DNA of 64,000 nucleotides from Knoellia sinensis KCTC 19936. GTDB lineage: Bacteria > Actinomycetota > Actinomycetes > Actinomycetales > Dermatophilaceae. Made by a program: the position numbers and the translations under genes. Below, one piece after another: positions 1 to 64,000 of the stretch. The stretch is from positions 124,001-188,000 of the forward strand of contig NZ_AVPJ01000005.1 of assembly GCF_000768705.1 (NCBI RefSeq), in the 5' to 3' direction. Under the pieces are notes generated by a model, which searched no databases, was not told the origin of the DNA, and saw nothing but the letters and a program-made list of their open reading frames with translations. Every line of letters starts with the position of its first letter. The first letter of the stretch is position 1.

Positions 1-794
1 CGGCGACGCGGTCGCGGTGGCGGCGGCGGGGCCAGGGGAACGTGCGCACGCGGGGGAACGGGTGGGGCAGGCGGCGGCTGCCACGCGGGCGGCGCACCAG
101 ACGGTGCCTCGGCGGACGTCGGTGCCTGGGCGGACGTCGGTGCCTGGGCGGACGTCGGTGCCTGGGCGGCCATCGGCGCCGCTGCGCCTGTCGGCGCGTC
201 CGTGGGGGCAGGAGCTCCGGGCGTGCTGGAGGCAACGGACGCATACGGCGCGGGAGCTGCGGTCGGCACGTTCGCGGCATACGTGCTCGTCCCGGAGGCA
301 CCCGCGGTGCCTTCGAAGGTGGTCCACGACGATCCGGCGACCCGCCCCTTGTTCTGCTCGTGGCGCCAGAACAGGAAGCCGATCAGCGCGAGCACGATGA
401 CGCCCCAGCCGATGAAGAAGCCGTCCTGGCCGAAGACGATCGCCGCGAAGACGATGACGGCGATGACCGACAGGATGATGGCACCGGTGGCCTCGCCCCC
501 GCCGCCGCCACTCACGGCGTCGCGCGCCATGATCCGACCCCCCTCGTCAGGCATGAACAGCCAGGCGAAGAGGTAGATCACGATGCCGAAGCCGCCGAAG
601 AGCGTCAGGGCGATGAAGGCTGCCCGGATGAGGACGGGGTCGACGTCGACGCGACGGGCGATACCTGCTGCGACTCCGGCGAACCACTGGCGCGACCGGT
701 CCCTGCGGAGCCCGGTCGAGGAGATGTCGTCCCAGAACCGGTTGGCCTGGGACGGAGTCTGGATCGACTCGTCGGAGTGAGGTGTCTGCGTCAT
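1..794 (-). CDS. PspC-domain membrane protein, 3' end outside window
   Basis: The minus-strand frame opens at ATG 794 and stays open to the window edge, so the C-terminus is missing. The protein starts MTQTPHSDES. A PspC domain at about residues 30-85 shows the family pattern (FAGVAAGIARRVDVDPVLIRAAF, broken here for description) with a hydrophobic helix ending LFAWLFMPDEGG. Two more membrane segments follow at about 105-150. The rest is a low-complexity Ala/Pro/Thr tail containing repeated AQAPTS units. PspC proteins act at the membrane in envelope stress. It is divergent from a PspC-domain histidine kinase, a common actinobacterial pairing, so the two probably share a control region at 795-920. 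Confidence 0.85.
   Translation of the reverse strand, partial: MTQTPHSDESIQTPSQANRFWDDISSTGLRRDRSRQWFAGVAAGIARRVDVDPVLIRAAFIALTLFGGFGIVIYLFAWLFMPDEGGRIMARDAVSGGGGGEATGAIILSVIAVIVFAAIVFGQDGFFIGWGVIVLALIGFLFWRHEQNKGRVAGSSWTTFEGTAGASGTSTYAANVPTAAPAPYASVASSTPGAPAPTDAPTGAAAPMAAQAPTSAQAPTSAQAPTSAEAPSGAPPAWQPPPAPPVPPRAHVPLAPPPPPRPRR
113..166. repeat. Three tandem 18-bp repeats inside the PspC gene
   Basis: Three exact copies of an 18-bp unit (cggacgtcggtgcctggg) lie at 113-130, 131-148 and 149-166, with degenerate copies on both sides. On the minus strand they encode repeated AQAPTS in the Pro/Ala-rich tail. The unit is a multiple of three, so copy number can change without a frameshift. Confidence 0.9.
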
Positions 795-920
795 GCCACC
801 AACACTGGCTCACGCACCGACTCGCTGCCATGAGGTTTTACCCTGACGACTCCCTGAGGGGACCCCCAAGGCACCCTTGCAGCGGTCACCCGAGCGACGA
901 ACGTGCGTCAGGATGGGGGT

Positions 921-2174
921 GTGGCCACGCCGTACGAACGCCTCAGGGAACAGAGCGCGGACCCCCAGCCGGGTCGTCCGCCGCTGACCCGACCCCTTCA
1001 GGGCCGCTTCATCGCTGGCGTGTGCGCAGGGATCGCCGAGCACCTGGGCGTGAGCCGCCGCTGGGTCCACATTGCGTTCGTGGTCCTTGCCGTCTCGGGT
1101 CCGGGCATCCCGATCTACGCGTTCCTCTGGGCCTGTACCCCGTCGAGCGACCTCGGTGGCGAGGCGCGTGAGCCCGGCGCCCTGCGGGCAATGTCGGGCC
1201 TCGGCGAGTCGCGCTGGGGCATGTTCGTGGCCGCCGGTGGCCTCCTCGTCCTCGTGGGCACAGTCGTGGGGTTGCAGTTCGCGGGGGTCGATGTGCGGGC
1301 CGGCATCCTCCTGCCGCTGCTCCTCATCGCTGGGGGCGTGGCGGTCGCGTGGTCGCATCTCGACGACGCCGAACGCACCAAGTGGCTCGGCACCCACCAT
1401 CAGGACCGTGGCCTGCTCGTCCTGCGTCTTGCTCTGGGCACGACGATCGCCGTCATCGGCATCCTCGTCCTCACGATCCGGGGCAACTCGTTCGCGGCGA
1501 TCGGGGACGCCCTGCTCGCGACCCTCGCCGTCCTCGTCGGCACCGTCCTCATCGCGGCGCCGTGGGTGGTGCGGCTGTGGCGCGACTACCGCGAGGAGCA
1601 GGAGGTCGCGGCCCGCGCCAACGAGCGCGCCGACATCGCCGCCCACCTCCACGACTCCGTCCTCCAGACGCTCGCCCTGATCCAACGACGCTCGCACGAT
1701 CCTGCGTCGGTCACCCAGCTGGCCCGCGCCCAGGAGCGCGAGCTTCGCTCGTGGCTGTATGCCGGCCCCACCGGTTCCGACGAAACCCTCGCCACTGCGG
1801 TCACGGCCGCCGCCCACGACGTCGAGGACCACAGTGGCGTCGTCATCGACCTCGTCGTCACCGGGGATCGGCCGCTCGAGGAGCACGGCACCGCGCTCGT
1901 CCGAGCGATGCGCGAGGCCATGCTCAACGCGACCCGGCACGGGAAGCCGCCCGTGACGGCATACGCGGAGATCGGTCCCTCGGGAGTCGAGGCGTTCGTG
2001 CGTGATCGAGGCGAAGGCTTCGACATTGCCGAGGTTCCCGAGGACCGCTTGGGTGTGCGCGCCTCGATCCTCGGCAGGATGGAACGACACGGCGGGACCG
2101 CCCGGGTGCGCCGCCGTGAGGACGGAACCGAGGTGGAGCTCACGCTGCCGCCTCTCGAAGGAGACGAGTCATGA
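921..2174 (+). CDS. PspC-domain two-component sensor histidine kinase
   Basis: GTG 921 is preferred over an in-frame GTG at 903 because a purine-rich AGGATGGGGG precedes it. Order of domains: N-terminal PspC domain (RFIAGVCAGIAEHLGVSRRWVHIAF), several hydrophobic segments up to about residue 215, a HisKA_3-type dimerisation helix with AAHLHDSVLQTLALIQRR (the His is the expected phosphorylation site), and a C-terminal HATPase (N-box REAMLNATRHGK, G-box DRGEGFD, later TEVELTLP). It overlaps the response regulator gene by 4 bp (ATGA), so the two should be translationally coupled and form a NarL-type two-component system linked to envelope stress. Confidence 0.9.
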   Translation: MATPYERLREQSADPQPGRPPLTRPLQGRFIAGVCAGIAEHLGVSRRWVHIAFVVLAVSGPGIPIYAFLWACTPSSDLGGEAREPGALRAMSGLGESRWGMFVAAGGLLVLVGTVVGLQFAGVDVRAGILLPLLLIAGGVAVAWSHLDDAERTKWLGTHHQDRGLLVLRLALGTTIAVIGILVLTIRGNSFAAIGDALLATLAVLVGTVLIAAPWVVRLWRDYREEQEVAARANERADIAAHLHDSVLQTLALIQRRSHDPASVTQLARAQERELRSWLYAGPTGSDETLATAVTAAAHDVEDHSGVVIDLVVTGDRPLEEHGTALVRAMREAMLNATRHGKPPVTAYAEIGPSGVEAFVRDRGEGFDIAEVPEDRLGVRASILGRMERHGGTARVRRREDGTEVELTLPPLEGDES

Positions 2175-2887
2175 GTCAGCCGACGCAGTCCCAGCCCAGC
2201 ACGCCACGGACAGGACCCGTCCGCATCGTCCTTGTCGACGACCACCGGATGTTCCGCACCGGCGTGCGGAGCGAACTGGCCGAGGAGGCGGCGGCCGCCA
2301 TCGAGATCGTCGGTGAGGCGCCGGACGTCGAGGCCGCCGTCAAGGTCATCCGTGAGACGAAGCCGGACGTGGTGCTCCTCGACGTGCACCTGCCCGGCGG
2401 CACGGGCAAGGGGGGCGCCGACGTCATCAACGGGTGCGTCGGCGTCGAGACCGAGGCGGGCGCGCCGGTGCGCTTCCTCGCGCTGTCGGTGTCGGACGCC
2501 GCCGAGGACGTCATCGCGGTCATCCGTGCCGGTGCGCGCGGCTATGTCACCAAGACCATCACCGCGCGCGACCTGGCGACGGCGGTGCGTCGCGTGGCGG
2601 ACGGCGACGCGGTGTTCTCGCCGCGCCTGGCGGGGTTCGTCCTCGACGCGTTCGGCGCGGCCGCGGGTGAGATCGCCGAGGTCGACGAGGAGCTCGACCG
2701 GCTCTCGGCACGCGAGCGGGAGGTCATGCGGCTCATCGCGCGCGGCTACCAATACAAGGAAGTCGCCAAGGAGCTCTTCATCTCGGTCAAGACCGTCGAG
2801 ACGCACGTCTCCTCGGTGCTGCGCAAGCTCCAACTGTCGTCACGGCACGAGCTCACGGCCTGGGCGATGGGGCGGCGGCTCGTCTAG
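2171..2887 (+). CDS. LuxR/NarL-family response regulator
   Basis: 238 aa. The receiver domain (about 17-140) has the acidic pair VDDH, the phospho-acceptor Asp near residue 71 in VVLLDVHLP, and the conserved Lys in GYVTKT. The C-terminal LuxR helix-turn-helix is clear: LSAREREVMRLIARG, then SVKTVETHVSSVLRKL. The receiver has a slightly long loop (GGTGKGGADVINGCVG). Its start overlaps the kinase stop, which identifies the cognate pair. Confidence 0.92.
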   Translation: MSQPTQSQPSTPRTGPVRIVLVDDHRMFRTGVRSELAEEAAAAIEIVGEAPDVEAAVKVIRETKPDVVLLDVHLPGGTGKGGADVINGCVGVETEAGAPVRFLALSVSDAAEDVIAVIRAGARGYVTKTITARDLATAVRRVADGDAVFSPRLAGFVLDAFGAAAGEIAEVDEELDRLSAREREVMRLIARGYQYKEVAKELFISVKTVETHVSSVLRKLQLSSRHELTAWAMGRRLV

Positions 2888-2912
2888 GAACACGCCCGGT
2901 TAGCCTCGGCGC

Positions 2913-3254
2913 ATGGATCTCCTGAAGACCCTCGTCCTCGTCCTGCATCTCCTCGGCCTGCTCGCGATCGTCGGCAGCGTCGTCATCCGACGCGGCGTGC
3001 CCACGCCGGCGCTGGTCTGGGGTGCCCGAGCGCAGATCCTCACCGGGCTGGTGCTCGTGGGACTCGCCGAGGCCGGTGACGGCGACGTCAACCACATGAA
3101 GATCGGCATCAAGCTCCTCGTGGCGCTCGCGGTGGCCGCGTGCGCCGAGATCGCGGCCGCGCGCGAGCGTCGTGGTGAGGGCAACCCCAACCTCGTCCAC
3201 GCGGCCGGCGCGCTCGCCGTGGTCAACGCGCTCATCGCGTCCCTCTGGAACTGA
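2913..3254 (+). CDS. Small membrane protein, function unknown
   Basis: 113 aa from ATG 2913, 25 bp after the response regulator. It contains about four hydrophobic segments (LKTLVLVLHLLGLLAIVG at the start; ALVWGARAQILTGLVLVGLA; LLVALAVAACAEIAAA; ALAVVNALIASLW at the end) with a short His/Lys-containing loop (DVNHMKIGIK). Its GC-rich codon use resembles the neighbours and looks coding. I do not recognise a named family. It may be cotranscribed with the two-component pair. Confidence 0.7.
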   Translation: MDLLKTLVLVLHLLGLLAIVGSVVIRRGVPTPALVWGARAQILTGLVLVGLAEAGDGDVNHMKIGIKLLVALAVAACAEIAAARERRGEGNPNLVHAAGALAVVNALIASLWN

Positions 3255-3296
3255 GCGGGGTGGTGAGCTGCTCCCTGACTTTCAGGGGCATCTTCC

Positions 3297-4298
3297 TCAG
3301 GGGATGAGGAGCAGCTTGCCCTGCGTGCGGCGGCCTTCGAGATCGGCGTATGCCGTGCGCGCGTCACTGAGCGGATAGCGCCCGCCCACCGTCACCTGGA
3401 CCTCGCCGGACTCGATCCACGCGAAGAGCTCGGTGGTGCGGGCACGGAGTTCGTCCGGCGTGGCGACGTAGGAACCCAGGCTCGGTCGGGTGATGAAGAG
3501 TGAACCGAGCTTGTTGAGTCGCTGGAGGTCGAACGGCGGCACCTGACCGCTCGCGCCGCCGTAGAGCACCATCATTCCTCGGGGGCGGAGGGACTCGAGG
3601 GACGCGTCGAAGGTGTCCTTGCCGACGCCGTCGTAGACCACGTCGACGCCAACGCCATCGGTCAGTTCACGGACGGCGGCGGCGAGGTCGTCGACCTCGG
3701 AGTAGTTGATGAGGTCGTCGGCGCCGCGCTCTCGAGCGGTCTCGAGCTTCTCGGCAGAGCCGGCGGTGGCGATGACCCGCCCGCCGCGCTTCTTGATCAT
3801 CTGGGTGAGGAGCTGTCCGACACCACCCGCCGCGGCGTGGACGAGGGCCACGGTGCCCTGCTGCACGGCATACGTGCTCGTGCTGAGGTAGTGCGCCGTG
3901 AGTCCCTGGAGCATGGCGGCAGCCGCGATCTCGAGGTCCACATTGGGTGGGACCTGGACGAGCTGGGTGTCGTCGACGAGCGCGTAGGTCTGTGCCGACG
4001 CCCGTCCCTGACCCCAGGCCACGCGGTCGCCGACGACGAAGCAGTTGACGTTCTCACCGACCGCGACGACCTCACCGGCACCTTCGCTGCCAAGGACGAA
4101 CGGCGTGTCCATCGGGTAGACACCCGCGCGCTGGTAGGTGTCGATGAAGTTCACACCGGCAGCGGCCACCCGGACGAGAACCTGACCGGGACCGGGCTCG
4201 GTCACCGGTTGGTCGCGGACCTCGAGGACGTCGCCGTCCCCGTGGTGGGGCACGACGAGGGCGGGTGCGGATTCGGGCAGGTCGGAACCGGAAGGCAT
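3297..4298 (-). CDS. Zinc-independent quinone oxidoreductase (zeta-crystallin type)
   Basis: Medium-chain dehydrogenase/reductase of about 333 aa. The N-terminal GroES-like half has VRVAAAGVNFIDTYQRAG, the quinone oxidoreductase signature lacking the zinc-ligand cysteines of alcohol dehydrogenases. The NADPH-binding half has VALVHAAAGGVGQLLTQ (AAxGGVG). It ends YADLEGRRTQGKLLLIP, typical of Qor. Expected reaction: NADPH-dependent reduction of quinones or enones. ATG 4298 is chosen; an adjacent GTG at 4301 is equally possible. It is convergent with the preceding small membrane protein gene. Confidence 0.88.
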   Translation of the reverse strand: MPSGSDLPESAPALVVPHHGDGDVLEVRDQPVTEPGPGQVLVRVAAAGVNFIDTYQRAGVYPMDTPFVLGSEGAGEVVAVGENVNCFVVGDRVAWGQGRASAQTYALVDDTQLVQVPPNVDLEIAAAAMLQGLTAHYLSTSTYAVQQGTVALVHAAAGGVGQLLTQMIKKRGGRVIATAGSAEKLETARERGADDLINYSEVDDLAAAVRELTDGVGVDVVYDGVGKDTFDASLESLRPRGMMVLYGGASGQVPPFDLQRLNKLGSLFITRPSLGSYVATPDELRARTTELFAWIESGEVQVTVGGRYPLSDARTAYADLEGRRTQGKLLLIP

Positions 4299-4354
4299 CA
4301 CCTCAGGCTAGGCGACACACGCCCAGCGGGCACAGGTGGCTCATGGGGCATGGC

Positions 4355-5419
4355 TCACGCGGGGTGCAGGTGGACCTCGGTGGCCTTGACCGAGAGGACG
4401 ACCCGATCGCCGCGTGTCAGACCGAGCTCGGCCACGGCGGCAGCGGTGATGTCGGCACTGAGCAGGTCGGTGCGCACCCGCACGACATGACCGTGCGGCT
4501 CCAGCTCGACGATCGTGGCGTCGAGCGTGTTGCGGGGGCTGCCGTGCGGTGCCTCAAGGTGCACGCTCACCGCCGACGGGGCGACCACGGCCGCGGCGCG
4601 GCCTCCGTCGGCGATGGGCACCTCGGTGAGGCCGTGGAGGAGGCGACCGTCCGGCATACGGAGGGCTTGGCCGTGGGCGACCCCGCGCACGAGGTTGAGT
4701 CCGGCGAAGCGGGCACCGAAGTCGCTCCTGGGGCGGCTCAGCACGCGGGTCGTCTCGCCGGAGTCGACGATGCGACCGGCATCCAGGACGGCGATCCGGT
4801 CGGCGAGCAGCGCGGCGTCCAGCACCTCGTGGGTCACGAGGATCGTCGTGCGCGAAGCGAGGACGCGGCGCAGGAGGTCACGGATCTCGGGAGCGGACTC
4901 GACATCCAGCGCGGCGAGGGGTTCGTCGACGAGGAGGACCTGAGGCTCCGTGGCGAGGGCTCTCGCGATGGCAACCCGCTGCTGCTGGCCGCCGGACAGT
5001 GCGCGCGGACGACGATCTCCGTATGCCGTCATGCCCACCTCTGCGAGCCACCGCTCGGCGTCGTCCCGGGCCTGGTTCTTGCTTCGCCGCACGTGGCCGC
5101 CGCGGGAGCGCGGGCCGAAGGCGACGTTGTCGCGCACCGTGAGGTGGGGGAAGAGTCGGGCCTCCTGGGCGAGGAGCGCCATGCCGCGGTCGTGCGGGGG
5201 AACCCACGTGCCGCGGGTGCCGTCCGTGGTGTCGGACAGGACCCGATCGGCGAGGCGCACGGTTCCCTCCGGTCTGACGAGACCGGCGAGGGCCGCGAGG
5301 ACGGTGGACTTGCCGGCACCGTTCGCGCCGAGGAGAGCGAGGGTTTCGCCGGGATGCACTGTGAAGTGCACCTCGACATCGCGGTCCGCGACGCGGAGGT
5401 CGGCGCTCAGCGCACTCAT
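4355..5419 (-). CDS. modC: Molybdate ABC transporter ATPase ModC
   Basis: 354 aa starting [10 protein letters not shown]. The open frame extends well upstream, but that part lies over modB on the same strand in another frame, so ATG 5419 is the start. ABC ATPase: Walker [10 protein letters not shown], signature [15 protein letters not shown], Walker [14 protein letters not shown]-loop LVTHE. A C-terminal TOBE domain (about 285-354) is the molybdate-sensing part typical of ModC. It overlaps modB by 4 bp and completes an ABC importer that probably serves the molybdenum hydroxylase at 43-47 kb. Confidence 0.93.
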
Positions 5420-6198
5420 GCTGTCCCCTCCGCGAGCGAGTCTCGGCGGCCCCGGGTGAGGCCGATGATGAGCACCGCGACGGCGACGAGAACGAGGGAG
5501 AGGGCGACGGCAGCGCGGGGGTCGCTCTCGCGCTGGAGGTAGATCTCGAGGGGGAGCGTGCGTGTCGTGCCCTGGAGTGAGCCGGCGAACGTGATCGTCG
5601 CGCCGAACTCGCCCAGGCAGCGGGCGAACGCGAGGATCGTTCCGGAGGCAAGTCCGGGAAGAACCAGGGGGACCGTGATCCGGCGGAAGACCGTGCCCGG
5701 GCGGGCGCCGAGGGTCGCTGCGACCTCCTCGAAGCGCGTCCCGGCAGTGCGCAGGGCGCCTTCGACGCTGAGGACGAGGAACGGCATCGCGACGAACGTC
5801 TGGGCGATGACGACCGCGGTGGTCGAGAACGCGATCTCGAGCCCGAGGACCTCGAGGGTGCTTCCCAGGACCCCTCTCCGACCGAACGCCTGGAGGAGGG
5901 CGATGCCGCCGACGACGGGTGGGATGACGAGCGGCAGCAGGACGAGCGATCGCAGGGCGGTGGTGGCGGCCCCCGAGCTGCGGGCGAGGACTGCTGCGAG
6001 CGGGATGCCGAGGAGCAGGCAGAGCAAGGTGCTCACGGCCGCCGTCCGAAGGCTCAGGAGGAGAGCGTCCGTCGACGCGTCCGACGTGACGAGTGCACCG
6101 AAGTTCGCCCAGTCGACGGTGAGCGCCATCGCCACGATGGGTACGGCGACGAGCAGTGCACCCAGACCTGCCGGGAGCAGGAGCCAACGAGGGATCAT
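5416..6198 (-). CDS. modB: Molybdate ABC transporter permease ModB
   Basis: 260 aa with about six membrane helices and the binding-protein-dependent transport EAA-type loop ([22 protein letters not shown]). The stretch [15 protein letters not shown] is characteristic of ModB/CysT permeases. Its stop overlaps the modC start and its start overlaps the modA stop, each by 4 bp, so the three are one operon. Substrate assignment (molybdate, possibly tungstate) rests on the ModA/ModC neighbours. Confidence 0.93.
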
Positions 6199-7055
6199 GG
6201 CGCGGCGAAGCCGGCGTCCCGGAGCACCTTCTGACCGTCGGCACCGGTGATCGCGGCCACGAACTCGTCGGCAAGGCCCGCATCCTTGGCGCTCTTGAGG
6301 GCAGCGATCGGGTAGATGTTGATCGCCGACTTCGCCTCGGGGAAGTCGATGCCCTTGACCTCGGCGCCCGTGCTGGAGGTGTTGGCTCCGGCGACATCCG
6401 TCACGTAGACGAGGCCCGCGTCGGCCTCACCCGACCGCACCTTGCCGAGGACGTCGGTGACGGACTGCTCCTCGCTCACGGGCTTGATGTCGATGCCGGC
6501 GGACTTCTCGACCGAGTTGGCGGCCGCCCCGCACGGAACCGCGGGTGCGCAGAGGACGACCTTGGCGTCGGCCCTGGTGAGGTCGGTCAGGGTCGCGATC
6601 CCTGCCGGGTTGTCGGCGGGCACGACGATCTGGAGGGTGTTGGACACGAACGGCGTGGGTGTCTCGACGACGAGCGAGTCGGCGACGGCCTTGGCCATGG
6701 TGGGTTCGTTGGCCGTGGCGAGCACGTCGGCCGGTGCTCCCTCCTGGAGCTGGGCCACGAGGCCGGAGGAGCCGCCGAAGCTGAACCTCACCGTCACGCC
6801 GGGGTGAGCCTTCTCGAAGGACTCGGCGATCTCCTCGAACGGCTTCTGGAGCGACGCGGCGGCGAAGACGGTCAGTGTGCGTTCTTGCGCCGGGGATGAA
6901 CTGGACTGTGTCGCAGTGGAATTCGCGTCCGAACGCGTGTCGGCCGCGCCGCTCGCGCCACAGGCGCCGAGGACGAGAAGTGCGCAGGCAGCGGCAGCGG
7001 TGCGGACGGCATACGAGATGGACTTCGAGGGGAGCAGCTGGGTGATGACGTTCAC
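6195..7055 (-). CDS. modA: Molybdate-binding lipoprotein ModA
   Basis: 286 aa from GTG 7055, which overlaps the upstream TOBE gene stop as GTGA; the longer in-frame extension over that gene is not credible. An N-terminal signal ends in a lipobox (VLGAC, Cys near residue 32), so it is a lipid-anchored periplasmic-side binding protein. The mature part has the ModA pattern: [41 protein letters not shown], and YVTDVAGA. It delivers molybdate to ModBC. Confidence 0.92.
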
Positions 7056-7444
7056 GGGGTCTCCACGATGACGGTCGTCGACTTCACGACGGCGACGGCT
7101 ACGGAACCGAGCTCGAGTTCGAGCTCGCGGACGGCTTCGCTCGACATGAGCGAGACGACACGGAAGGGGCCGCACTGGAGCTCGACCTGGGCCATGACCT
7201 TGTCCATGGTGATGTCGGTGACGAGCCCGACGAAGCGGTTGCGGGCCGAACGGCCGACGCTCGACGGGTCGGCTGCGGCGCGCGACTGCTCGCGCGCGAG
7301 AAGGGCGACGGCATGGCCGTCGACGACCTTGCGGCCGGCGTCGTCCGTGACTGCGTCGAGGGCCCCACTGTCGACCCAGCGTCGGACGGTGTCGTCACTG
7401 ACGCCGAGGAACATGGCGGCTTCAGAAAGGCGCATCTGCGGCAT
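7052..7444 (-). CDS. HTH plus TOBE (molybdopterin-binding) protein, likely molybdate regulator
   Basis: About 130 aa. The N-terminal MerR/excisionase-like helix-turn-helix reads MRLSEAAMFLGVSDDTVRRW; the C-terminal half (about 65-130) is a TOBE/Mop-like domain (RNRFVGLVTDITMDKVMAQVEL). This architecture is common just upstream of modABC in actinobacteria and is thought to sense molybdate. ATG 7444 is chosen because AGGG lies about 8 nt upstream; GTG 7453 and ATG 7435 are alternatives. It is first in the operon and overlaps modA by 3-4 bp. Confidence 0.82.
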   Translation of the reverse strand: MPQMRLSEAAMFLGVSDDTVRRWVDSGALDAVTDDAGRKVVDGHAVALLAREQSRAAADPSSVGRSARNRFVGLVTDITMDKVMAQVELQCGPFRVVSLMSSEAVRELELELGSVAVAVVKSTTVIVETP

Positions 7445-7482
7445 AAGGAACACCCTATCCCCGCAGGTGCGGAGTTCGAGCG

Positions 7483-8340
7483 TCAGGGCCGCAGGCTGAG
7501 CAGGGCGTCGTCGAGCATGCCCGGGGTAAGGCGGCCGGTGTAGGTGTTGTGCGGGCTGACGTGGAAGCAGCCGACGAGCCGGACGGGGTGGCCGGTGGGG
7601 GTGTGGAGTGTCGTCTCTGTCAGGTGGCCGAACTTCGGCTTGGGTTTGGGAACGGTCCAGCCGAGGGTTGTCGTTGCTGCGAGGACGCCGTTCCAGCCGA
7701 TGGCGCCAAGCGTCATGATGACCCTCAGGTGGTCACCGAGGAGTTCGAGGTCGCGCCCGAGCCAGGTCGCGCACGTCGCCTTTTCCTGCGCTGTGGGCTT
7801 GTTCTCGGGTGGGGCGCAGCGAACCGCCGCCACGATCCGTATGCCGTTCAGCGCCAGGCCGTCTCCAGCGCCGACCGAAGTCGGCTGGTTCGCGTACCCG
7901 GTGCGGTGGAGGGCGGCATACAGGAAATCGCCGGAGGCGTCACCGGTGAACATCCGGCCGGTGCGGTTGGTTCCGTTGGCGGCCGGGGCGAGGCCGACGA
8001 TGAGGGTGTCGGCGGCGGGGTCGCCGAAGCTCGGGCCGGGTCGTCCCCAGTAGGGCTCGTGGGCGAAGGATGCCCGGCGGCCCTGTGTCGCAACGCTTTC
8101 GCGCCAGTCGACCAGCCGTGGGCAGGCGCGACAGACACTGACGCGGGCATCCAGCTCGCCGAGGGTCGGTGCGGTGCGGGCGAGTTCGTGGACGGTCGCT
8201 TCGTCGTGAGCGACGGGTGTGTCGGGGGCGGCAGGATCGCCCGGCCAGCCGGAGCCCGGGGGGACGGGAGAGAGGAAGGGGTCGCCCGTGATCGGATGCG
8301 GATCGGGGCCGACTCGAACGACGCCGTCTTGTGCGGTCAC
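7483..8340 (-). CDS. Uracil-DNA glycosylase, family 5 (UdgB-like)
   Basis: 285 aa. Motif [19 protein letters not shown] is the family-5/UdgB active-site region, which lacks the usual polar catalytic residue of motif A. Four cysteines near residues 70, 73, 175 and 190 fit the 4Fe-4S ligands (CRAC ... [10 protein letters not shown] ... ATC). Motif C is HVSPHN. It removes uracil or other deaminated bases from DNA. GTG 8340 overlaps the LigD polymerase stop by 4 bp, so glycosylase and polymerase are translationally coupled. Confidence 0.85.
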
Positions 8341-9326
8341 GGCTTGTCGCCGTCGTCCTCTGGCTCCGGCGGGGTGTCCGCTCCCTCGCGTTCGTCACGG
8401 TCGGCCCAGTCAAGGAGGGGCGCGATGTCGAAGACGTGCTCGTCGATGTCGGCGTGGAGGTCGCCTAGTTTCTTGAAGCGCTTCGGGACGGTCGCGATGG
8501 TGCAGTCCTGGGGCTCGACATCGTCGATCTCGTCCCAGGCGATCGGGGTCGAGACGGTGCCGATCGTGTTGCCGCGCACCGAGTACGCGCTCGCGATGGT
8601 GTGGTCGCGCGCGTTCTGGTTGTAGTCGACGAAGACCGCCGCGGGGTCGCGGTCCTTGCGCCACCACGTCGTCGTCACGTCGTCGGGGGCGCGGCGCTCC
8701 ACCTCACGAGCGAAGGCGAGGGCGGCGCGGCGTACCTCCTGGAAGCCGTGGTCGGGCGCGATCCGGACGTAGACGTGGAGTCCGTGGCCGCCGCTCGTCT
8801 TGGGGAAGCCGGTGGCGCCGAGCTCGTCGAGGACCTCGTGGGCGACGTGGGCGACGCGGCGGACCCGGTCGAAGGGCGCCTCGGGCATCGGGTCGAGGTC
8901 GATCCGCCACTCGTCGGGCTGCTCGGTGTCGGCGCGGCGGCTGTTCCACGGGTGGAACTCGACGGTACTCATCTGCACGGCCCAGACGATGTGGGCGAGG
9001 TCTGTGGGGCACAGCTCGTCGGCGTGGAGCCCATATCGCGGGAAGTGCAGCCGCACTGTCTCGAGCCACGGGGGAGCGCCGCGGGGGACCCGCTTCTGGT
9101 GGACCTTCTTGCCGTCGACGCCGTCGGGGAAGCGGTGCAGCATCGTCGGTCGCTCGCGCAGGGCGTTGAGGATCCCGTCGCCGACGGAGATGTAGTAGTT
9201 CGCGAGGTCGAGCTTGGTCTCACCCCGCTCGGAGAAGTAGATCCGGTTGGGGCTCGACAGCTTGATCTCGTGGCCGGCGACGTCGAGATAGACCGGTTCG
9301 CCGAACTCACCCTTGCGAGAGGCCAT
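8337..9326 (-). CDS. LigD-type polymerase/primase domain protein (NHEJ polymerase)
   Basis: 329 aa from ATG 9326; the upstream in-frame extension lies over the DUF222 gene and is discarded. The single archaeo-eukaryotic primase-like polymerase domain carries [15 protein letters not shown] (metal-binding DxD), [14 protein letters not shown] (nucleotide-binding SGxxGxH) and [21 protein letters not shown]. No ligase or nuclease module is attached, so this is a stand-alone PolDom as in many actinobacteria. It extends or fills DNA ends, with ribonucleotide preference in known homologues. It is coupled to the uracil glycosylase. Confidence 0.9.
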
Positions 9327-9373
9327 GCACGACACGGTATGCCGTCCCCTCACGTTTGTCGGGCGGCTGCACC

Positions 9374-11257
9374 TCAGAAGGGGATGGGCTGAGGTGGTTG
9401 TGGTGGTCGGGGTGGGAAGTCGACGAGGATCTGGTCCACGAGACCAGCGCCGAATTCGAGCGTTCGGTCGAGGTCGACCCTCGGCGGTGGGCCGCCGATG
9501 ATGTTGCCGTCGAAGTCGTAGACGGTGGGGTAGGCCCGGGGTCGGGCCTTGTCGGGGCCGCCGAGGAGTTCGATGAGTTCCTCTTCGAACGTCGTGGGGA
9601 TGTCGATGCCGCCGGTGTGGTCCGCGGTCGAGGCCACGCGGGTCCGGGTCGCATCGCGGCGGGTGTGGCCGGCGGTCACGAGGTGAAGGTGGTCCACCGG
9701 CCGCGTCGTGGTCTCGAGCCCGGTGGGGTCGGACCAGGTGACGCGCCCGTCGGGGTGCAGTTTCGCGGTCCAGCCGTGGCGTTGCTTGATCCGGTGGTGG
9801 CGTCGACACAGGGCCATGAGGTTGATCGGTGTCGTGGAACCCGCCGGCCACGGGCGGACGTGGTCGAGGTCGCACTGCCGGGCGGGCACGGAGCAGCCCG
9901 GGAACCGGCAGCCGCCGTCACGCAGGCGGACCAGGCGGGCCATCGGATCCGGGACGCGGTAGGACTCGCTGAAGTCGACGATCTCGTCCGCTGTGCTTGC
10001 ATCGCGCGGGGTGCCCGTGCCGGTCGTCCCAAGGGAGCCCGCACCAACGGAGCTCCTGGTGTCCGCGGGCGAGGACTCTGCTCGTTCCTCTGCTCGTTCC
10101 CTCGCGCGGTGGCGTCGTCGGGCTGCCTCTTGCCCGCGGGCAAACGCTGCGGGCACGTCACCGTGGAGGAGGGCACCGGTCTCGGTGTCGCAGGTCAAGT
10201 CCCGCTCCGGGTCCGAGGTCCCTGCGTTGTCGAGCCACTCTCGGGGCACGAACGTCGTCCCAGGAACACCGAGTCCGCCCACCTCGACAAGGTCCTGCGC
10301 TGTACCCGCCGTGGAGGCCTTGTCGGTGGATGCCGGGGTGCGCTGTTCGTCGGTCGCGGACGCAGAGTTCGGTTCGCTGGCCCCGTCCGCAGCGTCGGGC
10401 TCGCCTGTCCCGGTCGTGGAGCCCTGTTCGCCGGTCCCTCTGGCTTCGCTGACATCGCCAGTGGTGTCGTCGGCGGCGCGGGTGGTGTGGACGACGACCT
10501 TGACGTCGGAGTGCTCGAGGATCAACTCCATCATCGCGTCCGCGCGGGCCAGCTCGAGGCTGTCGGCCAGGCCCTCACGGACACGTTGACGGGCGCGCTC
10601 CGTCACGGCAGCCCAGGCCGTCCGGGCGTCCTCGACGCGGAAGTCACCGCGCCAGTGGTCAGTGCCATGGACCCCCGTGCGCCGGGTCAGCCCTCGACGG
10701 GCCCGGGCGTCCTCGGCTTCGGCGGCGACCGCGTCCGGGTCGACCTGCGCCGCCGTCCGGGCAAGGAGCTGGCGCAACGGACCCGTGGTCAGTCCTCGCC
10801 ACAATGGCTCCACCCGAGCGACGACCTCTGCTGCGGACTCGGGGGACAGGAAGTCGGTCTCCTCGGTCACGACCCGGGCGCGTTGCTCGTCGAGGTCGCC
10901 GGACGCCATCGCATCCACGACCGCCGGGGTCCGCACCATCTGTCGGATCGCGTCCAGAATCCGGTTCGTCGCGACGTGCACAGACACCCCCAGGCGCGGT
11001 GCCACCAACTCCGGCCCATCCAGGCGTTGGTGGCCCAGCCCGTGGTGCACTTCGACGCTGGTGCCGTCCTCCTGCAGGTGTGACTCCCGCGCGGACAGGT
11101 GCGCCAATGCCACGGCTTGGCGTGCCGACGCGGCGTCCTTCTCGCGTTGGGCCAGCTCAATCACGTCGAGGAGCTCCTCGGAACTCAGCTCGGCAGCGGA
11201 AGCCCGCAACGCGGCATACCGGCCCTCAAGGGCGGCGGTCGCGGCGTGGGGTTCCAT
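9374..11257 (-). CDS. DUF222/HNH endonuclease domain protein (13E12 family)
   Basis: 627 aa from ATG 11257. The N-terminal DUF222 region (about 1-250) is helical. A low-complexity Gly/Thr/Ser/Glu-rich middle (about 250-410) has no recognisable fold. The HNH domain near 440-500 has CRFPGCSVPARQCDLDHVRPW and LCRRHHRIKQ, with Cys pairs and the catalytic His. Such proteins occur in many paralogous copies in actinobacterial genomes and resemble the mycobacterial 13E12 repeat family; mobility is suspected but the biological role is not settled. Confidence 0.88.
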   Translation of the reverse strand: MEPHAATAALEGRYAALRASAAELSSEELLDVIELAQREKDAASARQAVALAHLSARESHLQEDGTSVEVHHGLGHQRLDGPELVAPRLGVSVHVATNRILDAIRQMVRTPAVVDAMASGDLDEQRARVVTEETDFLSPESAAEVVARVEPLWRGLTTGPLRQLLARTAAQVDPDAVAAEAEDARARRGLTRRTGVHGTDHWRGDFRVEDARTAWAAVTERARQRVREGLADSLELARADAMMELILEHSDVKVVVHTTRAADDTTGDVSEARGTGEQGSTTGTGEPDAADGASEPNSASATDEQRTPASTDKASTAGTAQDLVEVGGLGVPGTTFVPREWLDNAGTSDPERDLTCDTETGALLHGDVPAAFARGQEAARRRHRARERAEERAESSPADTRSSVGAGSLGTTGTGTPRDASTADEIVDFSESYRVPDPMARLVRLRDGGCRFPGCSVPARQCDLDHVRPWPAGSTTPINLMALCRRHHRIKQRHGWTAKLHPDGRVTWSDPTGLETTTRPVDHLHLVTAGHTRRDATRTRVASTADHTGGIDIPTTFEEELIELLGGPDKARPRAYPTVYDFDGNIIGGPPPRVDLDRTLEFGAGLVDQILVDFPPRPPQPPQPIPF

Positions 11258-11420
11258 GGCCTCAATCTAGTCGAACGTCAGTTCGACAGTCAACGGTTTG
11301 AGCCTACGCCCTGGGCTGAATTCTGAACTGGCGCAACTGAATTCGCTCCCGCAGCCGCCTGGCCCAGACTGCTCCGAATTCATCCTAGGAGCCACCTCTG
11401 ACAGTCAGCCAACCGGCTAG

Positions 11421-11456
11421 TTGACTTTCCTATCTAGCTTGCACAACCATCTAGTC
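11421..11456 (+). promoter_or_regulatory. Possible promoter of the PadR operon
   Basis: TTGACT at 11421-11426 resembles a -35 box, in a locally AT-richer stretch with three CTAG-type tetramers around it. A -10 at about 11443-11449 would be weak and would make the PadR transcript nearly leaderless (ATG at 11457). PadR regulators often bind their own promoter. The rest of 11258-11420 contains a short CGAAC/GTTCG inverted repeat next to the DUF222 start and nothing else I can name. Confidence 0.35.
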
Positions 11457-11804
11457 ATGGCACGTCGGGCAAAGGTGCGCGAGGACAGGCAGAGCCAGTG
11501 GCTCAAGGGCGTCCTCGACCTCGCCGTGCTCGCAGCCCTCTCGCGCGAGGAGTCCGCCTACGGCTACACCCTGATGGCGTCCCTCGGGGAGTTCGGGTTC
11601 GAGGGGATCAAGGGCGGCACGATCTACCCGCTCCTGGGCCGACTCGAGGACGAAGGACTCGTGAAAAGTGAGTGGGTGACAGGTGACGCAGGTCCCCCCA
11701 GGAAGTACTTCTGGCTCACCGCCGCAGGACGCGCCGAGCTCGACGCCGGACGTGATGGCTGGCGCACGTTCAGCCAGTCGATGACGACAGCGCTGGAGGG
11801 CTGA
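11457..11804 (+). CDS. PadR-family transcriptional regulator
   Basis: 115 aa from ATG 11457 (MARRAKVRED); an upstream in-frame start at 11421 would place the start inside the probable promoter. PadR winged helix: GVLDLAVLAALSREESAYGYTLM, the wing GGTIYPLLGRLEDEGLVKSEW, then PPRKYFWLTAAGRAELD. It ends 3 bp before a GTG that begins a membrane protein gene, the usual arrangement of PadR with a HAAS-like partner whose expression it controls. Confidence 0.9.
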   Translation: MARRAKVREDRQSQWLKGVLDLAVLAALSREESAYGYTLMASLGEFGFEGIKGGTIYPLLGRLEDEGLVKSEWVTGDAGPPRKYFWLTAAGRAELDAGRDGWRTFSQSMTTALEG

Positions 11805-11807
11805 CAC

Positions 11808-12512
11808 GTGACCACGGACGTGTGGACCTACTCCAAGCTTCTCGCCGAGCAGCTCCGGATCAACGGGGTCAGGGAGTTCAAGGTGCGAGAGATCGTCGCG
11901 CAGGTTCAGGAGCACCACCTGTCCACAGGGCAGGACCCCGTCGAGGCCTTCGGGCAGCCCGTCGACTACGCGAGGTCCTGGCGGCCGTTGCGCTGGACCT
12001 CATGGCTTATCCGGCTCGTGGCGCTCTGTGCGGGATGGGCGGGACTGATGGCGGTCTTCGCGGCGATACTGCCGATCACCCCTACCGCCTGGACTCAGGA
12101 TCTCGACATCACGGCGGCGTCGATGGCCCTCGGCGCCGGGTGGGCGGCGGGTTCGGTCCTGGTCTGGACGCTGGGGTTCTGGATGAGCCGCCAGCGCGCC
12201 CGATCCCTCGGTCATCCGCGCCGAGAACGCCTTGTACGCGCTGCGAGTGTCCTGTTATTCGTCCTCGGAGCAGTGGTCGTTGTCGCGGTTTTCTGGTGGG
12301 GCGACGACTCACTCCTCCACCCGTCGGGCACGTTGTTCTCCCAGCCTCGCTGGCTCGTCCTGCTCTTCGGGTTGGTGACCGTTCCGGGTCTGTACTTCTG
12401 GGGGCAGCCAAGCCGGTCCATGCCGAGCTACCCGCACGAGCCGCTCTCTACGAAGCTTCGTCGGTTCCTGGGCTGGTCCACCCAGGACACCGGTCCCAGA
12501 GGGCAAGCATGA
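11808..12512 (+). CDS. HAAS-like membrane protein, copy 1
   Basis: 234 aa from GTG 11808. A soluble N-terminal segment (VWTYSKLLAEQLRINGV, then VREIVAQVQEHH, DPVEAFGQPVDYA) resembles the HAAS signalling domain found next to PadR regulators. Four to five hydrophobic segments follow. Its product closely resembles that of the next gene in the first 60 residues and more loosely afterwards, which indicates tandem duplication. The stop overlaps the next start (ATGA). Function unknown; probable membrane partner of the PadR system. Confidence 0.75.
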   Translation: MTTDVWTYSKLLAEQLRINGVREFKVREIVAQVQEHHLSTGQDPVEAFGQPVDYARSWRPLRWTSWLIRLVALCAGWAGLMAVFAAILPITPTAWTQDLDITAASMALGAGWAAGSVLVWTLGFWMSRQRARSLGHPRRERLVRAASVLLFVLGAVVVVAVFWWGDDSLLHPSGTLFSQPRWLVLLFGLVTVPGLYFWGQPSRSMPSYPHEPLSTKLRRFLGWSTQDTGPRGQA

Positions 12513-13219
12513 CTGTCGACGTATGGACCTACTCCAAGGTCCTCGCCGAGCAGCTCCGCATCAACGGCGTGCCCGAGACCAAGGTCCGAGAGATCGTTGC
12601 CCAGGTCCAGGAGCACCACTTCTCGACGGGGCAGGATCCCGTCGAGGCGTTCGGGCACCCTGACGAGTACGCCCACGCCTGGCAGCCGATGCGGTGGGGC
12701 TTTTGGCTCTCTCGACTCCTCGGGGCCTGCCTCGGTGCCGTCGGGATCTGGGCCGTGATCTTCTCGTTGACCGCGGGAGACGTGGGCTGGATTCAGGACA
12801 TGCGCATCGACGGATTCATGCTGCAAACCGTCTCAACGTTCGTGACTCTCGCCATCGTCAACTGGAGCTGGGGGATCTGGGTCCGCCGACGCCGGGGCGA
12901 GGCCCTGACCCCACCCCGCGAGAAGCAGTCGTTGACCAAGATTGACTGGGTCGTTCTGGTTGCAAGCGTTCTGCTCGTGGGCGGATCCCTGTGGTACGGG
13001 ATTGAGTACGTGCTGCCCCCGGGCGAGTTCTACACACAGCCCCGATGGCTCGTCCTCGTCGTCGGGCTCGTCCTGGCCCCCGGGCTGCACTTCACCTTTC
13101 CGCCCGATCAGGCTTTGCCGGGTCGTCCCCGGCCGTCCCTTGCAGCCCGGCTAGGGGAGCGCCTGAGTCGCTTCGTGGACCGCCACGAGGGGCTGCGGCG
13201 ATTCCTCGACAACGGATAG
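12509..13219 (+). CDS. HAAS-like membrane protein, copy 2
   Basis: 236 aa from ATG 12509, overlapping copy 1 by 4 bp. It begins MTVDVWTYSKVLAEQLRINGV, nearly the same as copy 1, followed by VREIVAQVQEHHFSTGQDPVEAFGHPDEYA (split here for description). The membrane part differs more. A longer open frame upstream is just copy 1 read in another frame. Divergence between the copies is concentrated in the membrane segments, so the soluble domain is probably the conserved functional part. Confidence 0.75.
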   Translation: MTVDVWTYSKVLAEQLRINGVPETKVREIVAQVQEHHFSTGQDPVEAFGHPDEYAHAWQPMRWGFWLSRLLGACLGAVGIWAVIFSLTAGDVGWIQDMRIDGFMLQTVSTFVTLAIVNWSWGIWVRRRRGEALTPPREKQSLTKIDWVVLVASVLLVGGSLWYGIEYVLPPGEFYTQPRWLVLVVGLVLAPGLHFTFPPDQALPGRPRPSLAARLGERLSRFVDRHEGLRRFLDNG

Positions 13220-13312
13220 TCGGCCACCCTCGGGCGAGGCCCCCAGTGACGCGTGTGACCGCTGTGGATGAGTCCGGCGATGTGGGCGCCACGACGTAGG
13301 GTTGGCGCCAAG

Positions 13313-15811
13313 ATGAGCACCCTTTTCGACGGCATGGACTTCAACGGCACGGGCTTCGGCGACCCCGGTTCCGATCAAGGCAGCGACACCGCGCCCACGA
13401 GCGACCACGACACGCACGAGAGCGCCCACGCGGCGCTCGTCAACGCGGCCGGTGTGCCGTCGTGGGCGACCTCCGATGACCAGGCACCGCCGGAGCCGGC
13501 CTGGGGCACCACACCACCGCAGGACCCCGAAGCACTCCTCGAGGGCCTCAACGAGGAGCAACGCGAAGCCGTCCTCCACGCCGGCAGCCCCTTGCTCATC
13601 ATCGCCGGCGCCGGCTCGGGCAAGACCCGCGTCCTGACCCACCGCATCGCCCACCTGCTCGCCGCCCGCAATGTGCAACCGGGCCAGATCCTGGCGATCA
13701 CGTTCACCAACAAGGCCGCCGCCGAGATGCGCGAGCGCGTGGCCGACCTCGTCGGGCCGCGCGCCAAGGCGATGTGGGTCATGACTTTCCACAGCGCCTG
13801 CGTGCGGATCCTGCGCCGCGAGGCCGACAAGGTCGGCATGAAGTCGACGTTCTCGATCTATGACGCGGCCGACTCCCAGCGCCTCATGTCGATGGTCATC
13901 CGCGACATGGACCTCGACCCCAAGCGCTACAACCCCCGCACGTTCAGTCACCAGGTCTCCAACCTCAAGAACGAGTTGATCGACGAGGAGACGTATGCCG
14001 GCCGCGTGGGTGGGGAGCCCAGCGCCGAGAACCCGGGTGGCACCCATACGGAACGGCTGCTGGCACAGGCCTACACGGCATACCAACGTCGTTTGCGGCA
14101 GGCGAACGCGCTCGACTTCGACGACATCATCATGCTCACGGTCCACATGTTCCAGGCGTTCCCGGACGTGGCCGAGCATTACCGGCGGCGGTTCCGGCAC
14201 GTCATGGTCGATGAGTACCAGGACACCAACCACGCGCAGTACCAACTGATTCGTGAGCTCGTCGGGCACGGCGAGGCACGCGGCGAGCACTCAGTGGAGC
14301 CGAGCGAGCTCGTCGTCGTCGGTGACGCGGATCAGTCGATCTATGCGTTCCGTGGCGCGACGATCCGCAACATCGTCGAGTTCGAGGAGGACTACCCGGA
14401 CGCGCGGACCATCCTGCTCGAGCGCAACTACCGCTCGACCCAAACGATCCTCACCGCCGCCAATGCGGTGATCCAGCGCAACGAGTCGCGACGCAAGAAG
14501 AACCTCTGGACCGACTCCGGCGCTGGTGCGCCGATTGTTGGCTACGTCGGCGACAACGAGCACGACGAGGCGTCCTTCGTCGCCCGGTCCATCGACAAGC
14601 TCGGCGACGAGCACGGCGTCAAGCCCGGCGACGTCGCGGTGTTCTATCGGACGAACGCCCAGTCGCGAGCCCTCGAAGAGGTCTTCGTGCGCGTGGGGTT
14701 GCCCTACAAGGTCGTCGGCGGCACGCGGTTCTACGAGCGCCGTGAGGTCAAGGACGCGCTCGCCTACCTGCGGGTGCTCTCCAACCCTGAGGACACCGTC
14801 AACCTGCGTCGCATCCTCAACGTCCCCAAGCGCGGCATCGGCGACCGCGCCGAAGCGGTCGTTGCGGCGTTGGCGGAGCGGGCGCGCATCTCCTTCGTCC
14901 AGGCGCTCGGGCGCCCCGAGGATGCCCCCGGCATCGCCACCCGCTCCGTCAGCGCCATCAAGGGCTTCACCTCCCTGCTCGAGGACCTCGGCAAGGTCCG
15001 TGACAACGACGAGGCCGGCGTCGCTGATCTCCTCGAGGCCATCGTCGAGAAGTCCGGCTACCTGGCCGAGCTCCGGGCGAGCCACGACCCGCAGGACGAG
15101 ACCCGGATCGAGAACCTCGCCGAACTCGTGGCCGTCGCGCGGGAGTTCGACGAGGCCCGGGCCGAGACCGGTGAGGTCAACAGCCTCGAGGACTTCCTCG
15201 AGCGGGTGTCCCTCGTCGCCGATGCCGACGAGATCCCCGACTCTGCCGAGGCCGAGGAGCAGGGCGTCGTCACGCTCATGACGCTGCACACCGCCAAGGG
15301 CCTCGAGTTCCCCGTCGTCTTCCTCACCGGCATGGAGGACGGGACGTTCCCGCACCTGCGCTCGCTCGGCGACCCCAAGGAGCTCGAGGAGGAGCGCCGG
15401 CTGGCCTACGTCGGCATCACCCGAGCGCGCGAGCGCCTGCACCTGTCCCGCGCGGCCGTGCGGTCGGCCTGGGGTGCACCGCAATACAACCCTCCGAGCC
15501 GGTTCCTCGACGAGATCCCCGTGGACCTGTTGTCGTGGGAGCGCGAGCTCAGCGGCGCCGCGGCGATCGGTCACCGTGGCCAGCGGCCTGCTGTGGCGTC
15601 CCTGGCGGCGCGCCCCGGTGTGCGCTCACCCGGCAACCGCCCGATCATCGCGCTGTCGGCTGGCGACAAGGTCACGCACGACACGTTCGGCCTGGGCACG
15701 GTGGTGCGCACCATGGGCGAGGCCGACAAGACCCAGGCCGAGGTCGACTTCGGTGGCGAGACCGGCGTGAAGCGCTTCCTCCTGCGCTTCGCACCCCTGG
15801 AGAAACTCTGA
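13313..15811 (+). CDS. pcrA: ATP-dependent DNA helicase PcrA/UvrD
   Basis: 832 aa from ATG 13313. A variable acidic leader (about 1-75) precedes LNEEQREAVLHAGSPLLIIAGAGSGKT with Walker A. Further SF1A motifs: ILAITFTNKAAAEMRERV (Ia), MVDEYQDTNHAQY (II), VVGDADQSIYAFRGA (III), LERNYRSTQTIL (IV), VTLMTLHTAKGLEFPVVF (V), EERRLAYVGITRARERL (VI). The C-terminus (GDKVTHDTFGLGTVV) is the PcrA RNA-polymerase-contacting Tudor-like region. Role: 3'-5' unwinding in nucleotide excision repair, replication restart and RecA displacement. Confidence 0.95.
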   Translation: MSTLFDGMDFNGTGFGDPGSDQGSDTAPTSDHDTHESAHAALVNAAGVPSWATSDDQAPPEPAWGTTPPQDPEALLEGLNEEQREAVLHAGSPLLIIAGAGSGKTRVLTHRIAHLLAARNVQPGQILAITFTNKAAAEMRERVADLVGPRAKAMWVMTFHSACVRILRREADKVGMKSTFSIYDAADSQRLMSMVIRDMDLDPKRYNPRTFSHQVSNLKNELIDEETYAGRVGGEPSAENPGGTHTERLLAQAYTAYQRRLRQANALDFDDIIMLTVHMFQAFPDVAEHYRRRFRHVMVDEYQDTNHAQYQLIRELVGHGEARGEHSVEPSELVVVGDADQSIYAFRGATIRNIVEFEEDYPDARTILLERNYRSTQTILTAANAVIQRNESRRKKNLWTDSGAGAPIVGYVGDNEHDEASFVARSIDKLGDEHGVKPGDVAVFYRTNAQSRALEEVFVRVGLPYKVVGGTRFYERREVKDALAYLRVLSNPEDTVNLRRILNVPKRGIGDRAEAVVAALAERARISFVQALGRPEDAPGIATRSVSAIKGFTSLLEDLGKVRDNDEAGVADLLEAIVEKSGYLAELRASHDPQDETRIENLAELVAVAREFDEARAETGEVNSLEDFLERVSLVADADEIPDSAEAEEQGVVTLMTLHTAKGLEFPVVFLTGMEDGTFPHLRSLGDPKELEEERRLAYVGITRARERLHLSRAAVRSAWGAPQYNPPSRFLDEIPVDLLSWERELSGAAAIGHRGQRPAVASLAARPGVRSPGNRPIIALSAGDKVTHDTFGLGTVVRTMGEADKTQAEVDFGGETGVKRFLLRFAPLEKL

Positions 15812-15841
15812 CCGTCCCGCACCGTCCCTGACCAAATCGCA

Positions 15842-15938
15842 GCGCCAACTTTCCCGCCCCATGAGGGCACCTGGTCCATCCGGATGGAACAGTGCCGTCC
15901 GGACCCCCAAGGTTCCCTCATGGGGAGCGAAAGTGGCG
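15842..15938. terminator. Large cruciform-like inverted repeat between convergent genes
   Basis: The arms at about 15842-15873 and 15907-15938 are imperfect reverse complements (GCCAACTTTC...CCCCATGAGGG against CCCTCATGGGG...GAAAGTGG). The loop holds two perfect palindromes, TCCATCCGGATGGA (15874-15887) and GTCCGGAC (15897-15904). It sits between pcrA (+) and a minus-strand gene, so it may terminate both. The arm sequence resembles the hairpins at 51810 and 60865. Confidence 0.6.
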
Positions 15939-15969
15939 GCGCGACGACGCGGTCGGCGCGACGGCCTGA

Positions 15970-16425
15970 TCAGCCGCGCAGCTCGCGGCGGGTTGACACG
16001 AAGAACGTCGCTCCGCTGATCAGGTGCATCGCGCTGAGCGCAACCTTCGTTCCGGCGCTCGCCTCGGCGAAGAGCGGCATCGTGACGATGCCGACGATGA
16101 GGCCGAGGGCGGCGATGGCCTTCCACGACGTCGGGGCCCACCGCTTGGTGCCCCTCAGCAGAGCAGCGCCGAGCAGCCCGGCCACGACGCTCATGAACGC
16201 GACGGAGAGGGCTCCCACTGCCTGTGGCTCTGAACCCATGGGCGTCAGGACGGAGAACTCTGCGCCCGCGACTCGGGCGACTGCGTAGACGATCAGGTTC
16301 ACGATCGCGGCGATGCCGGCCGTGGCGAGCGCGACGTTGCGTGCACGGGGTACGGCGTGGGTGGAAGTGACCGCCTGGCTGTTCGACAGTTCGGTGCTGG
16401 TGCTGGTGCTGGTGCTGGCACTCAT
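15970..16425 (-). CDS. DUF6069-like four-helix membrane protein
   Basis: 151 aa from ATG 16425 (MSASTSTSTST); the Ser/Thr start is encoded by a short hexanucleotide repeat. Four hydrophobic segments follow (NVALATAGIAAIVNLIVYAVA; AVGALSVAFMSVVAGLLGAALL; AIAALGLIVGIVTMPLF; VALSAMHLISGATFFV). The pattern matches small DUF6069-type proteins of unknown function. It is divergent from a MarR regulator and is probably its regulated target. Confidence 0.65.
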   Translation of the reverse strand: MSASTSTSTSTELSNSQAVTSTHAVPRARNVALATAGIAAIVNLIVYAVARVAGAEFSVLTPMGSEPQAVGALSVAFMSVVAGLLGAALLRGTKRWAPTSWKAIAALGLIVGIVTMPLFAEASAGTKVALSAMHLISGATFFVSTRRELRG

Positions 16426-16492
16426 GGTGGTTCCCCTCAATGGTTGGTGTGTTCAAGTAATTCGAGCATCAACCCAGAAGCTTGGTGTTGTC

Positions 16493-16513
16493 AACTGTTT
16501 TGTTGGTACAGTT
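16493..16513. promoter_or_regulatory. Candidate MarR operator in divergent promoter
   Basis: A perfect 6-bp inverted repeat, AACTGT (16493-16498) and ACAGTT (16508-16513), spaced by 9 bp, lies 7 bp before the marR start. The stretch is AT-rich compared with its surroundings. MarR proteins bind such dyads, so it could repress both directions. Confidence 0.5.
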
Positions 16514-16519
16514 TTCTCC

Positions 16520-17002
16520 ATGGCGACCCGCGACCGTTCACCGAAACCGAGGAGCTCGACGTCGGCTGACATCGGCCGTCTCCTGGTGGCGGCGGGCGAG
16601 ATGTCCAAGGCCGCCTTCGCCGCTGCCGTCGCGGACCACGACCTCACTCCCCAGACGGCGCGTGCGCTGTTCATGCTCGGCGAGCCGGCGTCGATGCGAG
16701 ACCTTGCGGAGCACCTGCGCTGCGACGCGAGCAACGTCACCGGCATCGCCGACCGACTCGAAACCGCAGGATGGCTCGAGCGTGTGCCGTCGGCCGAGGA
16801 CCGTCGCGTCAAGCTCCTGACACTCACCGATTCTGGCCGTGAACTGCGGGAAGAACTCGGTCGGCACGTCACGGCGACGCCCTACCCCGCAGACGCCCTC
16901 ACCGCGAGCGAACGTTCCGAGCTCGCCCGGCTGCTCACCAAACTGATCGACGCGACCCCTTGCCCGGGCCACCGGGGTTCTCGCGACGCCGCCGCGACCT
17001 GA
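16520..17002 (+). CDS. MarR-family transcriptional regulator
   Basis: 160 aa from ATG 16520; the longer frame to 16313 runs over the divergent promoter. The winged helix is visible in TPQTARALFMLGEPASMRDLAEHL, CDASNVTGIADRLETAGWLERV and the wing PSAEDRRVKLLTLTDSGREL. The ligand is unknown. Its product likely controls the divergent DUF6069 gene and itself through the AACTGT dyad. It ends before a strong hairpin shared with the M23 peptidase gene. Confidence 0.9.
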   Translation: MATRDRSPKPRSSTSADIGRLLVAAGEMSKAAFAAAVADHDLTPQTARALFMLGEPASMRDLAEHLRCDASNVTGIADRLETAGWLERVPSAEDRRVKLLTLTDSGRELREELGRHVTATPYPADALTASERSELARLLTKLIDATPCPGHRGSRDAAAT

Positions 17003-17046
17003 GCCGCAACGCGGCACGGGGGCGGACGGCATACGCGAAGAAACGA

Positions 17047-17081
17047 CGAAGGGCGGCACCCGCAATGGGTGCCGCCCTTCG
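17047..17081. terminator. Bidirectional terminator hairpin
   Basis: Perfect 15-bp stem CGAAGGGCGGCACCC (17047-17061) with its complement (17067-17081), 5-nt loop GCAAT. It lies between the convergent marR and M23 peptidase genes. There is no long T-tract on either side, as is usual for actinobacterial terminators. A GGCATAC motif copy is 14 bp upstream (17028-17034). Confidence 0.85.
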
Positions 17082-17110
17082 ACGATGCGTTCAGCGCGTG
17101 AGCACTCAGC

Positions 17111-17938
17111 TCACTGGAGGCCCTTGGCCGCCAGCCACGGGGCCGGGTTGACGGCGCCCTTGCCAGCAGGGTGGATCTCGAGGTGGAGGTGCGGACCGGT
17201 GGAGCGGCCGGTGTTGCCGGTGCGACCGACGATGTCGCCGGGCATGACGGTGGAGCCGACGCTCGCCGAGAAGCTGCTCATGTGGGCGTACTGCGACTCG
17301 GTGCCGTCCCAGTACTTGATCGTGAGCAGCTTGCCCTTGTTGCCGTCCCAGCCCGCGAAGACCACGGTGCCACGGGACATGGCGCGCAGCGGCGTGCCGA
17401 CGGCGGTGCCGAAGTCGTTGCCCCAGTGCATCCGGCCCCAGCGCATGCCGTAGCCGGACGTGAACTGGGCGCCCTCGATGGGGCTGACCCACTGCTTGCC
17501 TTCGCGCTCCATCTTGGCCTTGGCAGCGGCGGCAGCATCAGCCTTCGCCTTGGCGGCGGCGGCAGCGGCAGCGGCCTTGGCCTTGGCCGCAGCAGCGACC
17601 CGGGCCTTGTTGCGCGCGACGCGGGCGGTCTGCTCGGCGCGGCCCTGGAAGGCAGCGTTCTGGAGGGAGACCTGCTGGCGGCGCGAAGACAGGTCGGCCT
17701 GGTCCGTCACAGCGACAGCGGCTTGGTCACGAGCCGTCTGCGCCTGGGCAGCAGTCAGCTCGAGGGTGCTCGCCAGCGGCGCGGACTCGGCTACAGCGGC
17801 ACCCGTGGCGGTGACGACCAGAGCAGCGGCAGCGGCGCTGGGCAACACGAAGCCAGGGTGTAGGGCGCGCGGGACTCGGCTTGTCGCAGGTTTGCGATGC
17901 CGGCCACGGTGGCGCCCCTCGTATGAAGGGGTACTCAA
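17111..17938 (-). CDS. M23-family peptidoglycan endopeptidase with coiled coil
   Basis: 275 aa. A hydrophobic signal/anchor (VLPSAAAAALVVTATGAAVA) is followed by a long Ala/Lys/Gln-rich helical region (about 60-145, coiled coil likely) and a C-terminal LytM domain. Metal and catalytic motifs are present: HWGNDF in GRMHWGNDFGTAV and HLHLE in GRSTGPHLHLEIHPAG. Expected role: cleavage of peptide cross-bridges in the cell wall during growth or division. It is preceded by a 170-nt leader. Confidence 0.9.
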   Translation of the reverse strand: MSTPSYEGRHRGRHRKPATSRVPRALHPGFVLPSAAAAALVVTATGAAVAESAPLASTLELTAAQAQTARDQAAVAVTDQADLSSRRQQVSLQNAAFQGRAEQTARVARNKARVAAAAKAKAAAAAAAAKAKADAAAAAKAKMEREGKQWVSPIEGAQFTSGYGMRWGRMHWGNDFGTAVGTPLRAMSRGTVVFAGWDGNKGKLLTIKYWDGTESQYAHMSSFSASVGSTVMPGDIVGRTGNTGRSTGPHLHLEIHPAGKGAVNPAPWLAAKGLQ

Positions 17939-18111
17939 GGCAGGGATACCTCACGTGCAGGGGACACGGGAGCAACCACCGTAGCGTGACCTCCCCGTTA
18001 TCCAAACTTTGGTGGGCGATCTTTTCGACCTATTTTCGAAGAAGTGCCCCAGAGGCCGACGATGCCCCGTGCTCACGGGCCGCCGAGCGGCTGCTCACCG
18101 TATGACTTGGG
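17939..18111 (-). promoter_or_regulatory. Leader and promoter region of the M23 peptidase gene
   Basis: 173 bp without a gene. Reading the minus strand, the middle part is AT-richer (TTCTTCGAAAATAGGTCG, then AAAGTTTGGATAACGGGG) and should contain the promoter, leaving an untranslated leader of about 70-80 nt. Cell-wall peptidase genes in actinobacteria are often preceded by a ydaO-type (c-di-AMP) riboswitch, but I cannot match its conserved core here, so none is called. Confidence 0.4.
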
Positions 18112-19113
18112 TCACTTTCGGGCGCGGACCGTATGCCGTCCGCCCGATTCGCGTCGTCCGTGACCGCCCGTGGCCGACGCGGAACCGCGGCGTGGGGCGA
18201 TCGGCGTGACGCCGGCGGTGAGGGTTCCGCCCTCGGTGTCGAGCTCGGCCAGGGTCGTGGAGATGCCGTGGACGACATCGCCCACGACGGCGAGGGAGAT
18301 GTGGCCGACACCGTGGAGGCGGATGTTGCGCACCGAGAGGTCGGGGTGCCGGAGCGCCCCACTGCCCTGCGGCAGGATGACGAAGTCGGTGTCGGACCAG
18401 TAGCAGACGAAGCGGGTCGTGCAGCCCGGCGCAGGCTCGTCGAGCTCGCGAAGGAGCCCGCTGCCAGGTCGCATCTGGCCGATGAGTCGCGTGGGCGCGG
18501 CGTAGGCCGCGTAGGTCCCGTGGTGCGGTGTGCCCAGCGTGACGAGCGTGTGGACGTGGGCGTCCCCGCCGAGGCGCGTCACGTAGTAGCGGGCGATGAG
18601 GCCGCCCAGGCTGTGGCCGACGATGTGGATCTTCTCGTAGCCGGTCTCGCGGACGATCGCCTCGATCTCCTCGCCGAGCTGCGCCGCGGCGGTGCGGATG
18701 TCGGCAGTGAAGGGCGAGTAGTTCATGGCGTAGATCGAGCCGAAGCCGCGGCGGGTCAGTCCGCGCCGCAGGAGGGTGAAGATCGACCGGTTGTCGATGA
18801 GCCCGTGCACGAGCAGGATCGGTGTGCCCGCGGCCTCGAGGTGCGAGATCAGCAGGCCGCGCTGCACCGGGGCGAGGTGCTCGATGCGGTAGCCGTGGAT
18901 GCCTTCGGCGCGGTCTTGGAAGATCCCCAGGGGATAGGTGGCGACGTGTGTGCTGAGCCAGGCCCCCTCGATCACCATGCCGATGAACGCTCGCGGCGTG
19001 AGCAACGTCCCGACGTTGCGGGCCACATTCCTCGAGGCCGTCATGGTGCGCCGGATCCGGCTCAGCGCGCCCGAACCGCCGCCTGAGGGATGCGTCTGCA
19101 GTGATGCCTCCAT
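18112..19113 (-). CDS. Alpha/beta hydrolase, triacylglycerol-lipase-like
   Basis: 333 aa from ATG 19113 (MEASLQTHPS); the longer frame to 19179 lacks support. The oxyanion region LLVHGLIDNRSIF, the nucleophile elbow IVGHSLGGLIARYY (Ser in GHSLG) and TLGTPHHGTYAA are those of class-2 lipase/acetyltransferase-like hydrolases. The catalytic His is probably in GVGHISLAVVGD. No clear signal peptide is seen. The substrate cannot be read from sequence; lipids or esters are likely. It is divergent from sucC with about 196 bp between them. Confidence 0.82.
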   Translation of the reverse strand: MEASLQTHPSGGGSGALSRIRRTMTASRNVARNVGTLLTPRAFIGMVIEGAWLSTHVATYPLGIFQDRAEGIHGYRIEHLAPVQRGLLISHLEAAGTPILLVHGLIDNRSIFTLLRRGLTRRGFGSIYAMNYSPFTADIRTAAAQLGEEIEAIVRETGYEKIHIVGHSLGGLIARYYVTRLGGDAHVHTLVTLGTPHHGTYAAYAAPTRLIGQMRPGSGLLRELDEPAPGCTTRFVCYWSDTDFVILPQGSGALRHPDLSVRNIRLHGVGHISLAVVGDVVHGISTTLAELDTEGGTLTAGVTPIAPRRGSASATGGHGRRESGGRHTVRARK

Positions 19114-19309
19114 GGTGATTGAAAGGTATACCGCGCGACCCGGTGGATCGCCATGGAGGCGCCGTGTCATCAGGATCACGCCCTCACACTGTCCGGAAAT
19201 GCAACCGACGGCGGCGTGCCGTGTCGCTCGGGGCTAGGCTCGCCTCCGGAACGGACCCGTGGCTCCAGCCCGGGTCAGTCAATCGATGACGTGAGGACGG
19301 AACGAATCC

Positions 19310-20485
19310 GTGGACCTTTTCGAGTACCAGGCACGCGACGTGTTCGAGAAGCACGGTGTACCCGTGCTGGCTGGCGCAGTCGCCACCACCCCTGAGGAGG
19401 CCCGTGCGGCCGCCGAGACCATCGGAGCCAAGAGCGGCGGCGTCACCGTCGTCAAGGCGCAGGTCAAGACGGGTGGGCGAGGCAAGGCGGGCGGCGTCAA
19501 GGTCGCCAAGTCGGCCGACGAGGCCCAGCAGCTGGCCGGGGAGATCCTCGGCATGGACATCAAGGGCCACACGGTCCACCAGGTGATGATCGCCCAGGGC
19601 GCGCAGATCGCCGAGGAGTACTACTTCTCGATCCTGCTCGACCGGACGAACCGCACCTACCTTGCGATGTGCAGCAAGGAGGGCGGCATGGACATCGAGC
19701 AGCTCGCCGTCGAGCGTCCCGAGGCCCTCGCCAAGATCGCGGTCGACCCCAACGTCGGCATCGACACGGCCAAGGCCCAGGAGATCGTCGACGCCGCTGG
19801 CTTCGACGCCGAGACCGGCGCCGCGATCGTCCCCGTCCTCGAGACCCTCTGGAAGGTCTACCGCGACGAGGACGCGACGCTCGTCGAGGTCAACCCCCTC
19901 GTCAAGGACAACGAGGGCAACATCGTGGCCCTCGACGGCAAGGTCACGCTCGACGAGAACGCTGAGTTCCGCCACGAGGACCACGCCGCCCTCGAGGACA
20001 AGGCTGCCGCTGACCCGCTCGAGGCCAAGGCCAAGGAGAAGGGCCTCAACTACGTCAAGCTCGACGGTGAGGTCGGCATCATCGGCAACGGCGCCGGACT
20101 CGTCATGAGCACCCTCGACGTCGTCGCCTACGCGGGCGAGGCGCACGGTGTGAAGCCGGCGAACTTCCTCGACATCGGTGGCGGCGCCAACGCGCAGGTC
20201 ATGGCCGACGGCCTCGACGTCATCCTCGGCGACGAGCAGGTCCGCGCCGTCTTCGTCAACGTCTTCGGTGGCATCACCGCGTGTGACGAGGTCGCCAACG
20301 GCATCAAGGGTGCCCTCGAGATCCTCGGTGACCACGCCACCAAGCCGCTCGTCGTCCGCCTCGACGGCAACAACGTCGACGCCGGCCGCGCCATTCTCAA
20401 CGAGCTGAACCACCCGCTCGTCACCCAGGTCGACACCATGGACGGCGCCGCGGCCAAGGCCGCCGAGCTCGCCGCCGCACAGTGA
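19310..20485 (+). CDS. sucC: Succinyl-CoA synthetase beta subunit
   Basis: 391 aa from GTG 19310 ([16 protein letters not shown], a near-universal SucC start). The ATP-grasp N-terminus has [18 protein letters not shown], and the C-terminal CoA-ligase domain has [18 protein letters not shown] and [10 protein letters not shown]. With SucD it converts succinyl-CoA, phosphate and NDP to succinate, CoA and NTP in the TCA cycle. Unlike most genes here, neither sucC nor sucD contains a GTATGCC motif. Confidence 0.97.
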
Positions 20486-20535
20486 CATTCAACAACTCGA
20501 CCCGCTGACGGCAGACCAAAGGAAACGCATCCACT

Positions 20536-21417
20536 ATGTCCATTTACCTCAACGCTGACAGCAAGATCATCGTCCAGGGCATGACCGGCGGCATGGGCTC
20601 CAAGCACACCGCCCTCATGCTCGACGCCGGCTCCAACATCGTCGGCGGCGTCAACGCCCGCAAGGCCGGCACGACCGCTGAGATCGGCGGCCAGGAGCTC
20701 CCCGTCTTCGGCTCCGTCAAGGAGGCCATGGAGGCCACGGGCGCCAACGTCTCGGTCGCCTTCGTCCCGCCGCAGTTCGCCAAGGACGCCGCCATCGAGG
20801 CCATCGACGCCGAGATCCCGCTCCTCGTCGTCATCACCGAGGGCATCCCGGTCAAGGACACGGCCGAGTTCTTCAACTACTCGATCGGCAAGAAGACCCG
20901 GATCATCGGCCCGAACTGCCCCGGCATCATCACGCCGGAGGAGTCGCTCGCCGGCATCACGCCGCACACCATCGCGGGCAAGGGCCCGATCGGTCTCGTG
21001 TCCAAGTCGGGCACGCTGACCTACCAGATGATGTACGAACTGCGTGACTACGGCTTCACCACGGCCATCGGCATCGGCGGCGACCCGATCATCGGCACCA
21101 CGCACATCGACGCCCTCGAAGCGTTCGAGGCCGACCCCGAGACCAAGGCGATCGTCATGATCGGCGAGATCGGTGGCGACGCCGAGGAGCGCGCCGCGGC
21201 CTACATCAAGGAGCACGTCACGAAGCCGGTCGTCGGCTACGTCGCCGGCTTCACGGCTCCCGAGGGCAAGACCATGGGCCACGCCGGCGCCATCGTCTCC
21301 GGCTCGTCGGGCACCGCCCAGGCCAAGAAGGAGGCCCTCGAGGCCGCTGGGGTCAAGGTCGGCAAGACGCCATCCGAGACGGCCGAGCTCATGCGCGAGA
21401 TCATGCGGAGTCTCTGA
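20536..21417 (+). CDS. sucD: Succinyl-CoA synthetase alpha subunit
   Basis: 293 aa from ATG 20536, with AAAGGAAA about 10 nt upstream. CoA-binding Rossmann part: [15 protein letters not shown] (family GxTGxxG). The phosphohistidine loop is [22 protein letters not shown], His near residue 248. It forms the heterodimer with SucC encoded 50 bp upstream; the operon ends in a strong hairpin at 21462. Confidence 0.97.
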
Positions 21418-21461
21418 CAGCCAGCACCTGGCTGACCCTGGACTGACGCGCACAGCGCAAC

Positions 21462-21508
21462 GCGAGCGGGCGGCATACCGAGAATTTTTCGGTATGCCGC
21501 CCGCTCGC
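21462..21508. terminator. sucCD terminator built from paired GTATGCC motifs
   Basis: Perfect 20-bp stem (21462-21481 with 21489-21508), 7-nt loop GAATTTT, followed by CTTTGT. Each arm carries the recurring motif: GGCATACC on the left and GGTATGCC followed by GCCCGCTCGCC on the right. It lies between sucD and the convergent anti-sigma-like gene and should terminate both. Pairing of a genome-frequent word into a terminator is the arrangement seen for neisserial and pasteurellacean uptake sequences. Confidence 0.9.
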
Positions 21509-21539
21509 CTTTGTCTGGCGCGGTCGCCTCAGTCGCCGG

Positions 21540-22565
21540 TCACCTCGCGGCGGCGGCATCCATGAGCCGACCCAGGGCCGCCCAGGTGCTGGCTGAGTTG
21601 GCCTCCCGCTGCCCGGTGATGACGATCGTGGCGGTGTTGGTGTTGCCGCGCATCGCCACGACTCCGACGTAGTCGGTGCGTGGTCCGCTGCCGTTGGGGT
21701 AGTCGGAGGTCACGGCGACGGTGCCCGCGCGCGGTCCGGCCTTGATGGTGACGTCGGGGTCGGGATTGGACGCGCATTGCGGGTCGGCGAGCATCGCCCG
21801 CACCACGGCGGCCGGCTCACTGTCGTTGCTGTCGCCGTCCGAGGAGAGGTTCGACGTCTGGACGCGCTGCCCCCCGATGAAGTCCCCAGTCGTCGTGTCC
21901 TTCATCCACGTCACGCCGGCGGGTGCGACCTCCGCGTTGGGATCGCACACCATCATGGCTCCGACGGTGGCCTCGTTGGGCCATTCGGACACGATCGATT
22001 CGGCGACCCCGGCAGATGTCCACGCCGCCGCACCGAGGAAGAGGCTGCTCGCGGGACGCGGCGACCCGACGGTGTGGATCGTCGGGGGCGTCTGTCCTGC
22101 CGGGGGTGGAGTCGAGCCACCGCCGGCCGGCGCCGACGCCTTCGGCTGCCCCGGCGTCGGGTCGGAGGTGGCCGTGGGTGACCGCCTTGTCGGCGAACTG
22201 CTGGGCCTCGGGGCCACAGCGCGTGTGGCGGATGAACTCGGCGCGAGAGTGGGTGTCGGCCTGGTGGTCGTGGTCGGGGTGTCCGACACGAGCGAGGGTG
22301 ACGGCGTCGCGGGAAGCGGTGGGGGAGCGGCGTCCTCGCGGGCGAGGCCACGGAAACCCAGGGCTCCGACGATCACCACTGCTGCCGCGACGGCAGCCGT
22401 GATGGCGAGCATGCGGCGACGGTGGTCGGCGGCGCCGCGGGCCCGGACGAACGCCGGCTCCGGCAGTGGGGTGGCCTCCACGTCGGCACGCAGGGACAGG
22501 AGTGCGGAGCGCAGGAAGGCGTCGTCGTCGGGGGTCCACGTGTCGGTGGTCTGGAGCTCATCCAT
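21540..22565 (-). CDS. Anti-sigma-factor-like membrane protein
   Basis: 341 aa. A short cytoplasmic N-terminus (about 1-50) precedes one membrane helix (MLAITAAVAAAVVIVGALGF). A Pro/Ser/Thr-rich extracellular linker runs to about residue 165, then a globular domain of unknown family (SLFLGAAAWTSAGVAESIVSEW ... AVTSDYPNGSGPRTDYVG). Its start overlaps the sigma factor stop by 8 bp. The position and topology fit an anti-sigma or sensor partner, but no zinc-binding HxxxCxxC motif is visible, so that role is inferred from context. Confidence 0.65.
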   Translation of the reverse strand: MDELQTTDTWTPDDDAFLRSALLSLRADVEATPLPEPAFVRARGAADHRRRMLAITAAVAAAVVIVGALGFRGLAREDAAPPPLPATPSPSLVSDTPTTTTRPTPTLAPSSSATRAVAPRPSSSPTRRSPTATSDPTPGQPKASAPAGGGSTPPPAGQTPPTIHTVGSPRPASSLFLGAAAWTSAGVAESIVSEWPNEATVGAMMVCDPNAEVAPAGVTWMKDTTTGDFIGGQRVQTSNLSSDGDSNDSEPAAVVRAMLADPQCASNPDPDVTIKAGPRAGTVAVTSDYPNGSGPRTDYVGVVAMRGNTNTATIVITGQREANSASTWAALGRLMDAAAAR

Positions 22566-23115
22566 GGCGAGCCTCCTTCCTCTGGGGGCTGGGCATTCGG
22601 GCTGTGGTGGTGGCTGCCCCGCTCGGGGCTGCTGGGCCGGAGCGGAGCAGGTCCGCGAGTTGGGCTCGGCCGCGGTGGAGCCTGGCCTTGACGGTCCCCG
22701 CCGGGACGCCCAGTTCTGCCGCGATCTGTTCGATGCTCCGGTCGCCGAGGTAGTGCAGCGCGACCGTCTCGCGAAGCGCCGGGCTCAGCTGCCGGAGGGC
22801 GGCGACGACGGCGACGCGGTTCTCGTCGGGTTGGGCCTGGGTCGCTGTCGCTCCGTGCCGGGTGTAGGCGCGGTCGCGGGCCTTGCCGCGGCGCCACTGG
22901 GAGATGGCGATGCGGCGGGCGACGGTGCGGACCCAGGCCGTGGGGTCGTCGTGCGTGGAGACGCGGGTCCAGTCGCTCCAGGCCTTGGCGAACGCCTCCT
23001 GGGTGGCGTCCTGCGCGAGGGTGAGGTCGCCGGTGGTGGCGTACACGAGGTGCACGACCCTCGGTGCGGCTGCTCGATAGAAGTCATCGAACGACTGCGT
23101 ATCCCTGTCCCTCAC
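22558..23115 (-). CDS. ECF sigma factor (SigE-like family)
   Basis: 185 aa from GTG 23115 (MRDRDTQSFDDFYRAAAP); a far longer open frame continues upstream but only as the shadow of perM. Region 2: VHLVYATTGDLTLAQDATQEAFAKAW and DPTAWVRTVARRIAISQWRR. Region 4: LRQLSPALRETVALHYLGDRSIEQIAAELGVPAGTVKARLHRGR. It directs RNA polymerase to a small regulon, probably including its own promoter, and is coupled to the membrane protein encoded downstream. Confidence 0.9.
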   Translation of the reverse strand: MRDRDTQSFDDFYRAAAPRVVHLVYATTGDLTLAQDATQEAFAKAWSDWTRVSTHDDPTAWVRTVARRIAISQWRRGKARDRAYTRHGATATQAQPDENRVAVVAALRQLSPALRETVALHYLGDRSIEQIAAELGVPAGTVKARLHRGRAQLADLLRSGPAAPSGAATTTARMPSPQRKEARHG

Positions 23116-23287
23116 GGCTTGCCCCCTGGTCGGTCGGTCTCCATCTTCACCCCAGCAGACGCGCGAGCGGGGCCAAAGGTTGCACGGTACGCACGGGGGA
23201 ATTGCAGGCCCGGGTGAGAGTCCGGGTCTGGCCGGCTCGGCGTGTGCGCCACGGTCCGAGGCGGGCACCGGGGGAGACTGGGCGGCA

Positions 23288-24532
23288 ATGACAGTCATGG
23301 ATCTGCTGCGGGGCGTTCGCCCCTCTGACGACGCCGACGGCGAGAGGATGCCTCGGGCGTCGTGGCTTCCCGACCCGGCACGCGACGTCCTCATCGGCGT
23401 GGTGACCGGTCTCCTGTCGCTCCTCGTCGTGCTCGTGCCCACCGTCCTCGGCTGGATGCTCGACCCGCGCCCGGCCGCGTCCTTCGCCGAGCCGCTCGGC
23501 GCTGGCGCGTCCCTGTGGCTGCTCGTCCAGGGGGCACACCTCGGGTCCGGCGCGATGGTCATCGCCTTCCTGCCGCTCGTGCTGGGTGCTCTCGCCGTCT
23601 GGGGAGCCGCCCGCGGGGCGAGCCGGGCGCTGGCAACCGCCGATGTCGATGATGCGTGGTGGGCCGATCTGTTGCCGCGTTCGGTTGCGGGCGTCGCCGT
23701 CCGCTGGTGGATCGGGTATGCCGTCGCCGTCGGTCTGGCTTCCGCCCTCACCCTCGCGGGGTCGTTGCCCCTGCGGTGGCCCAGTCTGGCGGCGCCCCTC
23801 GTGGCCGTGCCCGGGCTGGCGCTCATCGTGGCCCTGCGGCGACTGGCCCGAGAGGCCGAGATCATCGGGCCACGCCTCGAGGCCAGGGTCCTGCCGGACG
23901 TCGTCCGTCGGGCCGCGCGTCCTGCGCTTCGCGGACTGATCGTCGTGCTCGGGGTGGCGTTGTCGATCGTGCTGGCTGCGATCGCGCTGAAGTGGGACTC
24001 GGTGACGAACCTCCAGAGCGAGATCGGCGGTGGCGTGCTCGGCGGCGTCCTGCTCGTGGCCGTGCAGGCCGCCTCCCTCCCGAACCTCGCGCTCTGGGTC
24101 GTCGGACTCCTCGCCGGACCGGGCTTCTCCGTCGTCGACGGGGCACACACCTCCGTCGCCGGGACGACGAGCGGGCTCATGCCGCTCGTTCCGGTCTTCG
24201 GCGCCATGCCGCAACCGGGGACCTATCCCTGGCCGGTACGCCTGCTCGTGCTGGTCCCCGTGCTCATCGGCGCCTTCATCGGCCGGCGCTCGCTCACGTC
24301 GGTGGCTCGCCTGTCCTCCCTGCGGACCAAGGCGTCCGTCGCTGCTGTCGCGTGCGTGCTCGTCGCTGGTGCGGTGGGCGTGCTCGACGCGATCGGCGGC
24401 GGGTCACTCGGTGCCTACCGGCTCGGCGACATCGGCACCCCGGCTCTCTGGACGTCGGTCGTCCTCGGAGCCGAACTGCTCGTCGGCGCGCTCGCGGTCG
24501 TTGCGTGGGACGCCTGGCGTCTGCGCCGCTGA
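23288..24532 (+). CDS. PerM-like (DUF6350) integral membrane protein
   Basis: 414 aa with about eight to nine hydrophobic segments and few charged loops. In mycobacteria perM (Rv0955) lies between sucCD and purN/purH and supports cell division; the same order here (sucCD, this gene, purN, purH) supports the assignment together with length and topology. The start ATG 23288 is followed by MTVMDLLRGVRPSDDADGE. It is divergent from the ECF sigma factor gene with 172 bp between them. Confidence 0.8.
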   Translation: MTVMDLLRGVRPSDDADGERMPRASWLPDPARDVLIGVVTGLLSLLVVLVPTVLGWMLDPRPAASFAEPLGAGASLWLLVQGAHLGSGAMVIAFLPLVLGALAVWGAARGASRALATADVDDAWWADLLPRSVAGVAVRWWIGYAVAVGLASALTLAGSLPLRWPSLAAPLVAVPGLALIVALRRLAREAEIIGPRLEARVLPDVVRRAARPALRGLIVVLGVALSIVLAAIALKWDSVTNLQSEIGGGVLGGVLLVAVQAASLPNLALWVVGLLAGPGFSVVDGAHTSVAGTTSGLMPLVPVFGAMPQPGTYPWPVRLLVLVPVLIGAFIGRRSLTSVARLSSLRTKASVAAVACVLVAGAVGVLDAIGGGSLGAYRLGDIGTPALWTSVVLGAELLVGALAVVAWDAWRLRR

Positions 24533-24578
24533 CGTCGTCCTTGACCTCAAGCGTGGGTGAGGTCCTAGCGTGCCGGAC

Positions 24579-25490
24579 ATGCGCCGAACCGAACCTGCCC
24601 TGACCTCCGTGCTGGATCCCGCCGCATTCGGACGACAGGGGTTCGGTGCCATGCGGCTGCGTGACGACGCGGTCAGCGAGGCGGTCGGTGACCCGGACCG
24701 GGACCCACTGGCCGTGGTGCACGCGGCGCCCGACGCGGGCGTCTCGATGGTCGACACGGCTGATGCCTACGGGAACGAGGAGCTCGTGGGGCGAGCGATC
24801 CGCAGTCGCCGTGACGAGGTGGTGCTCGCCAGCAAGTTCGGCCTCGTGCGGACCGAAGACGTGGCAGGAGACTTTGGTGTGCGGGCTGACGCGGCCTATG
24901 TGCGGCAGGCGTGCGAGGCGAGTCTCCGGCGGCTCGGCGTCGACGTCATCGACCTGTACTACCTGCACCATCGCAGCGACGAGGTTCCCATCGAGGAGAC
25001 GATGGGTGCGATGGCGGACCTGGTGGCGCAGGGGAAGGTCAGGGCTCTCGGCCTCTCCAACGTCACGGCCGACGACCTGCGTCGCGCCCATGCGGTCCAC
25101 CCGGTCATGGCGCTCCAGGAGCGCTGGTCGGTTCTGGACCGTGAGATCGAGCTGGAACTGGTGTCAACTGCGATCGACCTCGGCACGATGATCGTCGCCC
25201 ACTCGCCCCACGGCCACGGGCTCCTGCACCGGACCGACGCGTCCGGGTCCGGGATCGGACCCGGCCTGATGACATCACTCGCCGAGATCGCCGCGGCCCA
25301 CGACGTGACCCCGGGACAGGTCGCGCTGGCGTGGGTGCAGCACCGTCAACAGGTCCACGGGATTCCGGTCGTCCCCCTGCCCGGCACCACACGGGTCAGC
25401 CACCTCCGTGCGAACCTCGCGGCGGCCCATGTGGTCCTCAGCAGGTCAGAGCTCCGGCGTCTGGACGAACCGGGGATTGCGTCTGGATAG
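24579..25490 (+). CDS. Aldo/keto reductase
   Basis: About 303 aa from ATG 24579 (GTG 24570 also possible). AKR barrel with the tetrad residues visible: Asp in VSMVDTADAYG, Tyr in the same motif, Lys in VVLASKFG, His in YYLHHRSD. NADPH-binding C-terminus: VVPLPGTTRVSHLRANLAA. Homologues reduce aldehydes and ketones; the substrate is unknown. It lies between perM and purN and ends 10 bp before purN, so it is probably cotranscribed. Confidence 0.9.
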   Translation: MRRTEPALTSVLDPAAFGRQGFGAMRLRDDAVSEAVGDPDRDPLAVVHAAPDAGVSMVDTADAYGNEELVGRAIRSRRDEVVLASKFGLVRTEDVAGDFGVRADAAYVRQACEASLRRLGVDVIDLYYLHHRSDEVPIEETMGAMADLVAQGKVRALGLSNVTADDLRRAHAVHPVMALQERWSVLDREIELELVSTAIDLGTMIVAHSPHGHGLLHRTDASGSGIGPGLMTSLAEIAAAHDVTPGQVALAWVQHRQQVHGIPVVPLPGTTRVSHLRANLAAAHVVLSRSELRRLDEPGIASG

Positions 25491-25500
25491 GGTGCTCGGC

Positions 25501-26091
25501 GTGAACGCACCCGCCGGCATCGTCGTCCTCGTCTCAGGCTCGGGGACGCTCCTCCAGGCGCTCATCGACGCCAGTCTCGACCCGGCATACGGCGTTCGCA
25601 TCCTGGCGGTCGGCGCGGATCGGGACGACATCGAAGGCCTGCGTCGCGCGGAGCGAGCCGGCATCGACACCTTTGTATGCCGGGTGCGCGACTTCCCGGA
25701 CCGAGTCGCCTGGGACGAGGGGCTGGCTGCCGAGATCGCCTCTCGCGCGCCGGACTTCGTCGTCTCCGCCGGGTTCATGAAGATCCTCGGTCCGGCGACG
25801 CTCGGCGGGCCGTTCATCCTCAACACGCATCCTGCGCTTCTCCCGAGCTTCCCCGGGGCCCACGCGGTGCGCGATGCGCTGGCGCACGGCGTCAAGGTCA
25901 CCGGGACGACGGCGCACATCGTGGACGCAGGTGTCGACACGGGGCCGATCCTCGCGCAGCGAGCGGTCGCCGTGAGTGAGGACGACACAGAGGAGACGCT
26001 GCACGAGCGGATCAAGGTCGAGGAGCGGGAGCTCCTGGTCGACCTCGTGGGCGCTCTGGGACGTGGCGAGCTGGTCCCGCCGGGCCGCTAG
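25501..26091 (+). CDS. purN: Phosphoribosylglycinamide formyltransferase
   Basis: 196 aa from GTG 25501 ([24 protein letters not shown] 25492 also possible). Signature residues are present: Asn-His in [12 protein letters not shown], and Asp in [13 protein letters not shown]. It transfers a formyl group from 10-formyl-THF to GAR, step 3 of purine synthesis. The usual SGSGTNLQ reads SGSGTLLQ here. Followed by a ZTP riboswitch and purH. Confidence 0.95.
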
Positions 26092-26094
26092 AAT

Positions 26095-26180
26095 CGGGCG
26101 CGACGACTGGCGCGGGTGGACCACCACCGGGGAGTCACATGGGAGTTGCATCGCCCGCCTGGGTGCACCCGGCAGTTCAC
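26095..26180 (+). promoter_or_regulatory. ZTP riboswitch (pfl motif) upstream of purH
   Basis: Between purN and purH the RNA carries the conserved pfl blocks in order: GCGACGACTGGCG (26100-26112), ACCACCGGGGAG (26122-26133) and CCGCCTGGGTGC (26156-26167). ZTP riboswitches bind the AICAR derivatives ZMP/ZTP and raise expression of folate/purine genes when formyl-THF is limiting. PurH consumes AICAR with 10-formyl-THF, so the control is logical. The exact 5' boundary is approximate. Confidence 0.85.
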
Positions 26181-26230
26181 TGAACGACCGTACCCACCGC
26201 ACGACCGCACCCCACGCCGCGATTGGAGCC

Positions 26231-27889
26231 ATGACCATGGCCGTTTCCGTCAGCAAGCCCGGACCCACGCAGGACCGCCGACCGATCCGTCGGGCCCTCA
26301 TCTCGGTCTTCGACAAGACCGGACTGGAGGACCTGGCTCGGGGCCTGCACGAGGCGGGAGTGTCGATCGTGTCGACGGGTGGCTCGGCCAAGCTCATCGA
26401 GGGGCTGGGCATCCCGGTGACCGAGGTCGCGGACCTCACTGGCTTCCCGGAGTGCCTCGAGGGTCGCGTCAAGACGCTGCACCCGATGGTGCACGCCGGC
26501 ATCCTCGCCGACACGCGCAAGCCGGACCACGTGGAGCAGCTGGGTGAGCTCGGGGTCGAGCCGTTCGACCTCGTCGTCGTGAACCTCTATCCGTTCGCGG
26601 ACACGGTCGCCTCCGGTGCCGCTGCCGACGACATCGTCGAGAACATCGACATCGGTGGACCCTCGATGGTTCGAGCCGCGGCAAAGAACCACCCGAGCGT
26701 GGCCGTGGTCGTCGACCCGACGGCATACGGCGATGTTCTGGACGCAGCGCGGGGTGAGGGATTCACGTTCGAGGAGCGCAAGGCGCTCGCGGCGAAGGCG
26801 TTCGTGCACACGGCGACCTACGACGTCCACGTCGCGTCGTGGATGGGCAACGCCTACGTCGACTCGTCGGAGGGTTCGGGATTCCCGGCCTGGGTCGGCG
26901 CGACGTGGACCAAGTCCACAGTGCTGCGTTATGGCGAGAACCCGCACCAGAGTGCGGCGCTCTATGCCTCGGGGTTCGCGCCGGAGCCGGGGCTGGCGCA
27001 GGCGAAGCAGCTGCACGGCAAGGAGATGTCCTACAACAACTACGTCGACGCCGATGCTGCGGTGCGGGCGGCATATGACCACGGCGACAAGCCGACGGTC
27101 GCGATCATCAAGCACGCGAACCCGTGCGGGATCGCTGTGGGCGCTGATGTCGCGGACGCGCACGCGAAGGCGCACGCGTGCGACCCGGTGTCGGCGTTCG
27201 GCGGGATCATCGCCACGAACCGGCCCGTGACCGTCGAGATGGCACGGACGGTCGCCGACATCTTCACCGAGGTCGTCGTGGCTCCCGGCTTCGACGCCGA
27301 GGCACTCGAGGTGCTGACCGCGAAGAAGAACATCCGCCTGCTCGAGGCGGCGGCGCCGTCGCGGGGTGGGGCCGAGATCCGGCCCATCTCCGGTGGGTTG
27401 CTGATGCAGCACCGCGATGCGGTCGACGCCGTGGTGTCGGATGACGCTGGTGCTGTTGTTGGCGGGGACGACGCGGCGAACTGGCGATTGGTGTCCGGGG
27501 ACGCCGCGGACGAGGCGACGCTCGCGGACCTGCAGTTCGCGTGGCGCTCCGTGCGTGCCGTGAAGTCCAACGCGATCCTCCTCGCTTCGGGCGGGGCGTC
27601 GGTCGGGATCGGCATGGGCCAAGTGAACCGCGTCGACTCGTGCCACCTCGCGGTGTCGCGCGCGAACTCGGGTGCTGCTGAGGAAGGTGGCGTCGAACGG
27701 GCGCGCGGGGCAGTGGCGTCGTCGGACGCGTTCTTCCCGTTCGCCGACGGACTCCAGGTGCTCATCGACGCCGGGGTGCGCGCGGTCGTGGCGCCCGGCG
27801 GGTCGATGCGGGACGGCGAGGTCATCGAGGCGGCGCAGGCTGCCGGCGTGACGCTCTACTTCACGGGCACCCGCCACTTCGCCCACTGA
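26231..27889 (+). CDS. purH: Bifunctional AICAR transformylase / IMP cyclohydrolase
   Basis: 552 aa from ATG 26231 (ATG 26237 equally possible). N-terminal MGS-like cyclohydrolase: [41 protein letters not shown]-terminal transformylase: [64 protein letters not shown]. It performs the last two steps of IMP synthesis. Controlled by the upstream ZTP riboswitch. Confidence 0.97.
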
Positions 27890-27919
27890 GTCCCAACCCC
27901 AACCTGGGCACACCCGCTC

Positions 27920-28044
27920 GTCCCGACCTCACCGAATTCCTCCGTTCGGGACGTTGAACCATTGATCCCGAACCGAGGAATTCGGTGAGTTCGGGACGTT
28001 GAACCATTGATGTCCCGAACCGAGGAATTCGGTGAGTTCGGGAC
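27920..28044. repeat. Three copies of a GAATTC-centred palindromic element
   Basis: In the 308-bp gap 27890-28197. Copy A1 (27920-27950) is inverted relative to A2 (27966-27997) and A3 (28013-28044). The unit reads TCCCGAACcgAGGAATTCggtgaGTTCGGGA with 8-9 bp outer arms and a GAATTC centre. A2 and A3 are spaced 47 bp apart, and A1 and A2 are followed by the same ACGTTGAACCATTGAT tail. One further copy ends the array at 55787. The remaining gap up to 28197 holds only the promoter of the small-protein cluster. Confidence 0.85.
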
Positions 28045-28197
28045 TGGTGGTGATCCAGTGGCTCAGGTGGGCGGGTCCGCTCTGCCCTGATCTCGCCATG
28101 GGGCGAGGGGTCTTCGGAGGGATGTCGTCGAGCGCGAGACCGCAGGATATTGGCGTTGGGACCGGCGGGGCCTCTCGCTGGGGAGAGGGATGGGGTC

Positions 28198-28398
28198 ATG
28201 TTCTGGAACATCCTCGGCAACGCCGTGCTCGTACTACTCTTCACGCTCATCGTGGCGGCGTTCATCACGCTCGTCGTCGAGATCCTGCGCGATTGGAGTT
28301 TCGGACGGACGATCGCGGCGCACGACCGTGTTGAGTCCAACGGTCACGTCCGAGCGGTAGCGTGGGCTCGGCGCCATCGGCGACCGCCTGCTCACTGA
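28198..28398 (+). CDS. Small membrane protein of a four-gene mini-cluster (1)
   Basis: 66 aa from ATG 28198 (MFWNILGNAVLVLLF). One N-terminal membrane helix (VLVLLFTLIVAAFITLVVEI) is followed by a basic cytoplasmic tail (RAVAWARRHRRPPAH). Its helix ending FITLVVEILR resembles FAALFVEIVR in the fourth gene of the cluster. No known family; coding is inferred from the recurring pattern. Confidence 0.55.
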   Translation: MFWNILGNAVLVLLFTLIVAAFITLVVEILRDWSFGRTIAAHDRVESNGHVRAVAWARRHRRPPAH

Positions 28399-28446
28399 AG
28401 CAGGGGATGGAACTGACCATCGTGGGTTGGTGGAGGAGTTGGGCTG

Positions 28447-28617
28447 ATGTTCTGGACCATCGCAGGGATCGTGGTTCTGGCCGTCCTCGTCGGGGCCTGG
28501 ATCTACGACCGCAGGTTCGGTCACGACCTGACTCATCGCGACGCCGAGAGGTTCAACCGGGCCCAGGGCGACGCGGACGTCACTCGCTTCAACACCGGCA
28601 GCTACGGCCCTCCGTAG
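28447..28617 (+). CDS. Small membrane protein of a four-gene mini-cluster (2)
   Basis: 56 aa from ATG 28447 (MFWTIAGIVVLAVLVGAWIYDRR), ending in TAG 28615-28617. One membrane helix, then an acidic/basic tail ending TRFNTGSYGPP. The layout (helix, GAW[IL][YF]DRR, DLT, C-terminal Gly/Tyr) matches the third small gene, so they are paralogues. Function unknown. Confidence 0.6.
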   Translation: MFWTIAGIVVLAVLVGAWIYDRRFGHDLTHRDAERFNRAQGDADVTRFNTGSYGPP

Positions 28618-28742
28618 GGGGCCTGCGCCCACGGCACGGTTGGCGACGGGCAGGCACGTTGTGACCATCGACTGCGCACCCGCCGCAGGTTGACACTGAA
28701 GTCGTGGCCCGGGCCTGCAGCCGGGCGGATCGGAGCGGCGTC

Positions 28743-28925
28743 ATGTGGTGGTTGTGGGGCAGCATCGCAGTGGTTATCGCGGTCGTGTTCGTCGGCGCGT
28801 GGCTCTTCGACCGTCGGCACACGGGTGACCTGACGGACGCTGGCGACGCTGGCGACCGCGTCGCGCTGGAGGCGAAGAACTTCCAGCGTCAGGTGGACAA
28901 CGGCGGCTACGGCGGCGGCTTCTGA
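28743..28925 (+). CDS. Small membrane protein of a four-gene mini-cluster (3)
   Basis: 60 aa from ATG 28743 (MWWLWGSIAVVIAVVFVGAWLFDRR). One membrane helix is followed by the same GAWxxDRR and DLT elements as the second gene and a Gly-rich end (NGGYGGGF). The in-frame extension to 28704 is less likely because its residues are not hydrophobic and the paralogue starts at the helix. Function unknown. Confidence 0.6.
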   Translation: MWWLWGSIAVVIAVVFVGAWLFDRRHTGDLTDAGDAGDRVALEAKNFQRQVDNGGYGGGF

Positions 28926-29014
28926 GCCGACAGCCACTGTGGGCTGGCCTGCCCGGACGCGGCGACCCGTCCAACGCCCAGTGAGTCGAGGTTCTCAACG
29001 CGGGAGGTGAGGCC

Positions 29015-29278
29015 ATGTCGAGCGCATTCAGGACCATCATCGGCGTGGGGTTGCTCGTCTTCTTCATCGTGGGATTCGCTGCACTCTTCGTCGAGATCGT
29101 GCGAAGCCACACGAGGAAGCGTCCGATGACGTGGCGCGAGCACGCTCGGGCCGGCGCCACACCGGAGTCCCTGAGGTCGTCTAGCGCGGACGGCAGCCGC
29201 GGCGGCGACTACGGGGGCTTCTTCGGTGGCGACGTTGGTGGTGGTGGCGGTGGTGATGGAGGGGGCGGGGGAGGCTGA
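29015..29278 (+). CDS. Small membrane protein of a four-gene mini-cluster (4), Gly-rich tail
   Basis: 87 aa from ATG 29015, with a good ribosome site (GGGAGGTGAGG) just upstream. One membrane helix (TIIGVGLLVFFIVGFAALFVEIV) is followed by a basic segment and a C-terminal tail of almost pure glycine (from YGGFFGGDVGGGG to the stop). Related in layout to the first gene of the cluster. It ends 2 bp before the convergent ring-opening amidohydrolase stop. Function unknown. Confidence 0.65.
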   Translation: MSSAFRTIIGVGLLVFFIVGFAALFVEIVRSHTRKRPMTWREHARAGATPESLRSSSADGSRGGDYGGFFGGDVGGGGGGDGGGGGG

Positions 29279-29280
29279 GG

Positions 29281-30426
29281 TCAGGTGGTGGGTCCAGGTG
29301 CTGCATAGCCGGTCGGGTCCCCGGAGCCGAGGTCGACTATCGCGGCCACCGGGCCACCTCCATCGGGACCTTGGTGGGCCGCCGAGACCGACACGAACAC
29401 TGCCGGGTCGCCGGTCACCGACGCCGTGACTCCACCGACGGCCGACTTGATCTGGCGGTGCCAGTGCACGTCGGAGTCGTCGAGCATCGCGTTGCGCCGA
29501 CCACGGACCTGACCGTCCTGGCTCACCTCGCACTTGAGGAAGACGTTGACCAGGCGCCCGCCGATGTCGCTCGTGTGGGGGCGTTCGGGCAGCTCGAGCC
29601 CGGCGTCCTTGATGGCGTCCCAGATGCCGTCCGCGTCGAGAGCGTCCCGCATGACGGAGTGGCCGATGCGATAGCGGCCACCGACACCACGTGCATTGCC
29701 GACCACGACGACCTGTGCCTGGTCTAGCTCGACGCCCGAGGAGCATGACGCCACGGACGAATAGAGCGACCGGTTGTGCATCACGTCAGCATCGGTGGGC
29801 ATCTCGATCTCGCCGAGGGCGACGGCGATGCCGAGTCCGGTCGTGCCGTTGGAGAGGTCCATCGACTCGTGGGTGTGCTCGGTCCAGACCTTCTGCCCGC
29901 GGGACTTCGCGTCACGGATCGTGTGGATCGTCAGCAGCGGCGTCTTGGTCTGCACGTAGTGCACATCGGCCGGATCAGTGATCCCCGCGCGCTCCATCGC
30001 GACCCTCACCGCGTCGGCGACCTTCGTGATCATGCCCGTATAGCCGATCTCCTCGGGCAGGATCGCCTCACTCATCGCGAAGCCCACCGTGAGGCGCAAG
30101 TCGTCCGACGGCTCGGCCTTGTCGGCGGGCACCGTGGCGAAGATCGTGGCGTGCGGGCTGATGATGCCGTCGGTGCCACCGGACCACACGATCGGGACCT
30201 GCTTGACCTGGTCGGCGGGAGCGCCCTTCTCGACGAGCACCTCCCGGAAGGCCCGGTCGGCAATGATGCGCGTGTAGTCGTTGACGCCACCGTTGCCCTC
30301 GGTCTTGCCGATGATGGCGATGACGCGGCTCGCCTCCATCACCCCGTCGTCGATGAGCTTCGCGAGCTCGGAGGCGTCGGCGACGCTGTGGATCGGAACC
30401 TTGCGGACCTCAATGGCATCGGGCAC
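29281..30426 (-). CDS. Ring-opening amidohydrolase (barbiturase / cyanuric acid hydrolase family)
   Basis: 381 aa from GTG 30426. The three-fold repeated Toblerone-type family is recognised from Lys41 in IIGKTEGNG with Ser82 in VWSGGTDG, Lys161 in VQTKTPLL with Ser229/230 in [12 protein letters not shown], and the third Ser in [14 protein letters not shown]. These dyads hydrolyse cyclic ureides: cyanurate to carboxybiuret, or barbiturate to ureidomalonate. Sequence alone does not settle the substrate. The neighbours (RutG-like permease, molybdenum hydroxylase, carbamate kinase) favour barbiturate. Last gene of the long minus-strand catabolic series, 48 bp after carbamate kinase. Confidence 0.88.
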
Positions 30427-30474
30427 GGCGGTGGGCCTTTCTGTCGGAGCTCGGTCTCGGGCTCTAGTGGTGTC

Positions 30475-31416
30475 TCAGTCTTCGGGGCTGGTGTCGATGA
30501 CGGTGCCGAACTCGTGCTCGACGGCGTCGGTGATGTGGGCGAGGGAGGTGATGATGCTGCGACCGCCGGTCTGCGCGAACCGCATGGCGGCGTCGACCTT
30601 GGGGCCCATGGAGCCGGACGCGAACTGGCCGGACGCGGCATACGACTGCATTTGCGCGAGCGAGGTGAAGCCGAGCGGTCTCTCATCAGGGGTGCCGTAG
30701 TCGACCATCGCGTGGTCGACGTCGGTCGCGATGATGAGGATGTCGCAGCCGAGGGCTGCGGCGAGCAGCGCTGCGGTGAGGTCCTTGTCGATGACGGCCT
30801 CGACGCCGCGCAGCGATCCATCCGCGTCGCGCACGACCGGGATGCCGCCCCCACCCGCGGCAACGACGATGTGTCCCGCTTCGACGAGGGCGCGGATCGC
30901 GGGGAGGTCGATGATCTCGCGGGGCTCGGGCGAGGCGACGACGCGACGCCACCCCTTCTCGCCGCGGTCCTCCCACTGCTGGCCGTGCTCGATCATCGGG
31001 CGGGCTTCATCCTCCGAGAGGTAGCGCCCGATCGGCTTCGTCGGTTCGCGGAAGTGCGGGTCGTCCTCGGCCACGAGGGTGCGTGTCACGAGCGCGGCGG
31101 TCGGGCGTTCGACTCCGCGTCGGCGCAGGGCCGGCTCGAGGGCGTCGAGCATGGTGAAGCCGATCGTTCCCTGCGTCTGGGCGCCACACCAGTCGAGTGG
31201 GACTGGCGGGACGACCCCGGCCGCGAGCTCGTTCTTGACGAGGAGGTTGCCGACCTGGGGGCCGTTGCCGTGGGTGAGGACGACGTCGTGCCCAGCAGCG
31301 ACGAGTTCGGCGATGTGCTCCATCGCCCCGGTGATCGCTTCGACCTGGTCGCGGGGGCGCGCGGACCCGTCGGCGGCCGTCATCGCGTTGCCACCCAGCG
31401 CCACGAGAACTCGCAC
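30475..31416 (-). CDS. Carbamate kinase
   Basis: 313 aa from GTG 31416 (MRVLVALGGNAM); a 9-residue longer frame is less likely. Amino-acid-kinase fold with VLTHGNGPQVGNLL, PTKPIGRYLSEDEA, VVAAGGGGIPVV, AVIDKDLTAALLA and FASGSMGPKVDAAMRF. It makes ATP, CO2 and ammonia from carbamoyl phosphate and ADP. In E. coli a catabolic carbamate kinase goes with FdrA/YlbE/YlbF in allantoin breakdown; here those three are encoded at 57.2-60.8 kb, so the enzymes probably work together. Confidence 0.92.
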   Translation of the reverse strand: MRVLVALGGNAMTAADGSARPRDQVEAITGAMEHIAELVAAGHDVVLTHGNGPQVGNLLVKNELAAGVVPPVPLDWCGAQTQGTIGFTMLDALEPALRRRGVERPTAALVTRTLVAEDDPHFREPTKPIGRYLSEDEARPMIEHGQQWEDRGEKGWRRVVASPEPREIIDLPAIRALVEAGHIVVAAGGGGIPVVRDADGSLRGVEAVIDKDLTAALLAAALGCDILIIATDVDHAMVDYGTPDERPLGFTSLAQMQSYAASGQFASGSMGPKVDAAMRFAQTGGRSIITSLAHITDAVEHEFGTVIDTSPED

Positions 31417-31437
31417 CGACTCACCTCCCGGACCAGC

Positions 31438-31463
31438 CGGCATACGAACGATTCCGTATGCCG
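31438..31463. repeat. Inverted pair of GTATGCC motifs upstream of carbamate kinase
   Basis: CGGCATACG (31438-31446) and CGTATGCCG (31455-31463) are perfect 9-bp arms around 8 nt. The right arm continues as GTGTGCCGAC, matching the extended motif. It lies 22 bp upstream of the carbamate kinase start, between this gene and the methyltransferase, so it could end the upstream transcript or control kinase expression. Confidence 0.75.
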
Positions 31464-31563
31464 TGTGCCGACTTCGTGTGATCGCGAGCCTAGGGACGGG
31501 CGCACCACAGGGGCGTTGGCATCACCTGACAGGCAGTGCCCCCACCTTTGGCAGGTGTCGTGG

Positions 31564-32421
31564 TCAGCTGCGGGTGGCGGTGACGAGGAGGTACTCCCAG
31601 TGAAGGATCATGTGGCCGTCGCCGCGATCGAAGCGATCCGCGAGCGCGACGAGGTCGGCGTCGAGTGCCGCCACTCGCTCGGGATCGTCCGCAATGAACC
31701 GGTAGACGGCGATGGTCGGGCCGTAGTTCGCCTTGAAGAAGTCGACGAAATCCTCCGAGGCCGGGAGGGTGTCGACGACGAGGTCCTGCGTCACGGCGTG
31801 CGCGATCTGCACTCGTTCGCCGAACAGTTCACGCACATGGTCGAGGTGGCCCCACAGCGGAGGCGGCTGGGCACCGGGCGGCGGTGGCGGAGCGTAGGGC
31901 TTCATCGTCGCGAACATCTGCCCGATGAAGCCTTCGGGAGTCCAGCTGAGCAGCCCGATCGTGCCGCCGGGGCGGACGATCCGGACGAGTTCGTCGGCGA
32001 CGACCTCGTGGTGGGGCGCGAACATGACGCCGACGCACGACACCGCAGCGTCGAACTCACCGTCACCGCTGGGGAGGTTCTCGGCGTCGGCGACGACCCA
32101 GTTGATGTCGAGACCCTGCTCCTCGGCGTGGGCCCGGCCGACGTCAAGGAGTTCGGGCGTGAGGTCGCTCGCCGTCACATCGGCGCCAGTGCGTGCTGCA
32201 GGGATGCTGACGTTTCCGGAGCCAGCAGCGACGTCGTGGATGCGTTGTCCTGCACCGATTCCCGCTGCGTCGACGAGGATGGGACCGAGCGACGCGATGA
32301 GGTCGCTGGCGACGACGGGGTAGTTCCCCAGTGCCCACATGGCGCGGTGCTTCGCCTTGAGTTCGGCGTCGTCGCTGGCGGGCGCTGTCCCTGGGGTGCT
32401 GGGTGAAGTGGGAGTGCTCAT
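31564..32421 (-). CDS. SAM-dependent class I methyltransferase
   Basis: 285 aa from ATG 32421. Methyltransf_11/25-type: motif I HDVAAGSGNVSIPAA, acidic residue in VTASDLTPELL, motif II/III DAENLPSGDGEFDAAVSCVGVMF, and VRIVRPGGTIGLLSW. The GxGxG SAM-binding loop reads AAGSGN. The substrate is unknown; the C-terminal half (about 175-285) is variable. It lies within the catabolic series but has no obvious step in it and may be a passenger. Confidence 0.85.
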   Translation of the reverse strand: MSTPTSPSTPGTAPASDDAELKAKHRAMWALGNYPVVASDLIASLGPILVDAAGIGAGQRIHDVAAGSGNVSIPAARTGADVTASDLTPELLDVGRAHAEEQGLDINWVVADAENLPSGDGEFDAAVSCVGVMFAPHHEVVADELVRIVRPGGTIGLLSWTPEGFIGQMFATMKPYAPPPPPGAQPPPLWGHLDHVRELFGERVQIAHAVTQDLVVDTLPASEDFVDFFKANYGPTIAVYRFIADDPERVAALDADLVALADRFDRGDGHMILHWEYLLVTATRS

Positions 32422-32450
32422 GGGCCTGCCTTTCGGACGTGGCTGGCGGG

Positions 32451-33980
32451 TCAGAGACCACCCTTCATCGTAGGACTGCTGCCCACTCCGAGGGAACGGT
32501 ATCGGGAGTGCCGGTCGGTGAGGCGCTGCTCGGGGTCGAGGTCGGAAAGGTCGGTGAGCTCATGCCGGATGGCCTGACCCATGCGACGGCAGAACGCCTC
32601 TGGCTCCTGGCTCGCGTCGGGGTGCTCGGCGACGATCCGGTCGATGATCCCGTCCTCGAGGAGGTCGAGCGATCGGACGCGCTGGCGCTCGGCGAGTTCG
32701 GGCGCGCGGTCGGGGGTGCGGTGGAGGATCGCGGACGCACCCTCGGGCGGGAGCGGCGAGAGCCAGGAGTGCTGGGCGCTGATGACCCGGTCGGCTGGCA
32801 TGAGCGCGAGGGCGCCACCGCCCGTGCCCTGACCGAGGAGGACGCAGACGGTGGGGACCTCGAGGACGACCAGGTCGGCGAGGCAGCGCGCGATCTCGCC
32901 GGCCATGCCGCCCTCCTCCGCCTCCTTGGAGAGGGCAGCACCAGCGGTGTCGATGATGCTCACCAACGGCAGGTTGAGTTCGGTCGCGAGCCTCATGCCG
33001 CGACGGGCGACGCGCAGCCCGGACGGCCCGAGGGGCGCCTCGCTCTGTTCACCTCGACGGTCCTGTCCGAGGACGACACAAGGGGTGCCCTCGAAGCGGG
33101 CCAGAGCAAGGAAGAGCGAGCTGTCCCACTCGCCGGCGCCCGTGCCGAACAGTGGCAGGACATCGGTCGCGCCGAGCTTGAGGAGTGCGCGCACGCCGGG
33201 TCGAGAAGGCTTGCGGGACAGCAGGATTGAGTCCCACGCGGGGATGTCGGGGAGCGGCTCGAGGGGCACGTCAGGAGCGGGGGTCGAATCGTGTGGCGCG
33301 AGGACGAGGTCGAGGAACCGCGCTGCCGTCGCGGTGAGCAGTTCGACCGGGAGCACGGCGTCGAGGAGCCCGTGCGCGAAGAGATTCTCTGCCGTCTGTA
33401 CGCCCTCGGGGAACGGCTGCCCATAGAGCGCCTCATAGACCCGAGCACCGAGGAAGCCGATGGTCGCGCCTGGTTCGCCCACGGTCACGTGTCCAAGCGA
33501 ACCCCACGACGCGAACACACCGCCGGTCGTGGGATGGCGCAGGTAGGTGATGTAGGGCAGGTGCTCCTTCTTGTAGGCCGCCACGGCTGCCGAGATCTTC
33601 ACCATCGTCACGAAGGCCGGAGTGCCTTCCTGCATACGCGTGCCACCACTGGCCGGGGCTGCGAAGAGTGGGAGGCGCTCGCGGGTGGCGCGCTCGAACG
33701 CGAGAACGATGCGCTCCGCCGCAGCAACGCCGATGGAACCCGCGAGGAACTTGAACTCGCCCGCGATGACGGCGACGCGGTGCCCGCTGATCGTTCCTTC
33801 GCCGGTAACGATGGACTCGTCGGTGGCGGCCTTCTCGGCAGCGGCGGCGAGCTCCACGGCATACGTGCTTCCCGGCTCGGCCACCGCGAGAGGTGACTCG
33901 TCCCAGGACTGCCACGATCCGTCGTCGACGACGGCCGCGATGAGTTCGGCGGAGGTGGGCCGGGAAGGCTTGTCGGTCAC
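32451..33980 (-). CDS. Acyl-CoA carboxyltransferase (fused AccD/AccA-like)
   Basis: 509 aa from GTG 33980, overlapping the CaiB stop as GTGA. Two crotonase-type halves: the N-terminal beta-like half (GEFKFLAGSIGVAAAERIV, PASGGTRMQEGTPAFVTMVK) and the C-terminal alpha-like half (VVLGQDRRGEQ, LVSIIDTAGAALSKEAEEGGMAGEIAR, VLLGQGTGGGALALMPADRV). Both oxyanion-type Gly pairs are present; no N-terminal zinc finger is seen. Such enzymes carboxylate or, in reverse, decarboxylate acyl-CoAs with a biotin carrier, which is not encoded here. Coupling to a CoA-transferase suggests handling of a malonyl-CoA-like product. Confidence 0.88.
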   Translation of the reverse strand: MTDKPSRPTSAELIAAVVDDGSWQSWDESPLAVAEPGSTYAVELAAAAEKAATDESIVTGEGTISGHRVAVIAGEFKFLAGSIGVAAAERIVLAFERATRERLPLFAAPASGGTRMQEGTPAFVTMVKISAAVAAYKKEHLPYITYLRHPTTGGVFASWGSLGHVTVGEPGATIGFLGARVYEALYGQPFPEGVQTAENLFAHGLLDAVLPVELLTATAARFLDLVLAPHDSTPAPDVPLEPLPDIPAWDSILLSRKPSRPGVRALLKLGATDVLPLFGTGAGEWDSSLFLALARFEGTPCVVLGQDRRGEQSEAPLGPSGLRVARRGMRLATELNLPLVSIIDTAGAALSKEAEEGGMAGEIARCLADLVVLEVPTVCVLLGQGTGGGALALMPADRVISAQHSWLSPLPPEGASAILHRTPDRAPELAERQRVRSLDLLEDGIIDRIVAEHPDASQEPEAFCRRMGQAIRHELTDLSDLDPEQRLTDRHSRYRSLGVGSSPTMKGGL

Positions 33981-35152
33981 GCGGGGTCCTCCTCGGCGAG
34001 CCACGCTCGCACGCTGTCGTTGTGCTGTCCGAGTGTCGGGGGCGCCTGGTGGGTCTCGCGGCCACCGGCGAAAGTGTTGTCGTCCAAGCGGATCGGCGGC
34101 CCGGGGATCTCGATCGAACCCAACACGGGGTGGTCGACGTCGAGGACGAGCCCCTGCGAGCGGGTCTGGTCCCAGTCATAGACGCGGTCGAGGGTACGCA
34201 CTTCACCGGACGGGATGCCGAGCTCGGCGAGGCGGGGGAGGAGGTCATCGAGCCGCCACGTCGCGAAGGCCTTGTTGAGGGTTGCGGTGACGCGGTCGCG
34301 GTTGGCCATGCGCTCTCGGTTCGTGACCATGCCGGGGGTCGCCGGATCGATGCCGAAACCCTCGGCGAGCTTGACCCACAAGGACTCCGCGCCACAGGCG
34401 ACCTGGACGTCGCCGTCCATGCAGTGGAAGAGGCCGTAGGGCGCGATGGAGGGATGGTGGTTGCCCTGGGCGTGACCGACGTGACCGGCGACCGTGTATG
34501 CCGTGCCGTGGAGTGCGTGCGACGCGACGATGGCTCCGAGCAGGCTGGTGCGGACAACCCGGCCCTTGCCTGTCGTCGTGCGTTCGTGGAGTGCGGAGAC
34601 GACACCGTAGGCGCCGTACATCCCGGCGAGCAGGTCGCCGATCGGGACGCCGACTCGTTGCGGGTCCTCGGGGGTGGAGCCCGTGAGGGACATGAGCCCG
34701 GCCTCGCCCTGCGCGATCTGGTCGTAGCCCGCGCGGCCCCCTTGGGGTCCGTCGTGCCCGAAGCCACTGATGCTCAGGACGACGAGTCGCGGGTTGAGCT
34801 CGTGGAGGGCGTCGTTGCCGAAGCCGAGGCGATCCATGACGCCCGGGCGGAAGTTCTCGACGAGCACGTCGGCGCGCTGCACGAGCCGGGTGAGGACGTC
34901 GCGGCCGTCATCGGACTTGAGGTCGAGGGTGATCGACTCCTTGTTGCGGTTGGCGGCGAGGTAGTAGGTCGAGATCGGGTCGTCCTCCGGTCCCACGAAC
35001 GGCGGACCCCAGCCACGGGTGTCGTCGCCGGTCCCGGGGGTCTCGACCTTGATGACGCGAGCCCCCATGTCGCCGAGCATCATCGCCGCGTGCGGTCCGG
35101 CGAGGGCACGAGACAGGTCGACGACGACGATGTCGTGAAGGGGTCCGCTCAC
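33977..35152 (-). CDS. CaiB/BaiF (class III) CoA-transferase
   Basis: 391 aa from ATG 35152. The family start VVDLSRALAGPHAAMMLGDMGA and VIKVETPGTGDDTR are clear, as is the catalytic Asp near residue 173 (VPIGDLLAGMYGAYG). It moves CoA between carboxylic acids. Its gene overlaps the carboxyltransferase gene by 4 bp, so the two probably act in sequence, for example on malonate to give malonyl-CoA and then acetyl-CoA. The specific acid is inferred, not shown. Confidence 0.9.
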   Translation of the reverse strand: MSGPLHDIVVVDLSRALAGPHAAMMLGDMGARVIKVETPGTGDDTRGWGPPFVGPEDDPISTYYLAANRNKESITLDLKSDDGRDVLTRLVQRADVLVENFRPGVMDRLGFGNDALHELNPRLVVLSISGFGHDGPQGGRAGYDQIAQGEAGLMSLTGSTPEDPQRVGVPIGDLLAGMYGAYGVVSALHERTTTGKGRVVRTSLLGAIVASHALHGTAYTVAGHVGHAQGNHHPSIAPYGLFHCMDGDVQVACGAESLWVKLAEGFGIDPATPGMVTNRERMANRDRVTATLNKAFATWRLDDLLPRLAELGIPSGEVRTLDRVYDWDQTRSQGLVLDVDHPVLGSIEIPGPPIRLDDNTFAGGRETHQAPPTLGQHNDSVRAWLAEEDPA

Positions 35153-35224
35153 GGCTCAACTCCTTGGTCGGGGGCGTGGGTCGAGCCTAGGCAGGGGAGG
35201 GCGTCAGGGGTTCGGTGAGGTCGT

Positions 35225-35300
35225 GGCAAGACGAAGGTCACACCGTGTCACCTTCTGCCAAGATCGCAAGAAGACGGGCCTGTATGCCGTCCGCTCACCT
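35225..35300. promoter_or_regulatory. Palindrome and extended GTATGCC motif upstream of the CaiB gene
   Basis: In the 192-bp gap 35153-35344. A near-perfect inverted repeat spans 35225-35259 (GGCAAGACGAAGGTcACA against TGTcACCTTCTGCC). Downstream is one full extended motif, GTATGCCGTCCGCTCACC, at 35283-35300. The palindrome could be a regulator site for the CoA-transferase operon or a terminator of the preceding deaminase gene. Confidence 0.5.
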
Positions 35301-35344
35301 CTGCGTCCACCGCGCGAGTGCTGTCGGAGTGACGTTAGCGGGGG

Positions 35345-35821
35345 TCAGTACTCCGTGCGGTTGGGCGACGCGCGCCAGGCGTCGAAGGGCTCCTCGGAGC
35401 GTGCGGTGGGAACATGCTCACGCCGCAGCGGCCAGGGCTTCCCGTCCCCGCCCGGGTCGAGCAGTCCGTGGAACACGGCGTCGTCGAACCCCGCTGCTGC
35501 GGCCGCGTGCCGGTCCGCGGCATGGACGATGGCGTCCACGCGGGCCCACAGTGAGGCCGACAGGCACAACGGGCACGGCTCGCACGACGCGAACACCGTG
35601 GCGCCGGTCAGCGCGAAGTCGTTGACGTCACGGCAGGCCGCACGGATCGCCATGACCTCGGCGTGGGCCGAGGGATCGAGGTCGATCGTCACCCGGTTGG
35701 CGCCCTCACCCAATACGACGCCGTCGCGCACCACGACTGCCCCAAAGGGTCCCCCACCCCGAGCGACGTTCTCGATCGCCAGGTCGATGGCACGGTCGAG
35801 CCACTTCTGCTCGTCTGTCAT
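35345..35821 (-). CDS. Nucleobase deaminase, guanine/cytosine-deaminase type
   Basis: 158 aa from ATG 35821 (MTDEQKWLDRAIDLA). CDA-fold with zinc motifs HAEVMAIRAA (His and catalytic Glu) and SCEPCPLC (two Cys). The C-terminal RSEEPFDAWRA resembles guanine-deaminase-like proteins (GuaD/YfhC) rather than tRNA adenosine deaminase. It releases ammonia from a nucleobase, giving xanthine from guanine or uracil from cytosine; the latter would feed a pyrimidine pathway. It overlaps the stop of the NmrA-like gene by 4 bp. Confidence 0.85.
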   Translation of the reverse strand: MTDEQKWLDRAIDLAIENVARGGGPFGAVVVRDGVVLGEGANRVTIDLDPSAHAEVMAIRAACRDVNDFALTGATVFASCEPCPLCLSASLWARVDAIVHAADRHAAAAAGFDDAVFHGLLDPGGDGKPWPLRREHVPTARSEEPFDAWRASPNRTEY

Positions 35822-36678
35822 CGGTCCATGCTGGCAGGACTCGCGGTCGGGCGATAGAGGACGTCGGCCCACGTGCACGGTTCACGGCCGAGCAGCGTGC
35901 GCAGCGTCGTCGGGTTCCCGACGAGGCCCTCCCGGTCGTAGCAACGGAACATCGCGACGAGATCCGCCCTCGCCTGACCCACGAGGTGGGAGCCCTCGTC
36001 CGCGACCCACTCCTCGAGCGGCAGCCTCACGGCATCGACGGGATGCCCCAGCACGTCAGCGGCAATCCCCGCCATCTCGCGCACCGTGAGCTCCTCCGGG
36101 CCGGCGAGGTCATAGGTCTCGCCAGCGTGTTCGTCCCCCAGGAGCGCATCGGCCGCGATCTGGGCGATGTCGTCGAGATCGACGTTGGAGAACGGCGTGT
36201 CCACCGAGTAGGGAACCTCGATCCGCCCCGATCTCGCCTCCCGCTCAAGGTTCTGCAGGTAGGCGGATGGCCGCAGGATCGTCGTCGACTCCAGTCGTGT
36301 GCGCACCGTCGTCTCGGCCTTGGCCTTGCGCAGGTGGTGCGGCATCGACGCGTCCTCGGGGTGCAAGACCGAGTGATACACGAGTCTCGAAACTCCCTGC
36401 CGCACAGCTGAATCCGCGATGTGTGACGCCATCCGAACTTCGTTCGAGTCAACGTTCGGAGCCATGTGATAGACCGCCGACGCACCCGCCACCGCTGCCT
36501 CGACGCCCATTCCGGACACGAGGTCCACCGGGACCACGCGCACCAGGTCGGACTCGTGGACCGTGGATCTGCGCCCCAGATGGACCGCGGCGCGCACGGA
36601 CACCCCGCGATCCACGAGCGCGCGTGTCACCGCCCGGCCGGTCTTGCCGGCCGCTCCGATGACGACGACGTCGCTCAG
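35818..36678 (-). CDS. NmrA/atypical SDR NAD(P)-binding oxidoreductase with probable CTG start
   Basis: The Rossmann start is DVVVIGAAGKTGRAVTRALVD with an intact GxxGxxG. An in-frame stop lies just upstream, and the only codons between it and this motif are TGC CCT CTG AGC, so a normal ATG/GTG/TTG start is impossible without losing the motif. GTG 36630 lies downstream of the Gly motif. CTG 36678 (about 286 aa) is therefore proposed; it lies 6 bp after the hyuB stop, so reinitiation is plausible. NmrA features: LVYHSVLHPEDASMPHH, RPSAYLQNL. Substrate unknown. Confidence 0.75.
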   Translation of the reverse strand: MSDVVVIGAAGKTGRAVTRALVDRGVSVRAAVHLGRRSTVHESDLVRVVPVDLVSGMGVEAAVAGASAVYHMAPNVDSNEVRMASHIADSAVRQGVSRLVYHSVLHPEDASMPHHLRKAKAETTVRTRLESTTILRPSAYLQNLEREARSGRIEVPYSVDTPFSNVDLDDIAQIAADALLGDEHAGETYDLAGPEELTVREMAGIAADVLGHPVDAVRLPLEEWVADEGSHLVGQARADLVAMFRCYDREGLVGNPTTLRTLLGREPCTWADVLYRPTASPASMDR

Positions 36679-36684
36679 AGGGCA

Positions 36685-38712
36685 TCACATCCAGTCGTAC
36701 TCGCTTGCCCGCTCACCGCCCGCGAGCTGTGCGTAGCCGGGTCCGCGGTCGAAGAACGGCTCGTCGGGACGATTCTCGCGCAGTTCCGTGCGCAACGCCT
36801 CACTTGCGTCCATGTCCACGCTCACCGTGTCGCGGTCGCCGGTTGCGACGACACCGTATGCCGTCCGCGCACCGTCCACGGACACCTTGCCCCAGCGGAG
36901 GTCACGTTCTACCTCGTCGAGTGGGCGCTCCAAGGGGTCGCCCCAGCCGCCGCCGCCGGTGGTGCGGATGCGGATGACCTGCCCTGCCTTGACCGGCTCG
37001 GCGTCGGCCAATGCGTCGACGACTCGCTCGTCCGGTCCACCGACATCGATGGTCACTTCGAACGGACGCCCGGCCTTGCCGCCCTTGACGCCCCAGCACG
37101 CAAGGATCGACCGGTCCGCGATCGACATGAAGTGTCCGTCGCGCAGCATCCGGATGTGCTTCTCGTAGCCGAGACCGCCCCGATAGCGTCCCGCGCCACC
37201 GGAATCGACAGCGAGGCCGAGGCGCTCGACGATGAACGGGAAGCGCGACTCGGTGAACTCGGTCGGCAGGTTGCGGGAGTCGGGGACGACGTGGATGGTG
37301 TCCTCGCCGTCGGCGTAGTAGCGACCGCCAGAGCCACCGCCGAGGACCTCGCGCATGAGGTAGTCGTTGCCGTCGCGGTCCTTGCCGTAGACGCCCGTGT
37401 AGCGGATCGTCTCCTGGTCGGCCGGCATCTGACCGTCGACGGCCTTGGCGACGACGCCGGCGAGGACGCCGAGCAGTCGCAGGATGACGAACGTCCGCGC
37501 GTTCGTCGGCGCCGGATAGATCGGGGTGAGCAGGGTGCCCTTCTCGGGGAAGCGCATCTCGATGAGCGGCACGATGCCCTCGTTGACGTCGAGCTCGGCC
37601 ATCCGCTCGGGGGTGTCGGCGAGGTTGCGCAGGATCGGGGCCAGCCACTTCTTGAGGAAGTTGCCACCGACGTAGTCGCCGCAGTGGTTGATCGGCCCCT
37701 TGGCCTGGGGTGCGGTGCCGGTGAAGTCGATGATGAGGCGCGGCCCACCCGGGAAGTTCGTCTCGGAATCGGCGGGTGCGTCGTCGACCTTGGTGAGGGT
37801 GATGCGCTGGGTGTGCAGCTGCGGCTCGTCGACGCCGTCGTGCTCTGCGTAGTCCTCCCAGACATAGGTCCCCGCCGGGATCTTCGAGAGGATCTCGCGG
37901 CGGTAGGTCTCGGTCGTGCTGTCGAGGATCGCGTCGAACGCCGCCTCGATGTCGTCGCGGCCGTAGCGTGCGAAGAGGTCCGACAGGCGCCTCGCGCCCA
38001 TGAGGCAGGCGGAACACTCGGCATCGAGGTCGGCGGCGAGGCTGTCCGGCATCCGCGAGTTGCGCGTCATGATCCGCAGGGCTGCTTTGTTGGGAACTCC
38101 CTTGTCCCACAACTTGATCGGCGGGACGGACAGCCCCTCCTCGTGGACGCTCGTCGCGTTGCTCGGCATGGACCCGGGTACGGCGCCGCCGATGTCGTCG
38201 TGGTGCCCGAAGGCCTGGACGAACGCCACGACCTCGGGTCCGTTTCCGTCGTCATGGAAGACGGGCACCGTCACGCAGAGGTCGGGGAGGTGGCCGATGC
38301 CACCCTCGGACTCATAGACGTCGTTGTGGAAGAAGACGTCGCCTTCAGCCATCTCCTCGAGCGGGAAGTCCCGCACGATCGGGTGGACGAGCGCCGAGTA
38401 GGACCGGCCGGTGAGCTTGCGCAACTGCCGGTCGTGGATGCCGGCCCGGAAGTCGTGGGCGTCGCGGATCATGGGGGAGCGGCTCGTGCGGGCGATCGCC
38501 GTCTCGACCTCCATCTCGACGCTCGCGAGGGTGCCCTGGACGATCTCGACGAGGATCGGGTCGACGCTCGATCCCGGTGCGGTGAGGCGCTTGCCGTGTT
38601 CGTATGCCGTGGGGAGACCCGCCGGGTTCACGGCGGCTTCCGACGTGGTCGAGCCGTGCGGGGTCGAGCCGTGCGGGGTCGAGCCGTGCTGGGTCGAGGC
38701 GGCGGTGTTCAC
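36685..38712 (-). CDS. hyuB: Hydantoinase B / oxoprolinase subunit
   Basis: 675 aa from GTG 38712, overlapping the hyuA stop as GTGA; a longer upstream frame lies over hyuA. HyuB family: VDPILVEIVQGTLASVEMEVETAIARTSRSPMI, GDVFFHNDVYESEGGIGHLPDL, FGHHDDIGGAVPGSMPSNATSVHEEGL, GRYRGGLGYEK, TTGGGGWGDPLERP. With HyuA it performs ATP-dependent opening of hydantoin-like or oxoproline-like rings. The first 20 residues are an unusual HGSTP repeat from a tandem 15-bp DNA repeat (38649-38695). Confidence 0.92.
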   Translation of the reverse strand: MNTAASTQHGSTPHGSTPHGSTTSEAAVNPAGLPTAYEHGKRLTAPGSSVDPILVEIVQGTLASVEMEVETAIARTSRSPMIRDAHDFRAGIHDRQLRKLTGRSYSALVHPIVRDFPLEEMAEGDVFFHNDVYESEGGIGHLPDLCVTVPVFHDDGNGPEVVAFVQAFGHHDDIGGAVPGSMPSNATSVHEEGLSVPPIKLWDKGVPNKAALRIMTRNSRMPDSLAADLDAECSACLMGARRLSDLFARYGRDDIEAAFDAILDSTTETYRREILSKIPAGTYVWEDYAEHDGVDEPQLHTQRITLTKVDDAPADSETNFPGGPRLIIDFTGTAPQAKGPINHCGDYVGGNFLKKWLAPILRNLADTPERMAELDVNEGIVPLIEMRFPEKGTLLTPIYPAPTNARTFVILRLLGVLAGVVAKAVDGQMPADQETIRYTGVYGKDRDGNDYLMREVLGGGSGGRYYADGEDTIHVVPDSRNLPTEFTESRFPFIVERLGLAVDSGGAGRYRGGLGYEKHIRMLRDGHFMSIADRSILACWGVKGGKAGRPFEVTIDVGGPDERVVDALADAEPVKAGQVIRIRTTGGGGWGDPLERPLDEVERDLRWGKVSVDGARTAYGVVATGDRDTVSVDMDASEALRTELRENRPDEPFFDRGPGYAQLAGGERASEYDWM

Positions 38713-40841
38713 TTCTCCTCCTGCGTTGTCGACTGCTTGGTGATGACGAGGTTGCCCAACCGGTCCACACGCACCGTGAAGCCGGGGTGGACCGGGACCG
38801 TCGAGCCGAACTCCTCGATGATCGCGGGACCGCTCACGGTGTCGCCGGCGCGGAGGTCGGGACGCCACCACACTCCGGTCTCGACATAGCCGGCGTCGGC
38901 GTCGAAGCACACCTGGCGGGTGGAGCGGCGCGCCGACGCCTGACCCCCCGGCGCACCTTCTGTCCCAGTGGACGATTGTTGTCGGGACTGCAGCTCGCGC
39001 AGCTCGGGCCGAGTGATCGGTCCGACACCGGTGACACGCAGGTTGACCCACTCGACCTGCTGGGTGGGATCGTCCCGGAAGTCGTAGCCGTACAGCTGGC
39101 GGTGAGCGTCGTGGAAGGCGGAGGCGACGTGCACGGCATACGAGTCATCGACAGCCACATCGGAAGGTGCGGTGACGCGCACCTCGTAGGCCTGTCCGAA
39201 GTAGCGCAGGTCCACCGTCCGCGTGAACTGGTGCTCGGAGGCCGCAAAGCCCTCCTTCTCCAACGCGGCAGCGGCGCGCTCCGTCAGCGACGCGAACGTC
39301 TTCTCGATCCCTGCGTGGTCGAGGGCCGAATGCTTTGCGACCTGCGTCTGCACATAGTCGTTCTTCACGTCGACGGTGAGCAGACCGAAGGCGCTGACGT
39401 TGCCCGGGTTCGGAGGGACGACGACGCCGGCGAGGTCGAGGATGTCGACGAGACGGCACGCGAGGAGCGACCCGGAGCCGCCGAACGTCGTGAGCATGAA
39501 GTCGCGGACATCGAGGCCGCGCTTGACCGAGACCTGGCGGAGGGCGTTGGCCTGGTTCCACGCCGAGATCTCGAGAATGCCTGTGGCACACCGCTCGTAG
39601 TCGAGTCCGAGCCGCTCCGCCAGGGCCGAGATGCCTGCCCGCGCAGCGTCGACATCGAGCGGAATCTCGCCGCCGAGCAGGTGCGGAGGGATCCGTCCGA
39701 GCGTCACGTGCGCGTCCGTGATGGTCGGCTCCGTCCCACCCTTGGCGTAGCAGAGCGGCCCCGGGTCGGCACCCGCCGAGTGCGGCCCGACCTTGAGCGC
39801 ACCCTCCGGAGACACCCAGGCAATCGACCCGCCGCCCGCTCCCACGGTGACGACGTCGATCATCGGGATCTTGCTCGGATAGGCGCCGACCGTGCCCTCG
39901 GTCGTGAGCGTCGGCTCGCCGTCGAGCACCACGGACACGTCGGTCGAGGTGCCGCCGCCGTCACAGGTGAGGACCTTGTCGAAGCCGGCCTTCTGAGCGA
40001 TGAGCGCGGCACCCAGCGCCCCGGCCGCCGGTCCGGACAGGACCGTGGTGATCGGCTGGTGCACCACCTCGTCGGCGGAGAGCACGCCCCCGTTGGACTT
40101 CATCACATAGAACGGGATGGGCCGCCCGCCAGTGAAGCCCTGCAGCCGCTCGTGGATGTTGCTCACGTAGCGGCTGACGTTCGGCTTCACGGCCGCGTCG
40201 ACGAGGGTCGTCATGGAGCGCTCGTACTCGCGATACTCGCGGAGCACCTCGCTCGAGATCGACACGATCGCGTCGGGATGCTCGCGCCGCAGGATCTCGC
40301 GCATTCGCAGCTCGTGGTCGTCCGCGGCATACGAATGCAGGAAGCAGACGCCGATCGTCGTGATGCCCCGCTCACGGAACCACCGCGCAGCGGCGACGGC
40401 GTCGTCCTCATCGAAGGGCCGGATCTCGTTGCCCTCGAAGTCGAAGCGCCCGCCGACCGTGCGCACCGCGTCCGCCGGAACGATCCGGTCCGGCTTCACC
40501 CAGAAGTACGAGTTGCCGTAGCCGTCGGGCACGGCCTGGCGGGCGATCTCGAGCATGAACTCGTAGCCCTCGGTCGTGATGAAGCCGAGTTGCTCGACCT
40601 TGCCCTCGAGGAGCTTGTTGGTCGCGACGGTGGTGCCGTGGCAGACGGCGGTGATGTCGTCGCCGGTCGCAGCCATCAGGTCCAGGACCTTGTCGATGCC
40701 GCTGATGAACCCGTCGGCGGGGTTGCTCGGCGTGCTCGGGGTCTTCGTCGTGACGAGTTCGCCCGAGTCCTCGTCGAACGCGACGACGTCCGTGAACGTG
40801 CCGCCGGTGTCGATGCCGATCCTGATCCGTCGCTGCGCCAT
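38709..40841 (-). CDS. hyuA: Hydantoinase A / oxoprolinase subunit
   Basis: 710 aa from ATG 40841. Actin-like ATPase features: RIGIDTGGTFTDVVAFD at the start, VCHGTTVATNKLLEG, VLSGPAAGALGAAL, VLTCDGGGTSTDVSVV, IDVVTVGAGGGSIAWV, SAGADPGPLCY. It supplies ATP-driven activation for the HyuB ring opening. Substrates in the family include N-methylhydantoin, hydantoins, 5-oxoproline and acetophenone-like carboxylation substrates, so the exact one is not set. Two GTATGCC motifs lie inside (about 39135 and 40327). Confidence 0.92.
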   Translation of the reverse strand: MAQRRIRIGIDTGGTFTDVVAFDEDSGELVTTKTPSTPSNPADGFISGIDKVLDLMAATGDDITAVCHGTTVATNKLLEGKVEQLGFITTEGYEFMLEIARQAVPDGYGNSYFWVKPDRIVPADAVRTVGGRFDFEGNEIRPFDEDDAVAAARWFRERGITTIGVCFLHSYAADDHELRMREILRREHPDAIVSISSEVLREYREYERSMTTLVDAAVKPNVSRYVSNIHERLQGFTGGRPIPFYVMKSNGGVLSADEVVHQPITTVLSGPAAGALGAALIAQKAGFDKVLTCDGGGTSTDVSVVLDGEPTLTTEGTVGAYPSKIPMIDVVTVGAGGGSIAWVSPEGALKVGPHSAGADPGPLCYAKGGTEPTITDAHVTLGRIPPHLLGGEIPLDVDAARAGISALAERLGLDYERCATGILEISAWNQANALRQVSVKRGLDVRDFMLTTFGGSGSLLACRLVDILDLAGVVVPPNPGNVSAFGLLTVDVKNDYVQTQVAKHSALDHAGIEKTFASLTERAAAALEKEGFAASEHQFTRTVDLRYFGQAYEVRVTAPSDVAVDDSYAVHVASAFHDAHRQLYGYDFRDDPTQQVEWVNLRVTGVGPITRPELRELQSRQQSSTGTEGAPGGQASARRSTRQVCFDADAGYVETGVWWRPDLRAGDTVSGPAIIEEFGSTVPVHPGFTVRVDRLGNLVITKQSTTQEEK

Positions 40842-41042
40842 GCCGTCGATTCAAGCGGTGTATGCCGTCCGCTCGCCTTGGCAATGAGTGCCAACGGATC
40901 GCCGTGGTCGCCTCACAACCCGCCGACTGGGCTGCGAGCCGGGTTGTCGTCCCGAGGGCCGTCAAGCGCGGGCGTCGAGAGTGAGGTCCGCCGAGATTGG
41001 CCAGACTTGGCCAAGCCCTCCGGGGCAGGCATTGATCGCCAG
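40842..41042. other. Intergenic region upstream of hyuA with motif copy
   Basis: 201 bp between hyuA and vapC. It contains GTATGCCGTCCGCTCGCC (40861-40878), one base different from the full extended motif, and a direct repeat TTGGCCA-GAC-TTGGCCA near 40998-41014. The promoter of the hyuAB series should be here. No small gene is visible. Confidence 0.5.
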
Positions 41043-41459
41043 TCAGGCTGTGGGCGCGAAGGAGCGGGTCTTCAGGCTCGAGATGGAGGCGATGGTGTCG
41101 AAGTCGGCGTCGCGATGGACCAGCGTCAGTTCGTGTCGGATGGCCACGGCCGCGATGAGGCAATCGTTCATCTTGCGAACCGTCCGGCCCGTCTGCCGGG
41201 CCGCACGGTGCAGCGACGCTGCGGCAGCGAAATCCAGGTTCGGGTCGAGCCGGATCAGCGTGAGGCTCTCGACGAGTTGGCTGATCTTCGTCAGTGCGTG
41301 GGCCGTGGTGGGGCCGGCGAGGAGTTCCACGGCGATGGGCTCGGTGATCCCGACTGCATTCGGAGATGTGAGGAGCGCGTCACGGACATACAGGTGAGCC
41401 GCCGAGTCGGTCCCTCGAAGGAACTCGATCCACACCGAGCTGTCGACCAGCTCCGTCAC
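41043..41459 (-). CDS. vapC: PIN-domain toxin VapC
   Basis: 138 aa. PIN ribonuclease acidic residues are in place: Asp6 in [10 protein letters not shown], Glu40/45 in [12 protein letters not shown], Asp99 in KMNDCLIAA and Asp117/119 in VHRDADF. Expected role: metal-dependent RNA cleavage when freed from VapB. It overlaps vapB by 4 bp, with the antitoxin first, as usual. The pair interrupts the catabolic series between the carbon-nitrogen hydrolase and hyuA genes. Confidence 0.92.
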
Positions 41460-41665
41460 AGCGTCTCGTCGTCCGACGTGCGCATCTCGTCGAGGTCGCC
41501 CGACCAGCCGATGCCCTCGAGTTCCTTCACGAACTCGGGCGTGATCGTGGGGCCGACGGCCTTGCGGAGGGCGAGGTCGACCGCCTCGCGCTTGGAGCCC
41601 AGGTCGTACTTGCGGATCACCTCAGCCACGAGCGCATCATCAATGTCGATGTTGGTGCGCGTCAT
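41456..41665 (-). CDS. vapB: VapB-type ribbon-helix-helix antitoxin
   Basis: 69 aa from ATG 41665 ([20 protein letters not shown]). The ribbon-helix-helix N-terminus ([16 protein letters not shown], then [13 protein letters not shown]) is DNA-binding; the C-terminal [12 protein letters not shown] binds the toxin. The longer in-frame start at 41764 would cross an operator-like repeat and is rejected. It autoregulates the pair. Confidence 0.9.
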
Positions 41666-41685
41666 ACACCAACGATACACCTCGT
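41664..41685 (-). promoter_or_regulatory. Candidate VapB operator (11-bp direct repeat)
   Basis: ATACAC occurs at 41664-41669 and 41675-41680 (plus strand), spaced 11 bp, giving GTGTATCGTTGGTGTATG on the coding strand right up to the vapB ATG. Ribbon-helix-helix antitoxins bind tandem short sites of this spacing. Its overlap with the start codon suggests a leaderless or very short-leader transcript. Confidence 0.5.
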
Positions 41686-41754
41686 AGGGGCGTCGCACCC
41701 TCCAGCCCGCCGGAGGGGAACTGTGGAGTCCGGAGGGAAATGAAGCCTCCGAAC

Positions 41755-41789
41755 CCTCAACCACCCCTCACAGGGAGCAAAAGTTGAGG
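41755..41789. terminator. Nested hairpin after the carbon-nitrogen hydrolase gene
   Basis: CCTCAAC (41755-41761) pairs with GTTGAGG (41783-41789), with an inner CCT/AGG pair. It lies 5 bp beyond the carbon-nitrogen hydrolase stop and before vapB, so it may end the hydroxylase operon transcript. AAAGTTGAGG resembles arms of the other AAAGT-type hairpins in the window. Confidence 0.45.
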
Positions 41790-41793
41790 CGGG

Positions 41794-42726
41794 TCAGTCG
41801 CCTTCGGGTTTGTGGTCGGGGCGGGGGCGACCATGCGGGAAGGACGTCTTCGCCGGGGACTCGAGGTCCTCGCGGTGGCGCCGGATGAGGTCGAGGTTGC
41901 GGTCGCGCAGGTGGTCGAAGCCCTGGCGGATGTTCGAGCCGGGAGTGAGCGACGACAGGGCCGTCTCGGGGTCGAGCCGGGCGGACACCCACCCTTCGTG
42001 CGAGGCAGCCTTGGCGAGGACCGTCGCATTCGGCGTGACGATGTGGCTGTTGCCGAAATAGATGACGCCCGCCGGGTCGATCCCCGTCGCGTTGGCACCG
42101 ATGACGAAGACATGGTTGTCGTAGGCGCGCGCTCGTGACGTGAGCTCCCAGATGTCCGCGGACCGCAGGAGCGCCGACGGTCGGCAGATGATCTCGGCAC
42201 CCTGCACAGCCTGGATGCGTGACAGTTCGGGGTAGTCGCCGTCAAAGCAGATGATCATCCCGATGCGCCCAAGAGCGGTGTCGCACACCGTGACCGTGTC
42301 CCCGGGCGTGACCCACCCGCCCCCGGCGACCGACTCGCTGGTGAAGGGGTGTGTCTTGCGATAGACCCCGAGCACCTCGCCGTTGGTGTTGATGAGCACG
42401 GACGCGTTGTGGACGGTCCCCCGCTCGGCGCCGCGCTCGTAGGTGCCGAAGCACAGCACGATCCGGAGCTCGCGCGCCAGCTCCTGGAACGGCTCGGTCA
42501 TCGTCCCGGGCAGCTCGCTCACGAGGTCCCAGAGCATCTCGACCGAGCAGTCCGGCGTGAACCCGGTGGTCACCGACTCGGGCAGCACGACGAGGTCTGC
42601 CCCTGTCGCGGCCACACAGCGCCGGATCATGTCGAGAGAGCGGTTGATGTTGGCGTCGACGACCTGGGGCGTCAACGACCCGCGCGCGGGGCCGATCTGG
42701 ATGGCGGCCGCGGTCAGGGGGCGCAT
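41794..42726 (-). CDS. Carbon-nitrogen hydrolase (nitrilase superfamily amidase)
   Basis: 310 aa from ATG 42726. The Glu-Lys-Cys triad is complete: Glu50 in VVLPESVT, Lys124 in VYRKTHPF, Cys160 in GMIICFDGDYPE. Family members hydrolyse amides, including N-carbamoyl amino acids and beta-ureidopropionate. Encoded in the hydroxylase operon (start touches the CoxG stop), it is a candidate for cleaving a ureido or amide intermediate such as ureidomalonate or malonamate. The exact substrate cannot be read from sequence. Confidence 0.88.
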   Translation of the reverse strand: MRPLTAAAIQIGPARGSLTPQVVDANINRSLDMIRRCVAATGADLVVLPESVTTGFTPDCSVEMLWDLVSELPGTMTEPFQELARELRIVLCFGTYERGAERGTVHNASVLINTNGEVLGVYRKTHPFTSESVAGGGWVTPGDTVTVCDTALGRIGMIICFDGDYPELSRIQAVQGAEIICRPSALLRSADIWELTSRARAYDNHVFVIGANATGIDPAGVIYFGNSHIVTPNATVLAKAASHEGWVSARLDPETALSSLTPGSNIRQGFDHLRDRNLDLIRRHREDLESPAKTSFPHGRPRPDHKPEGD

Positions 42727-43445
42727 CAGCGGCCTCCGACGAGCCAGCCGACGACGACGCCGGCGAGGGCGATGGCGGCTCCGAAGAGGGCACCGGGGAC
42801 GAAGCCCGGTCCGCTGGAACCGCCACCAGCGGCGGAACCGGCGGACCCGGCATACACGCGTTCAGAGCTGCCCAATTGGGTGAGTTCGGTACGGGACACG
42901 CCGGTATGCCGTCCGCCCGCCGCAGCGTCGTCCCGTGCGGAACCGTCCAATTGGGTGACTTCGGTACGCGCCGGAGCAGACGATGGGGTGAGTTCGGGCC
43001 GGGAGTCGCCGGCGATGTCGGCGTCGAGGGCCTGGAACATCTGGCCGGCCATCTTGCGCGCGACCCCGGCGAGCATCCGCTGGCCCACGCCGCCGACCGG
43101 GCCCCCAACGACCGCGTCGGCCTCGTAGCTGATGGCGGTCCCGCCACCATCGCCCGGAGCCAGCGCCACGTCGACGGTGGTCGAGATCGTGCCGGGGGCG
43201 CCGGCGCCGTCGGCCTTCATGGTGAAGGCGGTCGGCTCGGTGACATCGGTGATCGCCACCTCCCCCTCGTAGGAGCCCTTGATCGCCGCGACTCCCGCCA
43301 TGACGGTCATGGCGTAGCGACCGGGCGACAGTTCGCGCAGCGACTGGCAGCCCGGAACGCTGCGGGCGAGGACGGCGGGATCGTGGACTGCCTTCCACAC
43401 CTGCTCCGGGGAGGCGTTCATCGTTGCGGTGCCGGTGATCTTCAT
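42726..43445 (-). CDS. CoxG-like SRPBCC protein with C-terminal membrane anchor
   Basis: 239 aa from ATG 43445, which overlaps the hydroxylase large subunit stop by 4 bp. An SRPBCC domain (about 1-145: KITGTATMNASPEQVWKAV, AVLARSVPGCQSL, YEADAVVGGPVGGVGQRML) of the CoxG type is followed by a linker and one C-terminal helix (ALFGAAIALAGVVVGWLVGG). CoxG anchors or matures CO-dehydrogenase-like enzymes at the membrane. The linker (about 150-210) is partly encoded by inserted repeat elements shared with intergenic arrays. Confidence 0.88.
   Translation of the reverse strand: MKITGTATMNASPEQVWKAVHDPAVLARSVPGCQSLRELSPGRYAMTVMAGVAAIKGSYEGEVAITDVTEPTAFTMKADGAGAPGTISTTVDVALAPGDGGGTAISYEADAVVGGPVGGVGQRMLAGVARKMAGQMFQALDADIAGDSRPELTPSSAPARTEVTQLDGSARDDAAAGGRHTGVSRTELTQLGSSERVYAGSAGSAAGGGSSGPGFVPGALFGAAIALAGVVVGWLVGGR
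42849..42997. repeat. Repeat elements inside the CoxG-like gene
   Basis: Within the coding linker are two CCAATTGG-centred copies (42872-42879 and 42947-42954, each in GTCCAATTGGGTGACTTCGG-like context), a degenerate third (about 42982-42997) and two GTATGCC motifs (GGCATAC 42849; GTATGCCGTCCGCCCGCC 42904-42921). They add ARTEVTQLDGS and SRTELTQLGSS to the protein in frame. Confidence 0.85.
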
Positions 43446-45865
43446 GCGGACTCCTGGGTGGTGCTGGAGCGAGGGTTCGTGGAGCGAGGGTTCGCGGCTT
43501 GGTGGCGGCGGAGGTCCCACAGTTCGTTGGGGCTGATGGGCATGGACCGGATCGGGAAGCCCTCGGCGTCTTCGATCGCCGACGCGATGACAGCCGACAC
43601 CGGGATCGTGCCGGCCTCGCCAGCACCCTTGACTCCCAACGGATTCAGCGGCGAGGGAGTCTCGAGGTGGTCGGTCTCGATGTGCGGCACCTCGGACGCA
43701 TAGGGGATGAGGAAGTCCATGAACGAGGCATTGAGGAGCTGCCCGGTCTCGTCGTACTCCATCCGCTCATACAGCGCCCCGCCGACACCCTGCGCGACTC
43801 CTCCATGGACCTGGCCCTCGACGATCATCGGGTTCACGACCGTGCCGCAGTCGTGAATGACGCAGTAGCGCAGGATCTTGATCTCCGCGGTGATCGGGTC
43901 GGTCTCGACGATGGCGGCGTGCATCCCGTTGGCGAACGTCGCTTGGGTGGGGGAGTAGAAGTCCTTGCCCTCGAGGCCGGGCTCGTCGTCGTCGGCGACT
44001 GGCGGCTTGTCCGGATCGAACGCGCCCGCGAATTGCGTTGCGGCCTTGGCGGATTCGTCGAAGGCGTAGCGCAATGGGTTCGACATGACGGCGACGGTCG
44101 ACAGTGCGATCGAGGCGTGGGGTGCGCCCTTGACGCTGATCGTCCCGTCCTCGATCTGCAGGTCCTCCTCGGCGACTTCGAGCGCGTCGGCGGCGATGCG
44201 CAACGCCTTGGCGCGCACCGCTCTCGCGGCCAGTGCCACCGCATTGCCGCTCATGACGGCGCCGCGGGACGCAAAGGTCCCCACGGCATACGGCATTCGT
44301 CGTGTGTCACCCGTGGTGACGTGGACGTCGTCGATGGAGACGCCGAGCTCGTCGGCGACGATCTGGGCGAGGATCGTCTGGTGACCCTGTCCCTGGGTCG
44401 TGAGGCCGGTGGCGACGTTGACGCGACCGCTCGTCTCGACGTGGACGTGGCCGCCCTCGTAGGGGCCGACGCCGGTGCCCTCGACATAACAGCCGATACC
44501 GAGGCCGACCTTGCGTCCCTGCGCCTCGGCTTCTTCCTTGTATACCGTGAAGTCGTCCCAGCCCACCAGCGCCTTGAGCTTCGCGAGGCTTGCGGGGAAG
44601 TCGCCGGAGTCGTACTTGAGCGGCCGACCGTCCTGGAAGAGGAGCCCTTGGTCGTAGGGCATCTCCTCGGGCTGGATGAAGTTGCGGGACCGGACCTCGG
44701 TGCGGTCGATGCCGAGCTCGGCCGCGATGGCGTCCATGGTGCGCTCCATGGCGAAGCAGCCCTGGGGGCGACCGGCCCCTCGGTAGGGCGTCACGAGAAC
44801 GGTGTTGGTGTAGAGCGACCAGAACTCAACGCGGTAGTTCTGCGGCTTGTAGGGCCCGAGCAACTGGGTCGCGGTGATGATCGGGACGATCACGCCGTAG
44901 GGGAGGTAGGCGCCGTTGTCGTGCCAGAACTTCACGTCGAGGGCGAGGAGGCGGCCGTCGTCGTCGAACCCGACGGTGACCTGCTGGAGCTGCCCGCGCT
45001 CGTGGGCGCTCGACGTGAAGTGCTCGCGGCGGTCCTCGGTCCACTTGACGTCGTGGTTGAGCCGGCGGGCAGCCCAGGGGACGAGTACCTCCTCGGGCCA
45101 CGGGTGCATGATCTTGACGCCGAATCCGCCGCCGACGTCGGGGGCGATGCACTCGACCTGCGCGAGGGGCAGTTGGAGCTTGGCGGCGACGGCGGCCCGC
45201 ACCCCGGTGGAGGTCTGGGTGGATGAGTGGATCCGCATGCGCTGCTCGTCCGAGTCCCATTGCGCGAGAACGCCTTTGCCCTCCATCGGCATGCACGCGC
45301 TGCGTTCGATCTCGAGGTCGAGCGTGAGAGTACGCGGAGCCTTGGCCATGGCGGCTTCGACGTTGCCGACCTCCTGGAGCAGGTGGGCCGCGACGTTGCC
45401 GGGGGCGTCGTCGTGGACGAGTTCGGCACCGTCGCGGGACTTCTCGATGCCCACGACCGGCGGCAGGTGGTCATAGCTCACGACGATGCGCTGGGCCGCG
45501 TCCTCGGCGATGTAGCGGTCGCGCGCGACGACCATGACGATCGCCTCACCGACGTGGTTGACCTCGTCCTTGGCGAGGGCGTAGCCGGTGCGGCCGGCTT
45601 CGATGCTCGGGTGCGGGATGAGCAGGGGCAGGCGGTCGCCCGCAGGTCCGTCGAGGTCCTCGTGGGTATAGACGGCAATGACGCCCTCGACCTCCACCGC
45701 CCCGTCGACGTCGATGTCGGTGATGCGGGCGTGGGCGTGTGGGCTGCGCACGAACGCCGCCTCCCACGCGTCGTGGCCGAGGTCGTCGAGGTAGCGCCCG
45801 TTGCCCGTGACGAGGCGCGGGTCCTCCTTGCGAAGCACCGGCGAGCCGAACTGGCGCGTCGTCAT
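43442..45865 (-). CDS. Molybdenum hydroxylase large subunit (CoxL form II / xanthine dehydrogenase family)
   Basis: 807 aa from ATG 45865. Molybdopterin-binding features include GGGFGVKIMHPWPEEVLVPW, TPYRGAGRPQGCFAMER and GTGVGPYEGGHVHVETSG. The motif YRGAGR marks form II; form I CO dehydrogenase has AYRCSFR with the Cu-binding Cys. The catalytic Glu is in VKGAGEAGTIP. It hydroxylates an aromatic heterocycle at the Mo site. Surrounding genes favour uracil/thymine to barbiturate over xanthine. Chained with the small and medium subunits by 4-bp overlaps. The last residues NPRSTNPRSSTTQESA are a short duplication. Confidence 0.92.
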   Translation of the reverse strand: MTTRQFGSPVLRKEDPRLVTGNGRYLDDLGHDAWEAAFVRSPHAHARITDIDVDGAVEVEGVIAVYTHEDLDGPAGDRLPLLIPHPSIEAGRTGYALAKDEVNHVGEAIVMVVARDRYIAEDAAQRIVVSYDHLPPVVGIEKSRDGAELVHDDAPGNVAAHLLQEVGNVEAAMAKAPRTLTLDLEIERSACMPMEGKGVLAQWDSDEQRMRIHSSTQTSTGVRAAVAAKLQLPLAQVECIAPDVGGGFGVKIMHPWPEEVLVPWAARRLNHDVKWTEDRREHFTSSAHERGQLQQVTVGFDDDGRLLALDVKFWHDNGAYLPYGVIVPIITATQLLGPYKPQNYRVEFWSLYTNTVLVTPYRGAGRPQGCFAMERTMDAIAAELGIDRTEVRSRNFIQPEEMPYDQGLLFQDGRPLKYDSGDFPASLAKLKALVGWDDFTVYKEEAEAQGRKVGLGIGCYVEGTGVGPYEGGHVHVETSGRVNVATGLTTQGQGHQTILAQIVADELGVSIDDVHVTTGDTRRMPYAVGTFASRGAVMSGNAVALAARAVRAKALRIAADALEVAEEDLQIEDGTISVKGAPHASIALSTVAVMSNPLRYAFDESAKAATQFAGAFDPDKPPVADDDEPGLEGKDFYSPTQATFANGMHAAIVETDPITAEIKILRYCVIHDCGTVVNPMIVEGQVHGGVAQGVGGALYERMEYDETGQLLNASFMDFLIPYASEVPHIETDHLETPSPLNPLGVKGAGEAGTIPVSAVIASAIEDAEGFPIRSMPISPNELWDLRRHQAANPRSTNPRSSTTQESA

Positions 45866-46392
45866 ACGGGCTCACCCGGCTCCGCCGCCATTGCTCCCTC
45901 GGTGCCTTCGCGCTTGATCTCGGCGGCGCGCAGGACGGCCTTGCAGATGTTCTGGTAGCCGGTGCAGCGGCACAGGTTCCCCGAGATCGCCTCGCGCGCC
46001 TCGTCGATGGTCGGGTCGGGGTTCTCCTCGATGAAGGCCGTGATGGTCGTGACGAATCCTGGCGTGCAGAAGCCGCATTGGAGGCCGTGGCACTCGACGA
46101 AGGCCTGTTGGACCGGACCCATCGCGTCTTGAGTGCCGAGCCCTTCGGTGGTCGTGATCTCGTGCTCCTGTGCCGACACGGCGAACATCAGGCACGAACG
46201 CATCGGGTCGCCGTCGACGAGGACCGTGCAGGCTCCGCACACCCCGTGCTCGCAGCCGACGTGCGTGCCAGTGAGGCGCAGGTCGTGGCGTAGGAAGTCC
46301 GACAGGAGTCGGCGTGGTTCGACGGTGCGCGTGTGCTCGACCCCGTTGACGCGGAGCGTCACGTCGACGGTGACCTCGGAACTCGTGCTCAT
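45862..46392 (-). CDS. Molybdenum hydroxylase small (2x 2Fe-2S) subunit
   Basis: 176 aa from ATG 46392. The plant-type ferredoxin cluster is THVGCEHGVCGACTVLVDG with a distal Cys in SCLMFA. The second cluster is in HGLQCGFCTPGF and ISGNLCRCTGYQNI. It carries electrons from the Mo site to the FAD subunit. Overlaps both neighbours by 4 bp. Confidence 0.95.
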   Translation of the reverse strand: MSTSSEVTVDVTLRVNGVEHTRTVEPRRLLSDFLRHDLRLTGTHVGCEHGVCGACTVLVDGDPMRSCLMFAVSAQEHEITTTEGLGTQDAMGPVQQAFVECHGLQCGFCTPGFVTTITAFIEENPDPTIDEAREAISGNLCRCTGYQNICKAVLRAAEIKREGTEGAMAAEPGEPV

Positions 46393-47261
46393 GACGCCAC
46401 CTCACTCAGTGCGGTCGTGAGGGCTCGTCGGGTGAGCTCCGCGGCCAGCGCGCGGCGGTATTCGCTGCTCGCGTGGATGTCGGCCTCGGGGGCGATCCCT
46501 GCCTGCACGAGATCCTCCACACCGTCCCACGCGGATGAGAAGGGCTGTCCTGCAACGGCTTCCGTCAGATCCACCACGACCGGCACATCCGTGACCGAGA
46601 CGTATGCCGCACGCGCACCTCTCACGACCGCGTCACCTCCCTGCCCCTCGACGTCGACGGCGACCCCCACGCCGGCGAGGGCGTAGTCACCGTGTCGGCG
46701 AGCCGACTCGAGGAACGCCGTGCGGGTCCCCTCGGCGAAGCGCCCGAACCGCACCGCCTCGACCAGCTCATCCGCCTCGAGCACGGTCATCAGCGGCCCT
46801 TCGAAGAAGTCAGCGGCGGCGACCTCGCGTCGACCTGCCGGTCCGACGACCTCGATCACGGCGCCGGTGAGCACTGCGATCGAGGGCATCTCGCCGGCTG
46901 CGTCGGCGTGGGCGATGGAGCCCACGGTCGTGCCGCGGTTGCGGATGGCCGGATGGGCCACGTTGCGGAGCGCTTGACGCAGAAGGGGGAGGACGGCATA
47001 CGCCTCGGTGTTCTTCTCGAGGGACGCGTGCCGGACGGTGGCACCGACTCTGACGACGTCGTCGGAGACGGTCACGGTGTCCAGGCCGGCGACGCGATTG
47101 ATGTCGACGAGGTGTGCTGGCTGCGCGAGCCGCATGTTGAGGACGGGGATGAGGCTCTGCCCCCCGGCGAGAACCTTGCCGTCGTGACCCACGTCCCCGA
47201 GCATCGCGACGGCTTCGTCGAGCGTGCGGGGCGAGTGGTGGACGAACGGGGCAGGCTTCAC
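46389..47261 (-). CDS. Molybdenum hydroxylase medium (FAD) subunit
   Basis: 290 aa from ATG 47261. FAD-binding signatures: KVLAGGQSLIPVLNMRL and NRGTTVGSIAHADAAGEMP (the TVGSIAHADP-type loop). C-terminal CO_deh_flav_C region follows. First subunit gene of the operon order medium-small-large-CoxG, which is the CoxM-S-L-G type of arrangement. It passes electrons to an unknown acceptor. Permease stop is only 32 bp upstream, so transport and oxidation are probably cotranscribed. Confidence 0.94.
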   Translation of the reverse strand: MKPAPFVHHSPRTLDEAVAMLGDVGHDGKVLAGGQSLIPVLNMRLAQPAHLVDINRVAGLDTVTVSDDVVRVGATVRHASLEKNTEAYAVLPLLRQALRNVAHPAIRNRGTTVGSIAHADAAGEMPSIAVLTGAVIEVVGPAGRREVAAADFFEGPLMTVLEADELVEAVRFGRFAEGTRTAFLESARRHGDYALAGVGVAVDVEGQGGDAVVRGARAAYVSVTDVPVVVDLTEAVAGQPFSSAWDGVEDLVQAGIAPEADIHASSEYRRALAAELTRRALTTALSEVAS

Positions 47262-47293
47262 GTCGGGGGGTCAGCTCCTCGGGAGGGCGCGGG

Positions 47294-48760
47294 TCAGCGC
47301 TTGTCCTGGTAGAGGTCGTCGATGCCGTCCTCGTCGCCATACACACGGTCGCCGGTGGCGATGGCCGTGCCACCGGGTCCGCCGTCGCCATCGGCGCGGT
47401 CGCGCAGGTCGGCGGGGGCGATGGCGCGAGCGAGGTGGTAGGCGCCGATGGCGACGATCGTGCCGAGGGCGATGCCGCTCAGGATGAAGTCGTCGCTGAG
47501 CTGCATCTTGACGTCACCGACGCCGATGATGATGCCCGCGGAGACCGGGACGAGGTTGATCGGGTTCGCGAAGTCGACGCCGTTCTCCTTCCAGATCTTG
47601 GCGCCGAGCAGGCCGATCATGCCGTAGAGGACGACCGTGATGCCGCCGAGCACACCACCGGGGACGGAGGCGACGAGCGCCCCGAACTTGGGGGAGAGGC
47701 CGAAGAGGATCGCGACGATCGCGGCGACGTAGTAGGCAGCGGTCGAGTAGACGCGCGTGGCGGCCATGACGCCGATGTTCTCGGCGTAGGTCGTCGTGGG
47801 CGAGCCGCCGACGGACGAGGCGATCATCGTGCCGACGCCGTCGGCGCCGATCGCGCGGCCCATGTCCTTGTCGAGGTCGGCGCCGGTCATCTCGGCGACG
47901 GCCTTGACGTGGCCGGTGTTCTCGGCGATGAGGGCGATGACGGCGGGGAGCACGAGGAGGATCGCGGCGGTGGAGAAGCTCGGGGCGTGCCAGCCGGGGA
48001 CCTCTGTGCCGTCGGCGTTGAAGATCGTCTCGGCCGGGAAGCCGAACCACGCGGCCTCACCGATGCCGGCAGTGTTCCAACGCAGGTGCTCGGTCGCCTC
48101 GGTCGCGCCACCCAGCACGGACGTGATCGGACCGGCGGTCTTGTCGAGGATCCACGACAGCGCGGTGCCGAAGATCAGCGCGAGGAAGATCGCGATGCGG
48201 CTGATGAAGCCCTTGAACGCCACCGCGCACACGATCGTGAAGAGCATCGTGGCGAGCGCGACCCACTGGTCCTGCGGCCAGTAGATGTTGGCGACGACCG
48301 GTGCGAGGTTGAACCCGATGAGCATGACGACGGCGCCGGTGACGACGGGCGGCAGCACCTTGTGCAGGACGCTCGAGCCGAGGAAGTGGATGGCCAGGCC
48401 GACGAGGGCGAGGACGAGACCGGAGACGAGGATCGCGCCGGTGACCTCGGCGGAGTCGCCGCCCTGCGCGCGGATGGCGGCGACACCACCGACGAACGCG
48501 GCGGACGTGCCGAGGTAGCTCGGGACCCGGCCCTGGACGATGAGCAGGAACGCGATCGTCGCGATACCGCTCATCATGATCGCCAGCTGCGGGTTGAGGC
48601 CCATGATGAGCGGGAAGACGAACGTGGCGCCGAACATCGCGACGACGTGCTGCGCACCGAGGCCGACGGTACGGCCCCAGTCGAGCCGCTCGTCCGGGGC
48701 GACGACCTCGTCGAGGCCGAGCGCGCCCTCCTTGACCTTCCAACCAAGACCCAGAGCCAT
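47294..48760 (-). CDS. NCS2 nucleobase permease, RutG/UraA-like (pyrimidine)
   Basis: 488 aa, about 14 membrane helices. The substrate region AENTGHVKAVAEMTG has the Glu-x3-His spacing of UraA, and SVGGSPTTTYAENIGVMAATRVYS is the uracil/pyrimidine (UraA, RutG) form; xanthine/urate members have a QN[VN]G signature there. So pyrimidine uptake is favoured over xanthine, though the family is often named uracil-xanthine permease. First gene of the minus-strand hydroxylase series, so its position implies that the imported base is the substrate of the downstream hydroxylase. Confidence 0.9.
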   Translation of the reverse strand: MALGLGWKVKEGALGLDEVVAPDERLDWGRTVGLGAQHVVAMFGATFVFPLIMGLNPQLAIMMSGIATIAFLLIVQGRVPSYLGTSAAFVGGVAAIRAQGGDSAEVTGAILVSGLVLALVGLAIHFLGSSVLHKVLPPVVTGAVVMLIGFNLAPVVANIYWPQDQWVALATMLFTIVCAVAFKGFISRIAIFLALIFGTALSWILDKTAGPITSVLGGATEATEHLRWNTAGIGEAAWFGFPAETIFNADGTEVPGWHAPSFSTAAILLVLPAVIALIAENTGHVKAVAEMTGADLDKDMGRAIGADGVGTMIASSVGGSPTTTYAENIGVMAATRVYSTAAYYVAAIVAILFGLSPKFGALVASVPGGVLGGITVVLYGMIGLLGAKIWKENGVDFANPINLVPVSAGIIIGVGDVKMQLSDDFILSGIALGTIVAIGAYHLARAIAPADLRDRADGDGGPGGTAIATGDRVYGDEDGIDDLYQDKR

Positions 48761-48981
48761 GTGCCTACCTTCCTCAGTGGGATGCCGCGCAGGACCTCAC
48801 GTCATCGTGGATATGAGGACGCTAGTTGCCGCGTCCACGGGGACATTCGTCAATCTGTGACAGGGGAACGGCACGGCCACTGGCAAGTCGCCGTGTCCCA
48901 CGTCACACATCCGTCACATGCGTCATCGTGGCACCAGCGGGGTGCGTGATGGTGCCAAACGCCCCCAACTCGTCCTCCTTC
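48761..48981. other. Control region upstream of the pyrimidine permease
   Basis: 221 bp before the array. It should hold the promoter of the permease/hydroxylase operon. A GTCCacgGGGAC inverted repeat lies near 48834-48845, and repeated TCACA/GTCACAT words occur at about 48900-48920. No regulator site can be named; a PucR-type site is possible because the PucR gene is 7 kb away. Confidence 0.4.
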
Positions 48982-49500
48982 CGTCCCGAACTCACCCAAT
49001 TGGACGGTTGGGGACGCGTTCGAGCGACCAGGCGAACCTCGGCGAACGACGACGACTCCGTATGCCGTCCGCTCACCTTCCGTCCCGAAGTCACCCAATT
49101 GGACGGTTGGGGACGCGAACGAGCGACCAGGCGAACCTCGGCGACCGACGACTGCGTATGCCGTCCGCTCACCTGCCGTCCCGAAGTCACCCAATTGGAC
49201 GGTTGGGGACGCGAACGAGCGACCAGGCGAACCTCGGCGACCGACGACTGCGTATGCCGTCCGCTCACCTGCCGTCCCGAAGTCACCCAATTGGACGGTT
49301 GGGGACGCGAACGAGCGACCAGGCGAACCTCGGCGACCGACGACTGCGTATGCCGTCCGCTCACCTGCCGTCCCGAAGTCACCCAATTGGACGGTTGGGG
49401 ACGCGAACGAGCGACCAGGCGAACCTCGGCGACCGACGACTGCGTATGCCGTCCGCTCACCTCCCGTGCCGAAGTCACCCAATTGGACGGTTGGGGACGC
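48982..49500. repeat. Tandem array of 96-bp units carrying two palindromic motifs
   Basis: Six CGTCCCGAAGTCACCCAATTGG elements start at 48982, 49081, 49177, 49273, 49369 and 49465 (spacing 99 then 96 bp). Five extended motifs GTATGCCGTCCGCTCACC lie between them. Units are nearly identical. The 96-bp length equals 32 codons, so frames stay open on both strands and create long spurious ORFs. The last copy overlaps the antiporter C-terminus. No protein or RNA role is evident; it fills most of the 714-bp gap 48761-49474. Confidence 0.92.
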
Positions 49501-51124
49501 GATGAGTGGTGCGGACTGAGTTGGACGCGGGCTGAGTGGGCTGAGCAGGCAGGGCTTTCGGAGGCATGGCCCTGGGCGAACCGTTGCGCTGGGGCTGCTC
49601 CCTTGTCGGCTTCGGGGGCGGGGTCGGTACGAGGTCCCCGGGCTCGCCGTGCCACTGGGCGAGGCGGCCACCCCTGCTCACGGCCCGGAGGCGACGTTCG
49701 GTCAGTTCGCGCTTCGAGTTCGAGGTGGCCAGCAGCAACCGGTCACCGTGACGCAGGACCGTGGTGTCGTGCGGGACGAAGATGCGCCCGTCGCGCACGA
49801 TCATGCTGACGACGCTCTCCTTCGGGAGACGGATCTCGAAGATCGCGACGCCCCCGAGCCGGGACTCCGGCGGCAGGTCGAACTGGAGGAGGCTCGCGTC
49901 CATGTCCTCGAGCGGGGCCGCGTCGATCTCCACCTCACGTGTTGCTTCGGATTCGGTCACGCCGAGTCGTCGGGCGAGGCCCGGGAGCGTCGGTCCCTGC
50001 ACGAGCGTGAAGAAGACGACGAGCAGGAAGACGACGTCGAAGATCCGGTCGGCCGCGGGCAGCCCCCGCGTCATGGGGATCGTGGCCAGCACGATGGGGA
50101 CCGCGCCGCGCAGGCCGGCCCACGACATGAACACCTGTTCTCGCCAGGGGACGCGGAAGGGCGTGGCGCACAGGGCGACCGAGATCGGACGCGCGATGAA
50201 GGTCAGGGTCGTCCCCACGACGAGGGCGGGGATGATCGCGTCGACGAGCCGGCTCGGGGATGCGAGCAGGCCGAGCATGATGAAGAGTCCGATCTGCGCC
50301 AGCCACGCCAGTCCTTCGGCGAAGCCCGTCGTCGCCCTGTGGTGCGGCAGGGTCGCGTTGCCCAGCCACAGACCCGCGACATAGACCGCGAGGAAGGGGC
50401 TGCCCCCAGCAACGCCGGCCACGGCGAAGGCGAGCATCGCGAAGGCGATGGTGGCGAGTGGGTAGAGCCCGGCGGAGGGGAGGGCGCTGCGGGCGAGGAC
50501 CCACTGGCCGACCCGGGCCACGACGAGGCCCACACCTGCACCGACGACGAGCTGGACGAGCATCGCCGAGCCGATGCTCACGACGCCGGACTCGTCCCAT
50601 GCATCCGAGGCGACGACGGTGACGAGGATGATGACCGGCGGGTCGTTGAACCCGGATTCGGCTTCCAGCGCGGCGCGCAGTCGGCGCTGCAGGGGCATCG
50701 CCCGAAGGACGGAGAAGACGGCGGCAGCGTCCGTGGACGACGCGACCGCGCCGAGGAGCAGGGCGGTCCGGACGTTGACGTCGAGGATGAGGTAGACCAA
50801 CGAGGCGGTGACCCCCACGCTGATCGCCACGGCGACCGTGGCCAGCACGAACGACAGGGCGGCGACCGGTCGGACCACTGCCCAGTCCGTGGAGAAGCCT
50901 CCCTCCGCGAGGATGACCGCGAGGGCGAGGGAGCCGAGGATCATCGTCAGATTGAGGTCCTCGAATCCCAGCCCAAGGCCGGACTCCCCGAGGGCGAGGC
51001 CGATGGCGAGGTAGAGCAGGAGGCTCGGCAGACCCACGCGGCTGGAGATCCGCACGGCTGCCACGCCGAGCAGGAGGACGAGTGTGGTCGCGAGGACGAC
51101 GACATTGAGGTCAGCGGCGTTCAT
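49475..51124 (-). CDS. CPA1/CvrA-type potassium or sodium/proton antiporter
   Basis: 549 aa from ATG 51124. Twelve to thirteen helices with LGAVASSTDAAAVFSVLR and AESGFNDPPVIILVTVV, the Asp-containing ion-binding helices of the CPA1 family, and SWAGLRGAVPIVLATIPM. A cytosolic RCK_C/TrkA_C-like domain (about 405-490: SVVSMIVRDGRIFVPHDTTVLRHGDRLLL) suggests nucleotide-regulated K+/H+ exchange (CvrA/NhaP2 group). The last residues NRPIG and the stop codon lie inside the last unit of the repeat array. Confidence 0.9.
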   Translation of the reverse strand: MNAADLNVVVLATTLVLLLGVAAVRISSRVGLPSLLLYLAIGLALGESGLGLGFEDLNLTMILGSLALAVILAEGGFSTDWAVVRPVAALSFVLATVAVAISVGVTASLVYLILDVNVRTALLLGAVASSTDAAAVFSVLRAMPLQRRLRAALEAESGFNDPPVIILVTVVASDAWDESGVVSIGSAMLVQLVVGAGVGLVVARVGQWVLARSALPSAGLYPLATIAFAMLAFAVAGVAGGSPFLAVYVAGLWLGNATLPHHRATTGFAEGLAWLAQIGLFIMLGLLASPSRLVDAIIPALVVGTTLTFIARPISVALCATPFRVPWREQVFMSWAGLRGAVPIVLATIPMTRGLPAADRIFDVVFLLVVFFTLVQGPTLPGLARRLGVTESEATREVEIDAAPLEDMDASLLQFDLPPESRLGGVAIFEIRLPKESVVSMIVRDGRIFVPHDTTVLRHGDRLLLATSNSKRELTERRLRAVSRGGRLAQWHGEPGDLVPTPPPKPTREQPQRNGSPRAMPPKALPAQPTQPASNSVRTTHRVPNRPIG

Positions 51125-51686
51125 GGGTGGCCCCTGCGTCCGTCTCGCGGTGGCCGGGCCGGACGCTGTCGAGGAGCGCGGGTGTCAGCCGGGTCTCGAA
51201 GTCGCTCAGCTCGAGCGTCACGACCCGGATCCCCCAGGCTGCGGTCGTCTCGTTCACCTCCTCCGGCACGGCCGACTCGAGCCCCTCTCGGGCGGGGAGG
51301 ACGTCAGCCACGTGGAGACGGGAAATGGCTCGGGTCAGGGCGTCCTCGAGTTCGCACCCGACGACGGAGGCGGCATCGGGTTCGGCGTCCGTGGCCAGCG
51401 CGGGTTCGAGGATCGCCCAGTTCGCTGTCCCGGTGACGTGCACCGCGACGCCGTCCCGGGTGAGGGCGGGGACGGCCAGCATGAGGTGGTTGGGGCGCAG
51501 GGACACCGAGGTGATCCGCTCGACGACAGGGATGTGGAGCACCACGCCTGGTCCGACGACGCGATGGGTGACGCCGAGCCGGGTCACCACCGCGCGGTGG
51601 TGCTCATCGATGACGCGTACTGCGGCAAGGGCTCCCACGAGCAGGACCGCTGCCGGGACGGCCAGCCACGGGACGAGGGCCTCCAC
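51111..51686 (-). CDS. Short SPFH/band-7 (stomatin-like) protein
   Basis: 191 aa from GTG 51686, preceded by GGAGGAG at a good distance; a longer open frame upstream runs over the divergent kinase gene and is rejected. N-terminal membrane anchor (VPWLAVPAAVLLVGALAAVRVI), then SPFH pattern: EHHRAVVTRLGVTHRVVGPGVVLHIPVVERI, LMLAVPALTRDGVAVHVTGTANWAI. It is shorter than typical slipins (about 250 aa or more). It overlaps the antiporter start by 14 bp, so a membrane-scaffold role for that transporter is possible. Confidence 0.82.
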   Translation of the reverse strand: MEALVPWLAVPAAVLLVGALAAVRVIDEHHRAVVTRLGVTHRVVGPGVVLHIPVVERITSVSLRPNHLMLAVPALTRDGVAVHVTGTANWAILEPALATDAEPDAASVVGCELEDALTRAISRLHVADVLPAREGLESAVPEEVNETTAAWGIRVVTLELSDFETRLTPALLDSVRPGHRETDAGATHERR

Positions 51687-51809
51687 GAGACACTCCTCCC
51701 GCCGGACGACAGTTGGCGCGGCGGGAGGACCTCGCGGGCTCGCTCCCGCCGCCCCATCAGCCTGCCGCGACGGGGGAGGAGGCGGAATCGGGGCTACCAC
51801 CCACATCCG

Positions 51810-51874
51810 CGACTTTGTGCCCCAATGGGATGTGCCTCGCTGCGCTCGCCGCGTCCCATTGGGGCGCAAAGTCG
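51810..51874. terminator. Near-perfect 21-bp hairpin in a divergent intergenic region
   Basis: CGACTTTGTGCCCCAATGGGA (51810-51830) pairs with TCCCATTGGGGCGCAAAGTCG (51854-51874) with one G-U-type mismatch; the loop is 23 nt and itself contains CGCTGCGCTCGCCGCG. Because the flanking genes diverge (SPFH on minus, kinase on plus), it is not placed as a normal terminator. Its AAAGT arm ends and CCCCA/TGGGG core resemble the repeats at 15842 and 60865, so it may be a member of a dispersed palindrome family. Confidence 0.7.
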
Positions 51875-51944
51875 AGGGTCGGGAGCGGTGGGTGGGTGTC
51901 GGCGTTCGTGGACTCTGGTGTGGTGGATGCGACAGAGTGGGTTG

Positions 51945-52913
51945 ATGAGGCTTCTGTGGCGCATGCCGCTCTATTGGCGGGTCATCGTCATCAACGCGGC
52001 GGTCTTCGTGTTGGGCACGCTCGCCCTGGCGCTCGCGCCCGTGACCGTGTCGGCCCGGGTCCTCGCCTCGGAGGCGGTCGTCCTGGCCATCGGCCTCGTC
52101 ACGATCGTCGTCCTCAACGCCCTCCTGCTGCGGTCCACCCTCGTCCCGCTCGATCGAGCCGCCCGTCTCATGGAGCGAGTGGACCTCGAGAAGCCCGGCG
52201 AGCGACTGCCGGAGACCGGCAACGGCGCCGCCGCCGACCTGGTCGAGTCGTTCAACGCGATGCTCGAGCGGCTCGAGGCCGAGCGCGACGCGAGCACCGC
52301 CCGCGCGCTCGCCGCTCAGGAGGCCGAACGTCAACGCATCGCCCGCGAACTGCACGACGAGGTGGGTCAGGGCCTGACCGCCATGCTGCTCGGCCTCAAG
52401 CGTGCCGTCGACAGGGCTCCCGACGACATCCGCAGCGACCTGATCCTCGTGCAGGACGCAGCCCGCGGCAGCCTCGAGGAGGTCCGCGGGGTCGCGAGGC
52501 GACTGCGGCCCAGCGTGTTGGAGGACCTGGGCCTGCTCAGCGCCCTGTCCGCAACGGCGACGGAGCTGTCCACCCACAGCGGGATCCACGTCCAACGAGG
52601 CCTCGCCCAGGGCCTGCCCGACCTCAGTCCCGAGGCCGAGCTCGTGATCTATCGCGTCGCCCAGGAAGCCATGACCAACGTCGCACGCCACTCGGAAGCC
52701 GACACCGCCTACCTCTCCTTGACCCGGCAGGGCGATGCCGTTGCCCTCCTCGTCGCGGACAACGGCAGGGGAGTGAGGGGACGAACGGAAGGCACCGGCA
52801 TACGAGGCATGAAGGAACGTGCGCGGCTGGTCGGTGCGGATCTCACGGTCCGTCCCCGACCGGAAGGCGGCACCGAAGTGCGCCTTGTCGTCCCCGCAAA
52901 GGCGGCCACATGA
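51945..52913 (+). CDS. NarL-type sensor histidine kinase
   Basis: 322 aa from ATG 51945 (MRLLWRMPLYWRVIVI). Two N-terminal membrane helices (residues about 8-65) with almost no extracellular loop, then HAMP (STLVPLDRAARLMERVDLE), HisKA_3 with RIARELHDEVGQGLTAMLLG (His is the phosphorylation site) and an HATPase (QEAMTNVARHSEA, VADNGRG, GTGIRGMKERARL). The tiny sensory loop suggests it senses a membrane or cytoplasmic state. Overlaps the regulator gene by 4 bp. Confidence 0.92.
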   Translation: MRLLWRMPLYWRVIVINAAVFVLGTLALALAPVTVSARVLASEAVVLAIGLVTIVVLNALLLRSTLVPLDRAARLMERVDLEKPGERLPETGNGAAADLVESFNAMLERLEAERDASTARALAAQEAERQRIARELHDEVGQGLTAMLLGLKRAVDRAPDDIRSDLILVQDAARGSLEEVRGVARRLRPSVLEDLGLLSALSATATELSTHSGIHVQRGLAQGLPDLSPEAELVIYRVAQEAMTNVARHSEADTAYLSLTRQGDAVALLVADNGRGVRGRTEGTGIRGMKERARLVGADLTVRPRPEGGTEVRLVVPAKAAT

Positions 52914-53569
52914 CCGCGACGCCACGGATCCGCATCCTCCTCGCCGAGGACCACGCTCTGGTGCGGCAAGGCGTCAAACTCATCCTCGACGCCGAACCCG
53001 ACCTCGAGGTCGTCGCCCAGGCGGCAGACGGTGCGGAGGCCGCGAGCCTCGTCCGGGAGCAGGAGGTGGACCTCGCCGTGCTCGACGTCGCCATGCCCCG
53101 GATGACGGGACTGCAGGCTGCCCGCGAGATCAGTCGCCGACGGGACGCTCCGGCCATCCTCATGCTGTCGATGTATGACAACGAGCAGTACTTCTTCGAG
53201 TCGCTCAAGGCCGGCGCCTCCGGCTATGTGCTCAAGTCGGTCGCCGACCAGGACCTCGTCGAGGCGTGCCGCGCGGCGATGCGCGGCGAGTCGTTCCTCT
53301 ATCCGGGGGTGACGAGCACGCTGGTCCGCAACTACCTCGAGCGGGTGCGCCGGGGTGAGCGGGCGCAGGCCGGCGGACTCACCCCGCGGGAGAACGAGGT
53401 CATCAAACTCATCGCCGAAGGCCACCCGTCGAGCGAGATCGCCGAGGCGCTGACGATCAGCCTCAAGACCGTCGAGCGACACCGGTCGAACATCCTCGCC
53501 AAGCTGGGGATGCGGGACCGGACCCAGCTGACGCGCTATGCGATTCGCGCTGGCCTCGTCGAGCCGTGA
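52910..53569 (+). CDS. NarL/LuxR-family response regulator
   Basis: 219 aa from ATG 52910. Receiver: LLAEDHALVRQG, phospho-acceptor Asp near residue 59 in LAVLDVAMPRMTG, conserved Lys in GYVLKS. LuxR HTH: LTPRENEVIKLIAEGHPSSEIAEALTISLKTVERHRSNILAKL. Target genes are unknown; it may include the adjacent antiporter or SPFH genes. Confidence 0.93.
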   Translation: MTATPRIRILLAEDHALVRQGVKLILDAEPDLEVVAQAADGAEAASLVREQEVDLAVLDVAMPRMTGLQAAREISRRRDAPAILMLSMYDNEQYFFESLKAGASGYVLKSVADQDLVEACRAAMRGESFLYPGVTSTLVRNYLERVRRGERAQAGGLTPRENEVIKLIAEGHPSSEIAEALTISLKTVERHRSNILAKLGMRDRTQLTRYAIRAGLVEP

Positions 53570-53578
53570 GGGCTGGCG

Positions 53579-54070
53579 TCAGGCGCGCGGCACCCGCACG
53601 ACGTCACCCGGGTGGATGACGTCCGGGTCGGAGATCGTGACCGGGTTGGCGGCGACCAACCGGTGATAGAGGCTCCCGCTGCCGTAGTGCTGTGTCGCGA
53701 TGGCCCACAGGGTCTCGCCGGGCTGGACGACGTGCTCGAGGTAGGCCGTGTAGCCGGGCACGATCTGCCCACCCAGCAGCGCCGGGACGACGACGCGGTC
53801 GAGCTCGCTCCCGTCGTTGGCCGAGACGTGGAAGACCTCGACGAAGACGCGCTCGCGGACGAAGGCGGCGCCTGACACGTCGACCTCGACCTGGAACTGC
53901 CCATGGCCTCCTGCGCCGTCCCCGGCCATGAAACTTCCGGTCACCTCATCGTGGCCCTCGGTGATCCGATAGCTGAAGTTCGCCTCGAATGCTTCCCCGG
54001 CGACGCCGGCGATCTGGACGGTGTCGCCGACGATGTCGTATGCCCGGGGTTGCTGGATGTCGATGCTCAT
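53579..54070 (-). CDS. Gmad2 and LysM domain protein
   Basis: 163 aa from ATG 54070. The first 100 residues form a Gmad2-like Ig-type domain (RAYDIVGDTVQIAGVAGEAFEANFSYRI ... VFVEVFHVSANDGSE), the domain named from spore germination proteins. A C-terminal LysM motif follows (HVVQPGETLWAIATQHYGSGSLYHRLVAANPVTISDPDVIHPGDVVRVP). No signal peptide is seen, so secretion is unclear. LysM would bind peptidoglycan if the protein is exported. Convergent with the response regulator (9 bp gap). Confidence 0.85.
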   Translation of the reverse strand: MSIDIQQPRAYDIVGDTVQIAGVAGEAFEANFSYRITEGHDEVTGSFMAGDGAGGHGQFQVEVDVSGAAFVRERVFVEVFHVSANDGSELDRVVVPALLGGQIVPGYTAYLEHVVQPGETLWAIATQHYGSGSLYHRLVAANPVTISDPDVIHPGDVVRVPRA

Positions 54071-54189
54071 GTGGTCCCCTCCTCGATCCTGACGCGCGAT
54101 GGCGATGCGCCGGTCCGGACGCAATCCGTGAGTGCGCGGATCTCCAGCGTGGCACGGGCGCCGCGGCGGGGGAAGGGTGAGACGAACGG

Positions 54190-55484
54190 TCAGAACGCGA
54201 AGTAGCGCAGCCAGACATAGACCCACGAGACGACGAGCGTCATGGCCGTGACGACAACCCCGTAGCGGGTGAACTCCCAGAAGGACACGGGCGTCCCGTT
54301 GCGTGCCGCGATGCCGATGATCACGACGTTGGCACCGGCCGCCACCGCCGTCGTGTTGCCGCCGAGGTCGGCACCGAGGGCGAACGCCCACCACAACGGT
54401 TCGCCCTCGCCGGCGGGCAGCGACGCCACGAGGTCCTGGACCACTGGTGCCATCGCGGTCGTGTACGGATGTTGTCGACGAACGCACCGAGAACCGCCGA
54501 CCCGAACAGGAGGGCCGTCGCGGCGAGGAAGCTCCGATCGCCCGTCGCCTCCACGGCAGCCTCACCGAGCGCCCCGATCACGCCGGTCTCCACCAACCCG
54601 CCCACGAGGACGAACAGGGCCATGAAGAACGCCAGCGTGGGCCACTCCACCTCCTCGAGGAACTGCGCCGGGTTGGCGCCCGTGACGAGGACCATGAGCC
54701 ACGCGCCGAGCAGGGCGATGAGCGACGGCTGCACGTGCAGCACCGAGTGCAGCGAGAAGCCGATCATGATGAGCGCCAACACGATGAGGCATTTGCGGAG
54801 CATGGGCCAGTCTCGGATCTCGTCCTTGGGGGAGAGGTCCGCGACGGCATCGGCGTGGTCGGCGCCGTAGTCCAGTCGGCGGCGGAACAGCAGCCACGAG
54901 AGGCCGAGCAGCAGCACCTGCAGGAGGATGGCGATCGGCGTCATGTGGACGAGGAAGTCGTTGAACGACAGGTCTGCTCGGCTCGCGATGATGATGTTCG
55001 GTGGGTCGCCGATGAGGGTGGCGGCGCCACCGACGTTCGAGGCAAAAGCGAGCGTGATGAGGTAGGGAATCGGGTCGAGGTCGAGGCGCCGACAGACCAT
55101 GAGAGCCACCGGTGCCATGAGCAGCACGGTGGTGACGTTGTCGAGCAGCGCGGAGGCCGCCGCCGTGACGGTCATGAGCAGCGCCATCAGCCGGAACGGT
55201 CGCCCGCGCGACCGCTGCCCCGCCCACACCGCGAGGTAGTCGAACAGCCCCGTCTGCTTGAGGATCGAGACGACGATCATCATCCCGAAGAGCAGGAAGA
55301 TGACATTCCAGTCGATGCCGCTGCGCTCCGAATAGAACGCGGTCTCGGTGTCGACCAGACCCAGGATGGCCATCAGGGCGACCCCGCCCACGGCTGCCGC
55401 CACGCGGTGGACCCGCTCCGTGGCGATGAGGAAGTAGGTCGCGACGAAGACGGCGATCGCAAGCACCGCGGGCGTGGCCGTCAC
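54190..55484 (-). pseudogene. ArsB/SLC13-like permease broken by a single-base frameshift
   Basis: The first 360 codons encode an intact transporter (VIFLLFGMMIVVSILKQTGLFDYLAVW, LLDNVTTVLLMAPVALMVC, GGAATLIGDPPNIIIASRA). At about 54467-54468 the reading frame shifts: the expected AACATCCCGTACACG appears with one C fewer (AACATCCGTACACG). The remaining 86 codons continue in another frame (MAPVVQDLVASLPAGEG ... GADLGGNTTAVAAGANVVIIGIAAR). Both halves are well conserved, so either a very recent mutation or a sequencing error in a C-run. Function if intact: anion transport (arsenite, citrate or dicarboxylate-like). Confidence 0.85.
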
Positions 55485-55569
55485 GGGCGGCCCGGCGGGG
55501 GTCGAGTCGACATGGCGTCACTCTGGTGCCGACGGCGCGGACCGACCATCCGTGCCACCACCCATTCCC

Positions 55570-55822
55570 CGTCCCGAACTCACCCAATTGGACGGTTCGG
55601 CACACGCGAACGACCAGCCCGTATGCCGTGCGCTCACCTCCCGTCCCGAACTCACCCAATTGGACGGTTCGGCACACGCGAACGACCAGCCCGTATGCCG
55701 TGCGCTCACCTTCCGTCCCGAAGTCACCCAATTGGACGGTTGGGGACAGGCGCGAACGACCAGCCCGTATGCCGTGCGCTCACCTCCGTCCCGAACTCAC
55801 CGAATTCCTCGGTTCGGGACGC
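55570..55822. repeat. Tandem array of 72-bp units with the same two motifs
   Basis: CGTCCCGAACTCACC elements start at 55570, 55642, 55714 and 55787 (72, 72 and 73 bp). The first three carry CCAATTGG; the last carries GAATTC and ends TTCGGGAC. Each pair is separated by GTATGCCGTGCGCTCACC (three copies). 72 bp is 24 codons, so frames stay open here too. It fills most of the 355-bp gap 55485-55839 between the broken permease and the PucR gene. 55485-55569 shows only the upstream region of the permease. Confidence 0.9.
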
Positions 55823-55839
55823 AAGACCCCAGGAGCTGG

Positions 55840-57201
55840 TCAGACGCCGCGCATCTGCCGGATCCGCAGCGCCAGGGCGAGCGTGAGACGCAACTGCGGG
55901 TCGGTCGTGAACGGCCCGAGCATCTGCTCGAGCTTGGTGATGCGGTATCGCAGCGTGTTGTAGTGGAAGAACAGGATGCGCGCCGTCTCGGCGACGTTGA
56001 GGTTGGTGTCCAGCAGGACCTGGAGGGTCTGGCGCAGGTCGGCATGGGAGGTCTGGTCGTCCGTCGCCAGCGGCCCCAGAGCCTCGTCGACGAACGCCCG
56101 CAGGTCCGCGGTGTCGGGCACGAGCGACAGCAACCGATAGATGCCGAGTCCGTCGAAGTGCATCACCGCCGACTCGCCCTGCATCTGCCGCCCCACGGCC
56201 ACGGCTCGCAGGGCCTCGCCATAGGCCCGGGGGATGTCCGCGACGGATTCGACCGGCCGCGAGACCCCTGTGGAGAAGGTGCGGCGACCGCCGCCGCCAT
56301 CGCCTCGGACGACCTTGACGATCTCGCCGACCGATCGCATGACGGCGTCCTGCTCGCCTTCGCCGCCATAGGGGGCAGGCACGAGCGCCACGACCTCCTG
56401 CGAGAACCCGGCGACCGGTGCCTTGGGCTCCCGCGTGCGCACGGCCTGAACCCAGGCCCGCACGAATCGCTCCTGAAGAGAACGCAGTTCGTCGGTCTCG
56501 CGCGTCGTGTGGTCGTCGTCCTCGTCCGTCTCGGCCACGACTACGACCATGCGCCGGTCGAGGTCCCACCCCAGCGAGGCGGCATGAGCCGCGGCCTCTG
56601 CCGGGCCACCGGCTCGACCCACCAGGGCGTCGCGCAGGAACTCCGCGCGGTACTTGCCCTCCACCGCCGCCACGGCCTGCTCCTTGGTGATGGCCAGGGC
56701 GGCCACGGCGGCAGCGCGCTGCAGGCCGTGCACGTCGGTCGTCGTCAGAACCCGTCCGGGCGTGAACACCGCCAGCAGCCCGTGGTCGGACGTCCCGGCG
56801 ACGATCCGGACCATCGTGCGCTCCGAGCGCGGGCCGTCGCCCGGATCACGTTTGCCGACCGGCTCGTCCTCGACGATGAGCCGCCCGGTGCGGTCGAAGC
56901 AGTCCAGTCCCATGACGGTGGCGACGGCGTCCTCGGCCCCGGCCGTCGCGACGACACGACCGTCGCTGGTCGTCACCAGGGCGACCCCCTCGAACAACCC
57001 CACGAGCGCTTCGCACAGATCAGCCAGCGAGCCGCCTGCCAGCACGGTCTGCACGAGGATCCGGTTGACCTCGTCCTCGCGCTGCAGCAGCTCGGCCTGA
57101 TGGTCGACGACGCGTTGCAGCGACTCGACGGTCGCTTCGCCGCCCGCATCGGCTGGCAACTGCTGGCGCTCGGCGCCGAGATCGTTGGCAACATTTACCA
57201 T
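55840..57201 (-). CDS. PucR/CdaR-family transcriptional regulator
   Basis: 453 aa from ATG 57201. Early part (about 25-190) is GAF-like ligand-sensing; the middle is a GGDEF-like PucR core; the C-terminal HTH_30 is typical (LRQTLQVLLDTNLNVAETARILFFHYNTLRYRITKLEQML). PucR-type regulators sense purine or ureide degradation products (allantoin in Bacillus). It is divergent from the DUF2877/FdrA/YlbE operon with only 35 bp between starts, so it almost certainly controls that operon and perhaps the 29-48 kb series. Confidence 0.9.
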   Translation of the reverse strand: MVNVANDLGAERQQLPADAGGEATVESLQRVVDHQAELLQREDEVNRILVQTVLAGGSLADLCEALVGLFEGVALVTTSDGRVVATAGAEDAVATVMGLDCFDRTGRLIVEDEPVGKRDPGDGPRSERTMVRIVAGTSDHGLLAVFTPGRVLTTTDVHGLQRAAAVAALAITKEQAVAAVEGKYRAEFLRDALVGRAGGPAEAAAHAASLGWDLDRRMVVVVAETDEDDDHTTRETDELRSLQERFVRAWVQAVRTREPKAPVAGFSQEVVALVPAPYGGEGEQDAVMRSVGEIVKVVRGDGGGGRRTFSTGVSRPVESVADIPRAYGEALRAVAVGRQMQGESAVMHFDGLGIYRLLSLVPDTADLRAFVDEALGPLATDDQTSHADLRQTLQVLLDTNLNVAETARILFFHYNTLRYRITKLEQMLGPFTTDPQLRLTLALALRIRQMRGV

Positions 57202-57236
57202 CCGGCCACAGTAGCCGCGCTGACTAGCGTCAAGGG

Positions 57237-57932
57237 GTGGATACGACGATCCCGGCTGCGGCCTCCCCGCTCACGCGGGATCTCGTGGCGGGTTCGCGCC
57301 GGCCTGCTGTCGTGCTCGCGGCGTTCCCGACGGCCCTCTACCTCATCCTGCCCGAGCATGCCCGCGTCCTCCCCGTCGTCACCAGCGATGCGCTCGTCCT
57401 CCCGACGTCCGTGCGACTCGCCGAACCCGGCCCGCGCGACTGGGGAGTCGCGCCGGGCGAGGCCGTGACCCTCGGAGGCGACCTGGTCGCGTTGCCGAGC
57501 CACGGCATACGAATCGTCCGGTCCTGGCGCCCCCGGCGCGTCAGGACCGGCGCACCACAACCGGTCGCGTTCGACTGGGCCCCTCTGCTCGCCGAGATCG
57601 GCCGCGGCGAAGGGCTCACCCCCCGCGCCGACGACGTCCTCTGCGGAGCACTCCTCGCCGCGCGAGCCCTCGGCATCGCACGACCCGCAAGGGTGCCCGC
57701 GGAGCGCACGACGAGTTTGTCGGCGTCACTTCTCGTCGCCGCTCATGCCGGGTATGCCGTGTCAGCCGTCGTCGATCACGTCACCTCCGTCGTGGCCGGG
57801 TTCGCAGACTCGCAGGCCACGCGCGAGCAGATCCTCGCCATCGGCCACACCTCCGGTGAAGCTCTCCTCCAAGGCATCGACCTCGTGCTGGATGCAGCCA
57901 ACACCCCTCTCCTGGAACGGATCTCGTCGTGA
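57237..57932 (+). CDS. DUF2877 protein (YlbF-like, carbamoyltransferase-associated)
   Basis: 231 aa from GTG 57237. The DUF2877 core is short but recognisable (GEGLTPRADDVLCGALLAARAL; ADSQATREQILAIGHTSGEALLQGIDLVL); E. coli YlbF is in this family. It is encoded immediately before FdrA with a 4-bp overlap, as part of the FdrA/YlbE/YlbF set. That set has been linked in E. coli to oxamate carbamoyltransferase activity (phosphorolysis of oxalurate). Here it is shorter than typical members (about 270 aa). Confidence 0.78.
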   Translation: MDTTIPAAASPLTRDLVAGSRRPAVVLAAFPTALYLILPEHARVLPVVTSDALVLPTSVRLAEPGPRDWGVAPGEAVTLGGDLVALPSHGIRIVRSWRPRRVRTGAPQPVAFDWAPLLAEIGRGEGLTPRADDVLCGALLAARALGIARPARVPAERTTSLSASLLVAAHAGYAVSAVVDHVTSVVAGFADSQATREQILAIGHTSGEALLQGIDLVLDAANTPLLERISS

Positions 57933-59425
57933 CTGTGACTCAGGTGGACGTGCGCAAGGGCGCCTATCACGACTCCGTGACCCTGCTCCAGGTGTCGCGA
58001 ACCATGGGTGAAACGGCAGGTGTCGAGGCTGCGCAAGTGGCCATGGCGACCGAGCTCAACGTCGAGGTCCTGACCGGCATGGGCTTCGACATTCCCGACA
58101 CGGCAGGACCCAACGACCTCGTGGTCGCGGTGCGCGCGGCCGACGACGAGGCGGTCGCCGCCGGTGTTGCCGCCGCCGACGCCGCGCTCACAGCGACGTC
58201 CCGGGCGCCTGGCGGTGGGTTCGGGGACGCGCCGCCTCCTCGAACCACGGCCTCGGCAGTTCGTGCCGGCGGTGCCGAGATCGCCATGATTTCGGTGCCA
58301 GGGCGCTTCGCGACGACCGAGGCGCTCGATGCGATCGGGGCCGGGGCGAGCGTGATGTTGTTCTCCGACAACGTCTCCGTCGAGGACGAGGTGCTCCTCA
58401 AGGACGCAGCAGCCGCCGCCGACGTCCTCGTCATGGGGCCTGACTGCGGCACCGCCGTCATCGGGGGAGTGGCGCTCGGTTTCGCCAACGTCGTGGACGC
58501 CGGACCGATCGGCATGGTCGCAGCGTCGGGGACGGGCGCGCAGCAGATCATGTGTCTCCTCGACGCCGCCGGGGTGGGCATCTCGCACTGTCTCGGCGTC
58601 GGAGGGCGCGACCTCAAGTCCGCCGTCGGCGGACGTTCCACCCGTCAGGCCCTCGCCGCGCTCGCCGCCGACGACGCCACGACGTCGATCGTCGTCGTCT
58701 CGAAGCCACCGGACGAGGAGGTCCTCGCGGACCTCGAGTCGTATGCCGGCGGGCTGGGTCTCCCTGTCCACTGGGCGACGCTCGGTGCGGGTCGACCGGA
58801 CCTCACGTCGGCGCTTGAGGCGGTGCTTCGGGCCGAAGGGCGTGACGTGCCGGGTTGGCCGAAGTGGTTGTCGGACAACGACCCTGAGCCCGGCTCGGTG
58901 AGCGGGAGCCTGCGTGGACTCTTCTGCGGCGGAACCCTCGCGGACGAGGCCATGTTGCTGGCTGCCGAGGAATTGGGTGACATCCGCTCGAACATCCCAC
59001 TGCGTGACGACCTCGCACTGGGGTCTGACCTGCGATCGGACGGGCATGTCGTCATCGACTTCGGCGACGACGGGCTGACGCAGGGGCGGGCGCACCCGAT
59101 GATCGACCCGACCCTCCGCATGGAGCGCATCTCCGCCGAGGCCGCCGACCCGACGTGTGGGGTGCTGTTGCTCGACCTCGTCCTCGGCTACGGCGCCCAC
59201 CAGGACCCCGCCGGTGAACTCGCCGACGCGATCCGCGCCGCCAAGGACACCGCCCGTGCAGATGGGCGAGAACTCCCCGTCGTCGTATCGCTCACGGGCA
59301 CCGAGGGAGACCCGCAGGGGCTGACGCGCACCGCCCTGACGCTTGCCGCGGCCGGTGCCTCGGTCTTCCTGTCCAACCGCGACGCCACACGGCACGCGCT
59401 CAGCTTTCTCGGAGGCGACCGATGA
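57929..59425 (+). CDS. fdrA: FdrA-family acyl-CoA-synthetase-like protein
   Basis: 498 aa from GTG 57929 (MTVTQVDVRKGAYHDSVTLLQVSRTM, the FdrA start). Succinyl-CoA-synthetase-alpha-like features: DCGTAVIGGVALGFANVVDAGPIGMVAASGTGAQQIMCLLDAAGVGISHCLGVGGRDL. FdrA lies with YlbE/YlbF and carbamate kinase in the E. coli allantoin cluster and is now considered one subunit of oxamate carbamoyltransferase. It should release or transfer a carbamoyl group from a ureido acid to phosphate. Overlaps both neighbours by 4 bp. Confidence 0.92.
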   Translation: MTVTQVDVRKGAYHDSVTLLQVSRTMGETAGVEAAQVAMATELNVEVLTGMGFDIPDTAGPNDLVVAVRAADDEAVAAGVAAADAALTATSRAPGGGFGDAPPPRTTASAVRAGGAEIAMISVPGRFATTEALDAIGAGASVMLFSDNVSVEDEVLLKDAAAAADVLVMGPDCGTAVIGGVALGFANVVDAGPIGMVAASGTGAQQIMCLLDAAGVGISHCLGVGGRDLKSAVGGRSTRQALAALAADDATTSIVVVSKPPDEEVLADLESYAGGLGLPVHWATLGAGRPDLTSALEAVLRAEGRDVPGWPKWLSDNDPEPGSVSGSLRGLFCGGTLADEAMLLAAEELGDIRSNIPLRDDLALGSDLRSDGHVVIDFGDDGLTQGRAHPMIDPTLRMERISAEAADPTCGVLLLDLVLGYGAHQDPAGELADAIRAAKDTARADGRELPVVVSLTGTEGDPQGLTRTALTLAAAGASVFLSNRDATRHALSFLGGDR

Positions 59426-60825
59426 ACCAGCCGTTGCGCGGACTCTTGTCGGCCGAGTCGCCGTCGGTCGCGACCTCTGGGGTTCAGCTCTTCGCCGACG
59501 CCCTTCGCGGGCAGGCCGTCGAGGTCACGGAGGCGGACTGGCAGCCGCCCATGGAGGGGACCGAGGCCGACCTCGCCCGGGTCATGGGAGATGCGCGTCG
59601 AGCGGAGGCCAACGCGACGGCATACGCGCGAATGTCAGCCGCGGGAGCCGAGCTCTGCGACGTGAAGCAGGCCAAGGACGCCCTGGACCTCGAGCGCGGG
59701 ACGTTCTTGCACGCCGGGCCGCCGATCGAATGGGAGCGGATGTCGGGTCCGCTCAAGGGCGCCCTGATCGGTGCGGTCCTCTTCGAGGGACTGGCCGACA
59801 ACGCCGAGGAGGCCGAGAAGGCCCTCGCCGCAGGGCAGTTCGCGTTCGAGCCGTGCCACCACCGAGACGCGGTCGGACCCATGGCGGGCGTGGTGTCACC
59901 GTCGATGTGGATGTACGGCCTGCGCGACGAGGCCCATGACGCATGGTCGTGGTGCTCGCTCAACGAGGGGCTCGGCAAGGTCCTGCGCTATGGCGCCTAC
60001 GGTCCCGAGGTCGTCGACCGACTCCACTGGATGACCGATGTGCTTGGGCCGATCCTGCAACAGTCGGTGCGCGTGACCGGACCCTTCGACATCAAGGCGA
60101 TCCTCGCCCAGATGCTCCAGATGGGCGACGAGGGCCACAACCGCAACCGTGCCGGGTCGCTCATGCTGCTGCGCGAACTGCTGCCCGGGATGATCACGGC
60201 GGACGCGTCGTCGACGGACATCGCGGAGGCGGTGCGCTTCTCGGGTGCCAACGAGCACTTCTTCCTCAATCTCGGTATGCCGGCCTGCAAGCTCGCGACC
60301 ATGGCGGCACACGGGGTGGCCGGGTCGTCGATCGTGACGACGATGGCGCGCAATGGCACCGACTTCGGGATCCGGGTGTCCGGAACCGGGGATGCGTGGT
60401 TCACCGGTCCGGCGAACACTCCGGAAGGCTTGTTCCTGGGGGACTATGGGCCGGACGACGCCAACCCCGACATCGGTGACTCGGCGATCACGGAGACCGG
60501 CGGCATCGGTGGCTTCGCGATGGCGGCGGCCCCGGCGATCGTGAAGTTCGTCGGCGGCGATGTGGCGTTCGCGCTGCAGGCGACGCAGCGGATGTACGAG
60601 ATCACGCAGGGCGAGCACCCGATGTTCCAGGTGCCGATTCTCGACTTCCGCGGGACGCCGACAGGGATCGACGTCGTATCGGTCGTCCGGACCGGGATCC
60701 TGCCCCAGATCAACACCGGCATGGCCGGACGCGTCGCCGGGACGGGGCAGGTCGGTGCTGGGTTGGTGACGCCGTCCGCGGAGTGCTTCCCGGCGGCCTT
60801 GGCTGCCCTCGCGTCGCGCGTGTGA
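59422..60825 (+). CDS. DUF1116 protein (YlbE-like), carbamoyltransferase subunit
   Basis: 467 aa from ATG 59422. DUF1116/YlbE family: WERMSGPLKGALIGAVLFEGLADN, HHRDAVGPMAGVVSPSMWMYGLRD, DEGHNRNRAGSLMLLRELLPGM, TMARNGTDFGIRVSGTGD, GTPTGIDVVSVVRTGILPQINTGMAGR. It always accompanies FdrA. With the two preceding genes it forms the whole predicted ureide carbamoyltransferase, under PucR control. A hairpin follows at 60865. Confidence 0.92.
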   Translation: MNQPLRGLLSAESPSVATSGVQLFADALRGQAVEVTEADWQPPMEGTEADLARVMGDARRAEANATAYARMSAAGAELCDVKQAKDALDLERGTFLHAGPPIEWERMSGPLKGALIGAVLFEGLADNAEEAEKALAAGQFAFEPCHHRDAVGPMAGVVSPSMWMYGLRDEAHDAWSWCSLNEGLGKVLRYGAYGPEVVDRLHWMTDVLGPILQQSVRVTGPFDIKAILAQMLQMGDEGHNRNRAGSLMLLRELLPGMITADASSTDIAEAVRFSGANEHFFLNLGMPACKLATMAAHGVAGSSIVTTMARNGTDFGIRVSGTGDAWFTGPANTPEGLFLGDYGPDDANPDIGDSAITETGGIGGFAMAAAPAIVKFVGGDVAFALQATQRMYEITQGEHPMFQVPILDFRGTPTGIDVVSVVRTGILPQINTGMAGRVAGTGQVGAGLVTPSAECFPAALAALASRV

Positions 60826-60864
60826 GCGGACGCGGGCGACCTCGAGGTGGTGCCCGCTCAGGAA

Positions 60865-60992
60865 GTGTCTTTGCTCCACACACGGGAGCAAAGACACCCA
60901 CACGTGCTGCACCACGCCGGAGCAACCAACGATTGCTTCACCGGCCGTGAGCAACAAAGGTGTCTTTGCGTCGCGAGAGGGAGCAAAGGCAG
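60865..60992 (+). terminator. Operon terminator and related AAAGAC palindromes
   Basis: GTGTCTTTGCTCC (60865-60877) pairs perfectly with GGAGCAAAGACAC (60885-60897) around a 7-nt loop, 40 bp after the YlbE stop. A second weaker copy (TGTCTTTGC ... GCAAAGGCA, 60961-60992) repeats the same arms. Both resemble the ACTTTG/CAAAGT palindromes at 51810 and 15842. The rest of 60826-61094 shows only the folD promoter region. Confidence 0.75.
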
Positions 60993-61094
60993 TCCCTGAC
61001 AGGCACACCTTGCGGCCCCGGGAATCCCGATTTCCGCGCGACCAGGCAGCGGACCCTTGGGTCCCCGCCCACCGCGTCTGGGAGGATTGCCCGC

Positions 61095-61958
61095 GTGACG
61101 GCTCAGGTTCTCGACGGCAAGGCGATTCTCGCGACGATCAAGGAGGAGCTGCGCGGTCGTGTCGCGGTCCTCGCAGAGCGCGGGATCACCCCCGGGCTCG
61201 GGACGGTGCTGGTGGGGGACGACCCGGGGAGCACGTGGTACGTCAACGCCAAGCACAAGGACTGCGCCGACATCGGCCTCTCCAGCATTCGCCGTGACCT
61301 GCCGGCGACCTCGACCCTCGACAACGTCCTCGAGGTTGTGCGCGAACTCAACGCCGACCCCGCGTGCACCGGCTTCCTCGTCCAGCAGCCGACCGGCCTC
61401 GACGAGAACCGCATCCTCGCGGAGGTCGACCCCACCAAGGACGTCGACGGGCTCCACCCCACCAACCTCGGCTGGCTCGTGCTCGGTCAGGAAGCCCCGC
61501 TGCCCTGCACTCCCGTCGGCTGCATCGAACTGCTTCGCCGCTTCAACGTCCCGATCGCAGGCGCCCGCGTGGTCGTCGTCGGTCGCGGCATCACGGTGGG
61601 CCGCCCCCTCTCGCTCATCCTCACCCGTCGCTCAGAGAACGCCACGGTCGTCCAGTGCCACACCGGCACCGTCGACCTCGCGGCCGAGGTCCGCCGCGCC
61701 GACATCGTCATCGCCGCCGCCGGCGTCCCCGGACTCATCACGGGCAACATGATCAAGCCCGGCGCAGCTGTCCTCGACGTCGGTGTGAGCCGCGTCGTGG
61801 AGGACGGCCGCTCCGTCATCGCCGGTGACGTCGCGGCCGACGTGGCCGAGGTCGCCGGCTGGGTGAGCCCCAACCCCGGTGGGGTCGGCCCCATGACCCG
61901 CGCCATGTTGCTCACCAACGTCGTCGAGATCGCCGAGAAGCTGGCCGGCCTCCGCTGA
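61095..61958 (+). CDS. folD: Methylenetetrahydrofolate dehydrogenase/cyclohydrolase
   Basis: 287 aa from GTG 61095; longer in-frame starts reach into the repeats and are rejected. FolD motifs: [24 protein letters not shown] with the catalytic Lys in YVNAKHK (family YVxxKxK), [13 protein letters not shown] (QxPLP variant: VQQPTGL), [23 protein letters not shown] and [11 protein letters not shown]. It interconverts methylene-, methenyl- and 10-formyl-THF and so supplies formyl groups to PurN and PurH. Confidence 0.95.
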
Positions 61959-61977
61959 CCCGGCGCGGCCGCACGCA

Positions 61978-62015
61978 CGAGGCCCGTGTCCCCCAGGGAG
62001 GAGACACGGGCCTCG
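61978..62015. terminator. folD terminator hairpin
   Basis: 13-bp perfect stem CGAGGCCCGTGTC (61978-61990) with GACACGGGCCTCG (62003-62015), 12-nt loop, 20 bp after the folD stop. Immediately downstream is a second hairpin that faces the S8 peptidase gene. Confidence 0.85.
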
Positions 62016-62038
62016 GGTGTTGCGGCGAGCTCCCTTCA

Positions 62039-62086
62039 CAACGTCAGCGTCAACGGCGGTTCTAGCGACCGCTGACGCTGACGTTG
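62039..62086. terminator. S8 peptidase terminator hairpin
   Basis: CAACGTCAGCGTCA (62039-62052) pairs with TGACGCTGACGTTG (62073-62086), with further partial pairing (CGGCGGT against CGACCGC) inside. It lies 14 bp beyond the S8 peptidase stop on the minus strand. The inner part also contains a direct CGTCA repeat. Confidence 0.8.
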
Positions 62087-62099
62087 CGGAGGGGGCGGG

Positions 62100-63566
62100 T
62101 CACTTGGTGACGGCCGCCAGTGCGTCGATCAGGCCAGCGCCGTAGTAGCCGGAGCCACTGGCCTTGCCCTCACACGTCGCGTCGTTCACGCCGTCACGGT
62201 TGGCGTCGTAGAACTCCGGGCACGGCTGGGCGTTCGCCTCACGCTGGAGCGTCTTCACAGCCTGCTTCGCGTTCAGACCCATGTCGGTGCCACGAATCAA
62301 AGCCACCACACCCGCCGCGTGGGGCGAGGCCATCGAGGTGCCCTGCGAGAAGCCGTAGCCACCGTGGAGGACCGTCGAGAGGACGCGACCGTTCTTCGAC
62401 GGGGTGTCCGCCACGACACGCGAGTCACCACCGGGGGCAGCAACGTCGACGACGCCACGACCCCAGTTGGAGTAGAACGACTTCGCGGCCGTCGGGCCGA
62501 CCGACGACACGGTCACGGTGTTGCCGACCTCGGTGGGCATGTCGTAGCAGTGCTGGTCGGTGTCACGCGGCGTCGGCTCGGGCACGTTGTTGGGGCTGCC
62601 CTCGTCGTGGATCGGCTTGGACAGGTCCCAGGCCGAGTTGCCGGCGGCGGCGACGTTGACGACGTCCTTCTTCTCGCTGTACTTCAGCGCACGCTCCACG
62701 GCGAGGATCGCGGCCTTCTCGTCGAGCTCGGACTTGCACCAGAGGCCGTAGGGGTCGATGTAGTACGAGTTGTTCGTGACCTCCATGCCCTTCTCGGCAG
62801 CCCAGATGAAGCCACAGATGGCGTACTCCGGGTAGATGTAGCCGGCGTCCTCGACGACCTTGACGGACGCGAGCTTGACGTTCGGCGCGACGCCGATGAC
62901 GCCTTCACCGTTGCGGGCGGCGGCGATCGTGCCGGCGACGTGCGTGCCGTGCGACGAGGTGGTGGGCTGCCACGCCTTCGGGTCGGTGTTGGGCACACCG
63001 CGGTCGGTGCAGTCCACGGACTGCGAGGCGTCGACGTTGGCGGCGAGGTCGGGGTGGTCGGCCTCGATGCCGGAGTCAAGGACACCCACGGTGATGTCGC
63101 GGTTGCCATCGGTCACGAGGTGGGCCTTGTCGGCGCCGATCTGACGCATGTGCCACTGGTCCGCGAAGCGCGGCTCAAGGTTGTCGTCCCCTCCGGACGT
63201 GCCCGGGCCGAGGCCCTGGACGGTGCCGTCGGGCACGATGCCCTCGGACGGCACGTAGGCCTGCATCGCGCGGCTCGGGCCGGCGGCCACGATCCCCTTC
63301 GACGCGCGGACCTGGTCGTCGAACGTGTCGTCGCTCGCGGTGGCGATGACGACGCCGATCTGCGGCCACTCCTGGACGACGGTGCCGCCCGCGGCCTCGA
63401 TCGCGGCGACGGCCTTGTCGCTGCCCGTGCCGCCCTGGGCGACGACGAACGACGTCGGGGCGTCGAGTGGAGCGGCCCCGGCCGGCATGGCCATCGCGGT
63501 GGTGGCGACGGCGCACGTCGCGGTCGCGGCGATCACCGCAGCCTTCTTCATGAAGGTCGAATTCAC
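62100..63566 (-). CDS. Secreted subtilisin-like S8 serine peptidase
   Basis: 488 aa from GTG 63566, with GGAGGA five bases upstream; the longer frame to 63890 is rejected. A signal peptide (MKKAAVIAATATCAVATTAMAMPAGA) precedes an inhibitor-I9-like propeptide. The catalytic triad is complete: Asp in VGVLDSGIEADHPD, His in SHGTHVAGTIAAA, Ser in SQGTSMASPHAAGVV, with Asn in VVNVAAAGNSAW. The C-terminus (CPEFYDANRDGVNDATCEGKASGSGYYGAGLIDA) is the fervidolysin/subtilase end. It degrades extracellular protein. Confidence 0.93.
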   Translation of the reverse strand: MNSTFMKKAAVIAATATCAVATTAMAMPAGAAPLDAPTSFVVAQGGTGSDKAVAAIEAAGGTVVQEWPQIGVVIATASDDTFDDQVRASKGIVAAGPSRAMQAYVPSEGIVPDGTVQGLGPGTSGGDDNLEPRFADQWHMRQIGADKAHLVTDGNRDITVGVLDSGIEADHPDLAANVDASQSVDCTDRGVPNTDPKAWQPTTSSHGTHVAGTIAAARNGEGVIGVAPNVKLASVKVVEDAGYIYPEYAICGFIWAAEKGMEVTNNSYYIDPYGLWCKSELDEKAAILAVERALKYSEKKDVVNVAAAGNSAWDLSKPIHDEGSPNNVPEPTPRDTDQHCYDMPTEVGNTVTVSSVGPTAAKSFYSNWGRGVVDVAAPGGDSRVVADTPSKNGRVLSTVLHGGYGFSQGTSMASPHAAGVVALIRGTDMGLNAKQAVKTLQREANAQPCPEFYDANRDGVNDATCEGKASGSGYYGAGLIDALAAVTK

Positions 63567-63698
63567 GATTTCCTCCTGGTATCGGGCCACGTCGTCGTGA
63601 CCCCCGGAGCACCTTGCCAGTGCTCGCAGGGCGAGTCCAGAGATCTCACGAAATTTTGTGCAATCCATACCTTCGGGAGCCGAAGTGGCCCCGCACGG

Positions 63699-63750
63699 GC
63701 GAGCACACGGCATACAGGGCAAAGAATTTCGACGTATGCCGTGTGCTCGC
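63699..63750. terminator. Terminator-like hairpin of paired GTATGCC motifs
   Basis: GCGAGCACACGGCATAC (63699-63715) pairs perfectly over 17 bp with GTATGCCGTGTGCTCGC (63734-63750); loop 18 nt (63716-63733, containing AAAGAATTTC). It lies between the ATP-grasp fragment stop and the S8 peptidase start, both on the minus strand, so it terminates the former. This is the same type of paired motif as after sucD. Confidence 0.85.
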
Positions 63751-63769
63751 GTCGCGCTGCGCGCTCGCC

Positions 63770-64000
63770 TCAGAGCGTGGCGAGGCGCAGGTTCGTCAGC
63801 TCGGATCGGTAGTGCTTCCGGATCCCGACCTTGCGTTCGAGGTCGTCGATGATCGCCTTGGCGTAGTCGTGGCCATAGAGCTGCTGGCACGAACCCAGGC
63901 CGCCGGGGCTGAACACGTTGACCTCCATGAGCTTGTTGCCCACGATGTCGATGCCGACGAGGAACATTCCGTCCGCGACGAGCTTGGGCTGCACGGTCTC
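63770..64000 (-). CDS. ATP-grasp (glutathione-synthase-like) protein, 5' part outside window
   Basis: Only the C-terminal 76 or so codons are seen; the frame continues past the window edge. The end of the ATP-grasp fold is clear: LVADGMFLVGIDIVGNKLMEVNVFSPGGLGSC, where the Glu and Asn of MEVNVFSPGG coordinate Mg-ATP. The tail is IIDDLERKVGIRKHYRSELTNLRL. In many actinobacteria such genes are annotated as glutathione synthase, but the substrate of this family there is unsettled. Confidence 0.8.
   Translation of the reverse strand, partial: ETVQPKLVADGMFLVGIDIVGNKLMEVNVFSPGGLGSCQQLYGHDYAKAIIDDLERKVGIRKHYRSELTNLRLATL

Follow-up and report, generated by a model that had tools for sequence, protein, structure and literature searches.

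An AllFGH-type trio linked to barbiturase as the probable ureidomalonate:phosphate carbamoyltransferase of oxidative pyrimidine degradation in actinobacteria

Three overlapping genes of Knoellia sinensis KCTC 19936, encoding AllF, AllG and AllH homologues, most probably specify the carbamoyltransferase that acts on ureidomalonate and phosphate in oxidative pyrimidine degradation, as similar genes appear to do in many soil actinobacteria. A probability of about 0.8 is assigned to this reading, for which the genes give strong evidence and in which the catalysed reaction is deduced from gene context. The genes lie in the window, i.e. the whole stretch of 64,000 nucleotides that was analysed (NZ_AVPJ01000005.1, positions 124,001-188,000), together with the other candidate pathway genes (table 1).

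In the proposed scheme, uracil would be brought in by the NCS2 permease and presumably oxidized to barbiturate by the molybdenum hydroxylase; barbiturase would open the barbiturate ring to ureidomalonate, and the trio would convert ureidomalonate and inorganic phosphate to carbamoyl phosphate and malonamate. Enzymes of the carbamate kinase family yield ATP, ammonia and CO2 from carbamoyl phosphate and ADP, and the kinase encoded here would do so in this pathway. An amidase would cleave malonamate to malonate and ammonia; in the window this would be the carbon-nitrogen hydrolase, and in half of the compact clusters a homologue of malonamidase. The CoA-transferase and the carboxyltransferase-like protein may then lead malonate towards acetyl-CoA. 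By taking the place of ureidomalonase, which hydrolyses the intermediate to malonate and urea, the trio would save one ATP per ring, and urease would not be needed.

Table 1. Features of the window assigned, or tentatively assigned, to pyrimidine degradation (window coordinates).
Feature	Coordinates	Strand	Size, profile matches and context
Barbiturase (group VI cyclic amide hydrolase)	29281..30426	-	AtzD/barbiturase family PF09663, 6.2e-142
Carbamate kinase	30475..31443	-	NF009007, 308 bits (cut-off 266); directly upstream of barbiturase
Fused AccD-AccA carboxyltransferase-like protein, predicted malonyl-CoA decarboxylation	32451..34004	-	PF01039, PF03255
Class III CoA-transferase, predicted malonate activation	33977..35152	-	PF02515, 6.1e-116; near barbiturase in 41/80 loci
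HyuB and HyuA (hydantoinase/oxoprolinase)	36685..40841	-	PF02538, PF01968, PF05378
Carbon-nitrogen hydrolase, predicted malonamate amidase	41794..42726	-	PF00795, 2.9e-47; between CoxG and HyuA
CoxG-family protein	42726..43520	-	PF06240, 3e-24
Molybdenum hydroxylase, three subunits, predicted uracil dehydrogenase	43442..47261	-	MoCoBD, Fer2_2, FAD_binding_5; NF040766, 1532 bits
NCS2 nucleobase permease, RutG-like	47294..48760	-	PF00860, 6.1e-78; TIGR03616, 351 bits (cut-off 759)
PucR/CdaR-type regulator, divergent from the trio	55840..57201	-	PF13556, PF17853
AllH/YlbF (DUF2877) subunit	57237..57932	+	231 aa, GTG start; PF11392, 4.1e-16
AllF/FdrA subunit of the predicted ureidomalonate:phosphate carbamoyltransferase	57929..59425	+	498 aa, GTG start; Ligase_CoA PF00549, 3.1e-33
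AllG/YlbE (DUF1116) subunit	59422..60825	+	467 aa, ATG start; PF06545, 2e-94

Membership of the trio in the AllFGH family follows from the presence of the three subunit families together, with all three ORFs intact and a 4-base overlap at each of the two joints in the order AllH-AllF-AllG. Identity to the E. coli K-12 proteins is 40% over 493 aa for AllF, 47% over 408 aa for AllG, of which the genome holds a single copy, and 34% over 126 aa, in the C-terminal part only, for AllH; AllF aligns with the solved E. coli FdrA (3dmy) at 233 bits and AllG with the solved structure 3clq at 389 bits. In the NCBIfam profile search AllF matched the FdrA model NF004760 (8.7e-118, 394 bits) without reaching its curated cut-off of 433, and AllH and AllG had no match. 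A homologue of the PucR-type regulator adjoins barbiturase in several other genomes. The sequence-only reading had taken positions 57237-60825 for an FdrA/YlbE/YlbF set and the ORF at 30475 for a carbamate kinase; coordinates and Pfam matches bear out the former, and the above-cut-off NF009007 match confirms the latter.

The assignment of barbiturase is supported by the sequence at several levels. The protein scores 674 bits against the solved barbiturase 5hwe, to which it is 84% identical (308 of 367 residues), and 324 bits against the best cyanuric acid hydrolase. The published barbiturase signature consists of Asn, His, Lys, Val and Ser/Ala together with three Ser-Lys pairs (as given in PMC3758960); aligned by eye to that numbering, the window protein has N193, H323, K327, V347 and S348 at the specificity positions, and K41, K161, K298, S82, S227 and S346 in the pairs. 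That its reaction is the opening of the barbiturate ring to ureidomalonate is thus a supported prediction. The adjoining kinase is 39% identical to E. coli K-12 carbamate kinase over 310 aa and scores 351 bits against TIGR00746, just below the cut-off of 358. Its proximity to barbiturase is widely conserved, the two genes being at most 1.6 kb apart in 78 of 80 related loci and at most 10 kb apart in 79. It counts against the proposal that 26 kb separate the trio from the kinase in the window and that the two belong to different transcription units.

The link between the trio and barbiturase is seen in their joint distribution. In a class sample of 246 genomes, the AtzD/barbiturase family was found in 63, AllG in 66 and both in 57 (including one, G349, in which the AtzD match is a fragment of 25 positions), AllG thus being present in 57/63 genomes with the AtzD family versus 9/183 without it; in a phylum sample of 296 genomes the corresponding figures are 14/18 and 22/278. 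These counts uphold the co-occurrence with barbiturase-like genes that had been put forward from the sequence alone as a check, as does its persistence in genomes lacking allantoinase, since 5 of the 14 phylum genomes with both genes have no allantoinase above the curated cut-off. AllG is also found in 34/34 named barbiturase genomes picked from the 80 loci, a hand-picked set, all strain-named, with 13 Nocardioides and some members shared with the class sample under other handles. The two genes share a contig in 34 of the 57 class genomes, where 27 of the pairs are at most 45 kb apart, and in 11 of the 14 phylum genomes, where seven are at most 10 kb apart. Furthermore, 16 barbiturase-linked AllG proteins, that of the window included, form one clade (support 100/98) apart from E. 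coli AllG; 14 positions differ between the groups, on four comparison sequences. The association holds for the wider class and phylum and not for every lineage, because within one family AllG does not track barbiturase (1/10 versus 6/191, p 0.30).

It is in that family that a clue to the reaction of the trio is found. Barbiturase occurs without AllG in 9 of its 10 genomes, and in these nine no carbamate kinase adjoins barbiturase, another amidase adjoining it in eight. Over all 11 barbiturase genomes without AllG the kinase adjoins barbiturase in none and a different amidase does so in eight, a replacement that points to the reaction of the trio. When all 53 loci that carry barbiturase-class genes (at least 64% identity) are counted, the kinase adjoins barbiturase in 27/42 with AllG versus 0/11 without; the neighbour table, compiled for 42 of them, gives 27/31 versus 0/11. 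The 11 loci outside the table (L034-L036 and L038-L045) all belong to AllG genomes and have no kinase closer to barbiturase than about 1.5 kb; in nine of them it lies elsewhere in the stretch or with AllF and AllG, and in G097 and G279 it was not found. G510, a highly complete genome with barbiturase, counts against the scheme, having neither AllG, nor a kinase neighbour, nor that amidase.

The amidases provide a second clue, the presence of malonamidase E2 homologues in the clusters fitting malonamate as the predicted co-product. Malonamidase E2 converts malonamate to malonate and ammonia (as described in PMC8393822), and a cluster amidase 41-44% identical to it is found in 7 of 14 genomes; two such amidases score 247 and 282 bits against solved malonamidase E2 and 151 and 144 bits against GatA. 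The interval between CoxG and HyuA holds a malonamidase E2 homologue in three genomes (G009, G086 and G118), and no amidase was recognised there in 3 of the 12 genomes in which this place is covered. No malonamidase E2 homologue was recognised in the window, where the amidase belongs to the carbon-nitrogen hydrolase family; the sequence-only reading had assigned it the cutting of malonamate, and of this the family stands on the PF00795 match, the role being a prediction from cluster position and not from family. In 18 of the 24 loci in which CoxG and HyuA are both visible, the amidase between them is about 40% like the barbiturase-adjoining amidase of the AllG-less genomes, so that the amidases are not cleanly split by substrate.

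This likeness gives some weight to an alternative, unlikely in our judgement, in which direct hydrolysis by an amidase yields malonate and urea from ureidomalonate in these genomes too, the trio acting on some other ureide of the cluster, e.g. a product of HyuAB. HyuA is near barbiturase in 48/80 loci and HyuB in 63/80, HyuAB has no place in the proposed scheme, which counts against it, and three AtzD-less genomes (G032, G135 and G157) have the order molybdenum hydroxylase-HyuA-HyuB-AllF-AllG. Against this alternative, HyuAB does not track the trio, being near barbiturase in the AllG-less genomes G624 and G602 as well, and the carbamate kinase adjoins barbiturase in none of the 11 genomes without AllG. 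On the same grounds, HyuAB was rejected as a replacement of the trio, being found both with and without AllG. Urea released by the amidase would, moreover, be wasted, unless a urea amidolyase is present, in the 38/48 and 39/55 genomes with AllG and barbiturase that have no urease alpha (the two sets partly overlap). Urease alpha was found in 10 of the 48, in one of them below the curated cut-off, and at E 1e-40 a urease match is seen in 9/11 AllG-less barbiturase genomes versus 16/55 with AllG, two of the 16 being below the curated cut-off, a contrast that is largely due to lineage because 11/14 AtzD-less relatives of the AllG-less group carry urease too.

Allantoin genes allD, allC and allE are absent among those window ORFs that were scanned, a subset of which many had no match. 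In E. coli, oxalurate is formed by AllD, the ureidoglycolate dehydrogenase. It is very unlikely that the trio acts, as in E. coli, as a plain oxamic transcarbamylase on allantoin-derived oxalurate, its proximity to barbiturase reflecting only the clustering of purine and pyrimidine genes: in the literature found, measured activity of the family is confined to oxamate/oxalurate, the window's genome has an allantoinase above cut-off, on a different contig, and AllG is also tied to allantoinase in the phylum sample (14/43 versus 22/253, which counts against our reading), but AllG tracks barbiturase in allantoinase-positive and allantoinase-negative genomes alike, AllD above cut-off occurs in 0/48 genomes with AllG and barbiturase (weaker AllD-like matches in 7/48), the clusters contain barbiturase and often malonamidase-like genes, and the barbiturase-linked AllG form a clade of their own. 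Because every one of the 296 genomes has at least a weak match to the allantoinase model, only matches above the curated cut-off (43/296) were counted.

A homologue of the AccD-AccA protein is near barbiturase in 17/80 loci; the window protein matches the beta and gamma subunits of malonate decarboxylase only weakly, at 44 and 30 bits. The possibility that an acyl-CoA synthetase encoded near barbiturase is a malonyl-CoA synthase was considered and is suggestive in one genome only (G279), where that model is the best NCBIfam match (446 bits, cut-off 558); it is second-best in G181 (347 bits), and in G135 the best match is carnitine-CoA ligase. The molybdenum hydroxylase is found near AllG or barbiturase in relatives.

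To our knowledge, no gene for ureidomalonase has been cloned. A broader reading, at even odds, is that there are two interchangeable versions of oxidative pyrimidine degradation, sharing the molybdenum hydroxylase as uracil dehydrogenase: a hydrolytic form, which would comprise barbiturase, urease and, in the role of the ureidomalonase whose gene is missing, an NF005686-type amidase; and a phosphorolytic, ATP-saving form, which would comprise barbiturase, AllFGH, carbamate kinase and a malonamate amidase and would be the commoner in the sampled actinobacteria. Candidates are thereby offered for the genes of ureidomalonase and of uracil dehydrogenase, so that this old pathway can be tested one gene at a time. 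The molybdenum hydroxylase is now labelled aerobic CO dehydrogenase, and the matching library models are currently named acyl-CoA synthetase FdrA, oxamate carbamoyltransferase subunits and CO dehydrogenase. If true, the main reading would give a second substrate to the AllFGH enzyme family, the genes of which were identified only in 2024 (PMC11326118), add a route that saves ATP to a pathway described with hydrolysis only, and offer a possible reason for the occurrence of fdrA-type genes outside allantoin clusters in many soil actinobacteria.

Among known systems, the closest is E. coli AllFGH with the carbamate kinase AllK, which likewise combines three homologous subunits with a carbamate kinase and with which the predicted substrate type, the N-carbamoyl amide of a short acid, and the predicted product, carbamoyl phosphate, are shared. 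It counts against the proposal that the E. coli enzyme was measured in the reverse direction only, from oxamate and carbamoyl phosphate (PMC11326118, section 9). In contrast to E. coli, the genomic partner of the trio is barbiturase, not allDCE, the kinase gene is paired with barbiturase, AllG belongs to a separate clade and the predicted substrate is longer by one methylene. The allFGHK genes of nitrifiers similarly have AllFGH and the kinase apart from allantoin genes, but their neighbour is the biuret hydrolase gene biuH, and the authors read them as serving oxalurate degradation (PMC12625717, 2025); the word stem "barbitur" is absent from the main text of that paper. Malonamidase E2, of the amidase signature family and described from symbiont bacteroids (in PMC8393822), resembles the amidases predicted to act after the trio in half of the relatives' clusters, whereas the window has the carbon-nitrogen hydrolase in that place. 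Finally, the oxidative pyrimidine pathway of Rhodococcus erythropolis has the same barbiturase group, the ureidomalonate intermediate and the malonate product; in that organism the ureidomalonate step is a hydrolysis that gives urea besides malonate (according to PMC3758960), whereas the trio is predicted to retain the carbamoyl group in the form of carbamoyl phosphate.

The AllH, AllF (FdrA) and AllG trio encoded in the window would, as the sequence-only reading proposed, split ureidomalonate with phosphate to malonamate and carbamoyl phosphate, from which carbamate kinase would make ATP. The catabolic block that accompanies it comprises, in order, an NCS2 permease, a three-subunit molybdenum hydroxylase, CoxG, a carbon-nitrogen hydrolase, HyuA and HyuB, followed by an NmrA-like protein, a class III CoA-transferase, a fused AccD-AccA and a methyltransferase, then carbamate kinase and a ring opener of the AtzD family. 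The genes that separate the trio from the block include a potassium/proton antiporter, a Band-7 protein and one resembling citrate transporters. The window is rich in G+C (67-73%).

Selected features of the window
Feature	Position	Description
HyuA and HyuB	36685-40841	ATP-dependent hydantoinase/oxoprolinase family
Molybdenum hydroxylase, large subunit	43442-45865	NCBIfam NF040766, aerobic CO dehydrogenase group 5, 1532 bits
Tandem array	55568-55817	72-base unit, 3.5 copies, 92% matches; flanked by citrate-transporter-like gene and PucR gene
PucR-type regulator	55840-57201	divergent from trio
Trio	57237-60825	order AllH-AllF (FdrA)-AllG, 4-base overlaps
Catabolic block		opposite strand to trio, about 9 to 28 kb distant

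Judged from its sequence, the ring opener is a barbiturase. Among solved structures it is best matched by barbiturase 5hwe (674 bits; identity at 308 of 367 residues), with 324 bits for the top-scoring cyanuric acid hydrolase, and at the five active-site positions of the barbiturase signature, given as Asn, His, Lys, Val and Ser/Ala (2013, PMC3758960), it carries N193, H323, K327, V347 and S348. The first four do not vary in an alignment of the window protein with 11 relatives; distant relatives match just four of the five, because the last varies (Ser in 4, Ala in 3, Gly in 5). By barbiturase, the nearest named relatives are Knoellia aerolata and a Janibacter (95%). The product of the enzyme is ureidomalonate (3-oxo-3-ureidopropanoate; PMC3758960).

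With AllG as marker of the trio, the proposed association with barbiturase-like genes is borne out: the phylum sample (296 genomes) has AllG in 36 and the AtzD family (barbiturase/cyanuric acid hydrolase) in 18, 14 of which have both (Fisher p 2.6e-11), and the class sample (246 genomes) has AllG in 66 and the AtzD family in 63, with both in 57 (p 4.6e-39), these p-values ignoring kinship between genomes. Six genomes of the class sample have AtzD without AllG; four (G050, G407, G412, G428) hold divergent AtzD homologues (34-40% identity), the genome of G341 is 72% complete, and G510 is a real exception. At 79 of the 80 loci whose best match is barbiturase there is a carbamate kinase within 10 kb, and at just one an AllG, but AllG was present elsewhere in the genome in all 34 genomes tested. 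Where AllG and barbiturase share a contig, they are mostly 18-44 kb apart in the class sample, as in the window; seven genomes of the phylum sample have them 6-10 kb apart.

The trio could instead be an oxalurate-splitting enzyme from the allantoin pathway, as in E. coli. AllD, the oxalurate maker in E. coli, exceeds the cut-off in none of the 48 genomes with barbiturase and AllG (E. coli control positive), although weaker matches occur in 7, and allantoinase over the cut-off is absent from 5 of the 14 phylum genomes with both genes. AllG occurs in 9 of 9 allantoinase genomes with the AtzD family versus 5 of 34 without it and, in the genomes lacking allantoinase to which the sequence-only reading pointed for this check, in 5 of 9 versus 17 of 244. 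In a tree of 45 AllG, with certain other rows on long branches, the 16 barbiturase-linked proteins form one branch (100/98) and E. coli stands apart. All this argues against the oxalurate reading. Kim and Kim 2024 (PMC11326118) describe the AllFGH genes of enteric bacteria, apart from O157:H7, as accompanying an absence of urease; urease alpha is present in 10 of the 48 barbiturase and AllG genomes, a comparison confounded by lineage, and was not found in the window's genome.

A family within the sampled class (201 genomes; at a guess, Mycobacteriaceae) shows a natural exchange of genes: 10 of its genomes have barbiturase-class genes, and just one of these, G564, has AllG. In the other nine no carbamate kinase adjoins barbiturase, and in eight an amidase-signature enzyme is directly downstream (L233:98-1699 and equivalents), the two such proteins tested matching NF005686 with 709 and 719 bits; one, searched further, gave 173 bits for aryl acylamidase and just 70-73 bits for malonamidase E2. 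In G564 carbamate kinase adjoins barbiturase and the NF005686-type downstream amidase is absent. Among hand-entered loci, 27 of 31 AllG genomes have the kinase next to barbiturase, versus 0 of 11 AllG-less ones (27 of 42 versus 0 of 11 with 11 distant loci added). Rhodococcus erythropolis is the species from which barbiturase and ureidomalonase are known (PMC3758960), and the nine AllG-less genomes likely include Rhodococcus. The NF005686-type amidase is therefore a candidate ureidomalonase; the nine related genomes may represent few independent events. Elsewhere, eight genomes of this family carry, beside an NCS2 permease, divergent AtzD homologues (L046, L220-L226; 34-37% to barbiturase), which are uncharacterised cyclic amide hydrolases.

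If the trio phosphorolyses ureidomalonate, malonamate is left over, which malonamidase E2 converts to malonate and ammonia (review, PMC8393822). The clusters are predicted to encode an enzyme for this co-product: an amidase adjoins CoxG, and sits between CoxG and HyuA in G009, G086 and G118, where both genes are in view and close. In the two proteins searched, the closest solved relative by a wide margin is malonamidase E2 (G118, 247 bits versus 151 for GatA; G009, 282 versus 144), and identity to it is 41-44% in 7 of 14 genomes (G009, G024, G051, G075, G086, G118, G226). A carbon-nitrogen hydrolase takes that place in the window and G085, and another, 30% identical, lies beside barbiturase in G118; no amidase was recognised there in G062, G097 and G279, and the contig stops before it in G108 and G269. 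CoxG and HyuA are both visible in 24 of the 80 loci, with an amidase about 40% like the barbiturase-side amidase of AllG-less genomes between them in 18, a carbon-nitrogen hydrolase in five and neither in one.

In distant relatives the genes can be compact, as in G009 and G118, where PucR, barbiturase, permease, carbamate kinase, AllH, AllF and AllG are together with the molybdenum hydroxylase, CoxG, amidase, HyuA and HyuB that follow. The transporters differ: NCS2, an extra NCS1 type in G226, and ABC transport genes in G108 (a system that includes an NMT1/THI5-like protein) and G279 (permease and ATPase). A variant without AtzD (loci L080, L081 and L082 of G032, G135 and G157) has the order molybdenum hydroxylase-HyuA-HyuB-AllF-AllG, and two of these genomes also encode an amidase that is 34-35% like malonamidase E2; in this variant HyuAB perhaps opens the ring. 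Near barbiturase, HyuA is found in 48 and HyuB in 63 of the 80 loci, and also in two AllG-less genomes; they have no place in the known pyrimidine pathway.

The making of ATP from carbamoyl phosphate is the known chemistry of the carbamate kinase family, and each ring would yield one carbamoyl phosphate, hence one ATP. Lying close to barbiturase and a nucleobase permease, the molybdenum hydroxylase may be a uracil dehydrogenase. The motif of its large subunit in the window is PYRGAGR; true CO dehydrogenases have AYRCSFR at that position. For the trio we infer forward phosphorolysis, the assays described for E. coli AllFGH being in the reverse direction only (PMC11326118). No description of ureidomalonate phosphorolysis was found among the open-access papers searched; the closest idea among them (PMC12625717) concerns nitrifiers, in which allFGHK lies next to biuret hydrolase and is interpreted as serving oxalurate degradation. 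Ureidomalonate is like oxalurate in that both are N-carbamoyl amides.
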